Shown in pieces: positions 1 through 64,000 of a stretch of 64,000 nt of DNA. Positions within the stretch are counted from its first letter, which is position 1. Every line of letters begins with the position of its first letter. Location of the stretch: positions 1-64,000 of the forward strand of contig MPNB01000006.1 of NCBI GenBank assembly GCA_002238805.1, written 5' to 3'. This DNA is from Rhodothermaceae bacterium bin80. GTDB taxonomy: Bacteria > Bacteroidota > Rhodothermia > Rhodothermales > Bin80. The position numbers and the translations under genes are program-made. The notes beneath the pieces were generated by a model. It was given only the letters and a program-made list of their open reading frames with translations. It was not told where the DNA came from and made no database searches.

Positions 1-298
1 AGAGGTCGGCGATCTGGTAGATGGACGCTTGATGCGCCTCGCGCAAGGCTCGAATGCGGGCCGGTCGCGGATCCTCCGGTTTGTCCTTGCGCGCTTCGGG
101 CTTGGGCCAGAAGAAGGTGTGGTGGGGGTTTTTTCGGAAGGCCACACAAAGATTTTTGAATGAGCCATAGGAATAGCCAAATTGGTCGGCGGCCTCTCTG
201 GCCGAGAGACCGCCAACAAAGTAAGCACGCAGGGCCTCGTATTGGATGTGGCTGCGCAGGGCCGGTTGGCGAAAGAAGTCCGCGTAATCAGTCATCAT
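1..298 (-). CDS. Transposase, N-terminal part (runs off window edge)
   Basis: Reading leftward from ATG at 296-298 gives an open frame of 99 codons to the window edge, beginning MMTDYADFFRQPALRSHIQ. Residues about 20-60 look like a helix-turn-helix (AYFVGGLSAREAADQFGYS), followed by a basic, proline-rich linker (KPEARKDKPEDPRPARIRA). This layout is known from the DNA-binding front of large multi-domain transposases. The catalytic part lies outside the window, so family and intactness cannot be judged. The frame is clearly richer in G+C than the following 500 bases, which fits a mobile element. The family assignment is by resemblance only. Confidence 0.6.
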   Translation of the reverse strand, partial: MMTDYADFFRQPALRSHIQYEALRAYFVGGLSAREAADQFGYSYGSFKNLCVAFRKNPHHTFFWPKPEARKDKPEDPRPARIRALREAHQASIYQIADL

Positions 299-871
299 TT
301 ATCATAAACTGTAAACCGATTACCAATATACACAATAATTCTTACAAATGCAAGACCTATCGTATTACTTTCAGAAATGCGTGTACATTCCCCGATAAAT
401 TGGTAGTTGGTGCTATATTAGCCCCTCTTAGGGCATAATAATGTCTCTATGACGACCTGGACTGCTAAGCCAATAATTATATTACTATCGTGGCTAACAG
501 TATTTAGTTAATGACATGAGATGACGTATTGTTGGCAATTTATGCCCGTCAGAGGGAGGAATACAGCAAAATCAGTCACCAGCACAATCCGAATGGAAAT
601 TCAGGCTTGATCCGAACCGACTGGTTGTAGGGAAGCACAAAAAGAGACTCCGTAGACTTTGCCATGATCTCACTTCCAAAGTGAATTTTTTAGACTACTT
701 TGAAAGGTCGCTTGCGCATGTGATCCACAGTAGAAACAAGTCCCTATTCGGACAAAATCCGCAAAAAAAGGGCAATAGGCCCTTTTTTAAGGAACGTACA
801 ATGGACACGAAAGTCCCAAGTTAGTCGGGCTATCCAGAAAATTTGAATTGAGATGAATATTGTGGGTTAAG
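299..871. other. Gene-poor stretch upstream of the phosphatase gene
   Basis: No gene with a convincing start is visible. On the plus strand one frame stays open from 525 to a TAG at 822-824 and reads like ordinary protein (for example RLDPNRLVVGKHKKRLRRLC near 605-665), but it has no ATG/GTG in a plausible place and I do not recognise it. It may be the tail of a decayed gene. A strong hairpin with A and T tracts lies inside it at 764-788. The part from 300 to 520 is A+T-rich and shows nothing I can name. Confidence 0.4.
764..788. terminator. Rho-independent terminator-like hairpin
   Basis: A run of A followed by GGGC, a 5-nt loop (AATAG), GCCC and a run of T forms a perfect 10-bp stem (AAAAAAGGGC/GCCCTTTTTT). 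With A and T tracts on both sides it could stop transcription in either direction. It lies about 85 nt before the PhoD-like start codon and would insulate that gene from read-through. Confidence 0.6.
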
Positions 872-3550
872 ATGATTAGAGCTACTACCACCATTCTTAT
901 CGCTGGTCTCCTTGTATCCGGTTGCACCTCACCGTCGACAACCGATGTTACACCGGCCCTCCCTGACGACCTTGAACGTGTCTGGATCGGATCCGATTTC
1001 TATGCCAACCGCCTGATGGATTGGCGTTACGCTGGCGGTCGCATTGAATGTATTGAGGGCAGGAGTGCCAAACCAATGAGAACGCTTCACCTGCTCACTT
1101 ACTATCTGAGTGCAGAGGCAGGAGAGCTAACGATGTCAGTTCAGATGGGAGCATTATCACCGGCAGACAGCGCCCATAGCAATACGTGGTCCGGCTTTCT
1201 GCTTGGTGCAGGAGGGCCAGATGTGGATTGGAGAATTTCGAGCCTTGTTCACCATTGGCCCGCTGAAGATGGAGGGTTGATCGCAGGTATAGATGGTCAG
1301 GGGCAAATCATAGTCCGGTCCAATACCAATGCAGATGCCCCGAAGGGCCCACACGCCAATATTCCTGTTGAGGCGTGGCCGCTCATTGAACCCGACACCT
1401 CCACAGGTAACCTGTCGGCGGGTGATCCTGTGAAGTTGAGCATACAAGCCACCCCATCTGGAAATAACTACGAGTTATTCGTTACGGCCTCAGATCCGGT
1501 TACCGAGGAGACCTTGGCGGAGGCACAATATACCGGGTTGCCCAATGACTATTTCATGGGCAATGTAGCACTGGTAAGTCATAACAGTCCTCTTATGGAA
1601 GGGGAAGGCTACTGGTTTGATGACTGGACGATTGGAGGTTCGAAATTCCTGCATGATGATGCACGAGCATTCGGCCCCATACTGGCAGCCCAATATACCG
1701 TGAGTGACAGAACGCTGAAAATGACTGCACAAATGCCACCAATTGGAGACAGTGATACCCGTACAGTTGGGCTTGAACTCATGCTCAATGGAGATTGGGT
1801 GCCCTCAGCAAGCGCCGCAATCATACCAGACAGCTATACTGCCCCCCTCCGCGTGGACGATTTCGAGGCGAACACCGACGTACCCTATCGGCTGACCTAC
1901 GATCTACGCACTGCAAACGGTACTGAGCGTGTACATTTTCCAGGTACAGTGCGTATGGCACAGACTGAGGATGATGAGTTTGTCCTGGCTTCACTAAACT
2001 GCCAGAATATTTCCCAAGGCCGGGATCTGGTATGGAATCACAGTACGATCTGGTATCCACACAGCGAACTCTCAGCCGCCGTGGCTCACCATGATCCTGA
2101 TTTACTCTTTTTCGCCGGGGATCAGATATATGAAGGCGGACTTGCAGGAATTATCCGTACTCCCCTTGACAAGACTTACCTGGACTATCACTATCATTGG
2201 TACAGATTCCTTTGGGCCTTCAGGGATTTGATGCGTGACCGCCCCACCGTGACAATCCCGGACGACCATGATGTATATCATGGCAACATCTGGGGGCATG
2301 GTGGCAAAAAGGCCGAGGGACCGTGGCGACCACAATCCGATAACGGTGGCTACATCATGGATGCCCGCTTTGTCAATGCTGTCCACAATACACAGGTCTC
2401 CCACTTGCCCGATCCCTTTGATCCTACGCCAATTGAGCAGGATATCAGCGTGTACTATACGAACCTGACCTATGGTGATATCAGCTTCGCCATTGTGGCA
2501 GATCGTATGTGGAAGTCCGCCCCCCGCCTGGTCCTTCCAGAAGCGCAGGTGCGCAATGGTTGGCCGGAGAACCGGGATTATGACGCAACCTCAGTAACAG
2601 ATGCACATCTCCTTGGACCACGACAACTCAAATTCCTAAACCAGTGGGCCCACCAGTATCCTGATAATGTCTGGATGAAAGTGATGCTCTCTCAGACCTT
2701 GTTCAGCAATCTGGCCACACTACCCAGTGGGTCGTTTGACGATCGCGTCGTTCCACAAATGCGATACGCCGAGCCAGGAGAATACATCAGTGATGACCAT
2801 TTAGGCACAGACATGGACTCAAATGGTTGGCCACAAAGCGGGCGCAACCGCGCGTTAACAGCCATTCGGAAAGGATTCGCATTTCACGTGGCCGGTGATC
2901 AGCATCTGGGGAGTTTCGTACAGTACGGTATTGATGAATTTGGGGATGGCCCCAATGCCTTCATATCACCTGCAATCGCCAATGTGTGGCCCCGGCGTTG
3001 GTTTCCACCAGAGCCCGGTGGCAACCGCGAGTCGGGATCTCCGGCCTATACCGGCGACCACCTGGATGGCTTTGGAAATCGCATGACCGTACATGCCGTA
3101 GCTAATCCCGTCAGAAGCGGTCGCACACCGGAGGCACTCTACGATCGTGTACCCGGCTATGGAATTATCCGCTTCAATCGGGATTCCCGTACTATTACTG
3201 CTGAAGCATGGCCGCGCTGGGTTGATCCGGGCAGTGAGGATGCCTATCAGTATTCTGATTGGCCGGTTACCGTCACCCAGGAAAGTAATTACGGCCGACA
3301 GGCAGCTGGGTATTTGCCCCCTATCAATGTCGAGGGTCTAACTGAGCCCGTATTAACTCTGATAGATGAAACTACAATGGATACGCTTTACACGCTCCGC
3401 CTCTCGACACTGCCGTTCAGAGCAAAAGTTTTTGATGCCAACAGCTCATATACGGCTGTCATCGGTGACCAGTCCATGCATGAGACGCGGCTGACCGGAC
3501 TGCGGGCGGATTCAATGGAAAACCCCGAAACACTGGAGGTTACGTTTTGA
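872..3550 (+). CDS. PhoD-like metallophosphatase lipoprotein
   Basis: The predicted protein (892 aa) belongs by motif to the PhoD-like/alkaline phosphatase D metallophosphoesterases, which hydrolyse phosphodiesters or phosphomonoesters outside the cytoplasm. I chose ATG 872 because it begins a good lipoprotein signal (MIRATTTILIAGLLVSGC, Cys18); an upstream TTG at 860 adds only four residues. Residues about 20-370 are beta-rich and have no motif I can name; the catalytic half follows. Metal-site motifs are FFAGDQIYEGG (about 410), TIPDDHDVYHGN (about 460) and HVAGDQHLG (about 670), giving the Asp, Asp-His and His ligands of the family. It is longer than classical PhoD because of the N-terminal region and a C-terminal beta domain. 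The stop overlaps the sulfatase start by 4 nt, so the two are probably co-expressed for scavenging phosphate and sulfate esters. Confidence 0.85.
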   Translation: MIRATTTILIAGLLVSGCTSPSTTDVTPALPDDLERVWIGSDFYANRLMDWRYAGGRIECIEGRSAKPMRTLHLLTYYLSAEAGELTMSVQMGALSPADSAHSNTWSGFLLGAGGPDVDWRISSLVHHWPAEDGGLIAGIDGQGQIIVRSNTNADAPKGPHANIPVEAWPLIEPDTSTGNLSAGDPVKLSIQATPSGNNYELFVTASDPVTEETLAEAQYTGLPNDYFMGNVALVSHNSPLMEGEGYWFDDWTIGGSKFLHDDARAFGPILAAQYTVSDRTLKMTAQMPPIGDSDTRTVGLELMLNGDWVPSASAAIIPDSYTAPLRVDDFEANTDVPYRLTYDLRTANGTERVHFPGTVRMAQTEDDEFVLASLNCQNISQGRDLVWNHSTIWYPHSELSAAVAHHDPDLLFFAGDQIYEGGLAGIIRTPLDKTYLDYHYHWYRFLWAFRDLMRDRPTVTIPDDHDVYHGNIWGHGGKKAEGPWRPQSDNGGYIMDARFVNAVHNTQVSHLPDPFDPTPIEQDISVYYTNLTYGDISFAIVADRMWKSAPRLVLPEAQVRNGWPENRDYDATSVTDAHLLGPRQLKFLNQWAHQYPDNVWMKVMLSQTLFSNLATLPSGSFDDRVVPQMRYAEPGEYISDDHLGTDMDSNGWPQSGRNRALTAIRKGFAFHVAGDQHLGSFVQYGIDEFGDGPNAFISPAIANVWPRRWFPPEPGGNRESGSPAYTGDHLDGFGNRMTVHAVANPVRSGRTPEALYDRVPGYGIIRFNRDSRTITAEAWPRWVDPGSEDAYQYSDWPVTVTQESNYGRQAAGYLPPINVEGLTEPVLTLIDETTMDTLYTLRLSTLPFRAKVFDANSSYTAVIGDQSMHETRLTGLRADSMENPETLEVTF

Positions 3551-4956
3551 AGTTAAGCCCACTCTTACTGCTCCCTATCCTCTTGGCTGCCTGCAGACCA
3601 GTTCAGCCGAACGTGGTATTGATTCTGGTTGATGATTTGGGATGGATGGATTCCGGTGTATACGGAAGCACATTCTATCAGACCCCCAATATAGATCGCC
3701 TGGCAGCATCAGGTACGCGATTTACGCAATTTTATGCGTCCAGCTCGGTCTGCTCGCCCACGCGTGCCAGTATTATGACTGGAAAGCATCCGGCAAGACT
3801 GCAAATCACCAACTGGATTGGAGGATCCGCGAATGGACAACTTCTTCAGGCTGAGTACCGCCATGCACTCCCACTCGAGGAAACCACTATTGGGGAAATG
3901 TTCAGACAGGCTGGATATAGCACTGCCTACATAGGCAAATGGCATCTGGGTACCGGAATTTTTCGTCCTGAAAATCAGGGATTTAACAATGTGTTTGCAT
4001 CCAACGATGCCGGACAACCCGGATCTTACTTTGCTCCCTATATCAATGCAAATTTCCCGGCTTCAAATGTGCCTGGACTGGAATCGGATACGGACAGTAC
4101 GTACCTGACTGATCGTCTAACCGACCTTGCTGTAGACTTTATTGAGACCAGTCGTGAGGACCCGTTCCTCCTAGTACTCTCCCATTATGGAGTTCATACA
4201 CCGCTACAGGCCAAAAACCAGGACACCGAACGCTTCCGTGCGACCGAAACGTCTACGATGTTCGAACGCGAGCACTTTGGTGGCTCGACACGCCTGACAC
4301 AAGATCACGCAGTATACGCGGCCATGATTGCTTCGGTGGACGAGAGTGTTGGACTTGTATTACAGGCACTGGAAGCTGCAGAAATTCAAGATAACACCAT
4401 TGTCGTGTTTACTTCTGACAACGGTGGACTGTCAACGCTCAGTCAAGGACGCACCTGGGCGCCAACCTCCAATCAGCCACTCCGTGCAGGTAAGGGCTGG
4501 CTGTACGAAGGAGGCATACGTATACCTCTCATAGTGAGCGGAATACAGAGTGATCCGGTGATCACAGATGTACCTGGTACGACGAATGACTTGGTACCAA
4601 CCATAACTTCATTGGCAGGTCTGCCTGATCCTGTTGGCGTTGATGGTCTCAATTTATTTGCAAAACCAGCACCTGAAAGAGCGCTTTACTGGCATTTTCC
4701 CCACTACCACGGCTCTGCCAATCGTCCATCTGGAGCTATGCGCCAGGGAAGATACAAGGCTATCGAGTGGTTCGAAACCAACTCAGTAGAGCTCTACGAC
4801 CTCGAATCAGACCCAAGCGAAACCACCGATATCAGCACTTTCGAACCAGCCAAAGCCCAGGAACTCCTACATCAAATGCAATCCTGGCGAGACTCTGTCG
4901 GTGCGCGTATGCCCAGTCCTAATCCAGACTACTCTGCCCCACCAAGCGATAGCTGA
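3547..4956 (+). CDS. Sulfatase, formylglycine-dependent, lipoprotein
   Basis: 469-aa type I sulfatase of the arylsulfatase/alkaline phosphatase superfamily, expected to hydrolyse sulfate esters of polysaccharides or small molecules at the cell surface. The activation motif CSPTR starts at Cys69, the residue converted to formylglycine by a sulfatase-maturing enzyme not present in this window. Other family motifs are LVDDLGWMD near residue 30, IGKWHLG near 135 and SDNGG near 290. The N-terminus (LPILLAAC) is a lipoprotein signal. The start codon is TTG at 3547, inside the last codons of the phosphatase gene, which suggests translational coupling. The 3' end overlaps the convergent propeller gene by 38 bp. 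Substrate is unknown. Confidence 0.9.
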   Translation: MKLSPLLLLPILLAACRPVQPNVVLILVDDLGWMDSGVYGSTFYQTPNIDRLAASGTRFTQFYASSSVCSPTRASIMTGKHPARLQITNWIGGSANGQLLQAEYRHALPLEETTIGEMFRQAGYSTAYIGKWHLGTGIFRPENQGFNNVFASNDAGQPGSYFAPYINANFPASNVPGLESDTDSTYLTDRLTDLAVDFIETSREDPFLLVLSHYGVHTPLQAKNQDTERFRATETSTMFEREHFGGSTRLTQDHAVYAAMIASVDESVGLVLQALEAAEIQDNTIVVFTSDNGGLSTLSQGRTWAPTSNQPLRAGKGWLYEGGIRIPLIVSGIQSDPVITDVPGTTNDLVPTITSLAGLPDPVGVDGLNLFAKPAPERALYWHFPHYHGSANRPSGAMRQGRYKAIEWFETNSVELYDLESDPSETTDISTFEPAKAQELLHQMQSWRDSVGARMPSPNPDYSAPPSDS

Positions 4957-6427
4957 CGAAAGCAAAATGGCGGCTATCCGGGCTCCAGGATGGCACATTT
5001 ATCGTCCCCTGTCCACCAAACAGATGTGCGATTATCCTTGGATCTTCGGTTTCGTCCACGGGCATGATCCGCAACTTTACATCCTTGTTCGGAGGATGCC
5101 CCTCTACGGATTTATCGTAAGACAGAAATACAATCCAGCGACCGTCAGGAGACGGATGTGCAAACCAGTCCCCAAATTCATCATGTTGCGTAACCTGTGT
5201 CTGGTTGCCGCCATCCGCATCCATTCGCCAGATTTTCATTTGCCCCGTACGTACAGAGTTAAAATAAATCGTCTGACCATCCGGTGAATATTCCGGCCCA
5301 TCATCAAGCCCCTCTGCATCCGTCAACCGCACCTCCTCGCCCCCGTCCCGTCCGATCGCATAAACATCAAAGTTATCACCACGACGGGCGCAGTAAACAA
5401 GCTTCTGACCATCCGGCGACCAGCCATGCCAGTAAGAGGGGCCAAGTTCAGTAACCAATCGGGGTTTTCCGCCCATAGCGGGCATGATATAGATCAATGA
5501 TCCCCTGTCTTCTGTAATGTGGCTAATGGCAAGCTCTGTACCATCAGGTGAGTATCCATGGTCATTGTTGCACCGATCAGCAAACTGTGTGTCAAGCATA
5601 ACGGGTTCGCCACCGGTAGAGGGCATATGGTACAGATGTCCCCCACTGTTATAGAGCAGCGTCAACGAATCCGGTGACCAGTTAGGAGCTTCAAAATGCT
5701 CTTGGGCCTGATGGATAACCTGGCGTTCACCAGTCTGGCTGTCAATGATCTCAAGGGTGCTCTCTACTACACGCTCCTCAGTCACAACATTCTCCTGTAA
5801 ATGAACATTGGTGAAAACAGCGGTCTCTCGGACTTCGGCATCATGAGCACAAACAACAAGGCCCGCGTAGGCCGAATCCGGCAGATCCACTGTGATGTTC
5901 CCTACGACCGTTGTTCGTTCCCCTGGTCTGTCCAGATATAATGTGAACAGGTTTTCTGTACGTTCAAGGCGAAGTAAGGCTGGGGCGCGAACAGGGGTCG
6001 TTACCTCGCTGGTTGGACCTCCTGTTTCTGAACGCCATTGCAGTGCAATCAGCCCATCGGCATGTATCAGGGCATCCACGTAAGCGGCATCCGCATCCAA
6101 ACTCTCTCGAATCATCCACCCCGCCTTGCGGTACTGGTGGCCTGTGGTATCTTCGAACTCGACATCTGTCCGTAACACCAGATCACCGGCAACCTCCTTC
6201 CAGACGAAGAAGAATTCGTCACTGGCTCCGTAGATATCCGCGCCGCTGCCGGCAATAATGTACGTTCCCGTATTCTGGTCAAACAACATACCTCCCCCCA
6301 GAGGGGCATCACCCACGTTGGTAGTTCCTTCGAAAATCCCCAATGGATCGGATGTTGTACAGGACATTAGGAGAGTAATCGTGACTAACACGAACCATTT
6401 AAGTCTATCCGATATGTAGCGATTCAT
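4919..6427 (-). CDS. TolB-like beta-propeller lipoprotein with LamG-like front
   Basis: 502 aa. The start gives a lipoprotein signal (LLMSC, Cys23). Residues about 35-215 resemble the concanavalin-like DUF1349 fold. From about 235 to the end there are six PD40/WD40-like blades, each with a W/Y-SPDG-type motif (NWSPDSLTLLY, GYSPDGTELAI, GWSPDGQKLVY, EYSPDGQTIYF, HPSPDGRWIVF, SWSPDSRHFAF). Proteins of this build usually bind ligands or partners at the cell surface, and no catalytic residues are evident. It is transcribed toward the sulfatase gene and overlaps its 3' end by 38 bp, so it is not in the same operon. Confidence 0.8.
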   Translation of the reverse strand: MNRYISDRLKWFVLVTITLLMSCTTSDPLGIFEGTTNVGDAPLGGGMLFDQNTGTYIIAGSGADIYGASDEFFFVWKEVAGDLVLRTDVEFEDTTGHQYRKAGWMIRESLDADAAYVDALIHADGLIALQWRSETGGPTSEVTTPVRAPALLRLERTENLFTLYLDRPGERTTVVGNITVDLPDSAYAGLVVCAHDAEVRETAVFTNVHLQENVVTEERVVESTLEIIDSQTGERQVIHQAQEHFEAPNWSPDSLTLLYNSGGHLYHMPSTGGEPVMLDTQFADRCNNDHGYSPDGTELAISHITEDRGSLIYIMPAMGGKPRLVTELGPSYWHGWSPDGQKLVYCARRGDNFDVYAIGRDGGEEVRLTDAEGLDDGPEYSPDGQTIYFNSVRTGQMKIWRMDADGGNQTQVTQHDEFGDWFAHPSPDGRWIVFLSYDKSVEGHPPNKDVKLRIMPVDETEDPRIIAHLFGGQGTINVPSWSPDSRHFAFVSYRLVGQSSLD

Positions 6428-6735
6428 TAGAAATTTTGAAAAATGACCGTTGACTCAAAGGTAACCCAGAGCGGCGAAAAAACACAATCATGGAACTTGT
6501 CTCGCTTCCCGTTTCACTAGGATAGATTCCTGAAAAACACACCGAACAACCGTTGGGGCCGAGTTATCAAAACATTATAAATAATTCACGGCCATCAGGC
6601 AATGCTCCTACATCAACCGTATAATTCTCTACCATACTGAAGGACACCGAACAATTATTCTGAATACCTGAAAATCGCAGGGTTGGATAAATCGAAAAAA
6701 GCGTAACCCAAATATCGAACTGAACTTTATCTGCA

Positions 6736-7107
6736 AAGGTTACGCAAACAATTCCAGTCAATTTGGCACGCATCAAGGCGTGAAGGGTTTGGAGTTTCCA
6801 CGCGTCATGATTATTATTGACGATGCCAATATGCGCTTCAAAAGCGCAGTTTCTTATGATAAACTGCTCGGTGTAAAACACCCAAGTAAAACCGACAGGA
6901 ATAACGAGTCGGCTGGGAGGGAGACCTCCTATGATCGTAGCGACGGTTGCTCTATGTAACCTGTACGCGTGCGGAAGATAGCTTAGCATTGGTTGTCTAC
7001 AGCAATAATCCATATGCGATTGAAGAGACTTTTTGGACAAGAAATGGTTCACGGAAGACGAAATTATTACGTCTATTTCTAAGTCTGACTTTCAGAAAGT
7101 TGAGTGA
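6736..7107 (+). pseudogene. UvrD/Rep-family helicase relic (C-terminal motor motifs)
   Basis: Translation of the plus strand reads FGTHQGVKGLEFPRVMI at about 6762-6811, the motif V region of UvrD-like SF1 helicases. It continues through SYDKLLGV and, after a frame change near 6935-6945, through LLYVTCTRAEDSLALVV (motif VI) at 6947-7000. A further frame change is needed to reach KWFTEDEIITSISKS and a stop at 7105-7107. The spacing between these motifs is right for the helicase C-terminus, so this is the end of a real gene broken by at least two indels. I find no trace of the N-terminal Walker motifs upstream. Similar helicases occur in many phage-defence cassettes, and the intact RT-nitrilase lies 550 bp downstream. 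Confidence 0.7.
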
Positions 7108-7661
7108 AGCAGATCTTCTTGCATATTCAATGAAGTGGGCTACTGCTCCAATCGAAGTGAAATATCCAACCAAGAACTTGCCCCGCCTGCGAAGTGCAGG
7201 AAATTCTCCGGTTTTCAAGTAATCCTATATGTTGTGGTTACCCCTGTAAAGCTAACGTTTCTTTCCTCTGATACCTATTCATTCGATAATTCCCCTCGAC
7301 AATTCACGGGGTGACTGGACATTTTACTGGAACTGGAACGCCTTATGTGGTTGGTGTCCCAGTTCAAACGGATTAAGCATTCTTGTATCAAGACAGGTTG
7401 CATGGGTAGATGCATCGCTCCTCCAAGAATTGTGACACGCTCTGTGTATCCTTGAATTTCCTGAAACATGTAAACAACCTAGGAGCGTATGGGGATATGT
7501 ATCAATAAATCCAAAAGAAGGTTGTATCATCCCCTCATCCCCTACCGAGCGGATTTAACCCTTGAAATCTCTTCCGTTTGTCAAAATATCATTTAGGAGT
7601 GTTACCAGTGGATGAATTCAGAATGAGTACGCACAGTAAAGACATGCCGCGAAATTGAAGA
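7108..7661. other. Non-coding interval before the RT-nitrilase gene
   Basis: I see no gene here. A very short frame begins with GTG at 7609 behind AGGAGT (7595-7600) and ends at 7659, encoding 16 residues (VDEFRMSTHSKDMPRN). It could be a leader peptide or the tail of a lost gene. The A+T-rich interval would be the place for a promoter or a non-coding RNA serving the reverse transcriptase gene, but I see no strong long hairpin. Confidence 0.3.
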
Positions 7662-10600
7662 ATGGCTGTAAAGTACCTTGAGCCACGTTTGGAGTTACTC
7701 CGTGAAGAGTATGTCCTTATACAGGCTTGGAAGAAAACGGCGGCCTACATTCGTTATCATAATTCTTTCGCCGATACGCTTGCTCTTGACCGCGCAGCTG
7801 CGAATCTACCGAAATTTCTAGGCAAACTCCGCGACCGTCTGAAATCTTCCGAAATCTGGGAGAATCAGCGCATACGTATTGTTCCAGCACCTAAAAGCCA
7901 GGACTGGAAAGTACAGAAAAAAAGATGGAAGCCTAAAAAAGATGGAGCTCCAGTTGCGCTTAGACCGCTTGGCCATGTTAACTTAGAGGATCAGGTGGTA
8001 GCGACAGCTCTTATGCTCTGTCTCGCAGATCGGGTTGAGAAACGGCAGGGAGATCCCCGAAAAAAGATAGATAATCTGGAATCACGAAAGCAAGTAATCT
8101 CCTATGGAAACCGCCTTTTCTGCGATCAGATAGATGGAGATCTCCGCCACCGATGGGGATCCAGTAAACTCTACCGCGCCTACTTCAAAGATTATCGGAC
8201 ATTTCTGTCCAGACCGAAAACCACGATCCAATCAATTTCAGAGATGGGGGGGCAGTCCACATATGTCATTCATACAGACCTTGAAAAATTCTATGATCTT
8301 GTACGCCCAAATTTACTTGGTGAAGCTACTGAACAGCTTCGCTACAGCGACGATGATCCGAAGTTCTTCTCTTTTCTGGAATCCGTGTTCAATTGGGAAT
8401 GGGCCTCAGATGACCAAGATGATGCCAAAAAATACGCAGTTGAATCGGGTATAGATGATTTCGGGCATATAGCACTTCCGCAGGGGTTGGTTGCTTCAGG
8501 TTTTTTCGCGAACCTTGTACTCCTCTCTTTTGATGATGAACTGCGTGCCAAGATAGGGAAAGAGATTTTTGATGGGATCTTGCTGGTAGATGTATGTCGG
8601 TATGTTGACGACCTACAACTTGTACTTGCTGTTGATAACAAGACTCAATACGATTCACCGGGTGACCTGAAGAATAGGGTATTCCTTTGGATGAACCAAA
8701 AGTTGGAGAAAACATCCCCCGGCCTTAAGCTATCCAAGAAAAAAACAGAAATTGTAGAACTCGGTGGCGAAACTCCTCATCTGTTGGCACAGAGCGCGAA
8801 GATGGAGCGCATCCAAACGGCAATCTCAGGAGGGTTTGATGCCCACGGTGGGGAAGAAATTCTGGATGCCATTCTGGGAATGCTTCGTTCCCAGACGGAG
8901 ATTAAACTCGGTAAAAATAAAGAATTGAAGCTGACCCCGGATGTCCGTGATGTAACAGTAGCTAGGTTCGCAGCTAGACGATACCGGAAGACATTCCGGT
9001 CTACCAGACTACTACTTCCAGACAAAGCTGACACTTCGTTACCGGATCCATTACCCAAACTGCGGAGTCGGACTGAGCTTGATCAAGAAGCAAAGAGGTT
9101 TGCATTCGGCTTAATCCAGCGGTGGATCAACGATCCATCAAACGTACTCCTCATGCGAATTGGACTTGATCTTTGGCCAGATGTAAAGGTTTTGGAATAC
9201 ATTCTAACACTACTCCGACCCTTTACGGAGGACAATGACCTACCACCTGAACAACGACAGATCGCTTGGTATTGCCTCTCTGAAATCTTGCGAGCCGGGG
9301 CTACAGAGACAGGCTTGGTACCTGACAGAGAATCACTCCCATCAGGTGTCTGCCTTAAAAGCTATCGGGAAGAGCTCCATAAAGAAGCTACACGCTTAGC
9401 AGAGCTTCCTGAAGAAAAAATTCCTTGGTATCTGCGACAGCAGGCCTTATTGTTTTTGGCAACATGCGCCCCTAACACAACATCTATAGAGTACCCAGAA
9501 TCGGCATCAGAGGAGATTCAAAAGTACTGGGAGATGATTCAATTTCTTCACGGCGGCAAACTTAACCTCTCTGATTCGGAGTTTGCAACACTGGCAGTTT
9601 TAACCAGACGCGCTTTCCTGGATCACAACCAGACTTTGAAATTGATCGGAAACGACCTCAATAAAGCACGGATAGAGGCAATCGCTGGGCGAGATCCTTC
9701 ATTCGCTCTTGATCTTCTCAACGCCGGAGCCGGTTCGGAAATCGTTAATGATCTGCCAGCACAGATTCGCCAAGATCTTTGCCTGATTTCGAAAAACTCT
9801 GGGAAGAAAACACTGGCGAATGAGATCTCGGGCCAACCTCCTTTGGGAGGTCGGCTTCGCAACGAGTTGTCTCTTTTGCGTTTCGCAAATGCTTTCCTTA
9901 AAAAGTGGTCTCAACAAGAACCTGCCCCCAGAGTGATCACACCAAGTCAAATCACGCTCAAACTCGTAGAAAATGCCGACAACAGAATCAAAGAGGTAGA
10001 AGTTCGAAAGTTGAACATACTCCCTGGAGACGAGGATGATAGTTCGGCTTCAATCTATAGCATCCCTTCGTGGTGTGATGATGGGGATCGGTGGCGTATG
10101 CAACTCGGTTTTCTATTGCGATTTATCCTGTCGGGGGATCCTGATTTCACACAGCATATTCGCCCTACACATTGGACTGAAAGTGAGTCGACCTACAGGC
10201 CGGTTCGGAGCCACCGATACCTGCGGTTGTATGGTCTTTACAACGGGCAATCGGCTTTCGGAGACAACTGGCTTCCGATCACTGACTGGTTCGAGAAGTT
10301 TCTTCTCACACTTCTGCATTGGCCAGGATGTCGTACTCCAAAAGAATTCGAGTGGATAACCAAAGGAATTAAAGCAACAAAGATCAAGATTCAAGAAAGG
10401 ATTGACAAACTCAAAAATCACCACGGTTCAGCCAGCCAAACACTGATACTGCCGTTGCGTATCAAACAGCCTACCGAGAGAGATAGAAAGCGCCCTATGC
10501 GAGCCTGCGTAGTTCAGACCGTGTTCCCATCAAATGATGAATTTAAAGCAGATGACCTTGCACTGAAAGACTCCCAAATCCGCCAAAAACACCGACAGCA

Positions 10601-11414
10601 CCTGTCGGCAGCCCTCGCAACCGTAAATCAAGCATTAATTCTAAGAAATACGCATGACGGGAGTAGCAAGTGGCTGGATTGGTTGATTCTCCCTGAATTG
10701 GCCGTTCATCCAGAGGACATTCATGCCTGTCTAATTCCCTTCGCACGGGCTCACAAGGCGATTATTCTTGCCGGACTGACTTACGAAGAAATTTTTAAGG
10801 GCGAACCGCTCGTTAACTCGGCTCTGTGGATCATTCCAGAGCATTCGAAAGCACATGGACTGCAGATTCGGATTCGTCGTCAAGGAAAGCTCCATCTTGC
10901 TAAAGGCGAGCGTGCATTCTATAACAATTATAGAAAGCTAGTCCAAGGATTTCGGCCCTGCCAATGGCTGATCGGGTATCCATGGTCGGATGACCCCAAT
11001 GACACGCCGCTTTGGCTCACGGCTGCAGTGTGCTACGACGCGACGGACCTCACATTGGTTTCGGACCTCAGAGATCAGTCTGACATATTTGCAATTCCTG
11101 CACTCAATAAAGATGTAGGTACCTTCGACCAGATGGCTATGGCCCTCCACTATCATATGTTTCAGTATGTAATCGTAGCTAACAATGGGAAATACGGAGG
11201 CAGTAATGCATATTTCCCGCACAAGAAACCTCATGTTAGACAGGTTTTTCATACTCACGGTCAACCGCAAGCCACGATCTCGTTTCTTGATATTGATAAA
11301 ATATCCAAATTCCAAAAGCGTAAGGATGTATCGGCCAACATAGTAACTGTCACCAAAGAGAAAGCACTGAGCAATGATCATAAATACCCCCCTGCTGGCC
11401 AAGCAAGATATTAA
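7662..11414 (+). CDS. Reverse transcriptase-nitrilase fusion, DRT type 1 (UG1)-like
   Basis: 1250-aa single-gene candidate phage-defence protein. The N-terminal third is a reverse transcriptase: motif A HTDLEKFYD (Asp206), the LPQG block (LPQGLVASGFFANLVL, about 270-285), and the catalytic YVDD at 314-317, followed by GLKLSKKKTEIVE. A long helical region (about 420-930) follows. The last 300 residues are a carbon-nitrogen hydrolase (nitrilase) domain with a complete triad: Glu1012 in LILPELAVH, Lys1092 in NNYRKLVQG and Cys1124 in AAVCYDATD. An RT joined to a C-terminal nitrilase is the architecture of the unknown-group UG1 (DRT type 1) defence RTs, and the length fits. UG5 RTs also carry nitrilase domains, so subtype should be tested. 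Flanked by defence relics, it is the best-preserved gene of the island. No retron-like msr/msd is visible. Confidence 0.85.
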   Translation: MAVKYLEPRLELLREEYVLIQAWKKTAAYIRYHNSFADTLALDRAAANLPKFLGKLRDRLKSSEIWENQRIRIVPAPKSQDWKVQKKRWKPKKDGAPVALRPLGHVNLEDQVVATALMLCLADRVEKRQGDPRKKIDNLESRKQVISYGNRLFCDQIDGDLRHRWGSSKLYRAYFKDYRTFLSRPKTTIQSISEMGGQSTYVIHTDLEKFYDLVRPNLLGEATEQLRYSDDDPKFFSFLESVFNWEWASDDQDDAKKYAVESGIDDFGHIALPQGLVASGFFANLVLLSFDDELRAKIGKEIFDGILLVDVCRYVDDLQLVLAVDNKTQYDSPGDLKNRVFLWMNQKLEKTSPGLKLSKKKTEIVELGGETPHLLAQSAKMERIQTAISGGFDAHGGEEILDAILGMLRSQTEIKLGKNKELKLTPDVRDVTVARFAARRYRKTFRSTRLLLPDKADTSLPDPLPKLRSRTELDQEAKRFAFGLIQRWINDPSNVLLMRIGLDLWPDVKVLEYILTLLRPFTEDNDLPPEQRQIAWYCLSEILRAGATETGLVPDRESLPSGVCLKSYREELHKEATRLAELPEEKIPWYLRQQALLFLATCAPNTTSIEYPESASEEIQKYWEMIQFLHGGKLNLSDSEFATLAVLTRRAFLDHNQTLKLIGNDLNKARIEAIAGRDPSFALDLLNAGAGSEIVNDLPAQIRQDLCLISKNSGKKTLANEISGQPPLGGRLRNELSLLRFANAFLKKWSQQEPAPRVITPSQITLKLVENADNRIKEVEVRKLNILPGDEDDSSASIYSIPSWCDDGDRWRMQLGFLLRFILSGDPDFTQHIRPTHWTESESTYRPVRSHRYLRLYGLYNGQSAFGDNWLPITDWFEKFLLTLLHWPGCRTPKEFEWITKGIKATKIKIQERIDKLKNHHGSASQTLILPLRIKQPTERDRKRPMRACVVQTVFPSNDEFKADDLALKDSQIRQKHRQHLSAALATVNQALILRNTHDGSSKWLDWLILPELAVHPEDIHACLIPFARAHKAIILAGLTYEEIFKGEPLVNSALWIIPEHSKAHGLQIRIRRQGKLHLAKGERAFYNNYRKLVQGFRPCQWLIGYPWSDDPNDTPLWLTAAVCYDATDLTLVSDLRDQSDIFAIPALNKDVGTFDQMAMALHYHMFQYVIVANNGKYGGSNAYFPHKKPHVRQVFHTHGQPQATISFLDIDKISKFQKRKDVSANIVTVTKEKALSNDHKYPPAGQARY

Positions 11415-11886
11415 TATGCGCACCGAAGATAGGGAAACAGAATATTTGCTCCATCCACGTCCTTCGTGGCTGGAACCCGTTTCTACTGGGGCAGACTTTT
11501 CGTTCGTCACAACGATTGTGTTGTGCACATGTGCGAATGCAACAAACCAGCCATCCGCGGATTCTCAAATTCCGCGCGTGCTTGGTCAGAGTAGTTCAAA
11601 TGCCCCTTCGACCAAGCCATGATTTTACTGTAGACAGCCATCACTTCGTAGATGTCTTCTTTCAAAAAGAAACTGCCTGGAACTTTGCTCTTTACCCAAT
11701 GGACGAGATCGTCAGTTTGACGGACTTGAAGTAGTTCGTGTCGGACTTGGTTAATACTAAAAACTAGATTTTCTTGATGACGGTCAAGCAGGCTCTTCCA
11801 GAAACCGGGGCATATGTCAAATGCGTAATAACAATTTGTGCCGTAATCAGGACATCAGAATCCACAAGGTAGTACGAATCTTGCAT
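11350..11886 (-). pseudogene. DUF4411 (PIN-like) gene, frameshifted
   Basis: Reading leftward from ATG 11886 gives YYLVDSDVLITA, the opening of DUF4411 proteins. A one-base shift near 11840 is then needed to continue as NCYYAFDICPGFWKSLLD and FSINQVRHELLQVR with KVPGSFFLKEDIYEVM. Another shift near 11560 leads to ADGWFVAFAHVHNTIVVTNE and a third near 11440 to FGAHINILLGQQGGIYDH. The joined reading matches the whole family length (about 160 aa), so this is a recently broken gene. Its start codon overlaps the stop of the XRE-ImmA/IrrE gene (TGATG), the usual two-gene arrangement of these families. DUF4411 is thought to be a PIN-like nuclease of a toxin-antitoxin-like pair. That role is family knowledge, not visible here. 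Raw-read errors could mimic such shifts. Confidence 0.7.
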
Positions 11887-13034
11887 CAGGTAACTTGGAT
11901 GCCTAATCTGCTGGCATAGTCTTGGAAAGTTCCTCCCCATAGACCTGTTAATTCATAGGCCCTTCTGAATCCGATTTTTCCCTCCATTGCCGCTCTTATC
12001 ACACGGGTTGCGAAAAGCTTGCCTACACGCGCATTCTGGCTATTGTAAAAATTGCCCCCAGACGATGTACTTCCCTTCTGAGTTTTCTGGCTGATATAGT
12101 GATCGTGAAATTCAAAGAAGGAGGCCTTGTTTACTAGCCTGAGATCCATGGCCCTACGTGCAGCAACTATCGGGCTCACTTTGAACAACCGTGCAAGAAC
12201 ATTATAGGGATCCTGCTGGTGCTTGACCCGTTTCCAGCATTCCTTCAATTCATTGGACGGTAGGAGGAATTCAGCCGCAGCCCGGTTGCACCATTCTTCT
12301 ACTTCCGTACTACTGGGAATCAACCTCTCGAAACCGGAAAGACCGCTTTCCCCGAGCCAAATATGTGCTAGTTCGTGAGCCAGCGTAAACATCTGGGCCG
12401 CTTTTGCATCCATGCCATTCACGAAAATCAAAGGTGCATACTGATCGGTAAGAGCAAAACCTCGAAATTCTTCCACGCTTAAGCTGCGGTGCGTATTGTT
12501 GCCTACAACACCATTGATCACTGCCATCACGCCGAGCTTCTCAATCTTAAAGCGCAATTTATTTACTGCCTCTTGCCAGGTTCTGGCTTCTCCTGCCCAA
12601 CCACTGCTCAAACCCAACATATCCCTCATCTCAAGACCCACTGCATTGGGGTTATTTGTAAGACGGACACTCGCTGCAAATGGCAACGGATCGGCTTCGC
12701 ACTCAATCATAAAATCGCGCAACCAATCCTGCCGTCTCTGCATTGCATAGATTGTGTCGATAAGATTCGGGCTTGCTTTGGCTTTTTCCGTATTTGCAAT
12801 CGTACGAAAGTCAGTAATTGGCAGAGGTTCTTCGGGGGGCTCGCCCAAAAAAAGATACCCTAGTGGAACGTGGACAATCCTAGCAAAATCTTCAAGCTGT
12901 TTGAACGTGGGGTTAACATCACCACTTTCCCATTCGGGTAATTTCTTGAATTTCCTTGCAAGGTCCTCCTGCGTGATTCCAGCGCGCTTACGCGCCCAGT
13001 ACAGGAGCTCAGGTTTAACAGGGACGCGCGCCAT
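11886..13034 (-). CDS. XRE helix-turn-helix / ImmA-IrrE metallopeptidase
   Basis: 382 aa. Residues about 8-65 form an XRE-type helix-turn-helix (YWARKRAGITQEDLARKF). The middle carries the ImmA/IrrE zinc-peptidase signature HELAHIWLGESG near residue 215, with the downstream Glu-rich helix EEWCNRAAAEFLLP expected to give the third ligand. Such proteins cleave a repressor or act as the regulatory half of toxin-antitoxin-like and phage-regulatory modules (ImmA and IrrE are the models). The downstream DUF4411 gene is translationally coupled but broken, so this protein may now be an orphan regulator. Its start is supported by the complete helix-turn-helix. Confidence 0.85.
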   Translation of the reverse strand: MARVPVKPELLYWARKRAGITQEDLARKFKKLPEWESGDVNPTFKQLEDFARIVHVPLGYLFLGEPPEEPLPITDFRTIANTEKAKASPNLIDTIYAMQRRQDWLRDFMIECEADPLPFAASVRLTNNPNAVGLEMRDMLGLSSGWAGEARTWQEAVNKLRFKIEKLGVMAVINGVVGNNTHRSLSVEEFRGFALTDQYAPLIFVNGMDAKAAQMFTLAHELAHIWLGESGLSGFERLIPSSTEVEEWCNRAAAEFLLPSNELKECWKRVKHQQDPYNVLARLFKVSPIVAARRAMDLRLVNKASFFEFHDHYISQKTQKGSTSSGGNFYNSQNARVGKLFATRVIRAAMEGKIGFRRAYELTGLWGGTFQDYASRLGIQVT

Positions 13035-13639
13035 GGTATCGCTTCCTTTGCCTTTTTATGTCTGGAAAAGATTACGAGTTTTCAAAAAGCGAGTAATTGT
13101 TACAACAGGGTCTCTTGCAAACCTCTGGGTTAACGATTTCTGCGGTTTTTTGAGGGGACTATGGATCCCGGCTTCTAGTTGGTACAGCTGGACGTAGGAC
13201 GGGTTTCAGGTCAGGTCTCGTACAACCCCTACACGGCATAGGACGCTCTCTGCAAGAAATAAATGGCAAGGGACTGGGGACTACTCCGAGCTGGCTCTCT
13301 TCGTTGCAACAAACGCAAAGACACCAGAGGCATCCATGCCGCCTGGAACAAACGCATACAGTTTGTGGATCAGTTCCTAACAGGATGTCCCCCTTGGGAG
13401 GAGAGGAGACCTGGCCCTCTGGCCAGATGTTATTGGGAGTTTTCGTTGGTCCTGGAAATGATTGTGTGCTGAACGCTTTCTGCACCGCGCGCAGGATCAC
13501 ATACCGGGCCGTCCACAGAAGCCTCACGCCGCACTTGCGCGATGTGCCAACGCTTTCTCGTGCATTTAAGGGATTTGTAGCAGCTCAGTTGCTTGCATGT
13601 AGCATTAGCTGAGGCAGAGGTGGTCACAGGGTAGTTGGA
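13035..13639. other. Degraded stretch between defence relics
   Basis: No gene I can support. Only short frames are present and none shows a family motif. The interval sits between the ImmA/IrrE gene and a methyltransferase relic and is probably decayed island sequence. Confidence 0.3.
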
Positions 13640-13960
13640 GGGGCATATTTCGCGTGATTCCACGGCCGTAGAGCGAGTATTCCCCCCGATGTGTACGGTT
13701 AAGTACAAGAGTGCGAAAGCCGTGGTCCAGAAGCATCCGCGGTGCTTGGCGCGTTAGACGCTCACCTGAGGCACGGATCAGGGAAAAGTCGCGAACGCGG
13801 ACCGCAACATTTACAGTATTGCCAAAAGCCCTGTATGCCCCACTCTTTGAATCAGGGAGATTCTCCAGCGATCCCATACTTTGCAATCGACTGCACTCTC
13901 GGGGGCATCCGTGATGCTCGGTGCATATGCTGCAGCAACCTGTATCACCGCGTACCAATT
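13640..13960 (-). pseudogene. C5-cytosine DNA methyltransferase relic (C-terminal)
   Basis: The minus strand reads PRECSRLQSMGSLENLP and then SGAYRAFGNTVNVAV at about 13800-13905. These are motifs IX (PRExxRLQ) and X (GNxVxV) of cytosine-5 DNA methyltransferases with normal spacing. The frame then continues without family resemblance to a stop at 13605. The Pro-Cys catalytic motif IV and the SAM-binding motif are not found upstream in any frame, so only the C-terminus survives. It was probably part of a restriction-modification system, but no nuclease remains that I can identify. Confidence 0.65.
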
Positions 13961-14754
13961 ACCATACTCCCACAGCGAGGCTCCTTTTGCCAATCCGCAG
14001 CCCTACAGTCATTCAGGAGGCGGCTCTCAATTCATGAATTTCGCGAAGGATACCGTCGTGGTTGCCCGCGTGAAAAATGGACCTGATAGTATTATTTTGA
14101 ACAATAAGTGCGGAGTACAACCGCTCAGAAAGAACTGTTTCTGCGAGCATACTCGTGTTGCCAGCGTACCAGATTTCAAAAGTCGGACGCACGGCCTTGC
14201 GAAGGAGCAACGTCTTGTACCGGCTATCCTTTTCGGCGTCATTGGTCAAGAACACCACGCGGATCGGTTGTCCTTTTCGGTGCTACCGCGAATGTTGTGG
14301 GTAGAGGTCTATATCTCCTCAGAAGAAAAGAATTGTATACTGAGATCAATTTGAATCTCATCAGGTGGGCAAAATCATCTCAATACACACCTGCACGAGC
14401 CGCTCTCTATCCCATTGCTGCGCAGGTTCGGGCACATCCCCGTGAACGTGGTCGAAACTGCCCCGTTCTTTGGCCCATCGCAGAGCATCTTTGATCTGCT
14501 CGATCGTACACTCGGAAGGAATTAAATCTTCATCCTTGTAAGCAGTGGAGAGAGGGCTAATAGGGTCGAAATGGCTTGCTTTTTTTGTAACTTCAAGGGG
14601 CAAAACGGAGTTCCAATAAGGACCGTTATTGGTACCTGATGAATGCAGTCAAGCGGGTCATGGACAAGTACCCGAGGGGCCTGAATTTCATTGTATCTGG
14701 AGAAACAAATGGTTGTATTAAGGGGCACGGTTGCATGACTTTTATTCCACCCCA
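13961..14754 (-). pseudogene. Broken unrecognised coding sequence
   Basis: On the minus strand a protein-like reading starts around 14740 (NEIQAPRVLVHDPLDCIHQV), must shift frame near 14585, and continues as FDPISPLSTAYKDEDLIPSE to IEQIKDALRWAKERGSFDH, stopping at 14361. A second protein-like segment, RPTFEIWYAGNTSMLAETV, is at 14100-14200. Neither belongs to a family I can name. They may be remains of one gene or of a restriction-modification partner of the methyltransferase relic. The recombinase gene on the opposite strand begins inside the upstream end. Confidence 0.3.
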
Positions 14755-15714
14755 ATGAAAAAAGTAGAACTCGTACCCGCACCAGGACAATTGAGTATCA
14801 CGCTCCCACTCGCGGTTACAAAACGCACGAAGGAGTTTGTTCAGTCAAGCGAGAAGAAGAACACAACCGCAGCCTATGATCAGGCGCGGACGCGCTGGCC
14901 CGATTATCTGGGATATCGTGGTATAGAGCCAATAGATGCCACCGACGGCACGGTCGCAGATTTCCTCATCGTGCTGCACGATGGAGGATTGGCCCCAAAT
15001 ACAATCTCACTGTCACTGGCGGTAGTGAGGTCCGACTGTAGGAAATTGGGCCTAGACTTAACCGGTGAGATCACCCAGAAAACAATCAGAAATATCCGGG
15101 AAAAAGGCCGTTCCCGCGGACGGGGTCAGGCCAAAGGAGCGGGCATCGAATCTGTTCATTTAGTCAGTCGGAAACTGGCAAGCGACGGCTCACTCCGATC
15201 GCTCCGGGATGCTGTAATCCTTTTGGTCATGTCAGACGCAATGTTACGGGGATCGGAACTACTGCAGCCAAGGGTCGGGCACATCTCGGAGGAATCAGAC
15301 AAATCAGGAAGGTTGGAGTTGACCTTTACCACCAAGACGATCAAGAAGGGGGATGCTGTCCAATACCTGGGAGCAAGCACTATGAGGATCGTCAATGAGT
15401 ATATCAAAATGGTGGGGCTGACTGAGGGTGACAAACTCGTGGTCGGCATTGATCGTTGGGATCGTCCAAGCAGCAAAGACATCTCAATGAGAGCACTTAA
15501 CAAAATCGTGCCTCGGCTTGGTCAAGATCACTTTGGGGAACATCTTTCCTCACACAGTTTCAGGGTTGGATCTGCACAAACACTATCCAGCAAGGGGGCC
15601 ACCTTGCCGGAGCTGCAAACCGTTGGGCGGTGGAAGTCTTCAAAGATGCCAGCGCACTACTGTAGGAAACAGTTTGCTGGCCGGAATGCAATGGCAAAGT
15701 ACATCTATGGATAA
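14755..15714 (+). CDS. Tyrosine recombinase / integrase
   Basis: 319 aa from ATG 14755 (a TTG at 14731 would add eight residues). Residues about 20-110 form the helical SAM-like core-binding domain (NTTAAYDQARTRWPDYLGYR). The catalytic domain shows Arg in LRGSELLQPRVG, the HSFRVGSAQTL box (His-x-x-Arg), the GRWKSS box with Trp replacing the second His, and a C-terminal Tyr in PAHYCRKQFAG. All residues needed for strand exchange appear present. It has no extra domain of integron integrases. It sits at the island end, directly before a repeat-bounded toxin-antitoxin pair, so it may have mobilised that module. Confidence 0.85.
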   Translation: MKKVELVPAPGQLSITLPLAVTKRTKEFVQSSEKKNTTAAYDQARTRWPDYLGYRGIEPIDATDGTVADFLIVLHDGGLAPNTISLSLAVVRSDCRKLGLDLTGEITQKTIRNIREKGRSRGRGQAKGAGIESVHLVSRKLASDGSLRSLRDAVILLVMSDAMLRGSELLQPRVGHISEESDKSGRLELTFTTKTIKKGDAVQYLGASTMRIVNEYIKMVGLTEGDKLVVGIDRWDRPSSKDISMRALNKIVPRLGQDHFGEHLSSHSFRVGSAQTLSSKGATLPELQTVGRWKSSKMPAHYCRKQFAGRNAMAKYIYG

Positions 15715-15717
15715 CCT

Positions 15718-15805
15718 GCCGGGTATTATGGGTATTTTATACGAAAGTGCTGGAATAGTTCGGAAATAGATGTCGGGTTTGGCATCTATCATCCGAGTAG
15801 TCCGA
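15718..15805. repeat. Left repeat flanking the toxin-antitoxin pair
   Basis: Two elements recur on the far side of the toxin-antitoxin genes. The first, at about 15730-15752, contains TTTTATACGAAAGTGC and is found inverted near 16838-16853. The second, CATCCGAGTAGTCCGA (15790-15805), recurs as a direct copy with one mismatch at 16707-16722. Placed just after the recombinase stop codon, they could be recombination sites or ends of a small mobile cassette. Confidence 0.45.
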
Positions 15806-15891
15806 TGAGGGGTTCGAAGAGTTGAACAGAACAAATTCCATTTTGAACGTACACTAGGTGTTTACATCACAAACACCCGGAGGGGTAGCCA

Positions 15892-16332
15892 ATGCCGAAT
15901 CTACAAACACAGGTGCGTAAGAGCAATTCGGAGGGAGTAGAAAAATTTATAAGGAAGGTAGAGAAAATCGTCGCATCGGAAGACAGCGCCACCAAAGAAG
16001 AATCGCGGGAATATACTTTCAGGTCTGATTATTACTCTGACCTAACTAGCACGCTAGCTGAGATGGAATACCGCATAGAAAAAATTGCTACTGATTTGGG
16101 TAAAATCGAAGTTATCTCATACCAAGATCGCAAGGAACTCAGGGATTTTTCTATCGAAATGTTTGAGGCCGTGAAAATATTCGACAGGATCATAATATCC
16201 GCAAAAAACCTACCCAAAAAGGTACGCGACAAACTAGAATACCTCGCAAGCAGGGTTGAAGATATTGCAGAAACATCCGCTCTTTCGTCAAGCGAAGATT
16301 TCCACAGAGTGATAGAAGAAGAAATACTGTAG
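15892..16332 (+). CDS. Putative antitoxin of RelE-like pair
   Basis: 146-aa, mostly helical, highly charged protein (for example KKVRDKLEYLASRVEDIAE near residue 105). It lies 8 nt before the RelE-like toxin gene, with a gene order typical of antitoxin-toxin operons. A purine-rich ribosome site (GGAGGGG, 15880-15886) precedes ATG 15892. No DNA-binding motif of known antitoxin families is evident and it is longer than the usual 70-100 aa, so the assignment rests on position. In such pairs the antitoxin binds the toxin and represses the operon. Confidence 0.5.
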   Translation: MPNLQTQVRKSNSEGVEKFIRKVEKIVASEDSATKEESREYTFRSDYYSDLTSTLAEMEYRIEKIATDLGKIEVISYQDRKELRDFSIEMFEAVKIFDRIIISAKNLPKKVRDKLEYLASRVEDIAETSALSSSEDFHRVIEEEIL

Positions 16333-16340
16333 TTCAACAA

Positions 16341-16673
16341 ATGTGCCATCGTAAGATTGAGCAGACTGCAAAATTTGAACGAGATATCAAGAAACTACGT
16401 AGGCACCGAGGGTTGGATCGTAAGGTTCAGGAAATGCTAAACAATCTTGCCACTGACAAAATAGCTGACGGAGACAGGATGCCTCGACATAAAGGATTGT
16501 CAGTATTCAAGATTCGATGTGGCACAAAAAATATGAGCGCAAGAAAATGTGCACGAATCATATACTATAAAGATGCCTCGAAATTGATCGCCCTTCGTGT
16601 CCACCTAAAGAATGACAGAGAGAGTATTCCTGACAAGGAGATAACGGCTCTTATCAACGATTACGTGCTCTAA
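16341..16673 (+). CDS. RelE/ParE-family toxin
   Basis: 110 aa, the normal size of the family. It opens with the helical FERDIKKLRRHRG and has the basic strand region SVFKIRCGTKNMSARKCAR followed by IIYYKDASKLIALRVHL, a layout typical of RelE/HigB-type ribosome-dependent mRNA interferases. These cleave mRNA at the ribosome A site unless bound by the antitoxin. The likely partner lies 8 nt upstream. The strongest residues (Lys/Arg of the basic face, late Tyr pair) are retained, so the protein may be active. Confidence 0.75.
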   Translation: MCHRKIEQTAKFERDIKKLRRHRGLDRKVQEMLNNLATDKIADGDRMPRHKGLSVFKIRCGTKNMSARKCARIIYYKDASKLIALRVHLKNDRESIPDKEITALINDYVL

Positions 16674-16705
16674 AGAATAAATATCGTACATTATCCCTGC
16701 GTCTA

Positions 16706-16860
16706 CATCCGAGCAGTCCGACGTGTCGGGTTGCTCGCCAAATACAACAATCACATATAGGTGCGGGCTTGCTACCTGTGTTGTGGAGAATAGGTGAGAC
16801 ACCGTAATCTGGCACCGTTCTGGTGCGGCACTTTCGTATAAAAATCCCGGTATTATATAC
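16706..16860. repeat. Right repeat flanking the toxin-antitoxin pair, with palindromes
   Basis: It contains CATCCGAGCAGTCCGA (direct copy of 15790-15805) and, inverted, the TTTTATACGAAAGTGC element. The direct-repeat copy is embedded in an imperfect palindrome at 16710-16737 (CGAGCA, CCGAC, GTCGG, TGCTCG). A short hairpin (GCACC/GGTGC) lies at 16822-16836. Confidence 0.45.
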
Positions 16861-16865
16861 GACAT

Positions 16866-16901
16866 CCCCCCTGTATCTTTAATGAGATACTAAACAGGGG
16901 G
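16866..16901. repeat. Nested hairpin
   Basis: Outer arms CCCCCT and AGGGGG enclose an inner perfect stem GTATCT/AGATAC with a TTAATG loop. There is no T tract, so it is not a typical terminator. It may mark the end of the repeat-bounded cassette or an insertion-sequence end. From 16915 to 17020 a short plus-strand frame of very basic residues (REKPDRPKRKRERPRNGKDR) ends with TGA at 17018-17020 and is probably a gene fragment. Confidence 0.4.
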
Positions 16902-17098
16902 AAGTTCAGGTAGCGGCACGAGAGAAACCGGATCGTCCGAAACGCAAACGTGAGCGCCCTCGCAACGGCAAGGACAGGAATCGGCCGAAATCAATCGCGG
17001 CAGAAGCGTCAACAGGGTGACAAGAATGTTGATTTACGGTCGCTGTTGTGGGATACTGCGAATAAGAAACAGCACATCCGAAAAATCACGCTTCTCAA

Positions 17099-17953
17099 CT
17101 AAACAAAATAGAATGGATCCCCGCTTTCCTGGTGCACCACTATGGTACCCGGTAGTCTGGGGGTCAACCATTCAGCGAGCCACTCCATGCCCGGCTCTTC
17201 ACTCAGTGCATGTCCAATCACAATCAAGCCCACCTGCCTCTCACCCTGCCAGTTCGCATCACGAACGTACTCGGTTGTTTCCCACTCTCGAACTTCACCT
17301 ACAACGAGAACATCGACTTCAGATAGCATCTCAATTTGACGCTGCCCGCCTACCGCCCCAACTAATAGACCTACCCGGCTACACGGCATGTCCGCACTTC
17401 CCATAACACGGACCCGCTTCGCTCCAAAACGATCTTTCATGAACCGGGAAAGTTCTCCAAGCGGTACAGAGGGAATCTGGCATATCTGGGGTTGATCCGG
17501 TTGCGCGTATGCTTCCCAACCAAGACGCTTGAGAACCCCCGTCGCTATGCCATCAGGCCTGTGAGCATGCCAGTAGTCATGAAAACGCCACACCACAATT
17601 CCGTTGTCTTCCAGCGTCTTGCGCTTCTTCTGGTAGACAGGGTTATTTTCCAGCCATGAGGTTTCATCCAAATGGTTGTAATAGGTAGGCTCGTGCGTGA
17701 TGATGAGGTTCACACCATGACGTGCAGCATAATCAATGGTTCGTTGCGTAGCCAAAAAGGTTGTAAGCACAGCTCGCACCGGCTGCGTTACATCCCCCGA
17801 TTTAACGGTGTCAACCGTTGGTTCCCACGGAGCACCGGGGATTTCCTCTGTGATCAGGTTGATGACATCCTGAATTGTTAGAGCTTTATTATGCAAGCCT
17901 GCCAAAAGGATACCTCCCCCGGACTGAGCAAGGAACTCTCTTCTTGTAACCAT
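17099..17953 (-). CDS. Nif3-like dinuclear metal-centre protein with Tat signal
   Basis: 284 aa of the NIF3/DUF34 (YbgI-like) family. The front MVTRREFLAQSGGGILLAGL is a twin-arginine export signal, unusual for this normally cytosolic family. Family landmarks are IITHEPTYYNHLD near residue 88 (metal-binding His-Glu) and the C-terminal DVLVVGEVREWETTEY with VIGHALSEEPGMEWLAEWL. Members bind a di-metal centre, and the physiological reaction is unsettled (some are annotated as GTP cyclohydrolase type 2). Secreted versions are seen in heterotrophs beside sugar-processing genes, and a DUF1080 gene is divergent, 98 bp away. Confidence 0.8.
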   Translation of the reverse strand: MVTRREFLAQSGGGILLAGLHNKALTIQDVINLITEEIPGAPWEPTVDTVKSGDVTQPVRAVLTTFLATQRTIDYAARHGVNLIITHEPTYYNHLDETSWLENNPVYQKKRKTLEDNGIVVWRFHDYWHAHRPDGIATGVLKRLGWEAYAQPDQPQICQIPSVPLGELSRFMKDRFGAKRVRVMGSADMPCSRVGLLVGAVGGQRQIEMLSEVDVLVVGEVREWETTEYVRDANWQGERQVGLIVIGHALSEEPGMEWLAEWLTPRLPGTIVVHQESGDPFYFV

Positions 17954-18051
17954 GAATTGTTCTGCCTATGATGCTGTAAAGATAGCAACGCCGCCTGCGG
18001 CAATGCGTTGATTATCTTATACTTTGCTACTCAACCAAGCACCCTTTTACG

Positions 18052-19452
18052 ATGCTACGTGCAATTATGCTCACACTCCTTACGTTCGGACTCACGACCA
18101 CCAGCTTTGGCCAGAACTGGAAGTTACTTGTTAACGGGGACGACCTTTCCGAATGGGAGCGACTGGGAGGAGAAGCAACCTACACAGCCTCTAACGGCGA
18201 GGTGATCGGCACTACAGTTGCAAATACCCCAAACACGTTTTTGGCTACACAACGGTCCTACGGCGATTTTGCTCTCAACGTCGAAGTATGGGTTGATCCC
18301 GCAATCAACTCCGGCATTCAGATTCGAAGTGAATCCAAGCCGGATTACTTGAATGGCAGAGTGCATGGATATCAGATTGAGATTGACCCCAGTCCTCGAG
18401 CCTGGAGTGGAGGAGTATACGACGAGGCCCGCCGAGGCTGGTTATATCCTATGTCAGCGAATGAAGATTGTCGCGTGGCCTTTAATCCTGACGGCTGGAA
18501 TCATTACTACGTGGAAGCAATCGGACCATCAATCCGCACATGGATTAACGATATACCCTGTGCTGCACTTTACGATGACATGACTTCCTCAGGCTTCATT
18601 GCACTCCAGGTGCATAGTGTACCCGGAGAGGATTTGGCTAACCGCAATGTCCGCTGGCGTAACCTCCGGATTCTAGAAGAAAATGTAACACCGCGTACGT
18701 GGACTAATAATTACGTCGTAAATCTTGTTCCGAACTCACTCAGTCAGCAGGAAATCGCTCAGGGATTCTCCCTGCTCTTTGATGGAGAAACTACCCAAGG
18801 CTGGCGCGGAGCGGGTAAGGAATCTTTCCCTGAAAAAGGTTGGCGGGTCGAAGACGGAATACTTATCGTTGAATCCTCGGGAGGAGCCGAGGCGGCTTAC
18901 GGGGGTGACATCGTTACCGTAGATGAATATTCAACTTTCGAATTCAGCCTGGATTTCAAACTCACCGAAGGAGCGAATAGTGGTATTAAATACTTCATAA
19001 CGGAATCCTATGGCAGCGATGCATCAGCCATCGGGCTGGAATACCAATTATTAGATGATGAACGTCACCCCGATGCAACTCAAGGCGCAGCCGGCAACCG
19101 AACGTTGGCATCACTCTACGACTTAATCCCGGCAGACGAAGGAAAAACCTTTCGTAAACCAGGTCAATGGAATCGTGCCCGTATCGTTGTAACCGGCAGA
19201 CGATTGGACGAGCGCGTCCTAGGCAGCCGCATGGAACAATCCGAGTTTTTGGGGGCGCATGTTGAGCATTGGCTCAATGATCGCAAGGTTCTGGAATATG
19301 AGCGGGGCACACCGGTCTTTGATGCACTGGTAGCCCGTAGCAAGTACGTCGTGTGGGAAGGATTTGGGCATTGGCCTCAAGGCCATATTCTGCTGCAGGA
19401 TCATGGCGACGAAGTCCATTTTCGCAGTGTCAAGGTCCGCCGGATTGATTAG
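18052..19452 (+). CDS. Secreted protein with two DUF1080 domains
   Basis: 466 aa with an N-terminal signal peptide (MLTLLTFGLTTTSFGQN). Two concanavalin-like DUF1080 domains follow: residues about 23-210 (LVNGDDLSEWERLGGEATYT ... YHVEA-type core) and about 235-465 (LLFDGETTQGWRGAGKESFP). Both keep the motif GIQIRSESKP or GIKYFITESYGSD and the basic tryptophan motif. Some members of this family are 3-keto-glycoside hydrolases and others only bind sugars. It overlaps the 3' end of the convergent rhamnulokinase gene by 23 bp. Confidence 0.85.
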   Translation: MLRAIMLTLLTFGLTTTSFGQNWKLLVNGDDLSEWERLGGEATYTASNGEVIGTTVANTPNTFLATQRSYGDFALNVEVWVDPAINSGIQIRSESKPDYLNGRVHGYQIEIDPSPRAWSGGVYDEARRGWLYPMSANEDCRVAFNPDGWNHYYVEAIGPSIRTWINDIPCAALYDDMTSSGFIALQVHSVPGEDLANRNVRWRNLRILEENVTPRTWTNNYVVNLVPNSLSQQEIAQGFSLLFDGETTQGWRGAGKESFPEKGWRVEDGILIVESSGGAEAAYGGDIVTVDEYSTFEFSLDFKLTEGANSGIKYFITESYGSDASAIGLEYQLLDDERHPDATQGAAGNRTLASLYDLIPADEGKTFRKPGQWNRARIVVTGRRLDERVLGSRMEQSEFLGAHVEHWLNDRKVLEYERGTPVFDALVARSKYVVWEGFGHWPQGHILLQDHGDEVHFRSVKVRRID

Positions 19453-20848
19453 GCTGGAAAGTTTCGGTCTGCACACTGGCCGCGGACACCTCACGAACTG
19501 AACTATCCGCAGGCAAACGATTCATTGCTCCGGCCTGGATGAGCAGGTTCCCGAGTGCAGTCGCTTCGGAAGGACCCGCAATGACTGGTACGCCGCAGCG
19601 ATCTGCCGTCCACTGATTGAGTAATCTGTTGCGGCTCCCTCCACCGACAACATGCAGACATTCGAAACGTCTCCCCAGTAAGGTCGAGAGTGACTCGAGC
19701 GTGGTACGATATACTTCGGCCAGGCTTTCCAATATGAGCCGCACGATGTCTCCACGTTCACTTGGTACGGACATACTACGCTCTCTGCACCAATCTGCAA
19801 TGCGCTTGGGCATATTTCCGGGAGTGGAGAATTGTGGGTCGTTGAAGTCAATGGTGTACACAGGAGGCGCTGCCCGGCTTGCCTCATCAAGCAGTTCAGT
19901 ATAGTCAAAGTTCATTCCCGCCTCCCGCCAGACACGCTCACATTCCTGCAGCACCCAAAGCCCGGTTAAGTTTTTCAGGAGTCGAATAGTCCCCCCATAC
20001 CCTACCTCGTTCGTAAACCCAGCCTCCATCGCAGCGGGTGTACAGATTGGCGTGGGGATTTCCACACCAAGAAGCGACCAGGTACCACTGCTGAGGAAGG
20101 CCCAGGATGATCGTTCATCCGCAGGAATCGCCGCAACTGCACAAGCCGTATCGTGCGAACAGCCCGCAATAACAGCTACGTTAGGGATATCTCGCACGGG
20201 ACCAAGTACGGTGCCTGATGGCACGACCCGTGGCCATGTAACCGGATCAATCTGTAAAGCCTTCATCGCCTCAACAGACCATGAACGCGAGTTCGCACTC
20301 AGCAGCTGCGTCGTGCTTGCCAATGACATCTCTGCTACGAAGCGATCACAAAAACGCCAGTGCATGTAATCGGCAATGAGTAGTCTACAACACGTAGCGG
20401 CATAAACCTCGGGGGTCATCTGCTCATCCGCCAGAACCTGAAACAACGTGTTGATTGGATGTGACGCCACTCCTGTCATACTGTACAGTTCCTCCCGTGC
20501 AACACGTTGCCAGGCAAGCACTTCTCCCGAAGCTGATCTGGGATCCCTGTAGACATGCGCACGCCGCAGGGTTTGCATTGTACTGCCCAGAGGCACATAA
20601 TCAACCCCCCATGAGTCAACACTCAGACTGCACAGATCGGGAGCTTCCTTAAGAGCAATCGCCAACCCTTCTTGCATGGAACCCCACACCGCATCCAGAT
20701 CCCAATAGAGCCGCTCTCCTTCAACTTCATTTGGTGTGGCCCAACGATGCACTTCCTGCATCTCCATGCGGCTCCCGTCGAACCTACCCAGAACTGCTCG
20801 ACCGCTGGACGCCCCCAAGTCGAATGCAAGATGTTCGGATGCCTGCAT
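19430..20848 (-). CDS. rhaB: Rhamnulokinase-like FGGY sugar kinase
   Basis: 472 aa from ATG 20848, where the family N-terminus MQASEHLAFDLGASSGR begins; a longer reading to 20902 adds 18 poorly fitting residues. The ATP-phosphate loop LGASSGRAVLGRFDG, the catalytic Asp region LSVDSWGVDYVPLG, LLIADYMHWRFCD and the C-terminal adenosine motif HVVGGGSRNRLLNQWTADR match rhamnulokinases, which phosphorylate L-rhamnulose to L-rhamnulose 1-phosphate in the cytoplasm. No rhamnose isomerase or aldolase lies nearby, so substrate is inferred from similarity only. Confidence 0.85.
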   Translation of the reverse strand: MQASEHLAFDLGASSGRAVLGRFDGSRMEMQEVHRWATPNEVEGERLYWDLDAVWGSMQEGLAIALKEAPDLCSLSVDSWGVDYVPLGSTMQTLRRAHVYRDPRSASGEVLAWQRVAREELYSMTGVASHPINTLFQVLADEQMTPEVYAATCCRLLIADYMHWRFCDRFVAEMSLASTTQLLSANSRSWSVEAMKALQIDPVTWPRVVPSGTVLGPVRDIPNVAVIAGCSHDTACAVAAIPADERSSWAFLSSGTWSLLGVEIPTPICTPAAMEAGFTNEVGYGGTIRLLKNLTGLWVLQECERVWREAGMNFDYTELLDEASRAAPPVYTIDFNDPQFSTPGNMPKRIADWCRERSMSVPSERGDIVRLILESLAEVYRTTLESLSTLLGRRFECLHVVGGGSRNRLLNQWTADRCGVPVIAGPSEATALGNLLIQAGAMNRLPADSSVREVSAASVQTETFQPNQSGGP

Positions 20849-20882
20849 ATGTATATGGCCTTTAGTCAGTTGCCAGCACTCA

Positions 20883-21650
20883 TCAACCGCAAATCCAACC
20901 ATCCACGCTTACATCCAGTCTTTCCTCGAATGCACAGTGATGGCGCGACACACCGTTAGGATAGGCTTTACGCAATTCTGTACAGTTTGCAAAGGGTCCA
21001 CACCCAGCCGTGCTATCCGTCAGAAAGTCAGGATAGGGCGTAGATGTAATCTCCATCTCAAACGAATTACACTCATTGATTTTATCTGCGAGGGAACCTA
21101 GTTCTTCAGGATCAATCGAGAGGCTGTAGGCATTACGTACAGCAATCACCTGCCGAGCAAACCAGCACTGATTATGGGATGGCCACCACTCTGCAGCATC
21201 CTGGGCTCCCTTGCCGCGGTTAATTACACTGTTCACCAGAACCAGATTGAGTGTGTCATTGGCGAATTGCTCACGGATATCTCCGTCCAATCTATCACTG
21301 CATAACCCACTGTCATGAGCTTCTCGCGCTGCCACGATGTGTTCAATATCTACAGAATCTCTCGAGTCGTACCAGCGCAGCTCATAAGGATCGTATATGC
21401 CGCCATATCTCAGGATCAATCTGTTTTCATGAGATTGAGAATGCCTGTAATCGCTGCGATTATAAGCACAGGATTGTAGCTCCGGGGCAACCCTAAGACT
21501 TTCCAATGCCCTTAGAACTTGATCGCGGACAGATTCTGTAATCGACTCTTTTTCGTAATCGGCCATCATAGTCGATGCACACCCTTGCAATAACAAGACA
21601 ACAAGGATGCCACAAAGAAGAAGTGCTCTTACGTGGCACTGCTTACCCAT
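20883..21650 (-). CDS. HNH-nuclease lipoprotein with Excalibur-like tail
   Basis: 255 aa. The N-terminus (LLCGILVVLLLQGCAS) is a lipoprotein signal. The central domain has SVDIEHIVAAREAHDSGLC and ANDTLNLVLVNSVINRGKGA with DAAEWWP, the HNH arrangement of the DUF1524/GmrSD-like nuclease fold, here exported. The last 40 residues (CGPFANCTELRKAYPNGVS ... HHCAFEERLDVSVDGWICG) resemble the Excalibur calcium-binding motif. Secreted HNH-Excalibur proteins are known extracellular nucleases in other bacteria. Degenerate copies of the tail lie just upstream. Active-site His is present. Confidence 0.75.
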   Translation of the reverse strand: MGKQCHVRALLLCGILVVLLLQGCASTMMADYEKESITESVRDQVLRALESLRVAPELQSCAYNRSDYRHSQSHENRLILRYGGIYDPYELRWYDSRDSVDIEHIVAAREAHDSGLCSDRLDGDIREQFANDTLNLVLVNSVINRGKGAQDAAEWWPSHNQCWFARQVIAVRNAYSLSIDPEELGSLADKINECNSFEMEITSTPYPDFLTDSTAGCGPFANCTELRKAYPNGVSRHHCAFEERLDVSVDGWICG

Positions 21651-21738
21651 ACCTCAATGTCGCCTGTGAAGAAAGAATTTTGCTCTAAACTACGGTCGAT
21701 TCGCTTAACTGCCATGCTTTTCAGGTACCACCACTCAA

Positions 21739-22110
21739 TTACTGCGAATCTACCATCACGATTTGCACCCAACCTCTCTCGTACGCACAATGCTGACGCA
21801 ATACACCGTCGCGGTAGGCTTTACGCAGTTTTGCACAGTTTGCAAGGGAACTGCACACAGCCGTGCCATCCGTTAGGAAATTGGGATACCGTGTGTCTGG
21901 AACCACTACCATTTCGAATTGAGCTGCATTCCCTGCGTATTTCTCAGATGATTTCAAACACAACGATGCACTCTGACAATCATAGCCACGAATCATTTAG
22001 GATAGCCCCTGCAATCTGTCAAGTTGAGACTGAGCGCTTTCATCCGCCAGAAAATCTGGGCTGTAAACTCTGCCACCTCCCGTTCTCCGAACCGAGGGGG
22101 AGATTATGAG
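21739..22110 (-). pseudogene. Decayed copies of the Excalibur-like tail
   Basis: Reading leftward, YPNFLTDGTAVCSSLANCAK and LRKAYRDGVLRQHCAYE (21770-21905) repeat the C-terminal domain of the neighbouring HNH protein (YPDFLTDSTAGCGPFANCTE). Further out, about 22030-22070, YSPDFLADESAQS looks like the start of a third copy. None is in frame with a start and signal. They are best explained as tandem duplication followed by decay. No other gene is visible between 21651 and 22320. Confidence 0.55.
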
Positions 22111-22320
22111 CCACAATGCACTCAATCACACCTGATGCATATACACGGGAGTTATGTACATCTTGCCGGACCAATGCTTGGATACAGCAGGGAGCCCTCA
22201 GTGCAAACACTGGGGCTCAGGCACCTGTTTTAGTCAGTTGGCAACCACCCCGTATTCATTCATTTCTCTGGCGCAAATTCTTCATATCAAGGTAAGGTTC
22301 ACGCTAAATACATTGCAGAA

Positions 22321-23316
22321 ATGAGTAGCGGAAAATTTCGCTGGGGAATACTGTCGAGCGCCCGCATCGCCCGACAAAAGGTCATACCTGCCATTCAAAA
22401 AAGTCAATGTGGTGTTGTGACAGCCATTGCCTCCAGAGATGTTGACGTGGCACGTCAGGTAGCTCAAATACATCAGATTCCTGTAGTCTGCCCTTCGTAC
22501 GAGGATCTGATTAATCTGCCAGAGATCGATGCCGTCTATATCCCGCTACCCAACCATCTGCATGTCGAGTGGGCCTCCCTGGCCATAAAAGCAGGAAAAC
22601 ATGTGCTCTGTGAAAAACCCCTGGGGATGAATAAGGTAGATGTAAGACAACTCCAGAGTATTTCCAGACTGTACCCAGAGCAACTGATCTCGGAGGCCTT
22701 CATGTATCGATACCATCCTCAGTGGAGACATACACGTCAACTCATTCGCTCCAAAAGTATCGGTGAGCTTCAAAGTATCCATGTGCATTTTTCCTATGAC
22801 AACAAAGATCCAGACAATATTCGGAATAAATTAGAGTTTGGGGGAGGCGCCTTAATGGATATTGGTTGTTACGGGATTTCTGTTGCACGCTGGTTGTTTG
22901 AATGTGAACCACGGCGGGTTTGTGCACGCATGGTACGGCATCCCGAATTCGGAACAGACGCCTTTACTACAATCCTTTTGGATTTCCCACAAGGAAGTGC
23001 TACCGTCGTGTGTGCTACACAAATGCAGCGCTACCAGCGTGTTATTCTGGTGGGTAGCCATGGTCAAATAACCTTACACACACCGTTCAACGCACCACCG
23101 GACCAAACCGTACGTGTAGAGTACCAGGATAGTAACGAATACAGTGTCCGTGAGATGGGACCAACGGATCAGTTTGCAGAGCAATGTGATCACTTCGCTG
23201 CAGCTGCGATTGATGGTGAGCCCCTGCTTACATCCATTTCTGACTCTGTGTGTAACATGCATGTGATAGATGCATGTTTCCAGAGCGCTCAAACAGATGT
23301 CTGGGTGGACTGCTGA
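22321..23316 (+). CDS. Gfo/Idh/MocA-family oxidoreductase
   Basis: 331 aa. The Rossmann front FRWGILSSARIARQKVIPAI binds NAD(P). CEKPLGMN near residue 100 gives the EKP motif (catalytic Lys). FGGGALMDIGCYGISVARWLF is the family hinge with the active-site GGG..D..CH-like segment. Members oxidise sugars, inositols or related alcohols, often at C3. The nearby DUF1080 and rhamnulokinase genes suggest a sugar substrate, but which one is not visible. It is transcribed alone or with the aminotransferase gene 143 nt downstream. Confidence 0.85.
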   Translation: MSSGKFRWGILSSARIARQKVIPAIQKSQCGVVTAIASRDVDVARQVAQIHQIPVVCPSYEDLINLPEIDAVYIPLPNHLHVEWASLAIKAGKHVLCEKPLGMNKVDVRQLQSISRLYPEQLISEAFMYRYHPQWRHTRQLIRSKSIGELQSIHVHFSYDNKDPDNIRNKLEFGGGALMDIGCYGISVARWLFECEPRRVCARMVRHPEFGTDAFTTILLDFPQGSATVVCATQMQRYQRVILVGSHGQITLHTPFNAPPDQTVRVEYQDSNEYSVREMGPTDQFAEQCDHFAAAAIDGEPLLTSISDSVCNMHVIDACFQSAQTDVWVDC

Positions 23317-23459
23317 AGACGGTAGCTGGCAGGGGCTGTTCTCCTGTATGTCCTCTGTTCTTGGCTACTTGGCACAAGCACGGTTCCTTGCATATGGCTG
23401 TTTGTACATTGTAGGATGTCTGTTTGTACATTATAAACAATCACTATCCCACGTCTAAG

Positions 23460-24560
23460 ATGTCAATGAACCGCCGTGACTGGCTCCGCCTCAGTGCTGC
23501 TGGTGCAGCACTGCCATTCATACCTAGTTTTGCAACGCGGAGGAGCAATAACCCGATTCGCCTTCACAGTAACGAGAACCCGTATGCACCGGCACAGTCC
23601 GCACGCACAGCAATGCGTGAGGCCTTCAGCGAAACCAATCTGTACGCGGAACCGGCTACCTATCGCAGCCTGGAATCCATGATTGCGGCTCGAGAGGGGC
23701 TGAGACCTGAGCACGTAGTCCTTGGAGCCGGATCTACCGAAGTACTCCGCATGGCGGCTATGGCTTATGGACTTAGTGGAGGTGAGGTCGTTACGGGTTA
23801 TCCGACCTATGAGGGTATGGAGGAATCTGCGAAGTCTATTGAAGCACGGGTGCATCGTGTGCCTCTTAAGACCGACAAGAGCCTTGACCTGTCCGCCATG
23901 GACATGCGAACAACAAAGGATGTAAAGCTGGTCTTTATATGCAACCCCAATAACCCAACGGGTAGTATTTGCGACAAAGAGGAGCTTAATGATTTTTGTA
24001 TGGAAATCTCCAAACGATGCGCAATTCTGGTTGATGAGGCCTATTACGAACTGGTCGACCACCCCAGATACAGCAGTGCAGTGCCTCTCGTAAAGGCGGG
24101 AGCCAATATCATTGTCTCGAGAACATTTTCGAAAGTGTATGGCTTGGCCGGATTGCGTGTAGGTTACGCGCTTGCACGCCCTGACATTGCAGAACGCCTT
24201 CGTACATATCGTACTCCCATGGCCGTTAATATCATGGGACTGCGGGCAGCGATTGCATCTCTTAATGACGAACGCTTTTTACATTACAGTAAGACACAAC
24301 TTGAGACCGGCCGCAATCAAATCACAGCTGCACTTCGCGACTGGGGACATGAAGTCGTTGAGTCACACACAAACTTCGTATTCTTCCACCTTGGCCGAGG
24401 AATTGAGGGTTTTCAAAGATCAATGGCCTCCCACGGCATCCTGGTTGGACGTCCATTTCCTCCATATCTGGACTGGTGTCGTCTTAGTATCGGAAATGAG
24501 GAGGAGATGACACAATTTTCGGATGCCTTCCCGAAAGTTATGAGTACATCAACACGTTAG
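23460..24560 (+). CDS. PLP aminotransferase, histidinol-phosphate type, Tat-exported
   Basis: 366 aa from ATG 23460 (or ATG 23466), where MNRRDWLRLSAAGAALPFIP is a twin-arginine-like export signal. It is a fold-type I class II aminotransferase: RLHSNENPYAPAQSA near residue 37, FICNPNNPTGSICDKEELN, LVDEAYYEL and the PLP lysine in SRTFSKVYGLAGLRVGYAL. Cytosolic relatives (HisC, CobD) act in histidine and cobalamin synthesis. An exported form is unusual and its substrate is unknown. The stop is 19 nt from the DUF4159 gene, so they likely share a transcript. Confidence 0.8.
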   Translation: MSMNRRDWLRLSAAGAALPFIPSFATRRSNNPIRLHSNENPYAPAQSARTAMREAFSETNLYAEPATYRSLESMIAAREGLRPEHVVLGAGSTEVLRMAAMAYGLSGGEVVTGYPTYEGMEESAKSIEARVHRVPLKTDKSLDLSAMDMRTTKDVKLVFICNPNNPTGSICDKEELNDFCMEISKRCAILVDEAYYELVDHPRYSSAVPLVKAGANIIVSRTFSKVYGLAGLRVGYALARPDIAERLRTYRTPMAVNIMGLRAAIASLNDERFLHYSKTQLETGRNQITAALRDWGHEVVESHTNFVFFHLGRGIEGFQRSMASHGILVGRPFPPYLDWCRLSIGNEEEMTQFSDAFPKVMSTSTR

Positions 24561-24579
24561 CAGCGATCACCCGGGGAAT

Positions 24580-25329
24580 ATGTTCAGCCGAACCCTGTTT
24601 GTATCATTAACCCTGCTGTTGCTGAGCACTACCTGGCTGACACAAGCAAGTGGACAGGACTCGGGCTTTCAATTTGCAAGAGTCTGGTACGAAAGCCATC
24701 CGGGGCTGAGAAACAACGCTTGGGCCACAGACTATCCGACTGCAGAATACAACCTGCACGAAGCAATCAGCCGTACAACCGGACTTCAACTGGAGGGCCC
24801 GCCAATAGTGGTCTCACTAACCGACGACCGAATTTTTGAGTATGCTGTACTGTACTTGACCGAACCTGGGTATTGGCGCACCAACGAAGAAGAGGTAGCT
24901 AACCTGCGCCGTTACCTTGACCGAGGTGGATTTCTCATTATTGACGATTTCCATGACTATGGCCGTGGACATGTCGGGCCACAGTGGAATAACATGTACG
25001 ACAACATTAAGCGGGTTTATCCTGATCGTGAACCGGTGGAATTAACTGCCGATCATCCAATCTGGCAGATCTACTATGATGTCGACCCAGACGCCGCAAT
25101 CTCAACGAAGAATGGTGGTCCTCGACGATGGGGCGGTATGCGCTTCTCCCCGGAAGATGACATATACTATGCCATATTTGATGATGCGGGTCGGCCGACG
25201 ATCGTTATCTGCTACAACCAGGACATTGGCGACGGATGGGAGTGGCCCGGCGGCCGTAACCTGGGATCGGCCTCGACCGTGAGTTTCCAGATGGCTATCA
25301 ATTTCATCTTCTATACACTCACGCATTAG
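24580..25329 (+). CDS. DUF4159-family secreted protein
   Basis: 249 aa with a signal peptide (TLLLLSTTWLTQASGQD). The rest matches DUF4159: FQFARVWYESHPGLRNNAW, YLTEPGYWRTNEEEVANLRRY, RGGFLIIDDFHDYGRG and HPIWQIYYDV are family landmarks. DUF4159 proteins have a periplasmic glutamine-amidotransferase-like fold and often sit beside MoxR ATPases and vWA proteins. Here no such partners are near. The function is unknown. Confidence 0.8.
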   Translation: MFSRTLFVSLTLLLLSTTWLTQASGQDSGFQFARVWYESHPGLRNNAWATDYPTAEYNLHEAISRTTGLQLEGPPIVVSLTDDRIFEYAVLYLTEPGYWRTNEEEVANLRRYLDRGGFLIIDDFHDYGRGHVGPQWNNMYDNIKRVYPDREPVELTADHPIWQIYYDVDPDAAISTKNGGPRRWGGMRFSPEDDIYYAIFDDAGRPTIVICYNQDIGDGWEWPGGRNLGSASTVSFQMAINFIFYTLTH

Positions 25330-25429
25330 AACCTGCTCCCCATCAGATTCACAGCTCAGAGCAACCCTACTCAGTAAGGCATATGGCGTCAGGGATGAAC
25401 CCCGCTGTGTTACGCTTTTTTTTCGACCA

Positions 25430-25852
25430 TTTTGATTCTTGTGATGGATGCTGACGGGAACCTTCCCAAATAAAACATATTCTAACTGTATCCCGACTGT
25501 GGCACAACCGGAAAAATAAATGCAGATTGCACTACTGATCTTGGTTTTTATTATCCTGCTGGGCGCACTCGCTTGGCACGGTGGACGTGATCTGTGGACG
25601 CAGAGGAGTTCCCCAAAGTCCAAGCTTTATTACGGCATGGCAGCTGCTTTGGGTTTGGTTGTGCTTTGCTCCACAGATATGACCACATCTTCCGAAATAT
25701 CAACGGGGCCCTTCCTCGTGATAGCAGTAGTTATCGCGGGCAGTATATCCCGCCGCTACCGGATATACCGACAACAACATTCAATCTGAGTCTGCTGTAT
25801 CTGGTTACCCTGCCATACCAGTAGGGGCTATCATTCGTTCCTATACTCCGAG
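25430..25852. repeat. Segmental duplication, copy A
   Basis: About 420 bp matching 28718-29132 by eye through the 5' untranslated part, the whole small membrane protein gene and the 3' part. Its right end carries a few codons that correspond on the minus strand to the photolyase C-terminus (EYRNE versus EYRNR). So copy B, next to the intact photolyase, is the probable source and copy A the derived one. Together they bracket the GH3 gene. Confidence 0.6.
25520..25789 (+). CDS. Small membrane protein, paralogue of 28799-29053
   Basis: 89 aa of unknown function. The N-terminus (QIALLILVFIILLGALAWHG) is a transmembrane helix, followed by a charged stretch (WTQRSSPKSKLYYG) and two more hydrophobic segments (MAAALGLVVLCS, GPFLVIAVVIAGS). 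It is closely similar over its length to an 84-aa protein encoded 3.3 kb downstream, and conservation between the two copies supports that it is a real gene. It lies inside a duplicated segment. Confidence 0.6.
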   Translation: MQIALLILVFIILLGALAWHGGRDLWTQRSSPKSKLYYGMAAALGLVVLCSTDMTTSSEISTGPFLVIAVVIAGSISRRYRIYRQQHSI

Positions 25853-25860
25853 CCTCTTTT

Positions 25861-26094
25861 TTATGACAGGATCGAGTGACCGGTGAATATATCCGTACTG
25901 TATGAGTGGATATTATGGATTCTGAACGCACAATATCTACTCAATCGTGGTTTTGTGTTTCTAAAGAGCCGCTCCATAATCTGCTTCTGGTGTTCGTTCA
26001 ATCGGTCCGAGCATCGGTAGAGCGTACTCAGGCTTGGCGGATTCAGGTTCAGGAGTTCCTGAATTCGACTCATTCCACCGCGCTCGTTCCACAT
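25861..26094 (-). pseudogene. Transposase fragment
   Basis: The minus strand reads GGMSRIQELLNLNPPSLSTL followed by YRCSDRLNEHQKQIMERLFR, which resembles the N-terminal part of IS5-type (DDE) transposases (leucine/proline then ST-L-R-DRL). The frame stops at 25861 and nothing of the catalytic core remains. It sits between duplicated copy A and the GH3 gene and may record how the interval was rearranged. The identification is by resemblance only. Confidence 0.35.
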
Positions 26095-26232
26095 CTGATT
26101 ATCAGGGATGGCTTTCAGGGACCGATCTAATCAGATAGGCCAGTAAAAGGGCTCTCGGATGGATACTTTGGTGCCTCATGTTTATTTTCGACTGAATGTA
26201 ATTTACAGACCTGCTACGGGGGAGGGATTCTC

Positions 26233-28257
26233 ATGCTGCGTATTATTACCATTATCGTGTTGTGGGTGTTGATACTGGCCGGTATTGCGATACTGGGTTT
26301 CTATGCCTACTATGGCATAGCGGCCAATAGGGCCAAGGCAAGCCTCGGGGCGGAAGCTCCCATTTTAGAGGCCAACGGTATTCAATACCGAGATTTGAAC
26401 AAGAATGGTGTGATGGACCAATACGAAAATCCTGATGCGCCTGTGATGGAGCGGGTTCGGGATGTATTATCGCAAATGAGTCTGGAGGAGAAAGCGGGGA
26501 TGATGTTTATCAATATGATTGGCATGTTACCTGATGGCTCCCCGCAGGAGCGACCAATGCCGAGCAATCCTCTCACGTTCATGATTCCCACCAATTCCGA
26601 GATGATTGTGCGCCGCCACATGAATCACTTCAATATTATGCAGAGTCATGATCCAGCTGCCATGGCAATCTGGTACAATAGCGTGCAAAATCTTGCGGAA
26701 CGTACGCGGTTGGGTATTCCGATCACTATTGCCTCAGATCCGAGACATAGCTTTCCGAGCAGCCAGGCTGCAGCGATGTTTGCCGGGGATTTTTCCGTTT
26801 GGCCAGAACCCCTTGGCCTGGCCGCAACGCGCGATACGCTTCTCGTCGAGGAGTTTGGCAATATTGCACGACAAGAATATCTGGCAGTGGGTATCAGGCT
26901 TGCACTTCATCCCATGCTTGATTTGGCGACTGAACCACGCTGGTCGCGTATTTATGGCACTTTTGGTGAAGATGCGGATCTATCGGCCAGTATGGGGCGT
27001 GCATACATTCATGGGTTACAGGGTGATTCAATCGGCACTGAGAGTGTCGCAACGATGTCCAAGCATTTTCCCGGTGGCGGGCCGCAGGATGACGGATGGG
27101 AGGCACATTTCTCTTATGGTAAGGATCAGGTCTATCCAGGCAACAAGTTTGACTTGCATGTGTCGCCGTTTGTGGAGGGTGCCATGGCGGCTAACACTGC
27201 GCAAATCATGGTGAGTTATGCTGTAGGTGTGGGCATCACTGAAGATGGTGTCGGCTTTGCCTTTAGCCCTTCCATTGTCACTGATTTGCTGCGCACGGAA
27301 CTTGGATTTAAAGGCGTTATCAGTACGGATTGGGCTGTTCTGAGCAGTAAGCGTTTGCTGGGCTTCACCATTCTAGAGTCTCCGGGATGGGGTGTTGAAG
27401 ATTTGGCACCCATTGATCGGGCAGAAAAAGCGCTGGCGGCTGGAGTTGATTTATTTGGAGGAGAATCCAATCCAGAGTGGATTGTTGAGTTGGTAAACTC
27501 AGGTAGGGTTCAGGAAGCGCGCATAGACAGTTCCGTGGGTCGGTTGCTCAGGGATAAGTTCTTGCTTGGACTGTTTGATGACCCATACGTAGACGAAAAC
27601 GCGGCTGATAAAATAGTGGGATCTGCTCCCTTTGTGGAGGCGGGCCGCATTGCCCAACAGAAGTCTATTGTGCTTTTGAAGAATATGGAAAAAGACGGTA
27701 GTTCCGTATTGCCTCTCGGGCCTGATGAGCGAATATTTGTGCAAAATGTGGACAGCAGTGTGGCATCTCGCTATGCTACGGTCGTCAGTAATCCCGCCGA
27801 GGCCACTGTGGCCCTGCTCAGAGTTTATGCGCCTTACGAACCTCCGCGTGGTAGAGGCATGCTGGAGGGGTTGTTTCACCAGGGGGATCTGGATTTTAAG
27901 GGGGAAGAGCTGGACGAGATACTGTCGATCACCCGATCGCTTCCGACGATCGTTGACATTTATCTTGACCGTCCTGCTGTTATTCCGGAGATAGCGGAAA
28001 GTGCTGCGGCAGTCTTGGGCAATTTCGGAGCATCGGATGAAGTGATTCTAGATGCGGTTTTCGGGCGGTTTGATCCTTCGGGGCGTTTACCGTTTGAATT
28101 GCCATCGTCGATGGACGCTGTTCGTGCGCAGTTAGAGGATGTGCCCCATGACAGCAAAGATCCCATCTTTCCGTATGGATTCGGTCTGAGCTACTCCCGA
28201 ACGGATACAGTTGGCTCAATACAAATCACGCAACTACCGGATTCAGTTCAATTTTAG
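26233..28257 (+). CDS. Glycoside hydrolase family 3
   Basis: 674 aa. An N-terminal membrane anchor (VLWVLILAGIAILGFYAYYG) precedes the two-domain GH3 fold. Domain 1 has TMSKHFPGGGPQDDGWEAH and GFKGVISTDWAVLS, whose Asp is the expected nucleophile. Domain 2 starts near residue 460 with QQKSIVLLKNMEKDGSSVLP and ends with FPYGFGLSYSRTD. These enzymes cleave beta-glucosides, beta-xylosides or N-acetylglucosaminides at the non-reducing end. Here the enzyme is expected at the outer face of the inner membrane or in the periplasm. The domain order and length are normal. It is bracketed by a segmental duplication, so the region was rearranged. Confidence 0.9.
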   Translation: MLRIITIIVLWVLILAGIAILGFYAYYGIAANRAKASLGAEAPILEANGIQYRDLNKNGVMDQYENPDAPVMERVRDVLSQMSLEEKAGMMFINMIGMLPDGSPQERPMPSNPLTFMIPTNSEMIVRRHMNHFNIMQSHDPAAMAIWYNSVQNLAERTRLGIPITIASDPRHSFPSSQAAAMFAGDFSVWPEPLGLAATRDTLLVEEFGNIARQEYLAVGIRLALHPMLDLATEPRWSRIYGTFGEDADLSASMGRAYIHGLQGDSIGTESVATMSKHFPGGGPQDDGWEAHFSYGKDQVYPGNKFDLHVSPFVEGAMAANTAQIMVSYAVGVGITEDGVGFAFSPSIVTDLLRTELGFKGVISTDWAVLSSKRLLGFTILESPGWGVEDLAPIDRAEKALAAGVDLFGGESNPEWIVELVNSGRVQEARIDSSVGRLLRDKFLLGLFDDPYVDENAADKIVGSAPFVEAGRIAQQKSIVLLKNMEKDGSSVLPLGPDERIFVQNVDSSVASRYATVVSNPAEATVALLRVYAPYEPPRGRGMLEGLFHQGDLDFKGEELDEILSITRSLPTIVDIYLDRPAVIPEIAESAAAVLGNFGASDEVILDAVFGRFDPSGRLPFELPSSMDAVRAQLEDVPHDSKDPIFPYGFGLSYSRTDTVGSIQITQLPDSVQF

Positions 28258-28463
28258 GAATGCATAACCGATGGAAGTCGTCGCTAAAACCAGTTTTTCA
28301 TAAAATTGGGCAAAGAGCTACTAAATTCACGGTCTGCGTCATAGTATGGTAACAGTGAGGGGTGTCCCTCCTGTTAAATAGTGGTTGACCGTGGGTTAAG
28401 TCCGAAGTTCCACGAGGGGAACACGGGTGTATGAGGCGGAGCAGCGAGCGAACTCAGGGGGTG

Positions 28464-28721
28464 TCAGTCATAGCCCTCGATATCCAAAGGTAGACGGGCT
28501 ATGGGAACTCCCTGTAGCTGCACTGCCTTCTCAATTAAACGGGCTTCAGCGCGAAGCTGCGCCTCAATTGGTGATTCCATAAAGGATCGGATCCGTGCCA
28601 GAAAGAGCTCCAGGTATTGATCCATCAAGGTCTCTGGAACGGGTAATTGTTTGATTCGATATGTACCTTCCTCCAGATTCGCCATCTCGGCGGCGAGTGT
28701 GATCGCATCATCTTCGACCAT
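28464..28721 (-). CDS. Unrecognised 85-aa protein
   Basis: From ATG 28721 the reading begins MVEDDAITLAAEMANLEEGT and contains a helical stretch LFLARIRSFMESPIEAQLRA. No family is recognised. Its start codon coincides with the left edge of duplicated copy B: the first three codons (MVE) are shared with copy A, where the frame then stops at once. It may be a real small gene whose promoter region was duplicated, or a chance frame. It is divergent to the small membrane protein gene. Confidence 0.35.
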   Translation of the reverse strand: MVEDDAITLAAEMANLEEGTYRIKQLPVPETLMDQYLELFLARIRSFMESPIEAQLRAEARLIEKAVQLQGVPIARLPLDIEGYD

Positions 28722-29132
28722 CTTGATTCTTGTGATAGATGCTGACAGGAACATTCCTAAATAAAACATATTCCAACCGTGGCACAGCCGGAAAATAAAT
28801 GCAGCTTGCAATACTGATCTTGGTTTTTGTTATCCTACTGGGCGCACTCGCTTGGCATGGTGGGCGTGAACTGTGGACGCAAAGGGATTCCCCAAGGTCC
28901 AAGCTTTATTACGGCATGGCAGGTACTTTGGGTATGGTTATGCTTGCCACCATAAAAATGACCACATCTTCCGAAATACCAACGGGGCTTTGGTTTATGG
29001 TCGTAGTATTTATCACGATTGCTATATCCCGCCACTACCAGATAGACCGATAACAATATTCAGTCTGAGTCTGCTGTACCTAGTTACCCTGCCATGCCAG
29101 TAGGGCCTGATATCATCGGTTCCTGTACTCCC
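28718..29132. repeat. Segmental duplication, copy B
   Basis: Counterpart of 25430-25852. It covers the leader, the 84-aa membrane protein gene and the last codons of the photolyase gene. The two copies lie in direct orientation, 3.3 kb apart, so homologous recombination could delete the GH3 gene between them. Confidence 0.6.
28799..29053 (+). CDS. Small membrane protein, paralogue of 25520-25789
   Basis: 84 aa of unknown function. The sequence LAILILVFVILLGALAWHGG is a transmembrane helix, then ELWTQRDSPRSKLYYG and two further hydrophobic segments (LGMVMLATIK, LWFMVVVFITIA). It keeps the same three-segment plan as its paralogue, with scattered conservative changes. The photolyase gene converges from the right, with its stop codon 60 nt beyond this gene. 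Confidence 0.6.
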   Translation: MQLAILILVFVILLGALAWHGGRELWTQRDSPRSKLYYGMAGTLGMVMLATIKMTTSSEIPTGLWFMVVVFITIAISRHYQIDR

Positions 29133-30576
29133 TATAAGCTTCCTGTGCCCGCTGCCTCCCAGTGCTCAGGTCAATGATCGGGTGAGGATACTCTTGATCC
29201 GGGGTCAGGACCCACGACTTGGGTACAGCTTCAAAATAATTCAATGCATTCGGATGAGGCGGCCTGCGGCCCTCGGCAAGAAAACTATCCCTGTACCGTC
29301 CATCAGGATCAAACTTCTTGGCCTGGAGCTCAGGATTGAAGATCCTGAAGTAAGGAGCAGCATCAGGGCCCGACCCGGCAACCCACTGCCATCCCATAGC
29401 ATTGGACGCGATATCCCAGTCAATCAAACACTCACGGAACCACGCCTCCCCAACCCACCACCCGGTCATCAAATGTTTGGTTAAAAAGCTGGCCACTAAC
29501 ATACGGGCTCGATTATGCATGGTGCCTGTCGTATACATTTCACGCATAGCAGCATCCACGACCTCAATGCCTGTCATTCCACGCCGCCAGGCTTCTGCAT
29601 CCTTGTTATCATTCCGCCACGGGAAATTATCCCACTCGGAACGCCAGTTCTCTTTGATTATGTGCGGGGTATGATAGAGAAGGTGATATGCGAATTCTCT
29701 CCATGCTATTTCTCGCAGAAAATGCTCAACCTCTACAGTATTCCTCTTGCCCTCTACAGCATTTGTCGCCGCGTACCAGAGTCTGCGTGGTGATATTTCT
29801 CCATAGGTCAGATTTTCTGACAGCTTTGATGTCGAATCCAGACACAGATAATCCCTCTCGGATTTGTAGCGCCCTATCGAGTGTGCTATAAACCGGTCAA
29901 GTCGCTCGCAGGCAGCATCCTCTCCCACCTTTGCATAACGGGAAACAATGGCCGCTCCCCGATCCATTTCAGCATCAAGGTGCCAATCGGAAAGCTTATC
30001 GCTCGCGGGCCAATTCTCAGGCGGAGAAAGATCACCCGGAGCACCTAATGGCTGCCCGACATCCCTATGCTGCACCGCTTTCCAAAAAGGTGTATAAACC
30101 CTATAGAACTGTCCCTGCTGCGTCTCGACCGTCCATGGCTCAAATAACAGACTTGAGTTGACCTCCAGAACCGTCACGCCCTGTGCGTTCAATCCCGCTC
30201 TTACTTTCTCGTCCCTGTCGACTGACACAGAATCGTAGAGCCTTGACCATACAACACGTCGCGCTCCGGTTTCCGTAGTTAAAGACTGTAAGACCTTCAA
30301 CGGATCTCCGCGCCGAAAAAGCAACCGGCTCTTACGCCTTTTGAGACTGGTCGCCAGTGACCGCAAGCTTTCTCCCAGCCTCCATTTAGGTGCCGCACCG
30401 TATGTCTCTTCAATGAGTGAATCAAGAATAAAGATCGGCCAGACAGGACCACCTTCTTCGAGTGCTGCCGCCCATGCAGGCTGATCCCTCAGACGGAGAT
30501 CCCGACGCAACCATAAAATGGTGCCTCCTCGAGAATATGCTGCACACTCCATGCCATGCATTTTCAGGCGTCTCAA
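29113..30576 (-). CDS. phr: Deoxyribodipyrimidine photolyase, class I
   Basis: 487 aa; the start is uncertain (ATG at 30576, 30561 or 30552). The N-terminal alpha/beta domain begins TILWLRRDLRLRDQPAW and binds an antenna chromophore. The C-terminal FAD domain has the signature MTGIEVVDAAMREMYTTGTM, HNRARMLVASFLTKHL and WDIASNAMGWQWVAGSGPDA, typical of cyclobutane pyrimidine dimer photolyases, which use blue light to split dimers in DNA. The extra length over E. coli PhrB is small. It is the only gene in its vicinity with a clear DNA-repair function. Class I photolyase and cryptochrome share this fold, so repair activity is inferred from the conserved FAD pocket. Confidence 0.9.
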   Translation of the reverse strand: MRRLKMHGMECAAYSRGGTILWLRRDLRLRDQPAWAAALEEGGPVWPIFILDSLIEETYGAAPKWRLGESLRSLATSLKRRKSRLLFRRGDPLKVLQSLTTETGARRVVWSRLYDSVSVDRDEKVRAGLNAQGVTVLEVNSSLLFEPWTVETQQGQFYRVYTPFWKAVQHRDVGQPLGAPGDLSPPENWPASDKLSDWHLDAEMDRGAAIVSRYAKVGEDAACERLDRFIAHSIGRYKSERDYLCLDSTSKLSENLTYGEISPRRLWYAATNAVEGKRNTVEVEHFLREIAWREFAYHLLYHTPHIIKENWRSEWDNFPWRNDNKDAEAWRRGMTGIEVVDAAMREMYTTGTMHNRARMLVASFLTKHLMTGWWVGEAWFRECLIDWDIASNAMGWQWVAGSGPDAAPYFRIFNPELQAKKFDPDGRYRDSFLAEGRRPPHPNALNYFEAVPKSWVLTPDQEYPHPIIDLSTGRQRAQEAYREYRNR

Positions 30577-30728
30577 TCCTCAGGCTCATCAAATAATACC
30601 TACCTCCACGGTCCACAACCAGAAAGTCAAGCCCAAAACATTAAACAGCTGCCAAACGAAAATATGGAGATTAAATGTGTAACCCAAAAAATATCACACT
30701 CAATCTGACAGAGAACACCGATATGATG

Positions 30729-31184
30729 CTACTCAACCGTTATGGTAACAGGCTCTGACACCACAGGAGGATCGTGTGGTATGTGAGCAAAATCCCCCAA
30801 AACCAACTGAAGTGTGTACGTACCCGAGCTCAGATCCAATGTGGTTTCTGTCTGACCAAGACCAAAGTGAATGTGTGCAGAGTCCGCGGGGACAGGCATA
30901 TCCATAGGTGGCAGTTCTTCGACATTAATCAGAAGGTGATGATGCCCCGAATTGTCAAAATTCACACCTGCCGGCGCAACCCCCATCCCAGATAGTCCAA
31001 ACCTGACGGTAACGGCTCCACTCTGTACAATAGATCCGTCCTCTGGTGTGATGATGTACGCAGCCGCACCCTCCGCAGATGTAGACGGCATGTACTCCTC
31101 CGCCTGCGTAGATTCCACCGGAGGTTCAACCTCTGCCTGACAGGCGGCAAATATCAGTAACGCTATAATCCAATTCCACTTCAT
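30729..31184 (-). CDS. DUF4399-family lipoprotein
   Basis: 151 aa. The N-terminus MKWNWIIALLIFAACQAE is a lipoprotein signal (Cys15). The following beta domain matches DUF4399: AYIITPEDGSIVQSGAVTV, VRFGLSGMGVAPAG, GHHHLLINVEELPP and HIHFGLGQTETTLDLSSGTY TLQLVLGD are the family blocks, with a His-rich motif that may bind a metal. Function is unknown. The upstream gene (tsaE) is divergent, with 160 bp in between. Confidence 0.8.
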   Translation of the reverse strand: MKWNWIIALLIFAACQAEVEPPVESTQAEEYMPSTSAEGAAAYIITPEDGSIVQSGAVTVRFGLSGMGVAPAGVNFDNSGHHHLLINVEELPPMDMPVPADSAHIHFGLGQTETTLDLSSGTYTLQLVLGDFAHIPHDPPVVSEPVTITVE

Positions 31185-31345
31185 TGAGACACGTATTTGT
31201 AATGGTTACTCATTAAGATACGCTAGTAAACTCAACCTCATTAACTGAACTGGCAACCGCGCATAAATATCAGCGTTGCACAGCTGCTTAGAATTCTGTA
31301 CGACTGGTTACTCTTCTAACTTTCTGCCCCGAAGAAACCCGATCC

Positions 31346-31792
31346 TTGGGGCACTGGATTGGCACGCAGCTGCCTGACGATGCCGCTGTTGGCTTGGATG
31401 GCCCCGTGGGGTCAGGCAAGACCTGTTTCGTGCAGGGCCTTGCACGTGGACTTGGTGTCCCTGTGAACACCCACGTAACCAGTCCCGCCTATAATTTGAT
31501 TAGAGAGTACACGATCGGCCAGCAAAGACTCACACATATTGATTTTTACAGACTTGTAAGCCTTACAAGAGATGATTTTATGCTGTTTGAAGAGGCGTTC
31601 TCGGGACCGCGAAACGTCGTGGTTGTCGAATGGGCGTCAGGGTTTATAGAGAACTTTGCACCGGAGTTCCTGAACGTTTTGATCTCAAAGGAGACTGGGG
31701 ACAATGTGCGACGTATTGAGGTGTCCTCGTCATCTCCCACCTACGCACAGCTGCTCAATAAACTGTCTGATTATGCGAACGCTGATACTTGA
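31346..31792 (+). CDS. tsaE: tRNA threonylcarbamoyladenosine biosynthesis ATPase TsaE
   Basis: The P-loop ATPase needed for t6A37 formation with TsaB and TsaD. Walker A is GPVGSGKT, then THVTSPAYNLIREY and HIDFYRLVSL, VVVEWASGF. The coordinate given starts at a TTG codon, but the family's conserved front (EETRSLGHW) extends upstream in the same frame to a TAG at 31289-31291, with no ATG/GTG/TTG before 31346. The true start is probably a non-standard codon such as CTG 31304. The 3' end overlaps the tsaB start by 20 nt, so the genes form one operon. Confidence 0.85.
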   Translation: MGHWIGTQLPDDAAVGLDGPVGSGKTCFVQGLARGLGVPVNTHVTSPAYNLIREYTIGQQRLTHIDFYRLVSLTRDDFMLFEEAFSGPRNVVVVEWASGFIENFAPEFLNVLISKETGDNVRRIEVSSSSPTYAQLLNKLSDYANADT

Positions 31793-32420
31793 TACATCAG
31801 GCCCGTTCACGACGGTTCTGGTTGCCACGGAAGCCAGCTTAAGCGCCGCCTCCATTCTCCAAGGACGCCCCGCTGAACATTTGCATGAGCAAATACAGAC
31901 CTCACTTTCCTGCCTGCATATTGAACCCCCAGACCTGGATCACATAGCAGTCGTAGTAGGACCGGGTTCGTGGACTGGTCTCAACATTGGGGTGACTGCC
32001 GCTAAAACACTGGCTCAGGTATTGGAAATACCCCTCTCACCGATACGTACACTTGATGCATTGGTGACCGGGCACGTAAAGCCTGCCTGGGCACTCATGA
32101 ACGCGGGGCGGGGTCGATGCTATTATGTACGCTACCCACGTTTGACGCATGACGAACGACAGACAATGGCAGTAGCTCCACTGGATACAGTTTCCAACCA
32201 AATTCAGACAGACTCCAACTCGGTCACCATCCTTGAGTATGGCAATACCTTCGAGAACCAGTTGTGTGGTGATAGCAGGTATCAGTCCGTACCACGCCTA
32301 CTGCCTGAATCATTGATCGCCACCATGAAGAAATCCCGCCTGATGGAGGGAGACGCCATCAAGGCACTTAAACCGGCATACCTCCAGCCCACCCTGGCAG
32401 AGCGTGATGCGACCAGTTAA
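31773..32420 (+). CDS. tsaB: tRNA threonylcarbamoyladenosine biosynthesis protein TsaB
   Basis: 215 aa from ATG 31773 (MRTLILDTSGPFTTVLVATE). An actin-like fold protein that dimerises with TsaD. VVVGPGSWTGLNIGVTAAKT is the family motif. The longer reading from 31704 lies inside tsaE in another frame and lacks homology. It partners the tsaD gene 9 nt downstream for N6-threonylcarbamoyl modification of tRNAs that read ANN codons. Length is within the usual 200-240 aa. Confidence 0.9.
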   Translation: MRTLILDTSGPFTTVLVATEASLSAASILQGRPAEHLHEQIQTSLSCLHIEPPDLDHIAVVVGPGSWTGLNIGVTAAKTLAQVLEIPLSPIRTLDALVTGHVKPAWALMNAGRGRCYYVRYPRLTHDERQTMAVAPLDTVSNQIQTDSNSVTILEYGNTFENQLCGDSRYQSVPRLLPESLIATMKKSRLMEGDAIKALKPAYLQPTLAERDATS

Positions 32421-32429
32421 TGTTCTTCA

Positions 32430-33464
32430 ATGCTGATCCTTGGTATAGATACTTCCTGTGATGATACTGGCGCGGCTGTGGTACGCAATGGAGACGAGGT
32501 GTTGTCAAACGTTATTGCTTCACAGTACAAAGCCCATGACCGGTTTGGAGGCATTGTACCTGTTATTGCAGCCCGAGAACACACTGCTAAGATCAATTTT
32601 ATCCTTGAGTCCGCATTGGAAGAGGCTGGAGTATCATTTGCGGACCTTGATGCGGTGGCTGTTTCACACCATCAGGGCCTTCTCCTTGCACTTGTCGTTG
32701 GTGTTTCAGCTGCAAAATCGATTGCACTGGCCTGCAATATTCCGTTGATAGGCATCCATCACTTGGAGGGACATATCTATTCCAACCTGATGGGACGCTC
32801 CGAAACGCTTCAGTTTCCGTTTCTCTGTCTCACAGTCGCTGGAGGTCACACACTCCTACTGAAGGTAGTATCTCACGGCACTTATGAACTACTCGGCCAT
32901 ACGCGTGATGATGCTGCCGGTGAGGTATTCGACAAGGTAGCAAGACATCTCGGATTAGGATATCCGGGTGGCGCGGCCATTGAAAAACTGGCCGAGAACG
33001 GCAACCCCGAAGCTTACGACTTCCCCCGCCCCCTGATCAACAGGCCCGATGGTGAATTCAGCTTTAGTGGACTCAAAACAGCAGTAATTGCAGCGATTGA
33101 CAGAGACCCCAACCTGAACAAGGCCGACCTTTGCGCCAGCTTCCAACAGGCAGTCGTGGACCTACTCATCTCCAAAACCATACGCATGGCCGGCGAACAT
33201 CAGTTGACACAGATTACGTTGGCGGGAGGAGTAGCGCTTAATTTACCACTGCGAACGGCGCTCAAACACGCTGCAGATGATTACGGGTATCAAATTTTTA
33301 CGCCGCGAAGTGATCTGTGTATGGATAATGGGGCCATGGTAGCTGGCGCAGCCTATTTTCTTTTTCAGGAGCGCGGTCCCGATCCAATCGGTATTGATAC
33401 ACGCGCCAACGCTCCGCTTGGATCAATGGGAGTTCGCTATCGCCACGATAGTAAGTACAAGTAA
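32430..33464 (+). CDS. tsaD: tRNA N6-adenosine threonylcarbamoyltransferase TsaD
   Basis: 344 aa of the Kae1/Qri7/TsaD family. It opens LILGIDTSCDDTGAAVV. The metal-binding HHLEGHIYSNL gives the His-x-x-x-His pair. TVAGGHTLLLKV, DDAAGEVFDKVARHLGLGYP and LAGGVALNLPLR complete the family motifs. It transfers the threonylcarbamoyl group from threonylcarbamoyl-AMP to A37 of tRNA together with TsaB and TsaE, encoded just before. TsaC is not in the window. The complete tsaE-B-D run is a common bacterial arrangement. Confidence 0.95.
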   Translation: MLILGIDTSCDDTGAAVVRNGDEVLSNVIASQYKAHDRFGGIVPVIAAREHTAKINFILESALEEAGVSFADLDAVAVSHHQGLLLALVVGVSAAKSIALACNIPLIGIHHLEGHIYSNLMGRSETLQFPFLCLTVAGGHTLLLKVVSHGTYELLGHTRDDAAGEVFDKVARHLGLGYPGGAAIEKLAENGNPEAYDFPRPLINRPDGEFSFSGLKTAVIAAIDRDPNLNKADLCASFQQAVVDLLISKTIRMAGEHQLTQITLAGGVALNLPLRTALKHAADDYGYQIFTPRSDLCMDNGAMVAGAAYFLFQERGPDPIGIDTRANAPLGSMGVRYRHDSKYK

Positions 33465-33468
33465 GAAG

Positions 33469-34959
33469 CTACTCGCGGTAAAAGTCCTTCAACCGTGGGT
33501 AGAGGCCCTTAAATCGCTCATGTAAAGCCGCATACCTTGATTCGAACTCTCCCGGTACGGACAGCTCACGCGTACTTACCGTTGCGTCGCATGCTTCCTG
33601 TACAGAAGACCAAATACCAATCCCGGTTCCTGCCAGTAGCGCAGCTCCCATCGCTGCCCCTTCCGTTACTTCAACCACGTTCAGGGGATGGCCCATTATA
33701 TCTGCCAGTATCTGCCGCCATAGTGCGCTCTTTGCACCTCCACCGGAAATTCTGATCCGCTCTGGTGCAGGCAATCCGGAGGCACGGAGCAGAAGAAGAT
33801 TGTCCCTCAAGCCGTAAGCAACGCCTTCCAGGACAGCTCGCGTAAGATGGCCTCGGCCATGACGGGAGGTAAGCCCGATAAAACTGCCCCGAACCAGCGG
33901 ATCGGCATGCGGTGTACGCTCACCGCTGAGGTACGGTGAAAAGAATAACCCTTCGCTGCCAGGTTCTACATCAGCCGCCTCTGAGAGTAGTTCTTCGTAG
34001 GAGGTGCCGTCTGCAAACGCATCACGATACCACTGGAGGCTGCCTGCTGCACTTAGCATGACTCCCATCATGTGCCAAGTCTCCGGGAGTGCATGTGGAA
34101 ATGCATGGGCTCGCCCAAGCGAGTCTGTGCGTGGATGATCGCATGGTGCGAACACAACGCCTGAGGTTCCCAGTGTAACCGCCCAGGTACTGGGATGTAT
34201 GGCCCCTACCCCGACTGCCTGCGCTGCCTGATCTCCACCCCCTGCGTAAATAGGTACACCCTCCGGGAGTCCAGTTTCTGATGCACCGGTACGACTCACC
34301 GTACCAGTGATTATGGTGCCTTCATACGTAGGGGGAAGCCACGCTTCTGGAATATCCAATTCCTTGAGTAAGTCTGATGCCCAGGTACGTGATGCTAAAT
34401 CCAGCATCAGCGTTCCACCTGCACCTGCTTTGTCAGCAGCATATTTACCGCTCAACTGCCAGCGAATGTAATCTTTTGGTAATAAAACCTGGGCAATCCT
34501 GTCGAAACATTCCGGCTCATGATCACAAACCCACAAGAGTTTGGGCGCTGTAAACCCGGTGAATGCGTCATTACCTGTGGTAGCAACCAGACGCTCAAGT
34601 CCCACACGCGCACGGATAGCTTCGCACTGGGCCTTGGCCCTTCCATCATTCCACAACATAGCCGGTCGCAGGACCTGCCCATCTGAATCCAGGATCACCA
34701 GGCCATGCATTTGTCCTGTTAACCCGATCGCCTGCACAGCTTGTGCATCCACCGATGGCAACCCCAAAACGCTTCGAATGCTGTTGCACATTGCACGCCA
34801 CCAAGCCTCAGGATCCTGTTCTCTCCAAAGTGGATGAGGGCTTGACAGCGTATGAGCAGTTGCAAATTGTCCAAGTACTTTGCCTCTAGCATCTATACAA
34901 ACGGCTTTAGACGCAGTCGTAGATACATCAAGTCCGAGAATGCAGGGGGCTGATGTCAT
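33469..34959 (-). CDS. xylB: Xylulokinase
   Basis: 496 aa from ATG 34959, where the FGGY kinase front ILGLDVSTTASKAVCIDARG begins; the longer reading to 35022 adds 21 residues without homology. Landmarks are GLTGQMHGLVILD (catalytic region), VTLGTSGVVFAPCDHPRTDS, LSGERTPHADPLVRG and ISGGGAKSALWRQILADIMG. These match xylulokinase, which phosphorylates D-xylulose to xylulose 5-phosphate for the pentose phosphate pathway. The stop is only 5 bp from the tsaD stop (convergent). An IS1595-type relic begins 43 bp upstream, so any nearby xylose isomerase could have been separated. Confidence 0.9.
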   Translation of the reverse strand: MTSAPCILGLDVSTTASKAVCIDARGKVLGQFATAHTLSSPHPLWREQDPEAWWRAMCNSIRSVLGLPSVDAQAVQAIGLTGQMHGLVILDSDGQVLRPAMLWNDGRAKAQCEAIRARVGLERLVATTGNDAFTGFTAPKLLWVCDHEPECFDRIAQVLLPKDYIRWQLSGKYAADKAGAGGTLMLDLASRTWASDLLKELDIPEAWLPPTYEGTIITGTVSRTGASETGLPEGVPIYAGGGDQAAQAVGVGAIHPSTWAVTLGTSGVVFAPCDHPRTDSLGRAHAFPHALPETWHMMGVMLSAAGSLQWYRDAFADGTSYEELLSEAADVEPGSEGLFFSPYLSGERTPHADPLVRGSFIGLTSRHGRGHLTRAVLEGVAYGLRDNLLLLRASGLPAPERIRISGGGAKSALWRQILADIMGHPLNVVEVTEGAAMGAALLAGTGIGIWSSVQEACDATVSTRELSVPGEFESRYAALHERFKGLYPRLKDFYRE

Positions 34960-35001
34960 ATGCGTCTGAGTAACGTTAACTATTCGTAATGCGTTAAATT
35001 T

Positions 35002-35280
35002 GGGAATTACATATTGTACCAAATTCTAGCAATTTTGAAACTTATTGGTACAATTTAACAGGGTACAAAAAGCATTTAATTGTACCGATGAAAGACTGTC
35101 TTAGCGTTTCAGAGTTCTACAAGAAGTTTCCCGGTGAAAATACGTGCCGGAGCTATATTGCGCAACAGCGCTGGGGGAGTGAACCTGTTTGCCCTCGCTG
35201 TAGCGGTACTAAGGTTTGGCAAATCAACGGCTTTAGTACAATTAGGTATCTAATTCCCTACTATGTAATTCCCTATCATT
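35002..35280 (+). mobile_element. Left IS1595-type relic, internally deleted
   Basis: The terminal sequence GGGAATTACAT plus TTGGTACAATTTAACAGGGT and the flanking bases recur inverted at the right end of the region (37402 down to 37330). About 60 codons of transposase follow (35088 onward, MKDCLSVSEFYKKFPGENTC with the first half of a zinc ribbon, CPRC), then unrelated A+T-rich sequence with TAATTCCCTA repeated near 35250-35275, possibly a remnant right end. It is too short to be active and looks like a MITE-style deletion derivative. Confidence 0.7.
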
Positions 35281-35297
35281 TGATTCTCTATCCTTAG
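35088..35297 (+). pseudogene. IS1595 transposase N-terminal fragment
   Basis: Only the opening 40-45 residues match the IS1595 transposase at 37310; after CSGTKVWQI the reading (NGFSTIRYLIPYYVIPYHL) is junk to a stop at 35295-35297. The catalytic DDE domain is missing. Confidence 0.7.
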
Positions 35298-35388
35298 CTT
35301 GGCAGTGCCGCACATTCTGCCCAATCCGATGAAGAACCACGTAGTGAACACGCCCTCCGCCAATGCAAGGATTGTACTGTACGGAACC

Positions 35389-36546
35389 ATGATCCGAGTG
35401 GCCATTTACGGGTTATTGATGCCCGCTGCCACGCTCGCTGCTCAGACGATAGTCGAGAGTGAAGATCCAGGTCGCCCCGACTTGATCCTGTCGGACGAGC
35501 CGTTGGTGCGTATCGGTGTCCTTGAAGGTCCGATGGAATACATGTTCGGGGAAGTAACCAGCGCGATTCGGCTCGAAGATGGGAGCGTGGTTGTGACGGA
35601 CGAGCAGAGCTACGAAGTTCGGATGTTCGATGCCGGTGGTCGGCACGTGTGGACGAGCGGACGGCAAGGCGAGGGACCGGGAGAGTACGGGGGACTCCGG
35701 TTGCTGCGAGGCTGCCCGGGAGCCGCGGTCACGGTTTTCGACTGGCATCTGGACCGAATTACCGAACTCGACGCGGAGGGCAACGTGACCGACACACGGA
35801 GGCTCGGCGAGGTCGGAGTGAATCCGTATAGCGAGCCCATGTGCGCGCCCGATGCCAGCTTAATCTTCACGCCTTGGCCGGAAACGGACTACGCATCCTT
35901 GACGATGGGCGAGATCTACCGCTGGAGCATGTCGCTGAACCGATCGAGGGGTGACAGCGTGATGGTCCTGCGTTCCGGGATACCCGGTACAGAGCGTTTC
36001 TTTTATGGCGGGGGCACCGGGCCAAGGGAGTGGGGAAAGGCCATGGTCTTCGCGGCGACTGGCACCGGCGTGTGGTACGGATCGGGAGACGACTACGAAC
36101 TCGAACATGTTGACTGGAGTGGTCGTGTCACGCGCATCGCGCGGTGGGCCGGGCCGGACCGGGAGGTGACAACCGAGCATCTCGACCGCTACCTGAGTGC
36201 CTACCTAGCTCGGTACGACACACCTGCGGAGCGCCAGCGCTTCGAGAGCGAGCGCTGGCGGGACATTCGGAATGACCTGCCGGAGCGGTTCCCCGCCTTT
36301 GAAGCGGACGGGCTCATAGCGCTGCCGGACGGCAGTCTGTGGGTCACCACCTTCGGCTGGCGGTCGCCGGACCAGGAACTCCATCTGCTGCACCCAAGCG
36401 GTAGTTGGGTGGCTCGCCTCGTTATCCCCGCGCGCTCGACGCTGCTGGACGCTGGGCCGGACTGGATGCTCCTACTGGAGCGCGGCGAATTCGGTGAGCA
36501 CAGCGTGGCCGTGTACGAGTTGGTGGAGGCGGGCGATGCCGGTTAG
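35389..36546 (+). CDS. Secreted 6-bladed beta-propeller protein
   Basis: 385 aa from ATG 35389, which begins a signal peptide (MIRVAIYGLLMPAATLAAQT); a frame start at 35299 would add 30 residues. The body resembles 6-bladed beta-propeller (NHL-like) proteins: EDGSVVVTDEQSYEVRMFDA, GGRHVWTSGRQGEGPGEYGG and ADGLIALPDGSLWVTTFGWR. The SGRQGEGPGEY motif is common in secreted propellers of Gemmatimonadota and related soil or marine bacteria. The gene is clearly richer in G+C than its surroundings and lies between two inverted IS1595-type relics, so acquisition from another lineage is likely. No catalytic role is visible. Confidence 0.75.
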   Translation: MIRVAIYGLLMPAATLAAQTIVESEDPGRPDLILSDEPLVRIGVLEGPMEYMFGEVTSAIRLEDGSVVVTDEQSYEVRMFDAGGRHVWTSGRQGEGPGEYGGLRLLRGCPGAAVTVFDWHLDRITELDAEGNVTDTRRLGEVGVNPYSEPMCAPDASLIFTPWPETDYASLTMGEIYRWSMSLNRSRGDSVMVLRSGIPGTERFFYGGGTGPREWGKAMVFAATGTGVWYGSGDDYELEHVDWSGRVTRIARWAGPDREVTTEHLDRYLSAYLARYDTPAERQRFESERWRDIRNDLPERFPAFEADGLIALPDGSLWVTTFGWRSPDQELHLLHPSGSWVARLVIPARSTLLDAGPDWMLLLERGEFGEHSVAVYELVEAGDAG

Positions 36547-36559
36547 CTCGGATGGTCGG

Positions 36560-37310
36560 ATCGGGCCTGTCACCAATCGGAAAACCGAATGGGAGCTCTC
36601 TCCCCTCAATGACCGAGACATCGTACTCATCCGCGCTATGTTTGAGGGCATGGTGATCAAACGCCATATTCAGCCCGATATACGCTCTGTGTTCATCAGC
36701 ATAAACGGATGAACATTCCTCTACGGTCTCCTCAATATTCGGGGCAACATAGCCTTACTCGTCTTGTCTACGTGCATTGTAACGACGGCCCCGCTATGCT
36801 CCCGCAACCCGATTACAGCTGCTTTGCCAACGGTGCCTACACCAGCGTTTTGACGCTTGGAAACGTGCTTATTCTTCCCCTTGCCACCGAAATAGGTTTC
36901 GTCTATTTCCGCCTCACTAGCCAGCATCTGTTTTCTGTATCGCAAGCCTTACGGATGCGATGCTCCGTGAACCACGCTGTTTTCTGGGTAATACCCACTT
37001 CCTTTGCAAACTGGATACTGGAGAGTCCTTTCCGCGCAGTAGTCATCAGATAGGTTGCAAATAGCCATTTCTGCAATGATACCCTGGAATTCTCCATGAC
37101 CGTACCAGTCCGAACGCTGAACCTGCTTTTGCTGGCTGGACAATCCCCGCATTTGTACTGCATCCTGCCCTTGATTTGCCAAACCTTAGTACTCCCACAG
37201 CGAGGGCAAACAGGTTCACTCCCCCAGCGCTGTTGCGCAATATAGCTCCGGCATGTATTTTCACCGGGAAACTTCTTGTGGAACTCTGAAACGCTAAGAT
37301 AGTCTTTCAT
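36560..37310 (-). pseudogene. IS1595-family transposase, frameshifted and truncated
   Basis: The reading starts at ATG 37310 with the zinc-ribbon front (CPRCGSTKVWQIK, YKCGDCP), then FAKEVGITQKTAWFTEHRIR. A shift near 36940 is required to continue as EAEIDETYFGGKGKNKH (first Asp of DDE) and RQNAGVGTVGKAAVIGL. A second shift near 36740 leads to SSVYADEHRAYIGLNM (second Asp) and HHALKHSADEYD. The expected NGIES segment with the catalytic Glu is absent, and the reading runs into the propeller gene flank. It is inactive. Confidence 0.8.
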
Positions 37311-37402
37311 CGGTACAATTAAATGCTTTTTGCACCCTGTTAAATTGTACCAAAAAGTTTCGAAATTGCAAGGATTTGGTACAGTTTAAGGATGTAATTC
37401 CC
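36590..37402 (-). mobile_element. Right IS1595-type relic
   Basis: The element runs inward from the inverted end at 37402 (GGGAATTACAT outermost, then TTGGTACAATTTAACAGGGT at about 37341-37360) and holds a nearly full transposase gene whose 3' end merges with the 3' flank of the propeller gene. The inner terminal repeat is not recognisable, so this copy is truncated. The two relics are inverted, as the ends of a composite structure. Confidence 0.7.
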
Positions 37403-37418
37403 TTGATTTTGTTCAATC

Positions 37419-37790
37419 ATGAAGATAGAGCCGCCATACGGATTACGACAACGCGTAGGCCTGTTCCTGGGTCCAATTTGGCTGTTGGCGGCGCTTGTGC
37501 TTCCTCCCCCGAGCGGACTGGTACTGGAAGCCTGGTACACAGCAGGCGCAACTCTATTGATGGCCACATGGTGGATCGCTGAATCTATCCCAATTCCCGC
37601 AACTTCCCTTCTCCTGTCTGTACCTGCAGTCCTGGAAGTCGGTTATACGTTTCATCTACCCGTTGCTACGCTCTCCCAATGCCACCGTTCATGGCAATGA
37701 CGCGTCGTGGTCTTCGAAATGACACGTGCAGGCTTTGTGTCAATTTTACCATCCTTGCGCTGATAACTGTTTGTGCGTACCCTATTAAGT
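37419..37790 (+). pseudogene. SLC13 transporter relic, internally deleted
   Basis: The first 61 codons (YGLRQRVGLFLGPIWLLAAL ... WWIAESIPIPATSLLL) match the start of the intact transporter at 48112 at close to 90% of bases by eye. At about 37610 the match jumps to the C-terminal part: AVLEVGYTFHLPVATLSQ corresponds to ALGASCAFMLPVATPPN near intact residue 425, followed after a frame break by VFEMTRAG. About 1.1 kb is missing. Transport function is lost. It is in the same orientation as the intact gene 10 kb away. Confidence 0.85.
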
Positions 37791-37884
37791 GCCTAGGGAA
37801 TTAGAGTTGACGCAAAGTTATCCAGACTGAACGATGCGATATAATAGGATGTTGCATGGCCACGACTATGTCGAGGTTTTGAAA

Positions 37885-38466
37885 CTAATCGGTCTGTATT
37901 TTACCATAAAAGTAACCCTGAAGATCGTCCATCCATAGATTGTTAATCGTACTCTTTCCAGCACCACCATCCGTCAACCTTATATAAAACCGACAGCTTC
38001 CACGAACATCTCCATTCCCTGCTCTGTATGCTTTGTCGCGAAGTATTTTCAGAGTATCCAGGTTGATCTCTTGCCCATGAAGCCCCCCGAGGTAATTGTG
38101 CAAGTCAAGCCATCTCTGTCGAACCTTTGGATTCTGTGCATATTCGATATTATACCTTGCTCGTGAACGCACATCAATCGTCATCAGTAATTGGGTGTTT
38201 TCGTTTTTATCCTTCATACAATGAGGAGCTCCCGGTCCAATGTCCTCCTCCAGTTCTTTGATTTTGTCATTGAGAGCAACTATACTGACATTGAGACTAG
38301 CTATACTGTCATTGAGGCTAGCTATACTGTCGAGAAGTACTTTACCACCATCTTTCGAAGTCTTGACATAGTAAATTCCACCCAGAAGAATGCCAGTCAC
38401 TGTAATTGCAGTCATTAAATCTGCAATGGCAGGCCAGACTGTGATCTGCGTCCGGTATCTCCGCAT
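37885..38466 (-). CDS. MotB/ZorB-like single-pass membrane protein
   Basis: 193 aa. The N-terminal helix WPAIADLMTAITVTGILLGG carries ADLMTA, matching the ADxMTA segment of MotB-type stator proteins whose Asp conducts the proton or sodium ion. Residues about 45-75 are a repetitive coiled coil (SIASLNDSIASLNVSIVALN). The rest has a Cys pair (PHCMKD, GSCRFY) and does not look like the OmpA peptidoglycan-binding domain found in MotB and ZorB. The start overlaps the stop of the ZorA-like gene (TAATG), so the two are translationally coupled, as expected for motor subunits. It is the last gene of the operon. Confidence 0.65.
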   Translation of the reverse strand: MRRYRTQITVWPAIADLMTAITVTGILLGGIYYVKTSKDGGKVLLDSIASLNDSIASLNVSIVALNDKIKELEEDIGPGAPHCMKDKNENTQLLMTIDVRSRARYNIEYAQNPKVRQRWLDLHNYLGGLHGQEINLDTLKILRDKAYRAGNGDVRGSCRFYIRLTDGGAGKSTINNLWMDDLQGYFYGKIQTD

Positions 38467-39932
38467 TATTGTCGCTTCTTTTCAATTGTTTGGATAAGTT
38501 CCTTAATGAATTCAATCAGATTGTCCATAGTTATATCCATTCCTGCGTGTGTCTTCTGCATTGTTTTTAGCAACTTCTCCGTCTGACCAACAACGGGCAT
38601 CAGCGCTTCATTCGTAGTGGATTGTAGTGTTTCATTAATACTGACTGTGACTTTCTTCAATTCTTCGGGGATTTCCGAAAGTGTATTTGCTGACTGCTGG
38701 AGATTTGTGCCGAACTGTTTCGCTGCAGCAGGCATTTGCTCAGTCGTCCCTTCCAGATACGAACCCATCCTCTTAAGAGGCACAACGATCTGTTCATCAA
38801 CATCACGCCTCAAAGCCTCAAAGATATCCCCCACGATTGTACTACTCTGACTGACAAACCAATTCTTTAATTTTTCCTGATTCTCTGCTATCATCCCGGA
38901 TAGTTCTGTCCTTTCCCTCCTCAGGTCATCTATTTCTTGCAGAAAAGCATCTCTTAAGGCCTGCACATGTCTCTCTGCCGCCCTTCCGAAGATATTGTCA
39001 AGACCCTCAAGCGAGTCTCGAATATTATTCGGCAACGGCTCCAACATTCCTTTAAGCTCGACGAGAAAGTCTTCGGTAATCCTCTGTAGATCGTCTTGGC
39101 CTTCTTTCATGGCTTTGACCAATTTTCCCTGTCTCTCGGAACGGTTTTTTATATCCGTAAGGAGTTCCTTGATTGCATTCACGAAACTGTCCTGACCATC
39201 CTCAATCCTATTCTCCCAAGCACTGCATGACCCATCTATAATTTCCTCTAGACGCTCCGGCAATGTACCCATTGGAGCGATCGTACTGGCCAAATGATCG
39301 GTTGCAGTTGTTATCCCTTCTGCTGCACTCGTCAAGTTCTTGATACCATCTGAAGTTTGCAGCTGCACGCGTTGCATCTCATCCTGACTATCCAAAACTT
39401 TTTGGGCAAAGGACTGCATAACTTCGACAAAAATAGTTAGACCGCCCAGATCCCCGTTTCCCATTAGAGAAGGGATTTTGAATGTGCTTTCTTTCTCTAT
39501 TATGGCTTCAGCCTTCTCAGCCACCTTATCTTGCGTGGCGGGCAAAATCCGCAGTACAATTAAGAGATGACACCCAAGCCCCACCAAACTTGAAAACAAG
39601 GCAAAAATGATACCCCAGACTATACTCGATTCCATGGAATCTGGCATGGAATCGGCATCTAGGCTTAGAAACGGCATGAATCCAATGATTCCAATAACAA
39701 ACAAAAGCATTGTTCCACCAATGCCAATAACCAAAGCGGCATTGGAAAACCTTCTGATGCCATCTAGATAAGATTCCCCCAATCGATCAAACTGATCGAT
39801 TGTTAGGTCCTTGCGTACGCCAATTTCCTCCAGCAGGTCGTCCGAAGCTTGCTTGGCTCTCCGGAAATTATTCCATTGGAGAAATATCAACACAACGAGT
39901 GCAGGGATCTCTACTACGATGACTGTCCCCAT
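38466..39932 (-). CDS. MotA/ZorA-like channel protein with long coiled-coil tail
   Basis: 488 aa from ATG 39932 (a TTG at 39950 is the alternative). Transmembrane segments: VIVVEIPALVVLIFLQW at the front, then after about 50 residues ALVIGIGGTMLLFVIGIIGF and SSIVWGIIFALFSSLVGLGC, the hydrophobic pair typical of the MotA/TolQ/ExbB channel fold. From about residue 170 to the end the protein is an extended amphipathic coiled coil rich in Glu, Gln and Leu (EMQRVQLQTSDGIKNLTSAA), comparable in plan to the intracellular tail of ZorA. With the MotB-like partner it should form an ion-driven stator complex in the inner membrane, with the tail in the cytoplasm. Confidence 0.7.
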   Translation of the reverse strand: MGTVIVVEIPALVVLIFLQWNNFRRAKQASDDLLEEIGVRKDLTIDQFDRLGESYLDGIRRFSNAALVIGIGGTMLLFVIGIIGFMPFLSLDADSMPDSMESSIVWGIIFALFSSLVGLGCHLLIVLRILPATQDKVAEKAEAIIEKESTFKIPSLMGNGDLGGLTIFVEVMQSFAQKVLDSQDEMQRVQLQTSDGIKNLTSAAEGITTATDHLASTIAPMGTLPERLEEIIDGSCSAWENRIEDGQDSFVNAIKELLTDIKNRSERQGKLVKAMKEGQDDLQRITEDFLVELKGMLEPLPNNIRDSLEGLDNIFGRAAERHVQALRDAFLQEIDDLRRERTELSGMIAENQEKLKNWFVSQSSTIVGDIFEALRRDVDEQIVVPLKRMGSYLEGTTEQMPAAAKQFGTNLQQSANTLSEIPEELKKVTVSINETLQSTTNEALMPVVGQTEKLLKTMQKTHAGMDITMDNLIEFIKELIQTIEKKRQ

Positions 39933-39934
39933 TT

Positions 39935-41347
39935 CTATCGCCCTCCGCAATCCAGTGGTGGAAAAGGCGCAATAGTTGCTATATACTTGTCAGGACGCAA
40001 AGCATCAGTAAACTGGCCGAGATGAAATGTCGACTCAATGCCGCACCTAGTGGAAGACCATGCACTCCAATCAACCACCTCAGATACGTTGTAACTCAAC
40101 TCTGCGGTTACTTTACTCTTCTCCGCTATTATGATTCCATCATCATCACAGGTCTTGGTGGTATCCGCTTCTTCTCGCTGCTCGTCCTCATGAATTATGC
40201 GGTACACAGATCTACAGTTGAGCTCAAGGTTTACCTGTGATTTATCACTTTTTTGCAGCCTCGTGATCGTGCTGGAAATACCAATTGAATCTATTGGGCG
40301 TGAATCTGCTGGAATTTCGCTTATCGTTATTCGACGGTCTACAAACTTGCCCGTCAATTGAGGTGTCTTCGAGTTGTATCGGCAAGAATACCCTCTTTCT
40401 GGGGTAAGCTCCGCAAGTCTTGGACTACTCTCTTCCAAGTCGTGCCAAACGAAATCTACCTCGGTACCCCAATCTAAATCAGAATCCCCCTCGACTGTTA
40501 AAGGGACAAGAGTCATGAACTCATACTTTATACGTTCTTGGCTTATACCTGACTCACGAAGTCCCTCGAGCAGCCCTCCCAAGATTTCGCTAACAAGGTT
40601 GTCTTTTCCCGCATCTCTCTCACTGCTCCGGCCTAGAACAAGGACATAAAGCGGGCTCTTTACGAATTTCTCCAATGGCCGATACCTTTGTTGGCACTCG
40701 TCAAACCAACATCCCAAAGAGCCAGACTGAGCATCGCATGCACCACTGCGTACTCCCCAGTACTCAATTCGAACGCCTAAAAGCGCCATGTGAATTGTGC
40801 CATTGTTAAAATGCTCGTTAAGCGGTGCGAGGTACGGAAGCAGACCAGTAGGTCCGATGCCATGCTCAGTAGTCGCCATCAAGTCGCTAATGAGGGCAGC
40901 ACCCATCATGCTGCCATTCTGGAGGCCCGTAACCAGGTCTTCGATCCCCTCATCTAGACGAGAAGAATTGCCATTAAAAAATTTTCGCAACAGACGTTCA
41001 TTACATTGGATCGGATCAACCGAACTAGTAATTCCGAAACATTGTAGTGTACCCCCGTAACCTGCCCCGAACCATGCTGACTTAAGCAAGTCATGGATAT
41101 TCAGAAGAGCATCCTGACTGTCTGGATTCGTCTCATGTACATATCCTCCCATAGGAACGGATCGATCCCAGAAGAGCTGGAAACTCTCTGGAAGTGAATC
41201 ACTGTTGAAAAAAAACCCGGTCGATCCAGCATCTTCCCAAACAGGCGCAACCTTCGCCTTCACACGGATCTCCACTGAATCTTTCGGTGGGTTCCCACAA
41301 TTAGTAAGCACTATCCCTAAAACGACTATGGATACGACTATACGCAT
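39935..41347 (-). CDS. Putative lipoprotein with vWA-like domain
   Basis: 470 aa from ATG 41347, which gives an export signal MRIVVSIVVLGIVLTNCG; Cys17 is a possible lipidation site (the -3 to -1 residues LTN are atypical). A TTG at 41383 is the longer alternative. Residues about 50-230 look like a divergent von Willebrand A fold: FQLFWDRSVPMGGYV has the spacing of the Asp-x-Ser-x-Ser-Met metal site with Pro in place of the third Ser, then GSMMGAALISDLMATTEHG and MALLGVRIEYWGVRSG. The C-terminal half is beta-rich with paired Cys residues and is unrecognised. It ends 2 nt before the ZorA-like gene. It may be the periplasmic face of the motor. Confidence 0.55.
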   Translation of the reverse strand: MRIVVSIVVLGIVLTNCGNPPKDSVEIRVKAKVAPVWEDAGSTGFFFNSDSLPESFQLFWDRSVPMGGYVHETNPDSQDALLNIHDLLKSAWFGAGYGGTLQCFGITSSVDPIQCNERLLRKFFNGNSSRLDEGIEDLVTGLQNGSMMGAALISDLMATTEHGIGPTGLLPYLAPLNEHFNNGTIHMALLGVRIEYWGVRSGACDAQSGSLGCWFDECQQRYRPLEKFVKSPLYVLVLGRSSERDAGKDNLVSEILGGLLEGLRESGISQERIKYEFMTLVPLTVEGDSDLDWGTEVDFVWHDLEESSPRLAELTPERGYSCRYNSKTPQLTGKFVDRRITISEIPADSRPIDSIGISSTITRLQKSDKSQVNLELNCRSVYRIIHEDEQREEADTTKTCDDDGIIIAEKSKVTAELSYNVSEVVDWSAWSSTRCGIESTFHLGQFTDALRPDKYIATIAPFPPLDCGGR

Positions 41348-41432
41348 GGAAATACTGAATCTTTTGCTTTTGGTAACTGCCAAGCTCCTGGTATACTACG
41401 AGATAACACCTTGATTCTGTTCTGACTGCATA

Positions 41433-41882
41433 TTAAGAACGGTAGCCCCGAAGCGAATTGCGGATACCCTTAGCCTTATTCAGGCATACCTGAAGATCGC
41501 GTAAGATCGCATCCTTTGATCTAGAAGACGACGATTCCCGGTGCAAGATCACAGATAGCGCTCGTAGTCTCCGCCCAATCAAGTCAGGAAAGACTCGAAA
41601 TATGACGAACTGGATCACGCTATAGCTTCTGTATAAGTCAGAGAACTGTGCCCACGTCGTCTTTCCAGATAAAGGCTCTTTCTCCTGCGGGGAAGGGATC
41701 CCGGTCAATCGAGAAATGTCCTCAGTAATGATCAGTACATTTTGCAGGACGAGTAAATCTGTGGAAAGTAGTCGCCTAGGCAACTTTCTGTCCAGGATAT
41801 CAACTGACTGTATGATGCGGCAACCAAACCGAAGCGCCCATGCAGCCATTATACAAGTCACTCGAACCATAATTGGTTTCAT
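41433..41882 (-). CDS. Unrecognised 149-aa protein of the motor operon
   Basis: Mostly helical and basic, with a hydrophobic first 20 residues (VRVTCIMAAWALRFGC) that may touch the membrane. LLVLQNVLIITEDISRLTG and DLYRSYSVIQFVIFRVFPD suggest a helical bundle. I know no family for it. It lies between the giant tubulin/actin-like gene (144 nt away) and the lipoprotein gene (85 nt), on the same strand, and so belongs to the cluster by position. Confidence 0.5.
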   Translation of the reverse strand: MKPIMVRVTCIMAAWALRFGCRIIQSVDILDRKLPRRLLSTDLLVLQNVLIITEDISRLTGIPSPQEKEPLSGKTTWAQFSDLYRSYSVIQFVIFRVFPDLIGRRLRALSVILHRESSSSRSKDAILRDLQVCLNKAKGIRNSLRGYRS

Positions 41883-42026
41883 TTTTATTGAGTCGATAAA
41901 TTAAACCGATACACGCCTCGGACTAGAACTTGGCCTTTGCATTGTCGCTGATCTCTACCAGATATGACCTCCATAGAGCTGAATATCGGAGTTGAGTAAG
42001 CCTGGTGACCCAACTACATGATTCAA

Positions 42027-45000
42027 TCAACCCATAATATTCTCTGAGTTGAACGCGTTTTCCCAAATCAGTGCGGCCACGGGAGCATCCAGTTTACGGA
42101 CGTCTCGAGAACTTTCATCTTTTAGACCTTTATTGATCTTCCGCATGCAGTTATCATCAATTCTTACGGTAACCTTAGGATGCCCTTCCAGCGGATAGTC
42201 TACAAGCAGCGGTGGATCAATTTCCTCCCAAACGTAAAGCTCAACACTCTCTTCGACATTTTCGAACGGCAAAGCATCAAACCAATTCTTTTGTACTCTC
42301 TCTCCCAGATGATCGTCGAATACAAGTTTTGCCAGCGGAAATTTATGACTCCTTTTCAATACATCATTTGGACTCATTTCTTCGCCCACGGCATTCTTGA
42401 TTGGGCCGAGTTTGGGGTCAGACCTACCCTGATCCTCGTGCCATATCTCCGAGTTAAGCTCATTTAGTCCCACATCATTCCAGAAATCACTGGCGCGGCG
42501 CTGAATCCGCTCCTTGATCTTGCTCTGAATCTCTATATAATCGCTGCTGTCATACCAGAGACGCCACCCATTACCCTGGATCTGAACAACAATCTTCAAA
42601 TCCTTGCGGTCTTGTTCATTTTCAAGTTTTGGCCAAATATCTTTCCCAATGTAAGCGACAAGGCTCCGTGCCAAAAAGTCTGTGATGAACCAAAAGTAGC
42701 GATGAATCAGTCGAACCGCCGTCTCCTTACGCTCCCTACCTTCAGCAGAATTTTCAAAACCTTCAAGCCCTAGATATTCAGACTTACTATTCCAGAGGGC
42801 GATATGAAATAATTGTTCTGACCCCATCGAACGCATCCATGCCCGCAGATTCATGAGACAGGCATCCGAATTATTAGCCTGCTTCCAACCTCTGTCCTTC
42901 GGCAGGCACGAGTCTGCCTTTTTTGCCAGCGTTTCTAGAAGTAAGTGGCCACCCAACTTTACACTATCTGCCACCTCCCCAAATTTGTTTCTTTTGCCAT
43001 CCTTTACCTCACCATCAGAACAAGAGAGTAAAATATCCAGAGTTCTGCCCCCCAAATCCGCCACAAGCTTCACTTCCAGCTTATCTCTTGTCCCCATTGC
43101 TTTCTTAGCAGCGTGGGATTCGCTATATAATCCTGAACCAACAAGCTCAGCTTCGCATCCAAGATCTTCCCTGATGCACTTGAGTACTTCTTGGATTGAT
43201 GTCTTGTATTTCTCAGTATCCCTCGTGGATGTGCCGCGCAACGGATACGTGAATGTGAACTCAATCTTCTTGGGTACTTGCCCTAACTTTCTGATAATAT
43301 CGGCCACGAAAACTTCGATAGCCATGCGAAGATAACACTTGCGAAGCCAAGGCTCTTTCCCCTTAAAACCACGCTGTTTAGTCTCCCACTTAAATCCAGA
43401 TAGTACGTGCGCACTTCCATCAGATCTCCGCAACCTCACATTAGGGATCGCATAGTGTGTCATGGGCTCCCACTCATCTTCAACTCTTCCTGATTCTAGA
43501 GTATCAAGCTTTTGGGTGGCCCACAGATCTGATGACAACAACGATTTTGAAGTGCCTCCATTTTCTTTTTCAGAATATGTAGGTCGCCATGTATCCAGTT
43601 GCATCGCGGGGTCAGGTTCATTTGGCCAGTTTTCACTAATGTGCAACGACAGTTTTTCCTTATCGGGAATATCAGGAACCAACTCAGCAGCGAGATCAAC
43701 CGTTTGGGCACCCTCCTTGTTTTTCTTCTCCACAGCAGCCACGGTGTGCGAAGTACCAAAGTCTACAGCAAGCTTCCATGAGTCATCGGCTTTTGAAAGT
43801 TCTTCCAAAGCAATTAGATAAATACCTACATCTTCCTTTATATCATGATCGTAAGCACACAAAGCCACAGGCGGGCCTCCCACATGTCGACTTTTTTTGA
43901 CATCAAATTTTACGGGATGGCTGGGGCCAAACCCCTCTGGAGGACCTGATTGCAACCTGGACAAAGCACCACCCTTCTCAGAATTCTCATATATCGTACG
44001 AACTTCCAGTGATTTCTGTGTCGAGTGACTATAGACATAGTAGGCCCTCCACGAGTCTTCATTTCTCTTGGTTCTGAAATTGGGCCAGATCATCCAATGA
44101 GCCCGTGCTCGTTTTTCTGGACGAACTGTGATCTTGACCGGTTTGCTTCTCCCCCTGAGATTAAGTGTCCAACATACCTTGTCATCCTTAACTTCGCGCT
44201 TAATGGTTTCTATGCTCTTATTGGTCAAATTGTCGATTAATACTTCTCCTTCACCTCCTTGCCTACTCTTATCTGGGGACACCACCAGCCCGATGTAATC
44301 TGGACGAAGTGGGATATCTGGATAAATGAGTTCTTCCGCACTGCATTTGGATCCAGGAACTGGTTGCTGCTCAAGCGGAACGCAGATCCGTATTTTGATC
44401 GCATCTATGTCAATCACACGGATATTATCAACATAGATCGTATTCTCTAAGTCTTCCTTGATCCAAATTTGGTTTTTCGCCTCATTCCTTCCCCATGCGA
44501 AAATTTTTCCCTGCTTTTGGATTTCATCTAAATGTCTCTTCCAAATCATATGCACGGGATGAGGAAGACCCGGCATGCGAAAATCTTTGACCAGCTTGAA
44601 CCCCCCGATCTCTTTGAACTCTGGAACTCTCTTGATAAGCTCATCTACCTGCTCTCCATCCGCATCTGAGCCATCGGGGAGAAATGTGGACTCACCCTCT
44701 ACTGGCAACGGAATTTCCCATGATTCATCTCCCAAACGAATTGAGAGATGTTCTGCAATCCCAAACGATCCAACCTTATCCTTGCAACGCTCACTCAGAA
44801 CATCAACTAAAACCAAGCGAGAACCCTTAGGAATATCCTCCGCCAGCCGTTTGACCCAACCTGCAATACAGCTCCAGGTCTTTGCACTTGCTGAACCCAA
44901 TGCACCCCAGCTTTCCGACTCCTTCCAATCCCGCTTCTTCGCATAATCAGTAAGCTCTTCCCATAAGTCGCCCCAGTCGTTGTCTTCAACGCTTGCCGCG

Positions 45001-46913
45001 GGACAGAGCAACGTATATGGCGAATTAAACCCAAATACCTTACCACTCTTACTATGAATAATGTGATGTGTAGCAAGCTCGGGAGTTACCTCTTTGATTA
45101 AACGCGCAAGAGTCAATCTTTCAGAGTCTTCCTCGTCTTTGATTTCTTCTACTTTCAGCACCCCGCGCGCTCGCCCTACCAATAGCATTTCTAGCTTGCG
45201 CAGCACTGTCAATTTTTGCCTCTCTACCTGAAACTTGAATTCCTCGGCCACTGCAATTGGATGCGGCCAACCATTAGGAGAGATGTGCTTATCCTCGAAA
45301 AGAACAGATAGTGCATCAGGAGCTTTTTCAACGGGTTTCAACTGACCCGCGTCTCCTCCCCACTGAGGAGTTACACCGGGTTCGTACTGAGTAGGCCAAT
45401 ACCCTCCTGAATTCGATTGACCTGATTCCGCCCCCCCGACCTCCACCAGTTCATCCCTCCACTCCTCTTTAATCCAACGTGCGATCCAATAGAACAGAGA
45501 CAAAGCAACCCGTTCGGCTTCAATGAGTTTGGGAGAATCCCGCAGAGTGAACGGATTCTTTCTTAGCCGTTCGCGAGTTTTTATCTCAAGTATGAAGCTC
45601 CTTTTGCAAAGCTCCGCCTTCACCGTTTGCCTCTCCACGCCTAATCCGCTTAGCCATTTCAGACTCTCATCGCAGACCTTTTTGATATCCTCGAGTTCGC
45701 TTATAACGTCTCTTACCCTCACCTTCGATACAGAAGATATCTTCTGAAGGATTACAGGTCGTGGAGATTCAGACAATCCATAATTCAAACGATTTTTTAG
45801 ACGTTCAATGCCTCGGGCTGTCCCCTCGTCCGCATTCGCTAGTACTTTAATGAATAAGTCAATAATGTGAACGAGAACTGTCCCTTTGTCAACCAGGTTG
45901 CGCAGTGTAGAACCAGATTCTCCAATTTTTAGATCGCCGGTCAGTTTTGAAGGATTAGATGCCGACATTCCATAGAGCCCCACGCTAAAGGGCTTGTCCT
46001 TCTGAAAATGATGGATAGCTGCCAGCGCAGCGATCGCATGTGCGTAAGAGTCTTCATATGGCTGCTGATTGTCAGCCTCCCACTTACGCGAGACTAACCC
46101 TTCTTCTGGAACTCCTACCAAAACGGAAGCCGCACATTTGGACAAGTCTTCGCCATAGAATGCAAGACCACTCTCCGCGTTATCCCTCATCCTGTTATTG
46201 CGTTCGCCTGCCTTCCTTTCATCCTCCTCAGATTCACCAACCATAGTGAACCAGGTATGGAGCATGACAGCCATGGCAGGATTCCTTTTTTTCGCACACA
46301 AATCAGCAAGCGTAGGGGCAACAGATGATCCTGTCCCACCTACGCCGGACCCAGTGATTACTATGCGATTTTTCGTATCCTCGCAAATGTTAAGCATCCG
46401 GGCGTACTCTGTATCGCGATTCAAAGCATCGCTACCCGCCCCGTTAACATCAAGCTCCTTGAACCTGAAAATCAATGATCCTACAGCAGGCGAAGCCATA
46501 AAACCACGGGAAAAATCTATATCCTGCTGACGTTCGGAGAGAATCAATGGAAGTATCTGAGAATTTTTGAATCTCATCCCACAGGTGTTGTAGGGCGGAT
46601 TGGCCCAACCTTTGGGAGTTGGTTCCACAGTCTTACAATTCGGCAGAATATCAAGACCGAAGGCATCCTGGCAATGATAACGACCTGGATGCGCTTCTAT
46701 CAGATTCCGAACCTTCTGCCATGCCGTGTTTTTTTCTCCTCTGTCGCCGTCGTCTTGATCCACCAAGAATAAATTCGGAAAACGAAACTTCCCTTCTGAA
46801 GTGTCATCGACTGGGGTGTCAAAAAAAGCAAATGGCTCTCCCAATATGTGCAGACGCACCATCGCCAACATAACATGGGCACCTGTTCCTCCACATGCAA
46901 TCAAATAATTCAT
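42027..46913 (-). CDS. Tubulin-like / actin-like (Hsp70-fold) fusion protein
   Basis: 1628 aa. The N-terminus YLIACGGTGAHVMLAMVRL (residues 3-21) and IVITGSGVGGTGSSVAPTL (184-202) fit the first glycine loop and the T4 nucleotide loop of tubulin/FtsZ-type GTPases, in the style of the Tubulin_2 (PF13809) families. Residues about 400-1000 are a mixed region I cannot name. From about 1045 the C-terminal third carries actin/Hsp70 ATPase motifs: phosphate-1 KLAVDFGTSHTVAAVE, phosphate-2 KLVADLGGRTLDILLS near 1285 and a possible adenosine motif VVQIQGNGWRLW. I see no transmembrane segment. A single chain with both cytoskeletal-type NTPase folds is unusual. The only upstream operon gene ends 22 nt before it. 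Expected role: a cytoplasmic regulator or assembly driver of the motor. Confidence 0.8.
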   Translation of the reverse strand: MNYLIACGGTGAHVMLAMVRLHILGEPFAFFDTPVDDTSEGKFRFPNLFLVDQDDGDRGEKNTAWQKVRNLIEAHPGRYHCQDAFGLDILPNCKTVEPTPKGWANPPYNTCGMRFKNSQILPLILSERQQDIDFSRGFMASPAVGSLIFRFKELDVNGAGSDALNRDTEYARMLNICEDTKNRIVITGSGVGGTGSSVAPTLADLCAKKRNPAMAVMLHTWFTMVGESEEDERKAGERNNRMRDNAESGLAFYGEDLSKCAASVLVGVPEEGLVSRKWEADNQQPYEDSYAHAIAALAAIHHFQKDKPFSVGLYGMSASNPSKLTGDLKIGESGSTLRNLVDKGTVLVHIIDLFIKVLANADEGTARGIERLKNRLNYGLSESPRPVILQKISSVSKVRVRDVISELEDIKKVCDESLKWLSGLGVERQTVKAELCKRSFILEIKTRERLRKNPFTLRDSPKLIEAERVALSLFYWIARWIKEEWRDELVEVGGAESGQSNSGGYWPTQYEPGVTPQWGGDAGQLKPVEKAPDALSVLFEDKHISPNGWPHPIAVAEEFKFQVERQKLTVLRKLEMLLVGRARGVLKVEEIKDEEDSERLTLARLIKEVTPELATHHIIHSKSGKVFGFNSPYTLLCPAASVEDNDWGDLWEELTDYAKKRDWKESESWGALGSASAKTWSCIAGWVKRLAEDIPKGSRLVLVDVLSERCKDKVGSFGIAEHLSIRLGDESWEIPLPVEGESTFLPDGSDADGEQVDELIKRVPEFKEIGGFKLVKDFRMPGLPHPVHMIWKRHLDEIQKQGKIFAWGRNEAKNQIWIKEDLENTIYVDNIRVIDIDAIKIRICVPLEQQPVPGSKCSAEELIYPDIPLRPDYIGLVVSPDKSRQGGEGEVLIDNLTNKSIETIKREVKDDKVCWTLNLRGRSKPVKITVRPEKRARAHWMIWPNFRTKRNEDSWRAYYVYSHSTQKSLEVRTIYENSEKGGALSRLQSGPPEGFGPSHPVKFDVKKSRHVGGPPVALCAYDHDIKEDVGIYLIALEELSKADDSWKLAVDFGTSHTVAAVEKKNKEGAQTVDLAAELVPDIPDKEKLSLHISENWPNEPDPAMQLDTWRPTYSEKENGGTSKSLLSSDLWATQKLDTLESGRVEDEWEPMTHYAIPNVRLRRSDGSAHVLSGFKWETKQRGFKGKEPWLRKCYLRMAIEVFVADIIRKLGQVPKKIEFTFTYPLRGTSTRDTEKYKTSIQEVLKCIREDLGCEAELVGSGLYSESHAAKKAMGTRDKLEVKLVADLGGRTLDILLSCSDGEVKDGKRNKFGEVADSVKLGGHLLLETLAKKADSCLPKDRGWKQANNSDACLMNLRAWMRSMGSEQLFHIALWNSKSEYLGLEGFENSAEGRERKETAVRLIHRYFWFITDFLARSLVAYIGKDIWPKLENEQDRKDLKIVVQIQGNGWRLWYDSSDYIEIQSKIKERIQRRASDFWNDVGLNELNSEIWHEDQGRSDPKLGPIKNAVGEEMSPNDVLKRSHKFPLAKLVFDDHLGERVQKNWFDALPFENVEESVELYVWEEIDPPLLVDYPLEGHPKVTVRIDDNCMRKINKGLKDESSRDVRKLDAPVAALIWENAFNSENIMG

Positions 46914-46934
46914 GTTAACTCAGGATCTCTTGAT

Positions 46935-47459
46935 CTAAGTGGTGATTTTCTTTACTGCATAACGAAATACCAAAAAGGGAACCACCAAACCAATCATGCA
47001 TCCGGCAACCAAGCCCAGACTACTCACCAATTTTTGATCGTAGGTACATTCAGCTCCTACGAATAGGAGTATCAGGACAAGCACAATGATCGCAATGATG
47101 ACTGGGGTCAACCAGTTGAAATATGATTGAGGGGGCTCAGATTGAGAAGGGTCCCACTTCTTCAACCTTCGATACTGAATGAAGAAGATCACACCAAAGG
47201 CAATAAGTGACACCAAAAGCGTCGTTCCACCCCAAGACAAAAAGAGTTTTAACGATGTGTAAGCATCTCCAGAGGGACCAAGCTCGCAGAGCCTACCTAT
47301 AGCAGAACACCCGGAAAAGACGAGTGCTAGGACTAAAGCTGCACAGCTACGCCAAAAAAATGGGAGGGGAGAATTTTTATGAATCAGATCGGATCTTAGG
47401 CGCGACGACGATCTGCTCCTAGTTTGGTGGTGGAAAAATCTATACTCGCTAGGCAACAT
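46935..47459 (-). CDS. Small multi-pass membrane protein, first gene of motor operon
   Basis: 174 aa. Hydrophobic segments at about 35-52 (SCAALVLALVFSGCSAIG, possibly a lipoprotein signal if translation starts later), 75-92 (GTTLLVSLIAFGVIFFIQ), 115-133 (VIIAIIVLVLILLFVG) and 147-166 (LGLVAGCMIGLVVPFLVF). The loop between the second and third is basic and proline-rich (YRRLKKWDPSQSEPPQ). No family is recognised. It begins the minus-strand cluster and ends 22 nt before the giant fusion gene. Confidence 0.55.
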   Translation of the reverse strand: MLPSEYRFFHHQTRSRSSSRLRSDLIHKNSPLPFFWRSCAALVLALVFSGCSAIGRLCELGPSGDAYTSLKLFLSWGGTTLLVSLIAFGVIFFIQYRRLKKWDPSQSEPPQSYFNWLTPVIIAIIVLVLILLFVGAECTYDQKLVSSLGLVAGCMIGLVVPFLVFRYAVKKITT

Positions 47460-48111
47460 CAGATAACCGCACTCTTGAACTACTCTTTACATTTGTCCGG
47501 GGGGGCAATATACACCAAATTTGTTTTTTACACTCGTCCCGCATGGAAGACTAGGAACGGTTATGAAGAGATGCCACAATGAGGGATCGTCTGTGGGAAA
47601 TCGGGCGTAATCCGAGGTCCAATTGATCTGAATACTGGCGAAGCCAAAATTGCATCGGTAAAATGAACACAATTGTACGATTCATGGACAGATAATAAGT
47701 CGCGCATACTAGATTTTTTTTTGGTTTCCACACAGGATAGATTAAGGCTAGTTAGTGGTCAATGTTACCGTTTTGGGGTATTCTTTGGCATGCATTCTGC
47801 AATGAGTTTGATCTATTCAGTATTCGTCCCTACAAGGTTATACGTTCTGTAAAACAGCTCGAAAATTGCAGTACACCGATACGATCTTGTTTCCTAACGG
47901 CGGTTTTCATGCTGCCCTACATCAGAGCCCCCAACGTGCGCCAGGTTGCAAGTATGTCCGTATTGGAGAGTGCGGGGTGATTTTTGGAAAACTGTCGAAG
48001 GTAGAGGGTAGAGAACCTCTGAAAATATTGGAGCTGCAGTCCCGTTTTTCTGTGGTAACTTAAGCCTATATCTACAATTTCGATTCGTGGTAGGACCATT
48101 TTTTTGTAACA
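47460..48111. other. Divergent intergenic region with the motor operon promoter side
   Basis: About 650 bp between the start of the motor operon and the SLC13 gene, both transcribed outward. No gene is convincing; short frames show no motif. It should hold promoters for both directions. The A+T-rich stretch at 47680-47730 and the A/T run before 48112 are candidates, but no consensus promoter could be assigned with confidence. Confidence 0.35.
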
Positions 48112-49608
48112 ATGGAGACAACTCCGCCATACGGATTACGACAACGCGTGGGCCTGTTCCTGGGGCCGCTTTGGCTGTTGGCTGTACTCGTACTGCCTCC
48201 ACCAAGCGGACTGGAGCTGGAAGCATGGTACACAGCAGGCGCAGCTCTTTTGATGGCCACGTGGTGGATCGCTGAATCCATCCCAATTCCCGCAACCTCC
48301 CTTCTCCCGCTGATTCTGTTTCCAATTATGGGAGTGAACACAATGCAGGATACCGCAGAGCCCTACGCACATCCTATCATCTTTCTGTTTATGGGTGGCT
48401 TCATCATCGCACTAGGAATGATGCGATGGGATTTGCACCGGCGCATTGCAATCTGGATTATTTCCCGTGCTGGTACGGGACCACGGGCATTGATTGCCGG
48501 ATTCATGGTGGCGACCGCAGGACTGAGCATGTGGGTCAGTAATACCGCAACAACCCTGATGATGCTACCCGTTGCACTCTCTGTCATCGCGCTAGCCGAT
48601 ACTGAGGGAACAGTAGACCAGTTTAAGCACCATTTTGCAGTTGCTTTGCTCCTGGGCGTCGCCTACGCAGCTAACATAGGGGGGATGGGTACGCTCATCG
48701 GCACAATCCCCAACGCATTTATCAGTGCATTCTTCGAAAGTGAGTACGGATACACCATAACATTCACAAAATGGCTTTCGGTCGGTGTGCCAATTGTACT
48801 CATTGGTGTACCCCTGGTATTCTTCGCGATCACTCGATTTCTCTACTCATTTGACAAAAAGGATCTGATTGGAAGTGAGTCGATCATAGCAGAGCAACAA
48901 CAAAAGCTCGGGCCTATGAAGAAGGGCGAGAAAATTGTAGCCGTAGTGTTCACCATTACTGCACTGCTCTGGATAACTCGTCCATTACTTGCTCCCATAA
49001 TCCCTGGGTTGACCGATGCAAATATCGCGATGCTTGGAGGACTATCGCTGTTTGTGATCCCCATCGATTTTAAACGCGGTATCTTCGCGCAGGATTGGCA
49101 TACAGCCAGGAAGCTGCCATGGGGGGCACTCATCCTGATTGGAGGCGGACTGAGCCTTGCGGGAGCCGTTTCGGGTAGCGGTCTCGCTGCGTGGCTCGGC
49201 GAATCACTCCACCCACTTCAGCAATTTCCTACGATTCTTATTGTCCTTATTACAACAGGCGTCATTGTTTTTCTTACAGAGATTACCAGCAATACTGCCA
49301 CCACGGCAACATTCCTGCCGGTGCTCGCAGCTCTCGCCCTGGCCGTTGGAGAGAGCCCCCTGCTTTTGGCTGTGCCCGCAGCCCTGGGGGCTAGTTGTGC
49401 ATTCATGCTACCCGTTGCAACGCCCCCTAACGCTATCGTTTACGGTAGTGGACGCGTAGAGGTCTTCGAAATGGCACGGGCAGGCCTCTTGCTTAACTTT
49501 GCCTTCCTTGTGCTGATCACCGTTTGTGCATACTCTATAGTGCTCTGGGTATTTGGGATTGATGTCGGAATTATCCCAGATTGGGCAGTGCAAAACCACT
49601 CACCATGA
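48112..49608 (+). CDS. SLC13/DASS-family sodium-dicarboxylate symporter
   Basis: 498 aa with about a dozen hydrophobic segments. The two family repeats carry the Ser-Asn-Thr motifs: VSNTATTLMMLPVALSV near residue 143 and EITSNTATTATFLPVLAAL near 400. MATWWIAESIPIPATSLLPL is the characteristic front and LPVATPPNAIVYGSGRV the late motif. Members import succinate, malate, citrate or sulfate with sodium. A truncated paralogue lies at 37419, on the other side of the motor operon. The sugar kinase gene follows after 58 nt on the same strand. Confidence 0.9.
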   Translation: METTPPYGLRQRVGLFLGPLWLLAVLVLPPPSGLELEAWYTAGAALLMATWWIAESIPIPATSLLPLILFPIMGVNTMQDTAEPYAHPIIFLFMGGFIIALGMMRWDLHRRIAIWIISRAGTGPRALIAGFMVATAGLSMWVSNTATTLMMLPVALSVIALADTEGTVDQFKHHFAVALLLGVAYAANIGGMGTLIGTIPNAFISAFFESEYGYTITFTKWLSVGVPIVLIGVPLVFFAITRFLYSFDKKDLIGSESIIAEQQQKLGPMKKGEKIVAVVFTITALLWITRPLLAPIIPGLTDANIAMLGGLSLFVIPIDFKRGIFAQDWHTARKLPWGALILIGGGLSLAGAVSGSGLAAWLGESLHPLQQFPTILIVLITTGVIVFLTEITSNTATTATFLPVLAALALAVGESPLLLAVPAALGASCAFMLPVATPPNAIVYGSGRVEVFEMARAGLLLNFAFLVLITVCAYSIVLWVFGIDVGIIPDWAVQNHSP

Positions 49609-49666
49609 CAATGGCAAAACGTACATAGATGTCTAACACGCGCTACAATAATAACTCTGATCGAAA

Positions 49667-50701
49667 ATGAAACACTGCGTCACATTTGGCGAAATCATGC
49701 TGAGGCTTTCCCCGCCTGGACTGCAACGATTCGTACAGGCATCCTCATTCGAGGTGCGCTATGGAGGAGCGGAAGCAAACGTTGCTGCTTCACTGGCCGG
49801 ATTTGGGATCCCCGTTCAGTTTGTCTCACGCGTACCCTCGAACGAGCTGGGAACCAGTGCAGTGCAAACTGTGCGTGCACTCGGAGTCGGAACACAATTT
49901 ATCCAGCGCGGAGGAGAACGTCTGGGAATCTACTTCTTGGAAACCGGCGCGTCCGCTCGCGCAAGCAAGGTCCTTTATGACCGCGCATACTCGGGGATCG
50001 CTTCCATAGAGCCGGGAATGATCAACTGGGATGATGTCTTTGCAGGAGCTGGGTGGTTTCACTGGACTGGAATCACGCCGGCAGTTTCTGAGGGGGCAGC
50101 ACTGGCTGTGGGGGAAGCCCTCGCAGCGGCGAAGCGTCAGAACGTGACGATCTCCGTTGATCTCAATTACCGTGGAAATTTGTGGAAGTGGGGAAAAACC
50201 CCTGGAGAAGTAATGCCCGATCTGGTTGCTTCATGCAATGTTATTGTAGGTAATGAGGAAGATGCCCAGAAGGTCTTTGGTATTCATCCTGAGGGCATCG
50301 AGGTAAAAAGCGGCCATCTGGAAGCTTCCGCCTATGAATCAGTCGGCCGACAACTTATGGAACGATTTCCGCGCTGCCAACGGGCCATCATTACACTGCG
50401 CAGTTCTATCAGTGCCTCACACAATGCCTGGTCCGGCGTCCTGTGGGATGGATCGAAGCTATTGTACGGGCCTAAGTACGATATCACGCATATCGTTGAC
50501 CGTGTTGGAGGGGGAGACTCGTTCGTAGGTGGCTTAATCTATGGACTCCTGGCCTTTGATGGTGACAATCAAAAAGCGTTGAACTTTGCTGTGGCCGCTT
50601 CCTGTCTCAAACACACTATACCCGGGGATTTCAACCTGGTGAGTGTGGCTGAGGTGGAAAAACTGCTCTCTGGAGATGCTTCCGGCAGGGTTACCCGCTA
50701 G
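49667..50701 (+). CDS. kdgK: PfkB-family sugar kinase, KdgK type
   Basis: 344 aa. The front VTFGEIMLRLSPPGLQRFVQ and YGGAEANVAASLAGFGIPV are typical of 2-keto-3-deoxygluconate kinases, and the ATP/anion-hole motif DRVGGGDSFVGGLIYGLLA holds the catalytic Asp. Such enzymes phosphorylate 2-keto-3-deoxygluconate to KDPG for the Entner-Doudoroff route from uronates or gluconate. The aldolase expected next (KDPG aldolase) is not present; the DASS transporter upstream may bring in a carboxylated substrate. Substrate is inferred from similarity. Confidence 0.8.
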   Translation: MKHCVTFGEIMLRLSPPGLQRFVQASSFEVRYGGAEANVAASLAGFGIPVQFVSRVPSNELGTSAVQTVRALGVGTQFIQRGGERLGIYFLETGASARASKVLYDRAYSGIASIEPGMINWDDVFAGAGWFHWTGITPAVSEGAALAVGEALAAAKRQNVTISVDLNYRGNLWKWGKTPGEVMPDLVASCNVIVGNEEDAQKVFGIHPEGIEVKSGHLEASAYESVGRQLMERFPRCQRAIITLRSSISASHNAWSGVLWDGSKLLYGPKYDITHIVDRVGGGDSFVGGLIYGLLAFDGDNQKALNFAVAASCLKHTIPGDFNLVSVAEVEKLLSGDASGRVTR

Positions 50702-50820
50702 CAACCCGTTGATAAAGTCAGGGTCTAGGATGATGAGGCCCGGCCTAGGAACCTACCTTGCTATTACATCTTAGGCCAGTGTCGTTAGTCCCGCTAAATC
50801 CAAGATTATTAACCAAAATC

Positions 50821-51603
50821 ATGAGAGCAAACTGTTTAGCTCCAACCTCTGAAAATGGTATTGGAGGAGGCTCAAAGTATTTCACAATAAACCAGACCCC
50901 ACAACAATCAAATGAAGCAACCAAGGGCAAAATATGCGCTCACGACGGCCCGAAATACCCGTGTGACCGGCCAGTATATGTGAAAGGATATTGCTCAGTG
51001 CACTATCACAGGCAGTACCGGGGCAACCTAATGGACGCCCCGTTCAGGAGCAAAAACAAAGGCAAGATTTGCGCCCACGATGGCCCAAAGTACCCATGTG
51101 ACCGGCCGGCAAAATCCAAAGGGTACTGCGAGACGCATGTGCTGAGGCTGTACCACGACAGTCCAATGGACGTCCCGCCCAAGATCAATAATAAAGGAAA
51201 GACATGTGCACACGATGGTCCGAAGTACTCGTGTGATCGGCCAGCACAGAGCAAAGGATATTGTCGAACACACTATTCGAGGCAAAGACTCGGCAGGCCA
51301 ATGGACGCCCCAATCAGGATCAGGGGCGAAACCAGGAGCAAGATATGCACCCACGACGGCCCGAAGTACCCGTGCGACCGGCCAGTGATGGCCAAAGGAT
51401 ACTGCAATGCGCACTATAACCGGCAGTACAACGGCCACCCAATGGATGCCCCGATCACGAGTGAAAACGAAGGCAAAAAATGCGTCCACGACGGCCCGAT
51501 GTACCCGTGTGATCGGCCGGTAAGGGCCAAAGGATACTGCCAAATGCACCGTAGACGACAGCTCGAGGGCAGACCGATGGATGCCCCATCAACAAAGACC
51601 TAA
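50821..51603 (+). CDS. Five-repeat Cys/His protein
   Basis: 260 aa from ATG 50821 (a longer frame to 50758 has no support). After about 37 residues come five tandem units of 45-47 aa, each with the pattern C-x-HDGP-(K/M)Y-x-CDRP-x5-GYC-x2-H and ending MD-(A/V)-P. Examples are ICAHDGPKYPCDRPV and KGYCSVHYHRQYRG. Each unit has three Cys and two His that could hold one zinc. The C...GYC..H core resembles the small zinc-binding segment seen beside phage HNH nucleases, but here it is alone and repeated. No enzyme domain is present. It could bind nucleic acid or protein. It stands alone between kdgK and tRNA-Arg. Confidence 0.65.
   Translation: MRANCLAPTSENGIGGGSKYFTINQTPQQSNEATKGKICAHDGPKYPCDRPVYVKGYCSVHYHRQYRGNLMDAPFRSKNKGKICAHDGPKYPCDRPAKSKGYCETHVLRLYHDSPMDVPPKINNKGKTCAHDGPKYSCDRPAQSKGYCRTHYSRQRLGRPMDAPIRIRGETRSKICTHDGPKYPCDRPVMAKGYCNAHYNRQYNGHPMDAPITSENEGKKCVHDGPMYPCDRPVRAKGYCQMHRRRQLEGRPMDAPSTKT
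50928..51600 (+). repeat. Five tandem coding repeats, about 135-141 bp each
   Basis: The repeats start near 50928, 51063, 51198, 51339 and 51474. They are similar in DNA as well as protein, which points to expansion by recombination. They are part of the Cys/His protein and are not a CRISPR array. Confidence 0.7.
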
Positions 51604-52416
51604 AACGGCTTACTGGATTAGTGCTAACCATTCCGGCCTTGCGAGACTGAGCGAATCCAGTGCAACCCGTACAGCAACCAAGCATCCGTACCTCTCACGG
51701 CTAATTTACCACGCGTATACGCCGCAAGTGTCGCTGGCGAAGACCAGCGTCCTGCAAATTCACAAAGGAAGCCCACGATATGCCAGCGACTGCACCAAAC
51801 CTACGGGGAGTCTGTGCCCCAAGTACCGCTCTTCCTTCCCCAGGCACTCTGCGAAGCAACCACGCAGAACGCAGTAGATTGAGACCGCTGAGAGCGCCGT
51901 ACCACAGACCGCATTCCCAGGACGAACAACGGACGATCGGCGGGAAGCGGACCTAATTCCTCCCGGAGTTCCGTGATCTAGGCCTGAATCCGACGCGCCG
52001 CAGGGGCACCGATACAGAGCACCGCACTCTTGCCGGTCAATCGGTAGTGGAGCAATGCACAAACAGGAGCCCCGAATTGTTGCCTCTACAGCCAACGCGC
52101 AGGTCTCACCTTCTTGATCCGTTGATCCATCCTGAACTCCAACGCCGTACGCCCTCGTTACATGTCGGCCACAGGAAGAGATTATCCCTGCCAGACTTCG
52201 CTTGCCCGAAGACTCAGAAAATGCGAAAAACAAGGGGGCCGCGTACAATGCTCGAAAAAATAGCGTAAACTGTCGTACCCGTACCAGTCAATAAAAACAA
52301 AGAAACTCGAGACTAGGTATCTGGGGAAGATCGCATTGTACAGTATTTTTTGTGTATACGGGACAAGGCTAAGCAATGCGTGAAATTGGTGGTGGATATG
52401 CCGTAACCACCGACTG
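51604..52416. other. Gene-poor stretch before tRNA-Arg, probably decayed
   Basis: No intact gene is supported. On the minus strand a protein-like reading interrupted by stop codons (RLTGKSAVLCIGAPAARRI near 52045-51990, then ITELREELGPLPADRPLFVL near 51985-51925) suggests a dead gene, but I cannot name its family. The rest holds nothing I recognise. Confidence 0.35.
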
Positions 52417-52490
<74 letters not shown>

Positions 52491-52544
52491 ACTATAACGG
52501 GCCCTGCTACCCTATTGACTCAAAGCTGTTCCAGGAGGACTCTT

Positions 52545-53600
52545 GTGCAAGATCCTGTTTTCGATGTAATTGTTGCCGGTGCTGGACTAAGCGGCACATG
52601 TGCAGCTTTGTGGCTCTCCACCTCCAACCGAGTGCTATTGCTATCGGGAACCGCTCCGGCTGCGTCCGGCATCGCAGCAGGGCTCGTCAATCCATTTGCC
52701 GGACAGCGAGTTGCCCCGTCCTGGCATGCCAGCCTTGCACACAATGACCTTTTAGACACACTTGCTCACGCTGATGCAAGCGATACATACGATCCGTGTG
52801 GTATTTTGCGACCGGCCCTGAACGAGGCACAGGCTGTACGCATGCGTACACTGGCCTTGGAGCACGCTGAGTCATTCACTTGGTTATCCCGTGATGACGT
52901 ACACTCCCGCTATCCTCATGTGTCGGCCCCTTTTGGTGCTGCAATCACGATCGGTGGGGTAATTGATACGCCTCGAATGCTGGAGTACACACATAAGACA
53001 ATCGCATCTCGCTGTACTGTACAGACTTCCGATCTTGTTGGCTGGGAAGACTTAGGTTCGGGAGTGACTGTTGCGCTCAAATCAGGCCCCCCCCTACGAA
53101 CCTCGAAACTAATCCTTGCACTTGGTGCAGGTTATAGGTCCTTCCCCACACTCTCTGCGTTGAACCTGCATTGTATCAAAGGCCAAATCGTTCGCATACG
53201 CACTCCAGAGTATCTGTCGCTCCCCATTCCGGTGAGCGGATATGGTTACGTAGTTCCTCTGCGAAACACATTAGTCCTCGGAACCACTTATGAGCATTCC
53301 TATCAGAATGATCAACCCACAAAAGAGGGATCCAAAAACATTCTTGCGCTAACACAACAAATGGTACCCTGTATAGAGACAGCAGATGTACTTGACACAG
53401 CAGCAGGAATTAGAGTCGGGGTTCCTGGAACCCGGTTGCCGATGGTTGGCCCACTGTCTAGAAATGTATGGATCCTGACTGGACTTGGATCGAAGGGGTT
53501 GTTGTTTGGCGCACACATCGGCCGCAACCTGATGAACTGGATAACTGATCCTGAACGTGTCCCCCACGAGCTACATTTGCAGAAAAAACGACGGCTTTGA
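52545..53600 (+). CDS. FAD-dependent oxidoreductase (DAO family)
   Basis: 351 aa from GTG 52545, placed 6 nt after a strong AGGAGGA ribosome site (52532-52538). An earlier start at 52515 lacks such a site. The front FDVIVAGAGLSGTCAALWLS is the GxGxxG FAD/NAD-binding fold. LILALGAGYRSFPTLSAL and GIRVGVPGTRLPMVGPLS with LTGLGSKGLLFGAHIG match the D-amino-acid oxidase/glycine oxidase superfamily (relatives of ThiO and the MnmC oxidase domain). The substrate amine is not evident. Its start is just downstream of the oppositely oriented tRNA-Arg. Confidence 0.8.
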   Translation: MQDPVFDVIVAGAGLSGTCAALWLSTSNRVLLLSGTAPAASGIAAGLVNPFAGQRVAPSWHASLAHNDLLDTLAHADASDTYDPCGILRPALNEAQAVRMRTLALEHAESFTWLSRDDVHSRYPHVSAPFGAAITIGGVIDTPRMLEYTHKTIASRCTVQTSDLVGWEDLGSGVTVALKSGPPLRTSKLILALGAGYRSFPTLSALNLHCIKGQIVRIRTPEYLSLPIPVSGYGYVVPLRNTLVLGTTYEHSYQNDQPTKEGSKNILALTQQMVPCIETADVLDTAAGIRVGVPGTRLPMVGPLSRNVWILTGLGSKGLLFGAHIGRNLMNWITDPERVPHELHLQKKRRL

Positions 53601-53640
53601 GTAACCTTTACCCCTGAACAGTAGTTAAATGTCCAGATTT

Positions 53641-53654
53641 TCCCAAATTTGGGA
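53641..53654. promoter_or_regulatory. Palindromic operator-like site before the aldolase
   Basis: TCCCAAATTTGGGA is a perfect 14-bp palindrome, 37 nt before the aldolase start codon and within the short intergenic region, followed by GTTTGTAATTTTCAC. Its position fits a repressor or activator site at the promoter. No regulator gene nearby points to its protein. Confidence 0.4.
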
Positions 53655-53691
53655 GTTTGTAATTTTCACAACCTAACCTACAAGTGCAACC

Positions 53692-54771
53692 ATGTCTGAA
53701 GTTCTGAGCACCAATACCGCTGCTATACTTGAAGATTCTGCAGAGAATCTCTTAACGCATAAGTGCGAAACCATCCCGCGCGAAAACCTGCATTTACCCG
53801 GCCCAAACTTTATAGATAACGTTTGGGCGGCGTCAGATCGCACCCCTCGCGTACTGCGTTCGCTCCAGACACTTTTCGATTCGGGCCGACTGGCCGGAAC
53901 AGGCTATGTGTCAATTCTTCCTGTTGACCAAGGGATTGAGCACGCTGCCGGTGCTTCCTTTGCCAAGAATCCCCTTTACTTCGATCCCGAGAATATAGTC
54001 CGTCTGGCTATCGAAGGGGGATGCAATGGAGTTGCCTCAACATATGGTGTACTGGGATCCATCGCGCGCAAGTATGCGCACAAGATCCCCTTCATCTTGA
54101 AATTTAACCACAACGAGCTGTTAAGCTATCCCAACTCACACGATCAGGTACCCTTTGCGAGCATCCAAAATGCTTGGGATATGGGTTGTGTTGGTGTAGG
54201 AGCCACAGTCTACTACGGCTCCGAAAACTCCAATCGCCAGCTACAGGAAGTTTCAGAAGCGTTTGCCCTTGCGCATGAGCTTGGCATGCTAACGATCCTG
54301 TGGTGCTACGTGCGTAACAGTGCCTTCAAGATTAATGGCGTCAACTACGAAGCCTCAGCGGACCTCACCGGGCAGGCCAATCACCTGGGTGTGACCATAG
54401 AAGCCGATATTATAAAACAAAAGCAACCCACTTCAAATGGAGGTTACGCTGCCCTGAATTATGGTAGTTCCAGCTATGGTAAGTTTGATGAACGTATTTA
54501 TACGCATCTGGCAAGCGACCATCCAATTGATCTGACCAGATATCAGATAGCCAACTGCTATATGGGACGTTGTGGGCTAATCAACTCCGGCGGTGCTTCA
54601 GGTTCGAACGACTTGCAGCAGGCGGTGAAAACTGCTGTCATCAACAAACGAGCCGGCGGAATGGGTCTGATCTCTGGACGCAAGGCCTTCCAACGCCCGA
54701 TGAAAGACGGGATTGGCATCCTTAATGCTATTCAAGATGTCTACCTTGACAAATCTGTAACCGTCGCATAG
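53692..54771 (+). CDS. fbaB: Class I fructose-bisphosphate aldolase
   Basis: 359 aa of the FbaB/DhnA class I aldolases. [45 protein letters not shown]-like [20 protein letters not shown] and the late [20 protein letters not shown] (phosphate-binding and Lys/Arg-containing loop) match the family. It cleaves fructose 1,6-bisphosphate in glycolysis or forms it in gluconeogenesis. The protein is about as long as the FbaB group and is cytoplasmic, without a signal. It is monocistronic, with a palindrome upstream. Confidence 0.9.
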
Positions 54772-54892
54772 GAGCCTGCTCAGCAGTAAACCCCCATTGA
54801 AAAGCTGCGAGGACTGATCCGTAAACCTCATTCTTCCAGTAGAAAAGCTCGAGAAAGCCTAGGTTCTTGGCCACCATCGGGTACCCACATAG

Positions 54893-54920
54893 GGCCCTGC
54901 CATTCCGAAATGGCAGGGCC
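54893..54920. terminator. Strong hairpin after the aldolase gene
   Basis: GGCCCTGCCATT, loop CCGA, AATGGCAGGGCC: a perfect 12-bp stem. It lacks a T tract, so it is either a factor-dependent terminator or an mRNA-stabilising hairpin. It lies 121 nt after the stop. Apart from it I see nothing in 54772-55092. Confidence 0.5.
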
Positions 54921-55092
54921 TGTGATGGCCCACTTGGCGTATGCAGCGATGTGTGCGCGTACACCCATATAACTATGCAGCGTCATTGCTTCGACTGCAA
55001 GCATGAATGACTATGCCACAGGTGGCCGCGACGGCGGAGCACCCGTAGCTTGATCCTGCATCCTGATACAACAAGAGCGGTGAGGAAACGAA

Positions 55093-55953
55093 TCAATTCA
55101 ACTCCTGCCGAACCACTTCTACCTGAGTGACAAGCTTGGAATCCAATGCGCCGCTGAATACGCCGCGTACCGGAGGAACATCGCCATAATCCCTCCCGGT
55201 TGCAACCCGGATGTGGCGCTCATCGCAGTCACCATCGTTGACGGGATCCACACCAAACCATCCTGCGTCCGGCAGCCAGCATTCAACCCACGCGTGACTC
55301 TCATTGTGTCCGCCAGCGATGCTGTCCGGTCCAAGGTATCCCGACACGTAACGCGAGGGAATGCCCCAGCTTCGCAATATTGAAATCATCACATGGGCAT
55401 AGTCCTGGCACACGCCCCTACCACCTTCAAGTATATGATCTATCGGCGACTGCGCTGAGGTGCTCCCGGGCGCGTAGACGAAGGCCACGCGTAGCGCCGC
55501 TTTAAGGTCTTGGATGCTGTTCAAGGGAGTGTTGCCTTTCTCTATCCCGAATTCCTTCATGAATCGCTTCAACGTAGCGGACGAAGGCCGTGCGAAGTGG
55601 CTGGGCTGGAGCATCATCCACTGTTGCGGGGTACATATGGCAGATTCGAGCGAGGTCCAGCTTAAGACACCTATGGATTCGGGCAGCGGAGGTTGGCTAA
55701 CTACATCAACCTCAGAGAATGCGCGGATATGGAGTTCGTGATGCAGACTGGGTCGGTCAAAAAAATGCCCCCGGTTACCATAAGGGCCGGTGAAAGCAAA
55801 GATAGATCCCCCTGGATCAGTGCCAAGCGAAAAGCTGCGGACCAATTGGTTAAGATTGCGAGCAGGTGCCAGAAAAAGCGTAATCACCGATCCAGTCACT
55901 GCACCTTCGTACGTGAATTTCAACTCGTGGCGTATTGTATAGCGAGCGGTCAT
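55093..55953 (-). CDS. Transglutaminase-like cysteine protease, last gene of ATP-grasp operon
   Basis: 286 aa from ATG 55953, which overlaps the alpha-E stop as ATGA. N-terminal bacterial transglutaminase-associated beta region (MTARYTIRHELKFTYEGAV), then the papain-like core: GGRGVCQDYAHVMISILRSW (catalytic Cys), ESHAWVECWLPDAGW (His) and VDPVND (Asp). The reading from 56022 is longer but lies inside the previous gene. In operons with circularly permuted ATP-grasp and alpha-E genes this family is thought to process a peptide or amide product. Confidence 0.85.
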   Translation of the reverse strand: MTARYTIRHELKFTYEGAVTGSVITLFLAPARNLNQLVRSFSLGTDPGGSIFAFTGPYGNRGHFFDRPSLHHELHIRAFSEVDVVSQPPLPESIGVLSWTSLESAICTPQQWMMLQPSHFARPSSATLKRFMKEFGIEKGNTPLNSIQDLKAALRVAFVYAPGSTSAQSPIDHILEGGRGVCQDYAHVMISILRSWGIPSRYVSGYLGPDSIAGGHNESHAWVECWLPDAGWFGVDPVNDGDCDERHIRVATGRDYGDVPPVRGVFSGALDSKLVTQVEVVRQELN

Positions 55954-56918
55954 GACGGTAGCCCCCGCTCCAAGGGATAATCCACGTATTCTGAGATGAT
56001 GAGGTTGTGCAGCATACGGCATTCCTCAGCAAAGCCTGCCAAGAAATCCCGTGTATCCACATGCTCGGCAGACGCCTGCAAGTCGGTCTCGATTGCGGCT
56101 GCCAGGCGCAATGCGTGGCGGTGAGGCGCTCTTAGCGGATACCGCCCACCCGCCGGATCTATACCCGACAGCAAGGACTGAACGCGCCGGATCGCGAAAT
56201 TCAAGGAACACGGAATCTCAGGATTGGATAGTAGGAATGCCAGTGCATGTGCAGGCCGAATCACCATTGAGTGCGTTCGGCAGTATGCCTCGTAGGCAGC
56301 GCACACCTCTAACAGTCCTGTCCACATTTGAGAATCCCCATTTGAAGGACGAGACCACGCTTGCAATAGGGCTGTCTGATGCTGCAGCCGTTCAACAAAG
56401 CGGCCCAACACAAGGAACCGCCAAGCATCGTCCCTTGACATCCTGGCTTCAATGATGCCGGACAAAAGCCGCAGTCGGTCTATGACTCCTGCCGGTAGCC
56501 TGTTGGGCCCTCGAGCCCAATACTCCGCAAAGTCGCAGTCTCTGAGCCAGAAAAAGCCGTCGTTGAGACATGTCCAAGCCCGGACCGGTAGCCACGGACG
56601 AAGCTGCTTGGCATTATCGCGTGCGTTGGTCCAACTCTGGATGATGGCATCCGGGTTTGCGGGGTCCTCAATCAGGTGAGCAGCAAGTGCAAAGGCATCG
56701 GCAACCAAAAAGGCTTCTGCGTCGTCAGTAACCGTGGGAGATACTGGAGGCGGCTGTCCAAGTGCCGCATACAAGACCTGCCAGCCGTGTGCCAGCACGT
56801 CAACAGGAGTATCGACTAGGCGTGCAAGATGATAGTCCAACAGACGCGCCGTGTGCTCAGCACGCTCGAAATATCGACCCATCCAGTAAAAATCCGCAGC
56901 GGCTCTAGCCAGCATCAT
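55950..56918 (-). CDS. Alpha-E domain protein
   Basis: 322 aa, the normal length of alpha-E (DUF403). It begins MLARAAADFYWMGRYFERAE and continues with HTARLLDYHLARLVD, ending with helical blocks (RRVQSLLSGIDPAGGRY). Alpha-E proteins accompany circularly permuted ATP-grasp enzymes in presumed peptide-bond-forming operons. The fold is all-helical and of unsettled catalytic role. Four-nt overlaps on both sides (ATGA) tie it to its neighbours. Confidence 0.85.
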   Translation of the reverse strand: MMLARAAADFYWMGRYFERAEHTARLLDYHLARLVDTPVDVLAHGWQVLYAALGQPPPVSPTVTDDAEAFLVADAFALAAHLIEDPANPDAIIQSWTNARDNAKQLRPWLPVRAWTCLNDGFFWLRDCDFAEYWARGPNRLPAGVIDRLRLLSGIIEARMSRDDAWRFLVLGRFVERLQHQTALLQAWSRPSNGDSQMWTGLLEVCAAYEAYCRTHSMVIRPAHALAFLLSNPEIPCSLNFAIRRVQSLLSGIDPAGGRYPLRAPHRHALRLAAAIETDLQASAEHVDTRDFLAGFAEECRMLHNLIISEYVDYPLERGLPS

Positions 56919-58486
56919 GTATTTCTTTCCTCCTCGTTAATAATCCACAAGTCCTTGCAGCCTCCGCCCTGACTCGAGTTAACGACCAGACTTCCCCGGC
57001 GAAGCGCGACGCGGCAGAGCCCCCCCGGCGCTATCCAGGTGTCTTTTCTTCCTTGCAGCACAAAGGGGCGGACATCCACATGGCGTGGCTCCAGCTTTCC
57101 GTCGGTAAAGCACGCTGCACGGGAAAGTGCAAGCGTTGGCTGGGAAATGAAATTCGCCGGGTCGCTTCGCAGCCGCTCGGCAAAATCCCTTATCTCCTTT
57201 GCCGATGCATGTGGTCCGACCAACATCCCGTACCCCCCGGATCCCCCGACCTCCTTCACAACCAATTTGTCAAGATTTTCCAGTGTATAATTTAACCCCT
57301 CAGTGGTCCGGCAGAGGTAAGTCTCAACATTAGCAAGAATCGGATCCTCGGAAAGAAAGTATCGAATGAGGTCGGGTACGTAGGCATAAAGCGCCTTGTC
57401 ATCGGCCACGCCGGTACCAGGAGCATTGGCGATTACAACGTTGCCCGCCCTGTATGCATGGAATAGGCCTGGTACACCCAAGAGGGAATCACTACGAAAA
57501 GTCACCGGATCCAGAAAGTCGTCGTCTACCCTTCGGTAGATCACATCAATTCTCTTAAGCCCGGCGACAGTTCGCATGAATACCAAACCGTCATGTACGA
57601 CCAAGTCGCGTCCTTCAACGAGCTCGGCTCCCATCTCGCCCGCGAGAAAGGCATGTTCGTAGTACGCTGAATTATACCGGCCGGGAGTCAGTACTGCTAC
57701 CCGCGGCATCTGTGTCCAAGTCACGAGTGAGGCCAACTGTGAATAAAGTCGCTCCGGATATGGAAGGACCTCCCGCACATTATGTGCCCGGTACAGTCGT
57801 GGCATTGCCTGCTTTATCGCAGCACGACAGGCGAGCATGTAAGAGACTCCGGACGGCACACGGAGATTATCCTCGAGGACGGCAAATCCATCGAGGGTAC
57901 GAACTATATCGGTGCCGCAAACGGACACGTAAGCATCGTGGGGGACCTTTGTGCCCAGCATCTCCATGCGGTACTGAGGACATCCCAGAACCAATTCATG
58001 GGGCACGATACCGTCGCGCAACGACCACCCTTCATGGTAAATATCCTTCAGAAACAGGTTGAGCGCGTGCAGGCGTTGTCGGAGCCCCCGGTCAATATGG
58101 TCCCATTCAGAAGCAGTCAGGATCCGCGGCACACAGTCGATAGGAATAATTTGTTCGGTGGCTTCTCCTGTACCGATGACAGTGAAGGTGATCCCCTCGT
58201 GAAGGAATTGCCGCCGAACGCCGTCCTGAAGCTGCATCAACTGCTCCGGGGTGGCGTTGTTAAGTGCCGTGCCTAGTCGCTCCGTTGCCATCCGCAACGT
58301 CCCATCGCTGCGAAACATCTCGTCGCGAAAACGGCTGTCTATCGCATAATGGGTAAAAGCTCCTGTTCCAGCAACAGCGGGGCTAGCTGCGCTTGGCCTT
58401 GCGCGATCGAACGATAGGTGCGCCGTGGTACTCAAACCACCGGGGCTTGATGTGGGTGCCGTCACTGGGGTATCTGTTTTCGACAC
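56915..58486 (-). CDS. Circularly permuted ATP-grasp protein (CPATPase type 2)
   Basis: 523 aa of the DUF404/DUF407 circularly permuted ATP-grasp family, the first gene of a three-gene operon with alpha-E and transglutaminase. Motifs include PYPERLYSQLASLVTWTQMP, RIDVIYRRVDDDFLDPVTFR, VVIANAPGTGVADDKALYAY and VVKEVGGSGGYGMLVGPHA. These enzymes are predicted amide or peptide ligases that activate a carboxylate with ATP. It would act in the cytoplasm, and the product is unknown. The N-terminal 55 residues are a low-complexity extension. 348 bp of unclassified sequence separate it from the divergent AAA gene. Confidence 0.85.
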   Translation of the reverse strand: MSKTDTPVTAPTSSPGGLSTTAHLSFDRARPSAASPAVAGTGAFTHYAIDSRFRDEMFRSDGTLRMATERLGTALNNATPEQLMQLQDGVRRQFLHEGITFTVIGTGEATEQIIPIDCVPRILTASEWDHIDRGLRQRLHALNLFLKDIYHEGWSLRDGIVPHELVLGCPQYRMEMLGTKVPHDAYVSVCGTDIVRTLDGFAVLEDNLRVPSGVSYMLACRAAIKQAMPRLYRAHNVREVLPYPERLYSQLASLVTWTQMPRVAVLTPGRYNSAYYEHAFLAGEMGAELVEGRDLVVHDGLVFMRTVAGLKRIDVIYRRVDDDFLDPVTFRSDSLLGVPGLFHAYRAGNVVIANAPGTGVADDKALYAYVPDLIRYFLSEDPILANVETYLCRTTEGLNYTLENLDKLVVKEVGGSGGYGMLVGPHASAKEIRDFAERLRSDPANFISQPTLALSRAACFTDGKLEPRHVDVRPFVLQGRKDTWIAPGGLCRVALRRGSLVVNSSQGGGCKDLWIINEEERNT

Positions 58487-58834
58487 AATCTCACGTTCTT
58501 GCGGAGGTTACCTCTTTGTTATTCGGCTAGTCGGCGCTAGGTTCCCCTAATTTAGCCATTTCGGTGTGGCACATTTCTGAATCCCTCTGAACCAGTTAAA
58601 GGTGACACAAGATGTTAAACCAGGATTGACAAATCCGTTGATCTTATCTTAGACCGCCGACGGAACAGACCCGCAAGAATGCTTGATTCTGGACGGTCTG
58701 TTGGGTACACTGAATCCGTTCCAGATAGTGAACGCCTTTGGACAGTCGATCATGTAACAATTGACGCGCTGGACGGTAGTGTATCCTTGACGGTTGGGAA
58801 CCGTACCAAGGCCTTAGACTCATAAGGGTATTAA
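58487..58834. other. Divergent intergenic region
   Basis: No gene seen. It should carry the promoters of the ATP-grasp operon (leftward) and the AAA+ gene (rightward). I could not assign a clear consensus. Confidence 0.35.
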
Positions 58835-60601
58835 ATGCAGACAGGACAGAAATCGGACCTCGACCAACACACGTCGCATTTGCCGCGGTGGGCCCGAACA
58901 CTTGCTAGAAAATATTTCACCAAAACGCTATCCCAGTTTGTCCTCCACGGCAACGTCCGAGACCTCGTTCGATATGAAAAGCCTGGTTCAGGCCGGATAA
59001 ACTATATAGGCCTGACGCACTTCCTAGAGAAGGAATTATTTGCCGCCAGAGATATCGTGCTGTTTTATGACCGGGCAGCTGGGATTCATTTCCTGGATCA
59101 TCAGGATGCGCAAAAAGATTTCAACCTTGCGGTGACCGGATATGACAGCGCGTTTGGGACTGAGTACGCCAGTAAACGCCCTCGAAGTCCTTCTCAGGTA
59201 CTCCCGCTTTTGGATAATTACTTCCGTTTACGCTTACGCTCAGGTAAAAGAATCGCCTGCATCATTGACTATGCGGAAACGGTCATCCCCATGGCTGAAG
59301 CGTCAATGTACTCGGCCGAAGATCGCAGCGCCTTGATCAGCCTGCAGCGCTGGGCGCATGATCCACTGTTCTTACGGCATGATTTTACCGTCTGTTTGAT
59401 TGCGGAAAACCTGAATGATCTCAATCAACAACATGTGCAGAGCCCTTGGACCGCAGAAATAAATATCCCGCTGCCCAACGAGAAAGAGCGTCTCGCCTTT
59501 GCCCGGTGGTCTATTGAAGGCCGGGAATCGCTCTTTGATCAATATTCTGATCTGGGTCACAAACACTTGGCGCAGCACACCCCCGGTCTTGGGTACACGC
59601 AGTTACGTACGATTCTGGCGGATACGCTGGAAAACAAAACGCATCTCAGCTTCGAACATATGTCAACCCTCAAGAAGTCCCTGATTGAGGAAGCCGCATT
59701 CGGGATGCTGGAATTTGTGGAATCCAAAAACGGATTGGATGATGTAGCCGGGCATTCGGAAGCCAAAGCTCACTTGCGCCAGGCAGCCTATGCCCTGCGT
59801 CACAGAATACACGATGTGATGCCAATGGGATATCTGGTGAGCGGACCGGTCGGCACCGGAAAAACATTCCTGATCACATGTTTTGCCAACGAAATTGGCA
59901 TTCCTATGGTTAAGCTGAAAAATTTCCGCTCTCAGTGGCAGGGGCAGACCGAGGGCAACCTGGAGCGGATATTGCACCTTCTGGAAGCCATGCCACCCGT
60001 GGCGGTCATGATTGACGAAGCCGATGCTGCACTGGGCAATCGTAGCGCAGAGGGGGACTCAGGAGTATCCAAACGTGTCTTCGGGCAGATTGCATCTTTC
60101 ATGAGCAAGCCGGAACACCGTGGACGAATCATTTTCTTCCTGATCACTGCACGGCCTGATCTAATGCCGATAGACCTTAAGCGACAAGGCCGTGCGGAGG
60201 AGCACCTTGCACTCTTTTATCCCTCCACACCGGAAGACCGACTCGAACTTCTTCAAGTTATGATGCGCAGAACCGGCATCAGTCTTCCAGAGAAAGATAT
60301 ACCCCCGGCACTGCTGAATGGAAACACAATCTACAGTGGCGCAGATATGGAAGCACTCTTGACCCGTGCAAAATTTCATGCCGCGGCAATCAATGAGGAT
60401 CCAAGCGCGGTTACAGCAGAAATTCTGACATCCGTTGTCGAAGATTTTGTGCCACCAGCAAACAGCAAGGAGAAAGAATTACAGACATTGGTTGCCATTC
60501 TGGAAAGTACTAGCAAAAAATCCCTTCCCGAAATGTACAGATCAATGGATCGCACGAAAATTGTTCGACGCGTAAATGAACTGAAAATGCAGGTCGTGTA
60601 A
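58835..60601 (+). CDS. AAA+ ATPase with tandem AAA domains
   Basis: 588 aa. The first half (about 70-290) looks like a degenerate AAA domain: IACIIDYAETVIPMAEASMY resembles a Walker B, followed by VCLIAENLNDLNQQ and a basic helix, but no P-loop is seen. The second half (300-530) is canonical: Walker A GPVGTGKTFLI (336-346), AVMIDEADAALGNRS as Walker B near 391 and FLITARPDLMPIDLKRQGR with the sensor/arginine region. It may form hexamers and remodel proteins or membranes. No partner gene is evident. The amidohydrolase gene starts 69 nt downstream on the same strand. Confidence 0.75.
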   Translation: MQTGQKSDLDQHTSHLPRWARTLARKYFTKTLSQFVLHGNVRDLVRYEKPGSGRINYIGLTHFLEKELFAARDIVLFYDRAAGIHFLDHQDAQKDFNLAVTGYDSAFGTEYASKRPRSPSQVLPLLDNYFRLRLRSGKRIACIIDYAETVIPMAEASMYSAEDRSALISLQRWAHDPLFLRHDFTVCLIAENLNDLNQQHVQSPWTAEINIPLPNEKERLAFARWSIEGRESLFDQYSDLGHKHLAQHTPGLGYTQLRTILADTLENKTHLSFEHMSTLKKSLIEEAAFGMLEFVESKNGLDDVAGHSEAKAHLRQAAYALRHRIHDVMPMGYLVSGPVGTGKTFLITCFANEIGIPMVKLKNFRSQWQGQTEGNLERILHLLEAMPPVAVMIDEADAALGNRSAEGDSGVSKRVFGQIASFMSKPEHRGRIIFFLITARPDLMPIDLKRQGRAEEHLALFYPSTPEDRLELLQVMMRRTGISLPEKDIPPALLNGNTIYSGADMEALLTRAKFHAAAINEDPSAVTAEILTSVVEDFVPPANSKEKELQTLVAILESTSKKSLPEMYRSMDRTKIVRRVNELKMQVV

Positions 60602-60670
60602 TAGCATCAGTGGAAATACTTCTCCGTGGTTCACTATCTTCCTAGTCCCATATTTGTCCGCACCCTAATC

Positions 60671-62458
60671 ATGCGTGTTCATCGCCGAATCATAATTGCT
60701 GTCCTTTCGTGTGCTGTACTGCTCGGCACATCTGTAAGGGCCCAGGTAAACAGCGGAGAGTCCATCCCGGACGTAACCCGCACGATTGTGCTTACCAATG
60801 CCCGCGTAGTTCAGGCTCCTGGGCAAATTCAGGAACGAACCAACGTGATCATTCGGGATGGCCTAATCACCACCATTGCCCCGGACGCAGCTATACCTTT
60901 TGATGCCATAGAAATATCCGCCGACTCTTTAACGGTCTATGCCGGTTTCATTGATGGACTCTCCCATACTGGCATTCCTGAGCCAAAAGAACAACCTAAC
61001 CGGGAGCGACCTGACAACCCTGCTTATCCACCGGATGAAGAAGCCGGGATTCAACCACAGCAGGACGTGCGCAATCTGCTTGATCCAAAGGATAAGCGCA
61101 TCACTGCCATGCGAGAAGCCGGCTTCACGGCTGCGCATGTCGTTCCAAGAGGACGTATGCTGCCCGGCGTTGGTGCAATCATCCTTTTAGCCGGTGACGA
61201 TGCCAATGAGATGGTCTATCGTGGAGAAACCGCCTTGTATGCGCAACTCGCTGGAGCACGCAGAATGTACCCCGGTACAGACATGGCTGTCATCGCCAAA
61301 CTGCGCCAGTTATACCGGGAAGCAGCACGACGCCAGAAGATCGAACAGCTGTATGCCGAAAATCCAGCCGGCCTGGAACGTCCACAGTACGATCCGGTGC
61401 TCTACGCAATGTTTCCGGTGCTGGATGGCGATAGACCAATCTTCTTTAACACAGAGAGTGTATTGGATTTGCACCGTGTGTTAGCCGTCCAACAGGAACT
61501 GGGCTTCCCGATGGTGCTCACCGGATTAACGCAAAGCTTTGATGCTGTCGATAAACTGAAATCAGCAAACCTGCCTATCCTGCTGACACTGGAACTACCA
61601 AAAGAGCCCGAGAACAGCGAGCAAGAACAACCATCGGATTCCACAGAAGCCGCACCTACCGACGCTGCTGCGGAACTGCCCCAGATTGCAGAGCCAAGCT
61701 ATAACGCAGACTTTCGTGTAACCTCTTTGGCCGATGTTGCAGCAGAGAAAGAAAATCTGGAAGCCCGACGAGAAATGGCCTATAAGGCACATGTCGGCAA
61801 TGCCGGTATGCTTGAATCCGAGGGGCTGACCTTTGGTTTTTCAACGGGAAGCGCAAAACCAGGTGATCTGTTGGGGAACGTGCGAAAAATGGTCGAGGAG
61901 GGTCTATCCGAAGATGCTGCCCTGGCAGCCCTCACCACAACGCCCGCTCAAATTCTCGGACTTACATCGAGCATGGGAACCGTTGAAGAAGGGAAACTCG
62001 GAAACCTTGTAGTAACAAAAGGCTCGATCTTCGACGAAAAAGGAGAGATTCGATACGTCTTTGTGGATGGCCGAAAATATGAGATCGAACCGCCAAAAAA
62101 ACGCTCTGAAAAAACCGCCGATGCCGACGTGAACCCTGCAGGAACGTGGAGCATAACCATCTCCACACCGGGTGGCGATATGGGTGGAACACTAACCATT
62201 GAGGGTTCAGATGACGACTGGTCAGGTAGCCTGAGCGTTGAGATTGAGCCAGGAGCACTTCCACTTGAATACATTGTTCTGGACGGCAACGAGCTGACCT
62301 TCTCATTTGATGTACCCGATATGGGGACTGCTGAATCTTCACTGATCTTGGACGGCGAATCATTGAATGGGTCTTTTGAAGTACCAGGGTTGGGTAATGC
62401 AACCGTATCCGGTACGCGGACATCGGGTCCAGAAATGTCTACACAACACAATTATTAA
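60671..62458 (+). CDS. Secreted amidohydrolase-like protein, probable catalytic loss
   Basis: 595 aa from ATG 60671, which begins an export signal (IIIAVLSCAVLLGTSVRAQ). The amidohydrolase front is recognisable (TIVLTNARVVQAPGQIQE, YAGFIDGLSHTGIPEPKEQP). The usual His-x-His metal pair after the first beta strand is replaced by LSHTG (one His), and later metal ligands are not evident. Residues about 490-590 form a lipocalin-like beta domain (GTWSITISTPGGDMGGTLTI). Related secreted proteins exist in Bacteroidota as partners of intact amidohydrolases. Two more follow at 5 and 3 nt spacing, so all three form one transcript. Confidence 0.75.
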   Translation: MRVHRRIIIAVLSCAVLLGTSVRAQVNSGESIPDVTRTIVLTNARVVQAPGQIQERTNVIIRDGLITTIAPDAAIPFDAIEISADSLTVYAGFIDGLSHTGIPEPKEQPNRERPDNPAYPPDEEAGIQPQQDVRNLLDPKDKRITAMREAGFTAAHVVPRGRMLPGVGAIILLAGDDANEMVYRGETALYAQLAGARRMYPGTDMAVIAKLRQLYREAARRQKIEQLYAENPAGLERPQYDPVLYAMFPVLDGDRPIFFNTESVLDLHRVLAVQQELGFPMVLTGLTQSFDAVDKLKSANLPILLTLELPKEPENSEQEQPSDSTEAAPTDAAAELPQIAEPSYNADFRVTSLADVAAEKENLEARREMAYKAHVGNAGMLESEGLTFGFSTGSAKPGDLLGNVRKMVEEGLSEDAALAALTTTPAQILGLTSSMGTVEEGKLGNLVVTKGSIFDEKGEIRYVFVDGRKYEIEPPKKRSEKTADADVNPAGTWSITISTPGGDMGGTLTIEGSDDDWSGSLSVEIEPGALPLEYIVLDGNELTFSFDVPDMGTAESSLILDGESLNGSFEVPGLGNATVSGTRTSGPEMSTQHNY

Positions 62459-62462
62459 TGCA

Positions 62463-63833
62463 ATGAAGTTTAAGCTTCTTTTTCTGAGTGCAGCATTTAT
62501 CTTCGCGAGCAATTGTCTGGCACAGGTGCCGACCGGGGATGTGCTTGTTCGTGGCGGCACAGTACTCACTGTCACGAATGGGACGCTGGAAAACACAGAT
62601 GTACTTATCCTGAATGGGATCATTACGGAGATAGGCGAAAACCTGAGCGCGCCGCAAGGTGTCTCTGTGGTTGATGCGGTAGGCATGTATGTGATGCCGG
62701 GGATTATTGACGCACATTCGCATATCGGCATAAGCAATGTAAATGAGTCATCTGCACCAGTCACCGCCCAGGTATCCGTTGGTGATGTGCTCAACCCCTA
62801 CAGCATTGCTATTTACCGCGCTTTGGCAGGAGGGGTAACCTCTTCCCATGTGATGCATGGATCCGCCAATGTGATCGGTGGGCAGAATGAAACCATCAAA
62901 CACCGATGGGGACTCCTGGACCCAGATGAATTACGCATGGCGGACGCCCCACGCACGATCAAATTTGCACTTGGCGAAAATCCTACCCGAGTTCACGGAC
63001 AAGGCAGTAATAAACGCCCTGCATCACGTATGGGGGTCGAGTATGTATTGCGTGAGACCTTTGCAAAAGCGCAGCGCTATCAGGAAGCCTGGGCACAGTA
63101 CGAAGAGGAAGCAAAATCGAATCCACGTGCGATTTCTCCCGCATACAACGGTCAGCTGGAAGTCATGAGCGACATTCTAACTGGCGATATTCTGATTCAC
63201 TGCCACTCCTACCGCGCAGACGAGATACTCATGTTGCTTGATGTGCTAGGGGATTTCGGTGTTAATCAGATCACGTTTCAGCATGTGAATGAAGGGTTCA
63301 AGATCGCGCCGGAGCTTGCCGAATTCGGCGCCGGTGCCTCTATCTTTGCCGACTGGTGGGCCTATAAGTTCGAAGTCTACTATTCGACAGCCTACAACGC
63401 TGCTATTCTCACCCGTAACGGTGTGCTGACGTCCATCAACTCAGACTCAGGTGAACTTAACCGCCACCTGTATCATGAAGCGGCAAAATCACAGAAATAC
63501 GGTGGACTCTCTGACACCGAAGCCTTGTCTCTCATCACTATTAATCCTGCTAAACAACTCGGTATCGCCGATCGAATCGGTTCTATCGAGGTAGGTAAAG
63601 AGGGGGATCTCGCAATCTTTGACCGGCACCCCCTTTCAATCTATGCGGTCAACCAAAAAACAATCGTAGACGGGATTACCTACTTTGACATCGAACGGGA
63701 TGCCGATGATATGCGATTGAGCGTAGACCCGGAAAGCCCAATTGAGACAACGGTACTGCACTCACATGACGATACTCATCAGTGTCTGCACGAGGGGGCA
63801 CTGGATCTTTACGACTTCCTGGAGAGCAATTAG
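62463..63833 (+). CDS. Secreted amidohydrolase, metal-dependent
   Basis: 456 aa from ATG 62463; the signal peptide is MKFKLLFLSAAFIFASNCLA. Family motifs: VLVRGGTVLTVTNGTLENTD, PGIIDAHSHIGISNVNES (His-x-His pair) and SINSDSGELNRHLYHEAAKS (catalytic Asp). EGDLAIFDRHPLSIYAVNQK is the C-terminal family tail. Enzymes of this type hydrolyse cyclic amides, dipeptides or related bonds. The substrate is unknown. It lies between the defective homologue upstream and a third homologue downstream, in one operon. Confidence 0.85.
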   Translation: MKFKLLFLSAAFIFASNCLAQVPTGDVLVRGGTVLTVTNGTLENTDVLILNGIITEIGENLSAPQGVSVVDAVGMYVMPGIIDAHSHIGISNVNESSAPVTAQVSVGDVLNPYSIAIYRALAGGVTSSHVMHGSANVIGGQNETIKHRWGLLDPDELRMADAPRTIKFALGENPTRVHGQGSNKRPASRMGVEYVLRETFAKAQRYQEAWAQYEEEAKSNPRAISPAYNGQLEVMSDILTGDILIHCHSYRADEILMLLDVLGDFGVNQITFQHVNEGFKIAPELAEFGAGASIFADWWAYKFEVYYSTAYNAAILTRNGVLTSINSDSGELNRHLYHEAAKSQKYGGLSDTEALSLITINPAKQLGIADRIGSIEVGKEGDLAIFDRHPLSIYAVNQKTIVDGITYFDIERDADDMRLSVDPESPIETTVLHSHDDTHQCLHEGALDLYDFLESN

Positions 63834-63835
63834 TA

Positions 63836-64000
63836 ATGACCTATTTGTATTCACTGCTTATCAGCGCGGTCTTATTGATCGCGCCGACTAAAAATGAAGC
63901 TGTCGATACGATCACGGTGTTGACCAACGCACGTATCGTAACGATTACCCAGGGCACCATTGAAAATGGCACGATTATCGTTGAGGATGGGATCATTGTC
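63836..64000 (+). CDS. Third amidohydrolase, 5' end (cut by window edge)
   Basis: The first 55 codons show a signal peptide (MTYLYSLLISAVLLIAPTKN) and the amidohydrolase front TVLTNARIVTITQGTIENGT followed by VEDGIIV. Only this end is in the window, so completeness and active-site residues cannot be checked. It follows the previous gene by 2 nt and belongs to the same operon. Confidence 0.7.
   Translation, partial: MTYLYSLLISAVLLIAPTKNEAVDTITVLTNARIVTITQGTIENGTIIVEDGIIV

What the first reader, a model, noticed from the sequence alone, without database searches (positions are those of the whole stretch)
37885..47459. Candidate new system: ion-driven motor genes with a tubulin/actin-like fusion
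Six consecutive minus-strand genes encode a small membrane protein, a giant tubulin-like plus actin/Hsp70-like protein, a helical 149-aa protein, a vWA-like lipoprotein, a MotA/ZorA-like protein and a MotB-like protein. Adjacent genes are 2 nt apart or overlap at the motor end. Seen: the motifs and order. Known: Zorya pairs ZorA/ZorB motors with ZorC/D, ZorE or other effectors, none of them tubulin- or actin-like. Inferred: a membrane motor whose output is coupled to nucleotide-dependent assembly. Defence is a guess from the resemblance and mobile surroundings.
Basis: partly seen in the sequence, partly recalled or inferred. Interest (0 to 1): 0.95.

Follow-up and report, generated by a model that had tools for sequence, protein, structure and literature searches.

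The report
Motor-coupled tubulin–actin fusion gene cassette
Bacteria that seem to come largely from marine-sponge microbiomes carry a mobile block of six genes that joins an ion-driven membrane motor, like that of the Zorya phage-defence system, to one giant protein containing both a tubulin-like and an actin-like domain, a machine of a kind not described before and probably, but not provably, used against viruses.

Summary
Window 37885–47459 (−) encodes six genes. The 1628-aa protein has an FtsZ/tubulin fold at residues 1–~430 and an actin/FtsA/Hsp70 fold at ~1043–1519, both supported by predicted models. The 494-aa protein has a ZorA-like three-TM core plus a long helical tail. The 193-aa protein has the ZorB/MotB transmembrane motif with an invariant Asp.

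The genes form one unit. In 245 genomes of the class, the giant and the motor-B gene occur in exactly the same 8. The order recurs in Acidobacteriota and Gemmatimonadota. Congeners show the empty site; the insertion holds only these six genes. In G005 (and, in part, G004) it lies beside defence genes (ZorD/DpdE-like helicase, DNA methyltransferase, ShosA).

A wider family with separate tubulin and actin genes, the lipoprotein and a small membrane protein exists in other Rhodothermales and Bacteroidota, some with an OmpA-type MotB and no MotA.

It is not Zorya: ZorC/D/E are absent, the B subunit lacks the peptidoglycan-binding domain, and true Zorya occurs separately in congeners. Most likely function: motor-coupled anti-phage defence (~50%). 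Main rival: envelope remodelling or surface machine (~28%). I found no described system of this composition.

The parts
37885..38466 (-). MotB/ZorB-like subunit, 193 aa: one N-terminal TM with W-P-A-x-x-D-L-M-T; ~110-aa periplasmic part with two invariant Cys; no OmpA/peptidoglycan domain
   Evidence: A8: 11 loci, invariant T9, W11-A13, D16-T19, C83, C158; no OmpA hit in any member; intermediate relatives L116/L117 match ZorB and MotB models
38419..38421 (-). codon of Asp16, the putative ion-binding aspartate of the motor
   Evidence: invariant in 11 of 11 homologues; position equivalent to the TM Asp of MotB/ZorB (family knowledge)
38466..39950 (-). MotA/ZorA-like subunit, 494 aa: three TM segments (near residues 3, 68, 108) and ~350-aa helical cytoplasmic tail
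   Evidence: hhalign with ZorA P 80%, E 1.4e-5; unrelated multi-TM decoys P<2; topology
39935..41383 (-). lipoprotein with degenerate vWA-like motif (D73-x-S75-x-P-M-x-G-Y, D167), 482 aa
   Evidence: lipobox Cys29, S75, D167 invariant in 13 homologues; hhalign to split-family lipoproteins with DxSxSM P 39%, E 3e-4; no Pfam vWA hit
41433..41882 (-). 149-aa helical protein; position conserved, sequence and length (128-359 aa) variable
   Evidence: ORF in the same place in most loci, identity about 20%
42027..46913 (-). giant 1628-aa tubulin-like + actin/Hsp70-like fusion protein
   Evidence: alignment A10 of 10 loci, 33-46% identity over full length
45624..46913 (-). residues 1-430 of the giant: FtsZ/tubulin-fold domain (ACGGTGAHV near N-terminus; GGTGSS at 192-197)
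46323..46340 (-). GGTGSS, tubulin-type nucleotide-binding (T4) loop
   Evidence: G192 G193 T194 G195 invariant
42357..43787 (-). residues 1043-1519 of the giant: actin/FtsA/Hsp70-fold domain (phosphate 1 DFGTS at 1051; phosphate 2 DLGG at 1286; GNGWRL at 1447)
46935..47459 (-). small membrane protein, 174 aa, about four hydrophobic segments
   Evidence: found directly upstream of the giant in nearly all loci examined
37407..37829 (+). degenerate copy of the Na+:sulfate symporter gene (5' 208 nt plus 3' end, middle deleted), left edge of the insertion
37830..48101 (.). inserted cassette: the six genes and about 0.6 kb upstream DNA; G+C 44-48% against about 50-54% in most of the flanks
   Evidence: absent from congeners G002, G003, G009 at the same junction
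48112..49608 (+). intact Na+:sulfate symporter gene, right edge of the insertion
   Evidence: Pfam E 1.5e-72; repeat D1 with the left copy

Best explanation
A horizontally moving six-gene cassette encodes one envelope-spanning machine. The MotA-like and MotB-like proteins form a ZorAB-type ion-driven stator in the inner membrane (homology shown; ion flow and 5:2 assembly inferred). The lipoprotein and the cysteine-paired periplasmic part of the B subunit sense or brace the cell envelope (inferred). The long helical tail of the A subunit carries the motor's movement into the cytoplasm, as the ZorA tail is thought to do, and acts on the giant protein, whose tubulin-like and actin/Hsp70-like domains bind nucleotides and change conformation or assemble at the membrane (folds shown by model and profile; nucleotide binding and coupling inferred). 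The most likely biological role is anti-phage defence: envelope damage or DNA entry starts the motor, and the giant protein acts as effector or scaffold that stops the infection or the cell.
For: One unit: giant and B subunit in exactly the same 8 of 245 genomes; same order in Rhodothermales, Acidobacteriota and Gemmatimonadota; distance matrices of giant, lipoprotein, A and B correlate at r 0.86-0.98. Motor. Folds. Mobile accessory unit: precise empty site with only these genes inserted; cassette giants of congeners are 41-46% identical to the window's while the flanking symporter is 78-92% identical; degraded B-gene copies in G007. Defence neighbourhood: ZorD/DpdE-like SNF2 helicase (E 1e-139), DNA methyltransferase and ShosA (E 3e-65, in 4 of 10 congeners) directly left of the cassette in G005, and ShosA in the same place in G004; T4 RNA-ligase-like gene and type II methyltransferase right of it in G006; DRT1a gene 26 kb from it in the window.
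Against: No functional test. No nuclease or obvious toxin recognised among the six proteins. No known defence model matches apart from weak, mainly coiled-coil ZorA hits. Genes nearest the cassette in the window are metabolic, and one checked neighbour in G010 is a metabolic hydrolase; no background rate was computed for defence neighbours. No copy in viral contigs or plasmids. Related systems without a motor or with an OmpA-type MotB suggest an older, perhaps envelope-related role.
Confidence: 0.5

Rival explanations
1. An envelope-remodelling, vesicle-forming, secretion or surface-motility machine: the ion-driven motor does mechanical work on the envelope, guided by a tubulin/actin scaffold, and helps the bacterium live in its host or biofilm. 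It is a powered version of the vWA-FtsZ-like systems predicted in 2010.
For: Makarova and Koonin (PMC2875224) predicted membrane remodelling for FtsZl1 operons with vWA and OmpA-domain proteins; the split-gene relatives here have just those parts (tubulin, vWA-motif lipoprotein, OmpA-type MotB). ExbBD, TolQR and gliding motors are non-defence members of the stator family. Several MAG names look sponge-derived (sponge survey PMC8163846).
Against: Gain and loss between close congeners at a precise site, rapid divergence and decay and defence-gene neighbours fit a defence cassette better; the A subunit is nearest ZorA rather than TolQ or MotA.
Confidence: 0.28
2. A stress-signalling or protein-quality system: the C-terminal domain works as an Hsp70-type ATPase switch, the tubulin-like domain as a non-polymerising GTPase switch, and the motor merely reports proton-motive force or envelope stress.
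For: Hsp70/DnaK are the best sequence and Foldseek matches for the C-terminal half; a T7-loop-like catalytic element was not identified in the tubulin domain.
Against: The structural aligner ranks FtsA and MreB first; no substrate-binding domain or co-chaperone gene was recognised.
Confidence: 0.12
3. A DNA-segregation or positioning system of a mobile element, with tubulin/actin cytomotive filaments as in TubZ or ParM plasmid partition.
For: Tubulin and actin folds are used by plasmids and phages for partition; the cassette is mobile.
Against: No DNA-binding adaptor recognised, no obvious centromere-like repeat array beside it, no plasmid or viral copies, and motor and lipoprotein subunits have no known role in partition.
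Confidence: 0.04

Closest known systems
Zorya defence system (ZorA-ZorB motor with ZorC/ZorD or ZorE)
   Same: Three-TM A subunit with long helical tail; single-TM B subunit with conserved Asp; overlapping A-B genes; accessory, patchy distribution; TM core of A detectably homologous to ZorA.
   Different: No ZorC, ZorD or ZorE in the operon; B subunit lacks the peptidoglycan-binding domain that Zorya needs (PMC11890865); partners are a tubulin-actin giant, a lipoprotein and a small TM protein. True Zorya is present separately in congeners.
FtsZl1 (Tubulin_2, PF13809)/vWA operons of Makarova and Koonin 2010
   Same: Divergent FtsZ-like protein encoded with a vWA-type protein, TM proteins and, in split relatives, an OmpA-domain protein.
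   Different: Published description (main text read) has no actin/Hsp70 partner and no MotA/ZorA motor; canonical FtsZl1 proteins have a coiled coil and helical C-terminus; the window protein does not match PF13809.
ExbBD, TolQR, MotAB and GIT-type stators (PMC12505986)
   Same: Three-TM A/one-TM B plan with GT-containing TM2 and small-residue-rich TM3 (ExbB/TolQ type).
   Different: TolQ and MotA are not detected by hhalign where ZorA is; periplasmic part and tail are different.
FtsZ and FtsA cell-division pair
   Same: A tubulin fold and an actin fold working together at the membrane; best structural matches are FtsZ and FtsA.
   Different: Here both are in one polypeptide with a ~600-aa middle region, in an accessory cassette with an ion motor; sequence identity is only about 10-20%.

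Membership tests
Zorya | ZorA: three TM helices with stator core and long cytoplasmic tail | tested here: met
   topology; hhalign P 80%, E 1.4e-5, decoys negative
Zorya | ZorB: TM helix with conserved Asp | tested here: met
   WPAxxDLMT invariant in 11 loci; linked to ZorB through L116/L117 relatives
Zorya | ZorB C-terminal peptidoglycan-binding (OmpA-like) domain | tested here: not met
   no OmpA family among the listed hits of any of 11 members; split relatives do have it
Zorya | ZorC/ZorD, ZorE or other Zorya effector in the operon | tested here: not met
   no such PADLOC hit for the other cassette proteins and same gene content in all loci. A ZorD/DpdE-like helicase lies near, outside the cassette, in L016
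Zorya | curated ZorA model cut-off (NCBIfam NF033916, 250 bits) | tested here: not met
   15.5 bits
Zorya | 5:2 assembly, ion flow, phage protection | not testable with these tools
   needs structure and phage assays
FtsZ/tubulin superfamily | FtsZ/tubulin GTPase fold with GG(T)G nucleotide loop | tested here: met
   model matches FtsZ, Z 16 over ~190-210 residues; GGTG invariant
FtsZ/tubulin superfamily | T7-loop catalytic acidic residues and longitudinal polymerisation | tested here: inconclusive
   no clear counterpart recognised in alignments; model weak after residue ~320
FtsZl1 (Tubulin_2) | match to PF13809 | tested here: not met
   no hit for the window protein or its genome; split relative L025 passes the cut-off and is homologous
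Actin/Hsp70/FtsA superfamily | duplicated RNase-H-like ATPase fold with phosphate-1 and phosphate-2 motifs | tested here: met
   Z 13.7 to FtsA, E 9e-9 to DnaK; DFGTS and DLGG motifs invariant or nearly so
vWA domain | MIDAS motif DxSxS...T...D and Pfam match | tested here: inconclusive
   window lipoprotein has DxSxP and an invariant D167 but no Pfam match; homologous lipoproteins L116/L117 have DRSxxM/DRSLSM and ISDG
Lipoprotein | N-terminal hydrophobic segment with lipobox Cys | tested here: met
   Cys29 invariant in 13 homologues, preceded by hydrophobic/small residues
ExbBD/TolQR/MotAB | detectable homology of the A subunit to TolQ or MotA | tested here: inconclusive
   hhalign P<1 against single sequences; TM3 aligned in register with TolQ but not significant

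The most novel reading that the evidence does not exclude
An immune machine in which an ion-driven rotary stator drives or gates assembly of a hybrid filament whose single subunit contains both a tubulin and an actin fold, one GTP- and one ATP-dependent, triggered by envelope breach during phage infection.
Probability: 0.17. Interest if true: 0.96.

Novelty: categorically new. Interest (0 to 1): 0.86.

Why it matters
Tubulin and actin folds in one conserved bacterial polypeptide are very unusual in themselves. Here that protein is tied by strict co-occurrence and operon order to a motor pair of the ZorAB kind. This gives a tractable system for asking how a stator that turns no flagellum transmits movement to a cytoplasmic NTPase, an open question for Zorya too. 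The split-gene relatives offer a natural series: core without motor, core with OmpA-type B subunit, core with full motor and fused giant. That series makes the order of assembly testable. If the function is defence, it is a motor-powered immune system with an effector unlike the Zorya nucleases and helicases. If not, it identifies working parts of the envelope system predicted from FtsZl1/vWA operons in 2010.

Tried and rejected
PADLOC ZorA hits for the A subunit lie mostly in the coiled-coil tail and were not taken as proof; the TM core was compared separately with decoys and shuffled profiles. hhalign of B subunit against E. coli MotB and TolR failed in the tool; the link rests on the motif and on intermediates L116/L117. 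TolQ and MotA single sequences gave no significant match. vWA in the lipoprotein could not be shown by Pfam, by hhalign to Pfam-positive vWA proteins L055/L056, or by PDB search; only the split-family lipoproteins gave a modest match. The small membrane proteins of the fused and split forms did not align significantly (P 0.6%), so their equivalence is positional. An initial guess that the ShosA-like gene next to the cassette in L016 was housekeeping DprA was dropped: only 4 of 10 congeners have it. Plasmid and viral-contig searches found nothing (one search used only a short stretch of a relative and carries no weight). A phylum-wide search with the fused giant found only own-family members plus the distant L025. 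Literature searches for tubulin or actin partners of ZorAB found none. No complex (A5B2 or A-tail with giant) could be predicted with the tools. Structures of lipoprotein and motor proteins were not predicted because the two jobs went to the giant.
Full report
WHAT IS THERE. Six minus-strand ORFs fill 37885-47459: a 174-aa small membrane protein, a 1628-aa giant, a 149-aa protein, a 482-aa lipoprotein, a 494-aa MotA/ZorA-like protein and a 193-aa MotB/ZorB-like protein. The last three genes overlap by 16 and 1 nt; the others are 21-144 nt apart. Pfam, PADLOC and NCBIfam give almost nothing above curated cut-offs, so the claims had to be built from relatives.

RELATIVES AND CONSERVATION. The giant occurs in 8 of 16 genomes of its own GTDB family and in no other of 245 genomes of the class. 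A collection-wide scan with a seven-row alignment added Acidobacteriota (Vicinamibacteria, Thermoanaerobaculia, Holophagales), Gemmatimonadota and a contig-end fragment in a gammaproteobacterial MAG. The order small TM - giant - variable ORF - lipoprotein - A - B is kept in all 11 loci whose contigs are long enough (window, L013-L017, L029, L035-L038), with the variable ORF not always recognisable; L035 and L037 have the giant in two or three frames, which may be real splitting or assembly error. L013 has an extra 335-aa gene. The B-subunit profile finds strong matches in exactly the same 8 genomes that hold the giant, out of 245. Pairwise distances of giant, lipoprotein, A and B correlate at 0.86-0.98 over eight loci, as expected of parts that travel together.

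THE GIANT. Residues 1-480: the GG-T-G loops near residues 8-11 and at 192-195 are conserved in 11 loci; an HMM finds FtsZ first among PDB sequences, though weakly; hhalign against six free-standing tubulin-like relatives gives P 98.3%, E 2e-14, and one of these (L025) passes the Pfam Tubulin_2 cut-off. The AlphaFold model (mean pLDDT 70) matches FtsZ: Foldseek E 6e-5, Z 16 over about 200 residues, with FtsZ, CetZ, PhuZ and tubulin filling the list. Residues 480-1628: an HMM finds Hsp70/DnaK first (E 0.007, around phosphate 2); hhalign with free-standing actin-like relatives gives P 97%, E 8e-11; the model (mean pLDDT 65) matches DnaK (E 9e-9) and, over giant residues about 1043-1519, FtsA, PilM, MreB, Hsp110 and actin at Z 12-13.7. 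The middle region (about 430-1040) was not covered by these matches. Nucleotide binding is inferred from motifs, not shown.

THE MOTOR. The A subunit has three TM segments and a long helical tail, like ZorA. True ZorA proteins were found in congeners and relatives and used as comparison: TM cores align over 134 columns at P 80%, E 1.4e-5; single ZorAs give P 30-58%; unrelated multi-TM proteins, shuffled or reversed profiles, TolQ and MotA give P below 2%. These E-values are for single comparisons. The B subunit has an invariant W-P-A-x-x-D-L-M-T in its TM helix and two invariant periplasmic cysteines, but no OmpA-type domain. Weak hits of its profile in another family of the order lead to B subunits that do carry the OmpA-type domain and match ZorB and MotB/MotD models.

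THE WIDER FAMILY. In those loci (L116, L117) the genes are split and ordered B - lipoprotein - small 3-TM - tubulin - actin, with no MotA seen; the L117 lipoprotein has a vWA-type DxSxS (DRSLSM), L116 a near form (DRSVGM), and both have ISDG. In Bacteroidota (L025, L049-L051) the small-TM - tubulin - actin genes occur with a lipoprotein (motif recognisable in L025 and L050) and without motor genes. The constant core is therefore lipoprotein, small membrane protein, tubulin and actin; the ZorA-type motor and the gene fusion mark the window's clade. Homology is significant for tubulin and actin, modest for the lipoprotein (E 3e-4) and only positional for the small membrane protein.

MOBILITY AND CONTEXT. 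In congeners G002 and G009 the FGGY kinase and Na+:sulfate symporter genes are adjacent, joining window 35002 to 48102; G003 has there only a 2.4-kb element with a 217-nt inverted repeat. In the window the six genes lie between a degenerate symporter copy (37407-37829) and the intact one (48112), with lower G+C. No recombinase was found in the insertion. Giants of congeners are 41-46% identical to the window's while the flanking symporter is 78-92% identical, so the genus received different lineages or the cassette evolves very fast. In G005 the left neighbours are a ZorD/DpdE-like SNF2 helicase, a DNA methyltransferase and a ShosA homologue, the last present in only 4 of 10 congeners and in the same place in G004; in G006 a T4 RNA-ligase-like gene and a type II methyltransferase lie to the right. 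In the window the nearest known defence gene seen is DRT1a, 26 kb away. Neighbours checked in other loci were unrevealing. The survey of neighbours was not exhaustive and has no background rate.

HOW IT PROBABLY WORKS. Shown: gene content, co-occurrence, folds, ZorA-type membrane core, mobile accessory nature. Inferred: stator assembly and ion flow from homology; transmission through the A-tail by analogy with Zorya, where tail, ion flow and peptidoglycan binding are needed (PMC11890865); envelope sensing from lipoprotein and periplasmic B domain; nucleotide-dependent action of the giant. Defence is the most likely role (about 0.5) from gain and loss, divergence, decay, ZorA relationship and defence neighbours. 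The main rival is envelope remodelling or a surface machine (about 0.28), following the 2010 prediction for FtsZl1/vWA operons (PMC2875224).

KNOWN OR NEW. It fails defining features of Zorya (effector genes, peptidoglycan-binding B subunit, curated ZorA cut-off) and the Tubulin_2 model of FtsZl1, and homology to TolQ/MotA was not detectable. Searches of 5.4 million open papers found no description of tubulin or actin partners for a ZorAB-type motor; subscription papers and most preprints were not searchable, so novelty is relative to that library. The parts are known folds; the machine as a whole is, as far as could be tested, of a new kind.

LIMITS. The genomes are MAGs; the models rest on 11 sequences; no complex was modelled; sponge association is read from MAG names and one survey paper, not tested.

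Noticed in passing
window 7662-11414 (+): 1250-aa Drt1a reverse transcriptase-nitrilase (PADLOC E = 0), a known defence gene 26 kb from the cassette.
   Followed up: no
window 35015-37383: 2.4-kb element with a 415-aa propeller-like ORF between 217-nt, 94% inverted repeats; also in G003 but absent from G002/G009, so the kinase/symporter junction has taken two separate insertions.
   Followed up: partly
window 37407-37829: Degenerate second copy of the symporter gene with internal deletion, 86-89% identical to the intact copy at its 5' end; how the duplication arose with the insertion is unexplained.
   Followed up: partly
L100:2543-6740, L101:2583-6882, L103:2904-7819: Genuine Zorya operons (ZorA, ZorB and a third gene, probably ZorC) in congeners of the window's genome, separate from the cassette.
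   Followed up: partly
L016:3-6988: Defence island: ZorD/DpdE-like SNF2 helicase, DNA methyltransferase, ShosA homologue, immediately left of the cassette.
   Followed up: partly
L114 (G007:C17:3507-4132): Second, degraded copies of the B-subunit gene with many stops, a sign of past duplication and decay.
   Followed up: no
L015:9066-9536: A second diverged MotB-like gene between A and B in G014.
   Followed up: no
L118:209-1117 (+): ORF beside the B gene in G011 whose N-terminus reads like a tyrosine recombinase (SQNSQEAYRRDV); not tested with a family search.
   Followed up: no
L129:6886-8469 (+): Split-type tubulin (E 2e-62) in another family of the order; partners not resolved because of antisense ORFs.
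   Followed up: no
L013:15055-16062 (+): Extra 335-aa gene inserted between the lipoprotein and A-subunit genes in G010.
   Followed up: no
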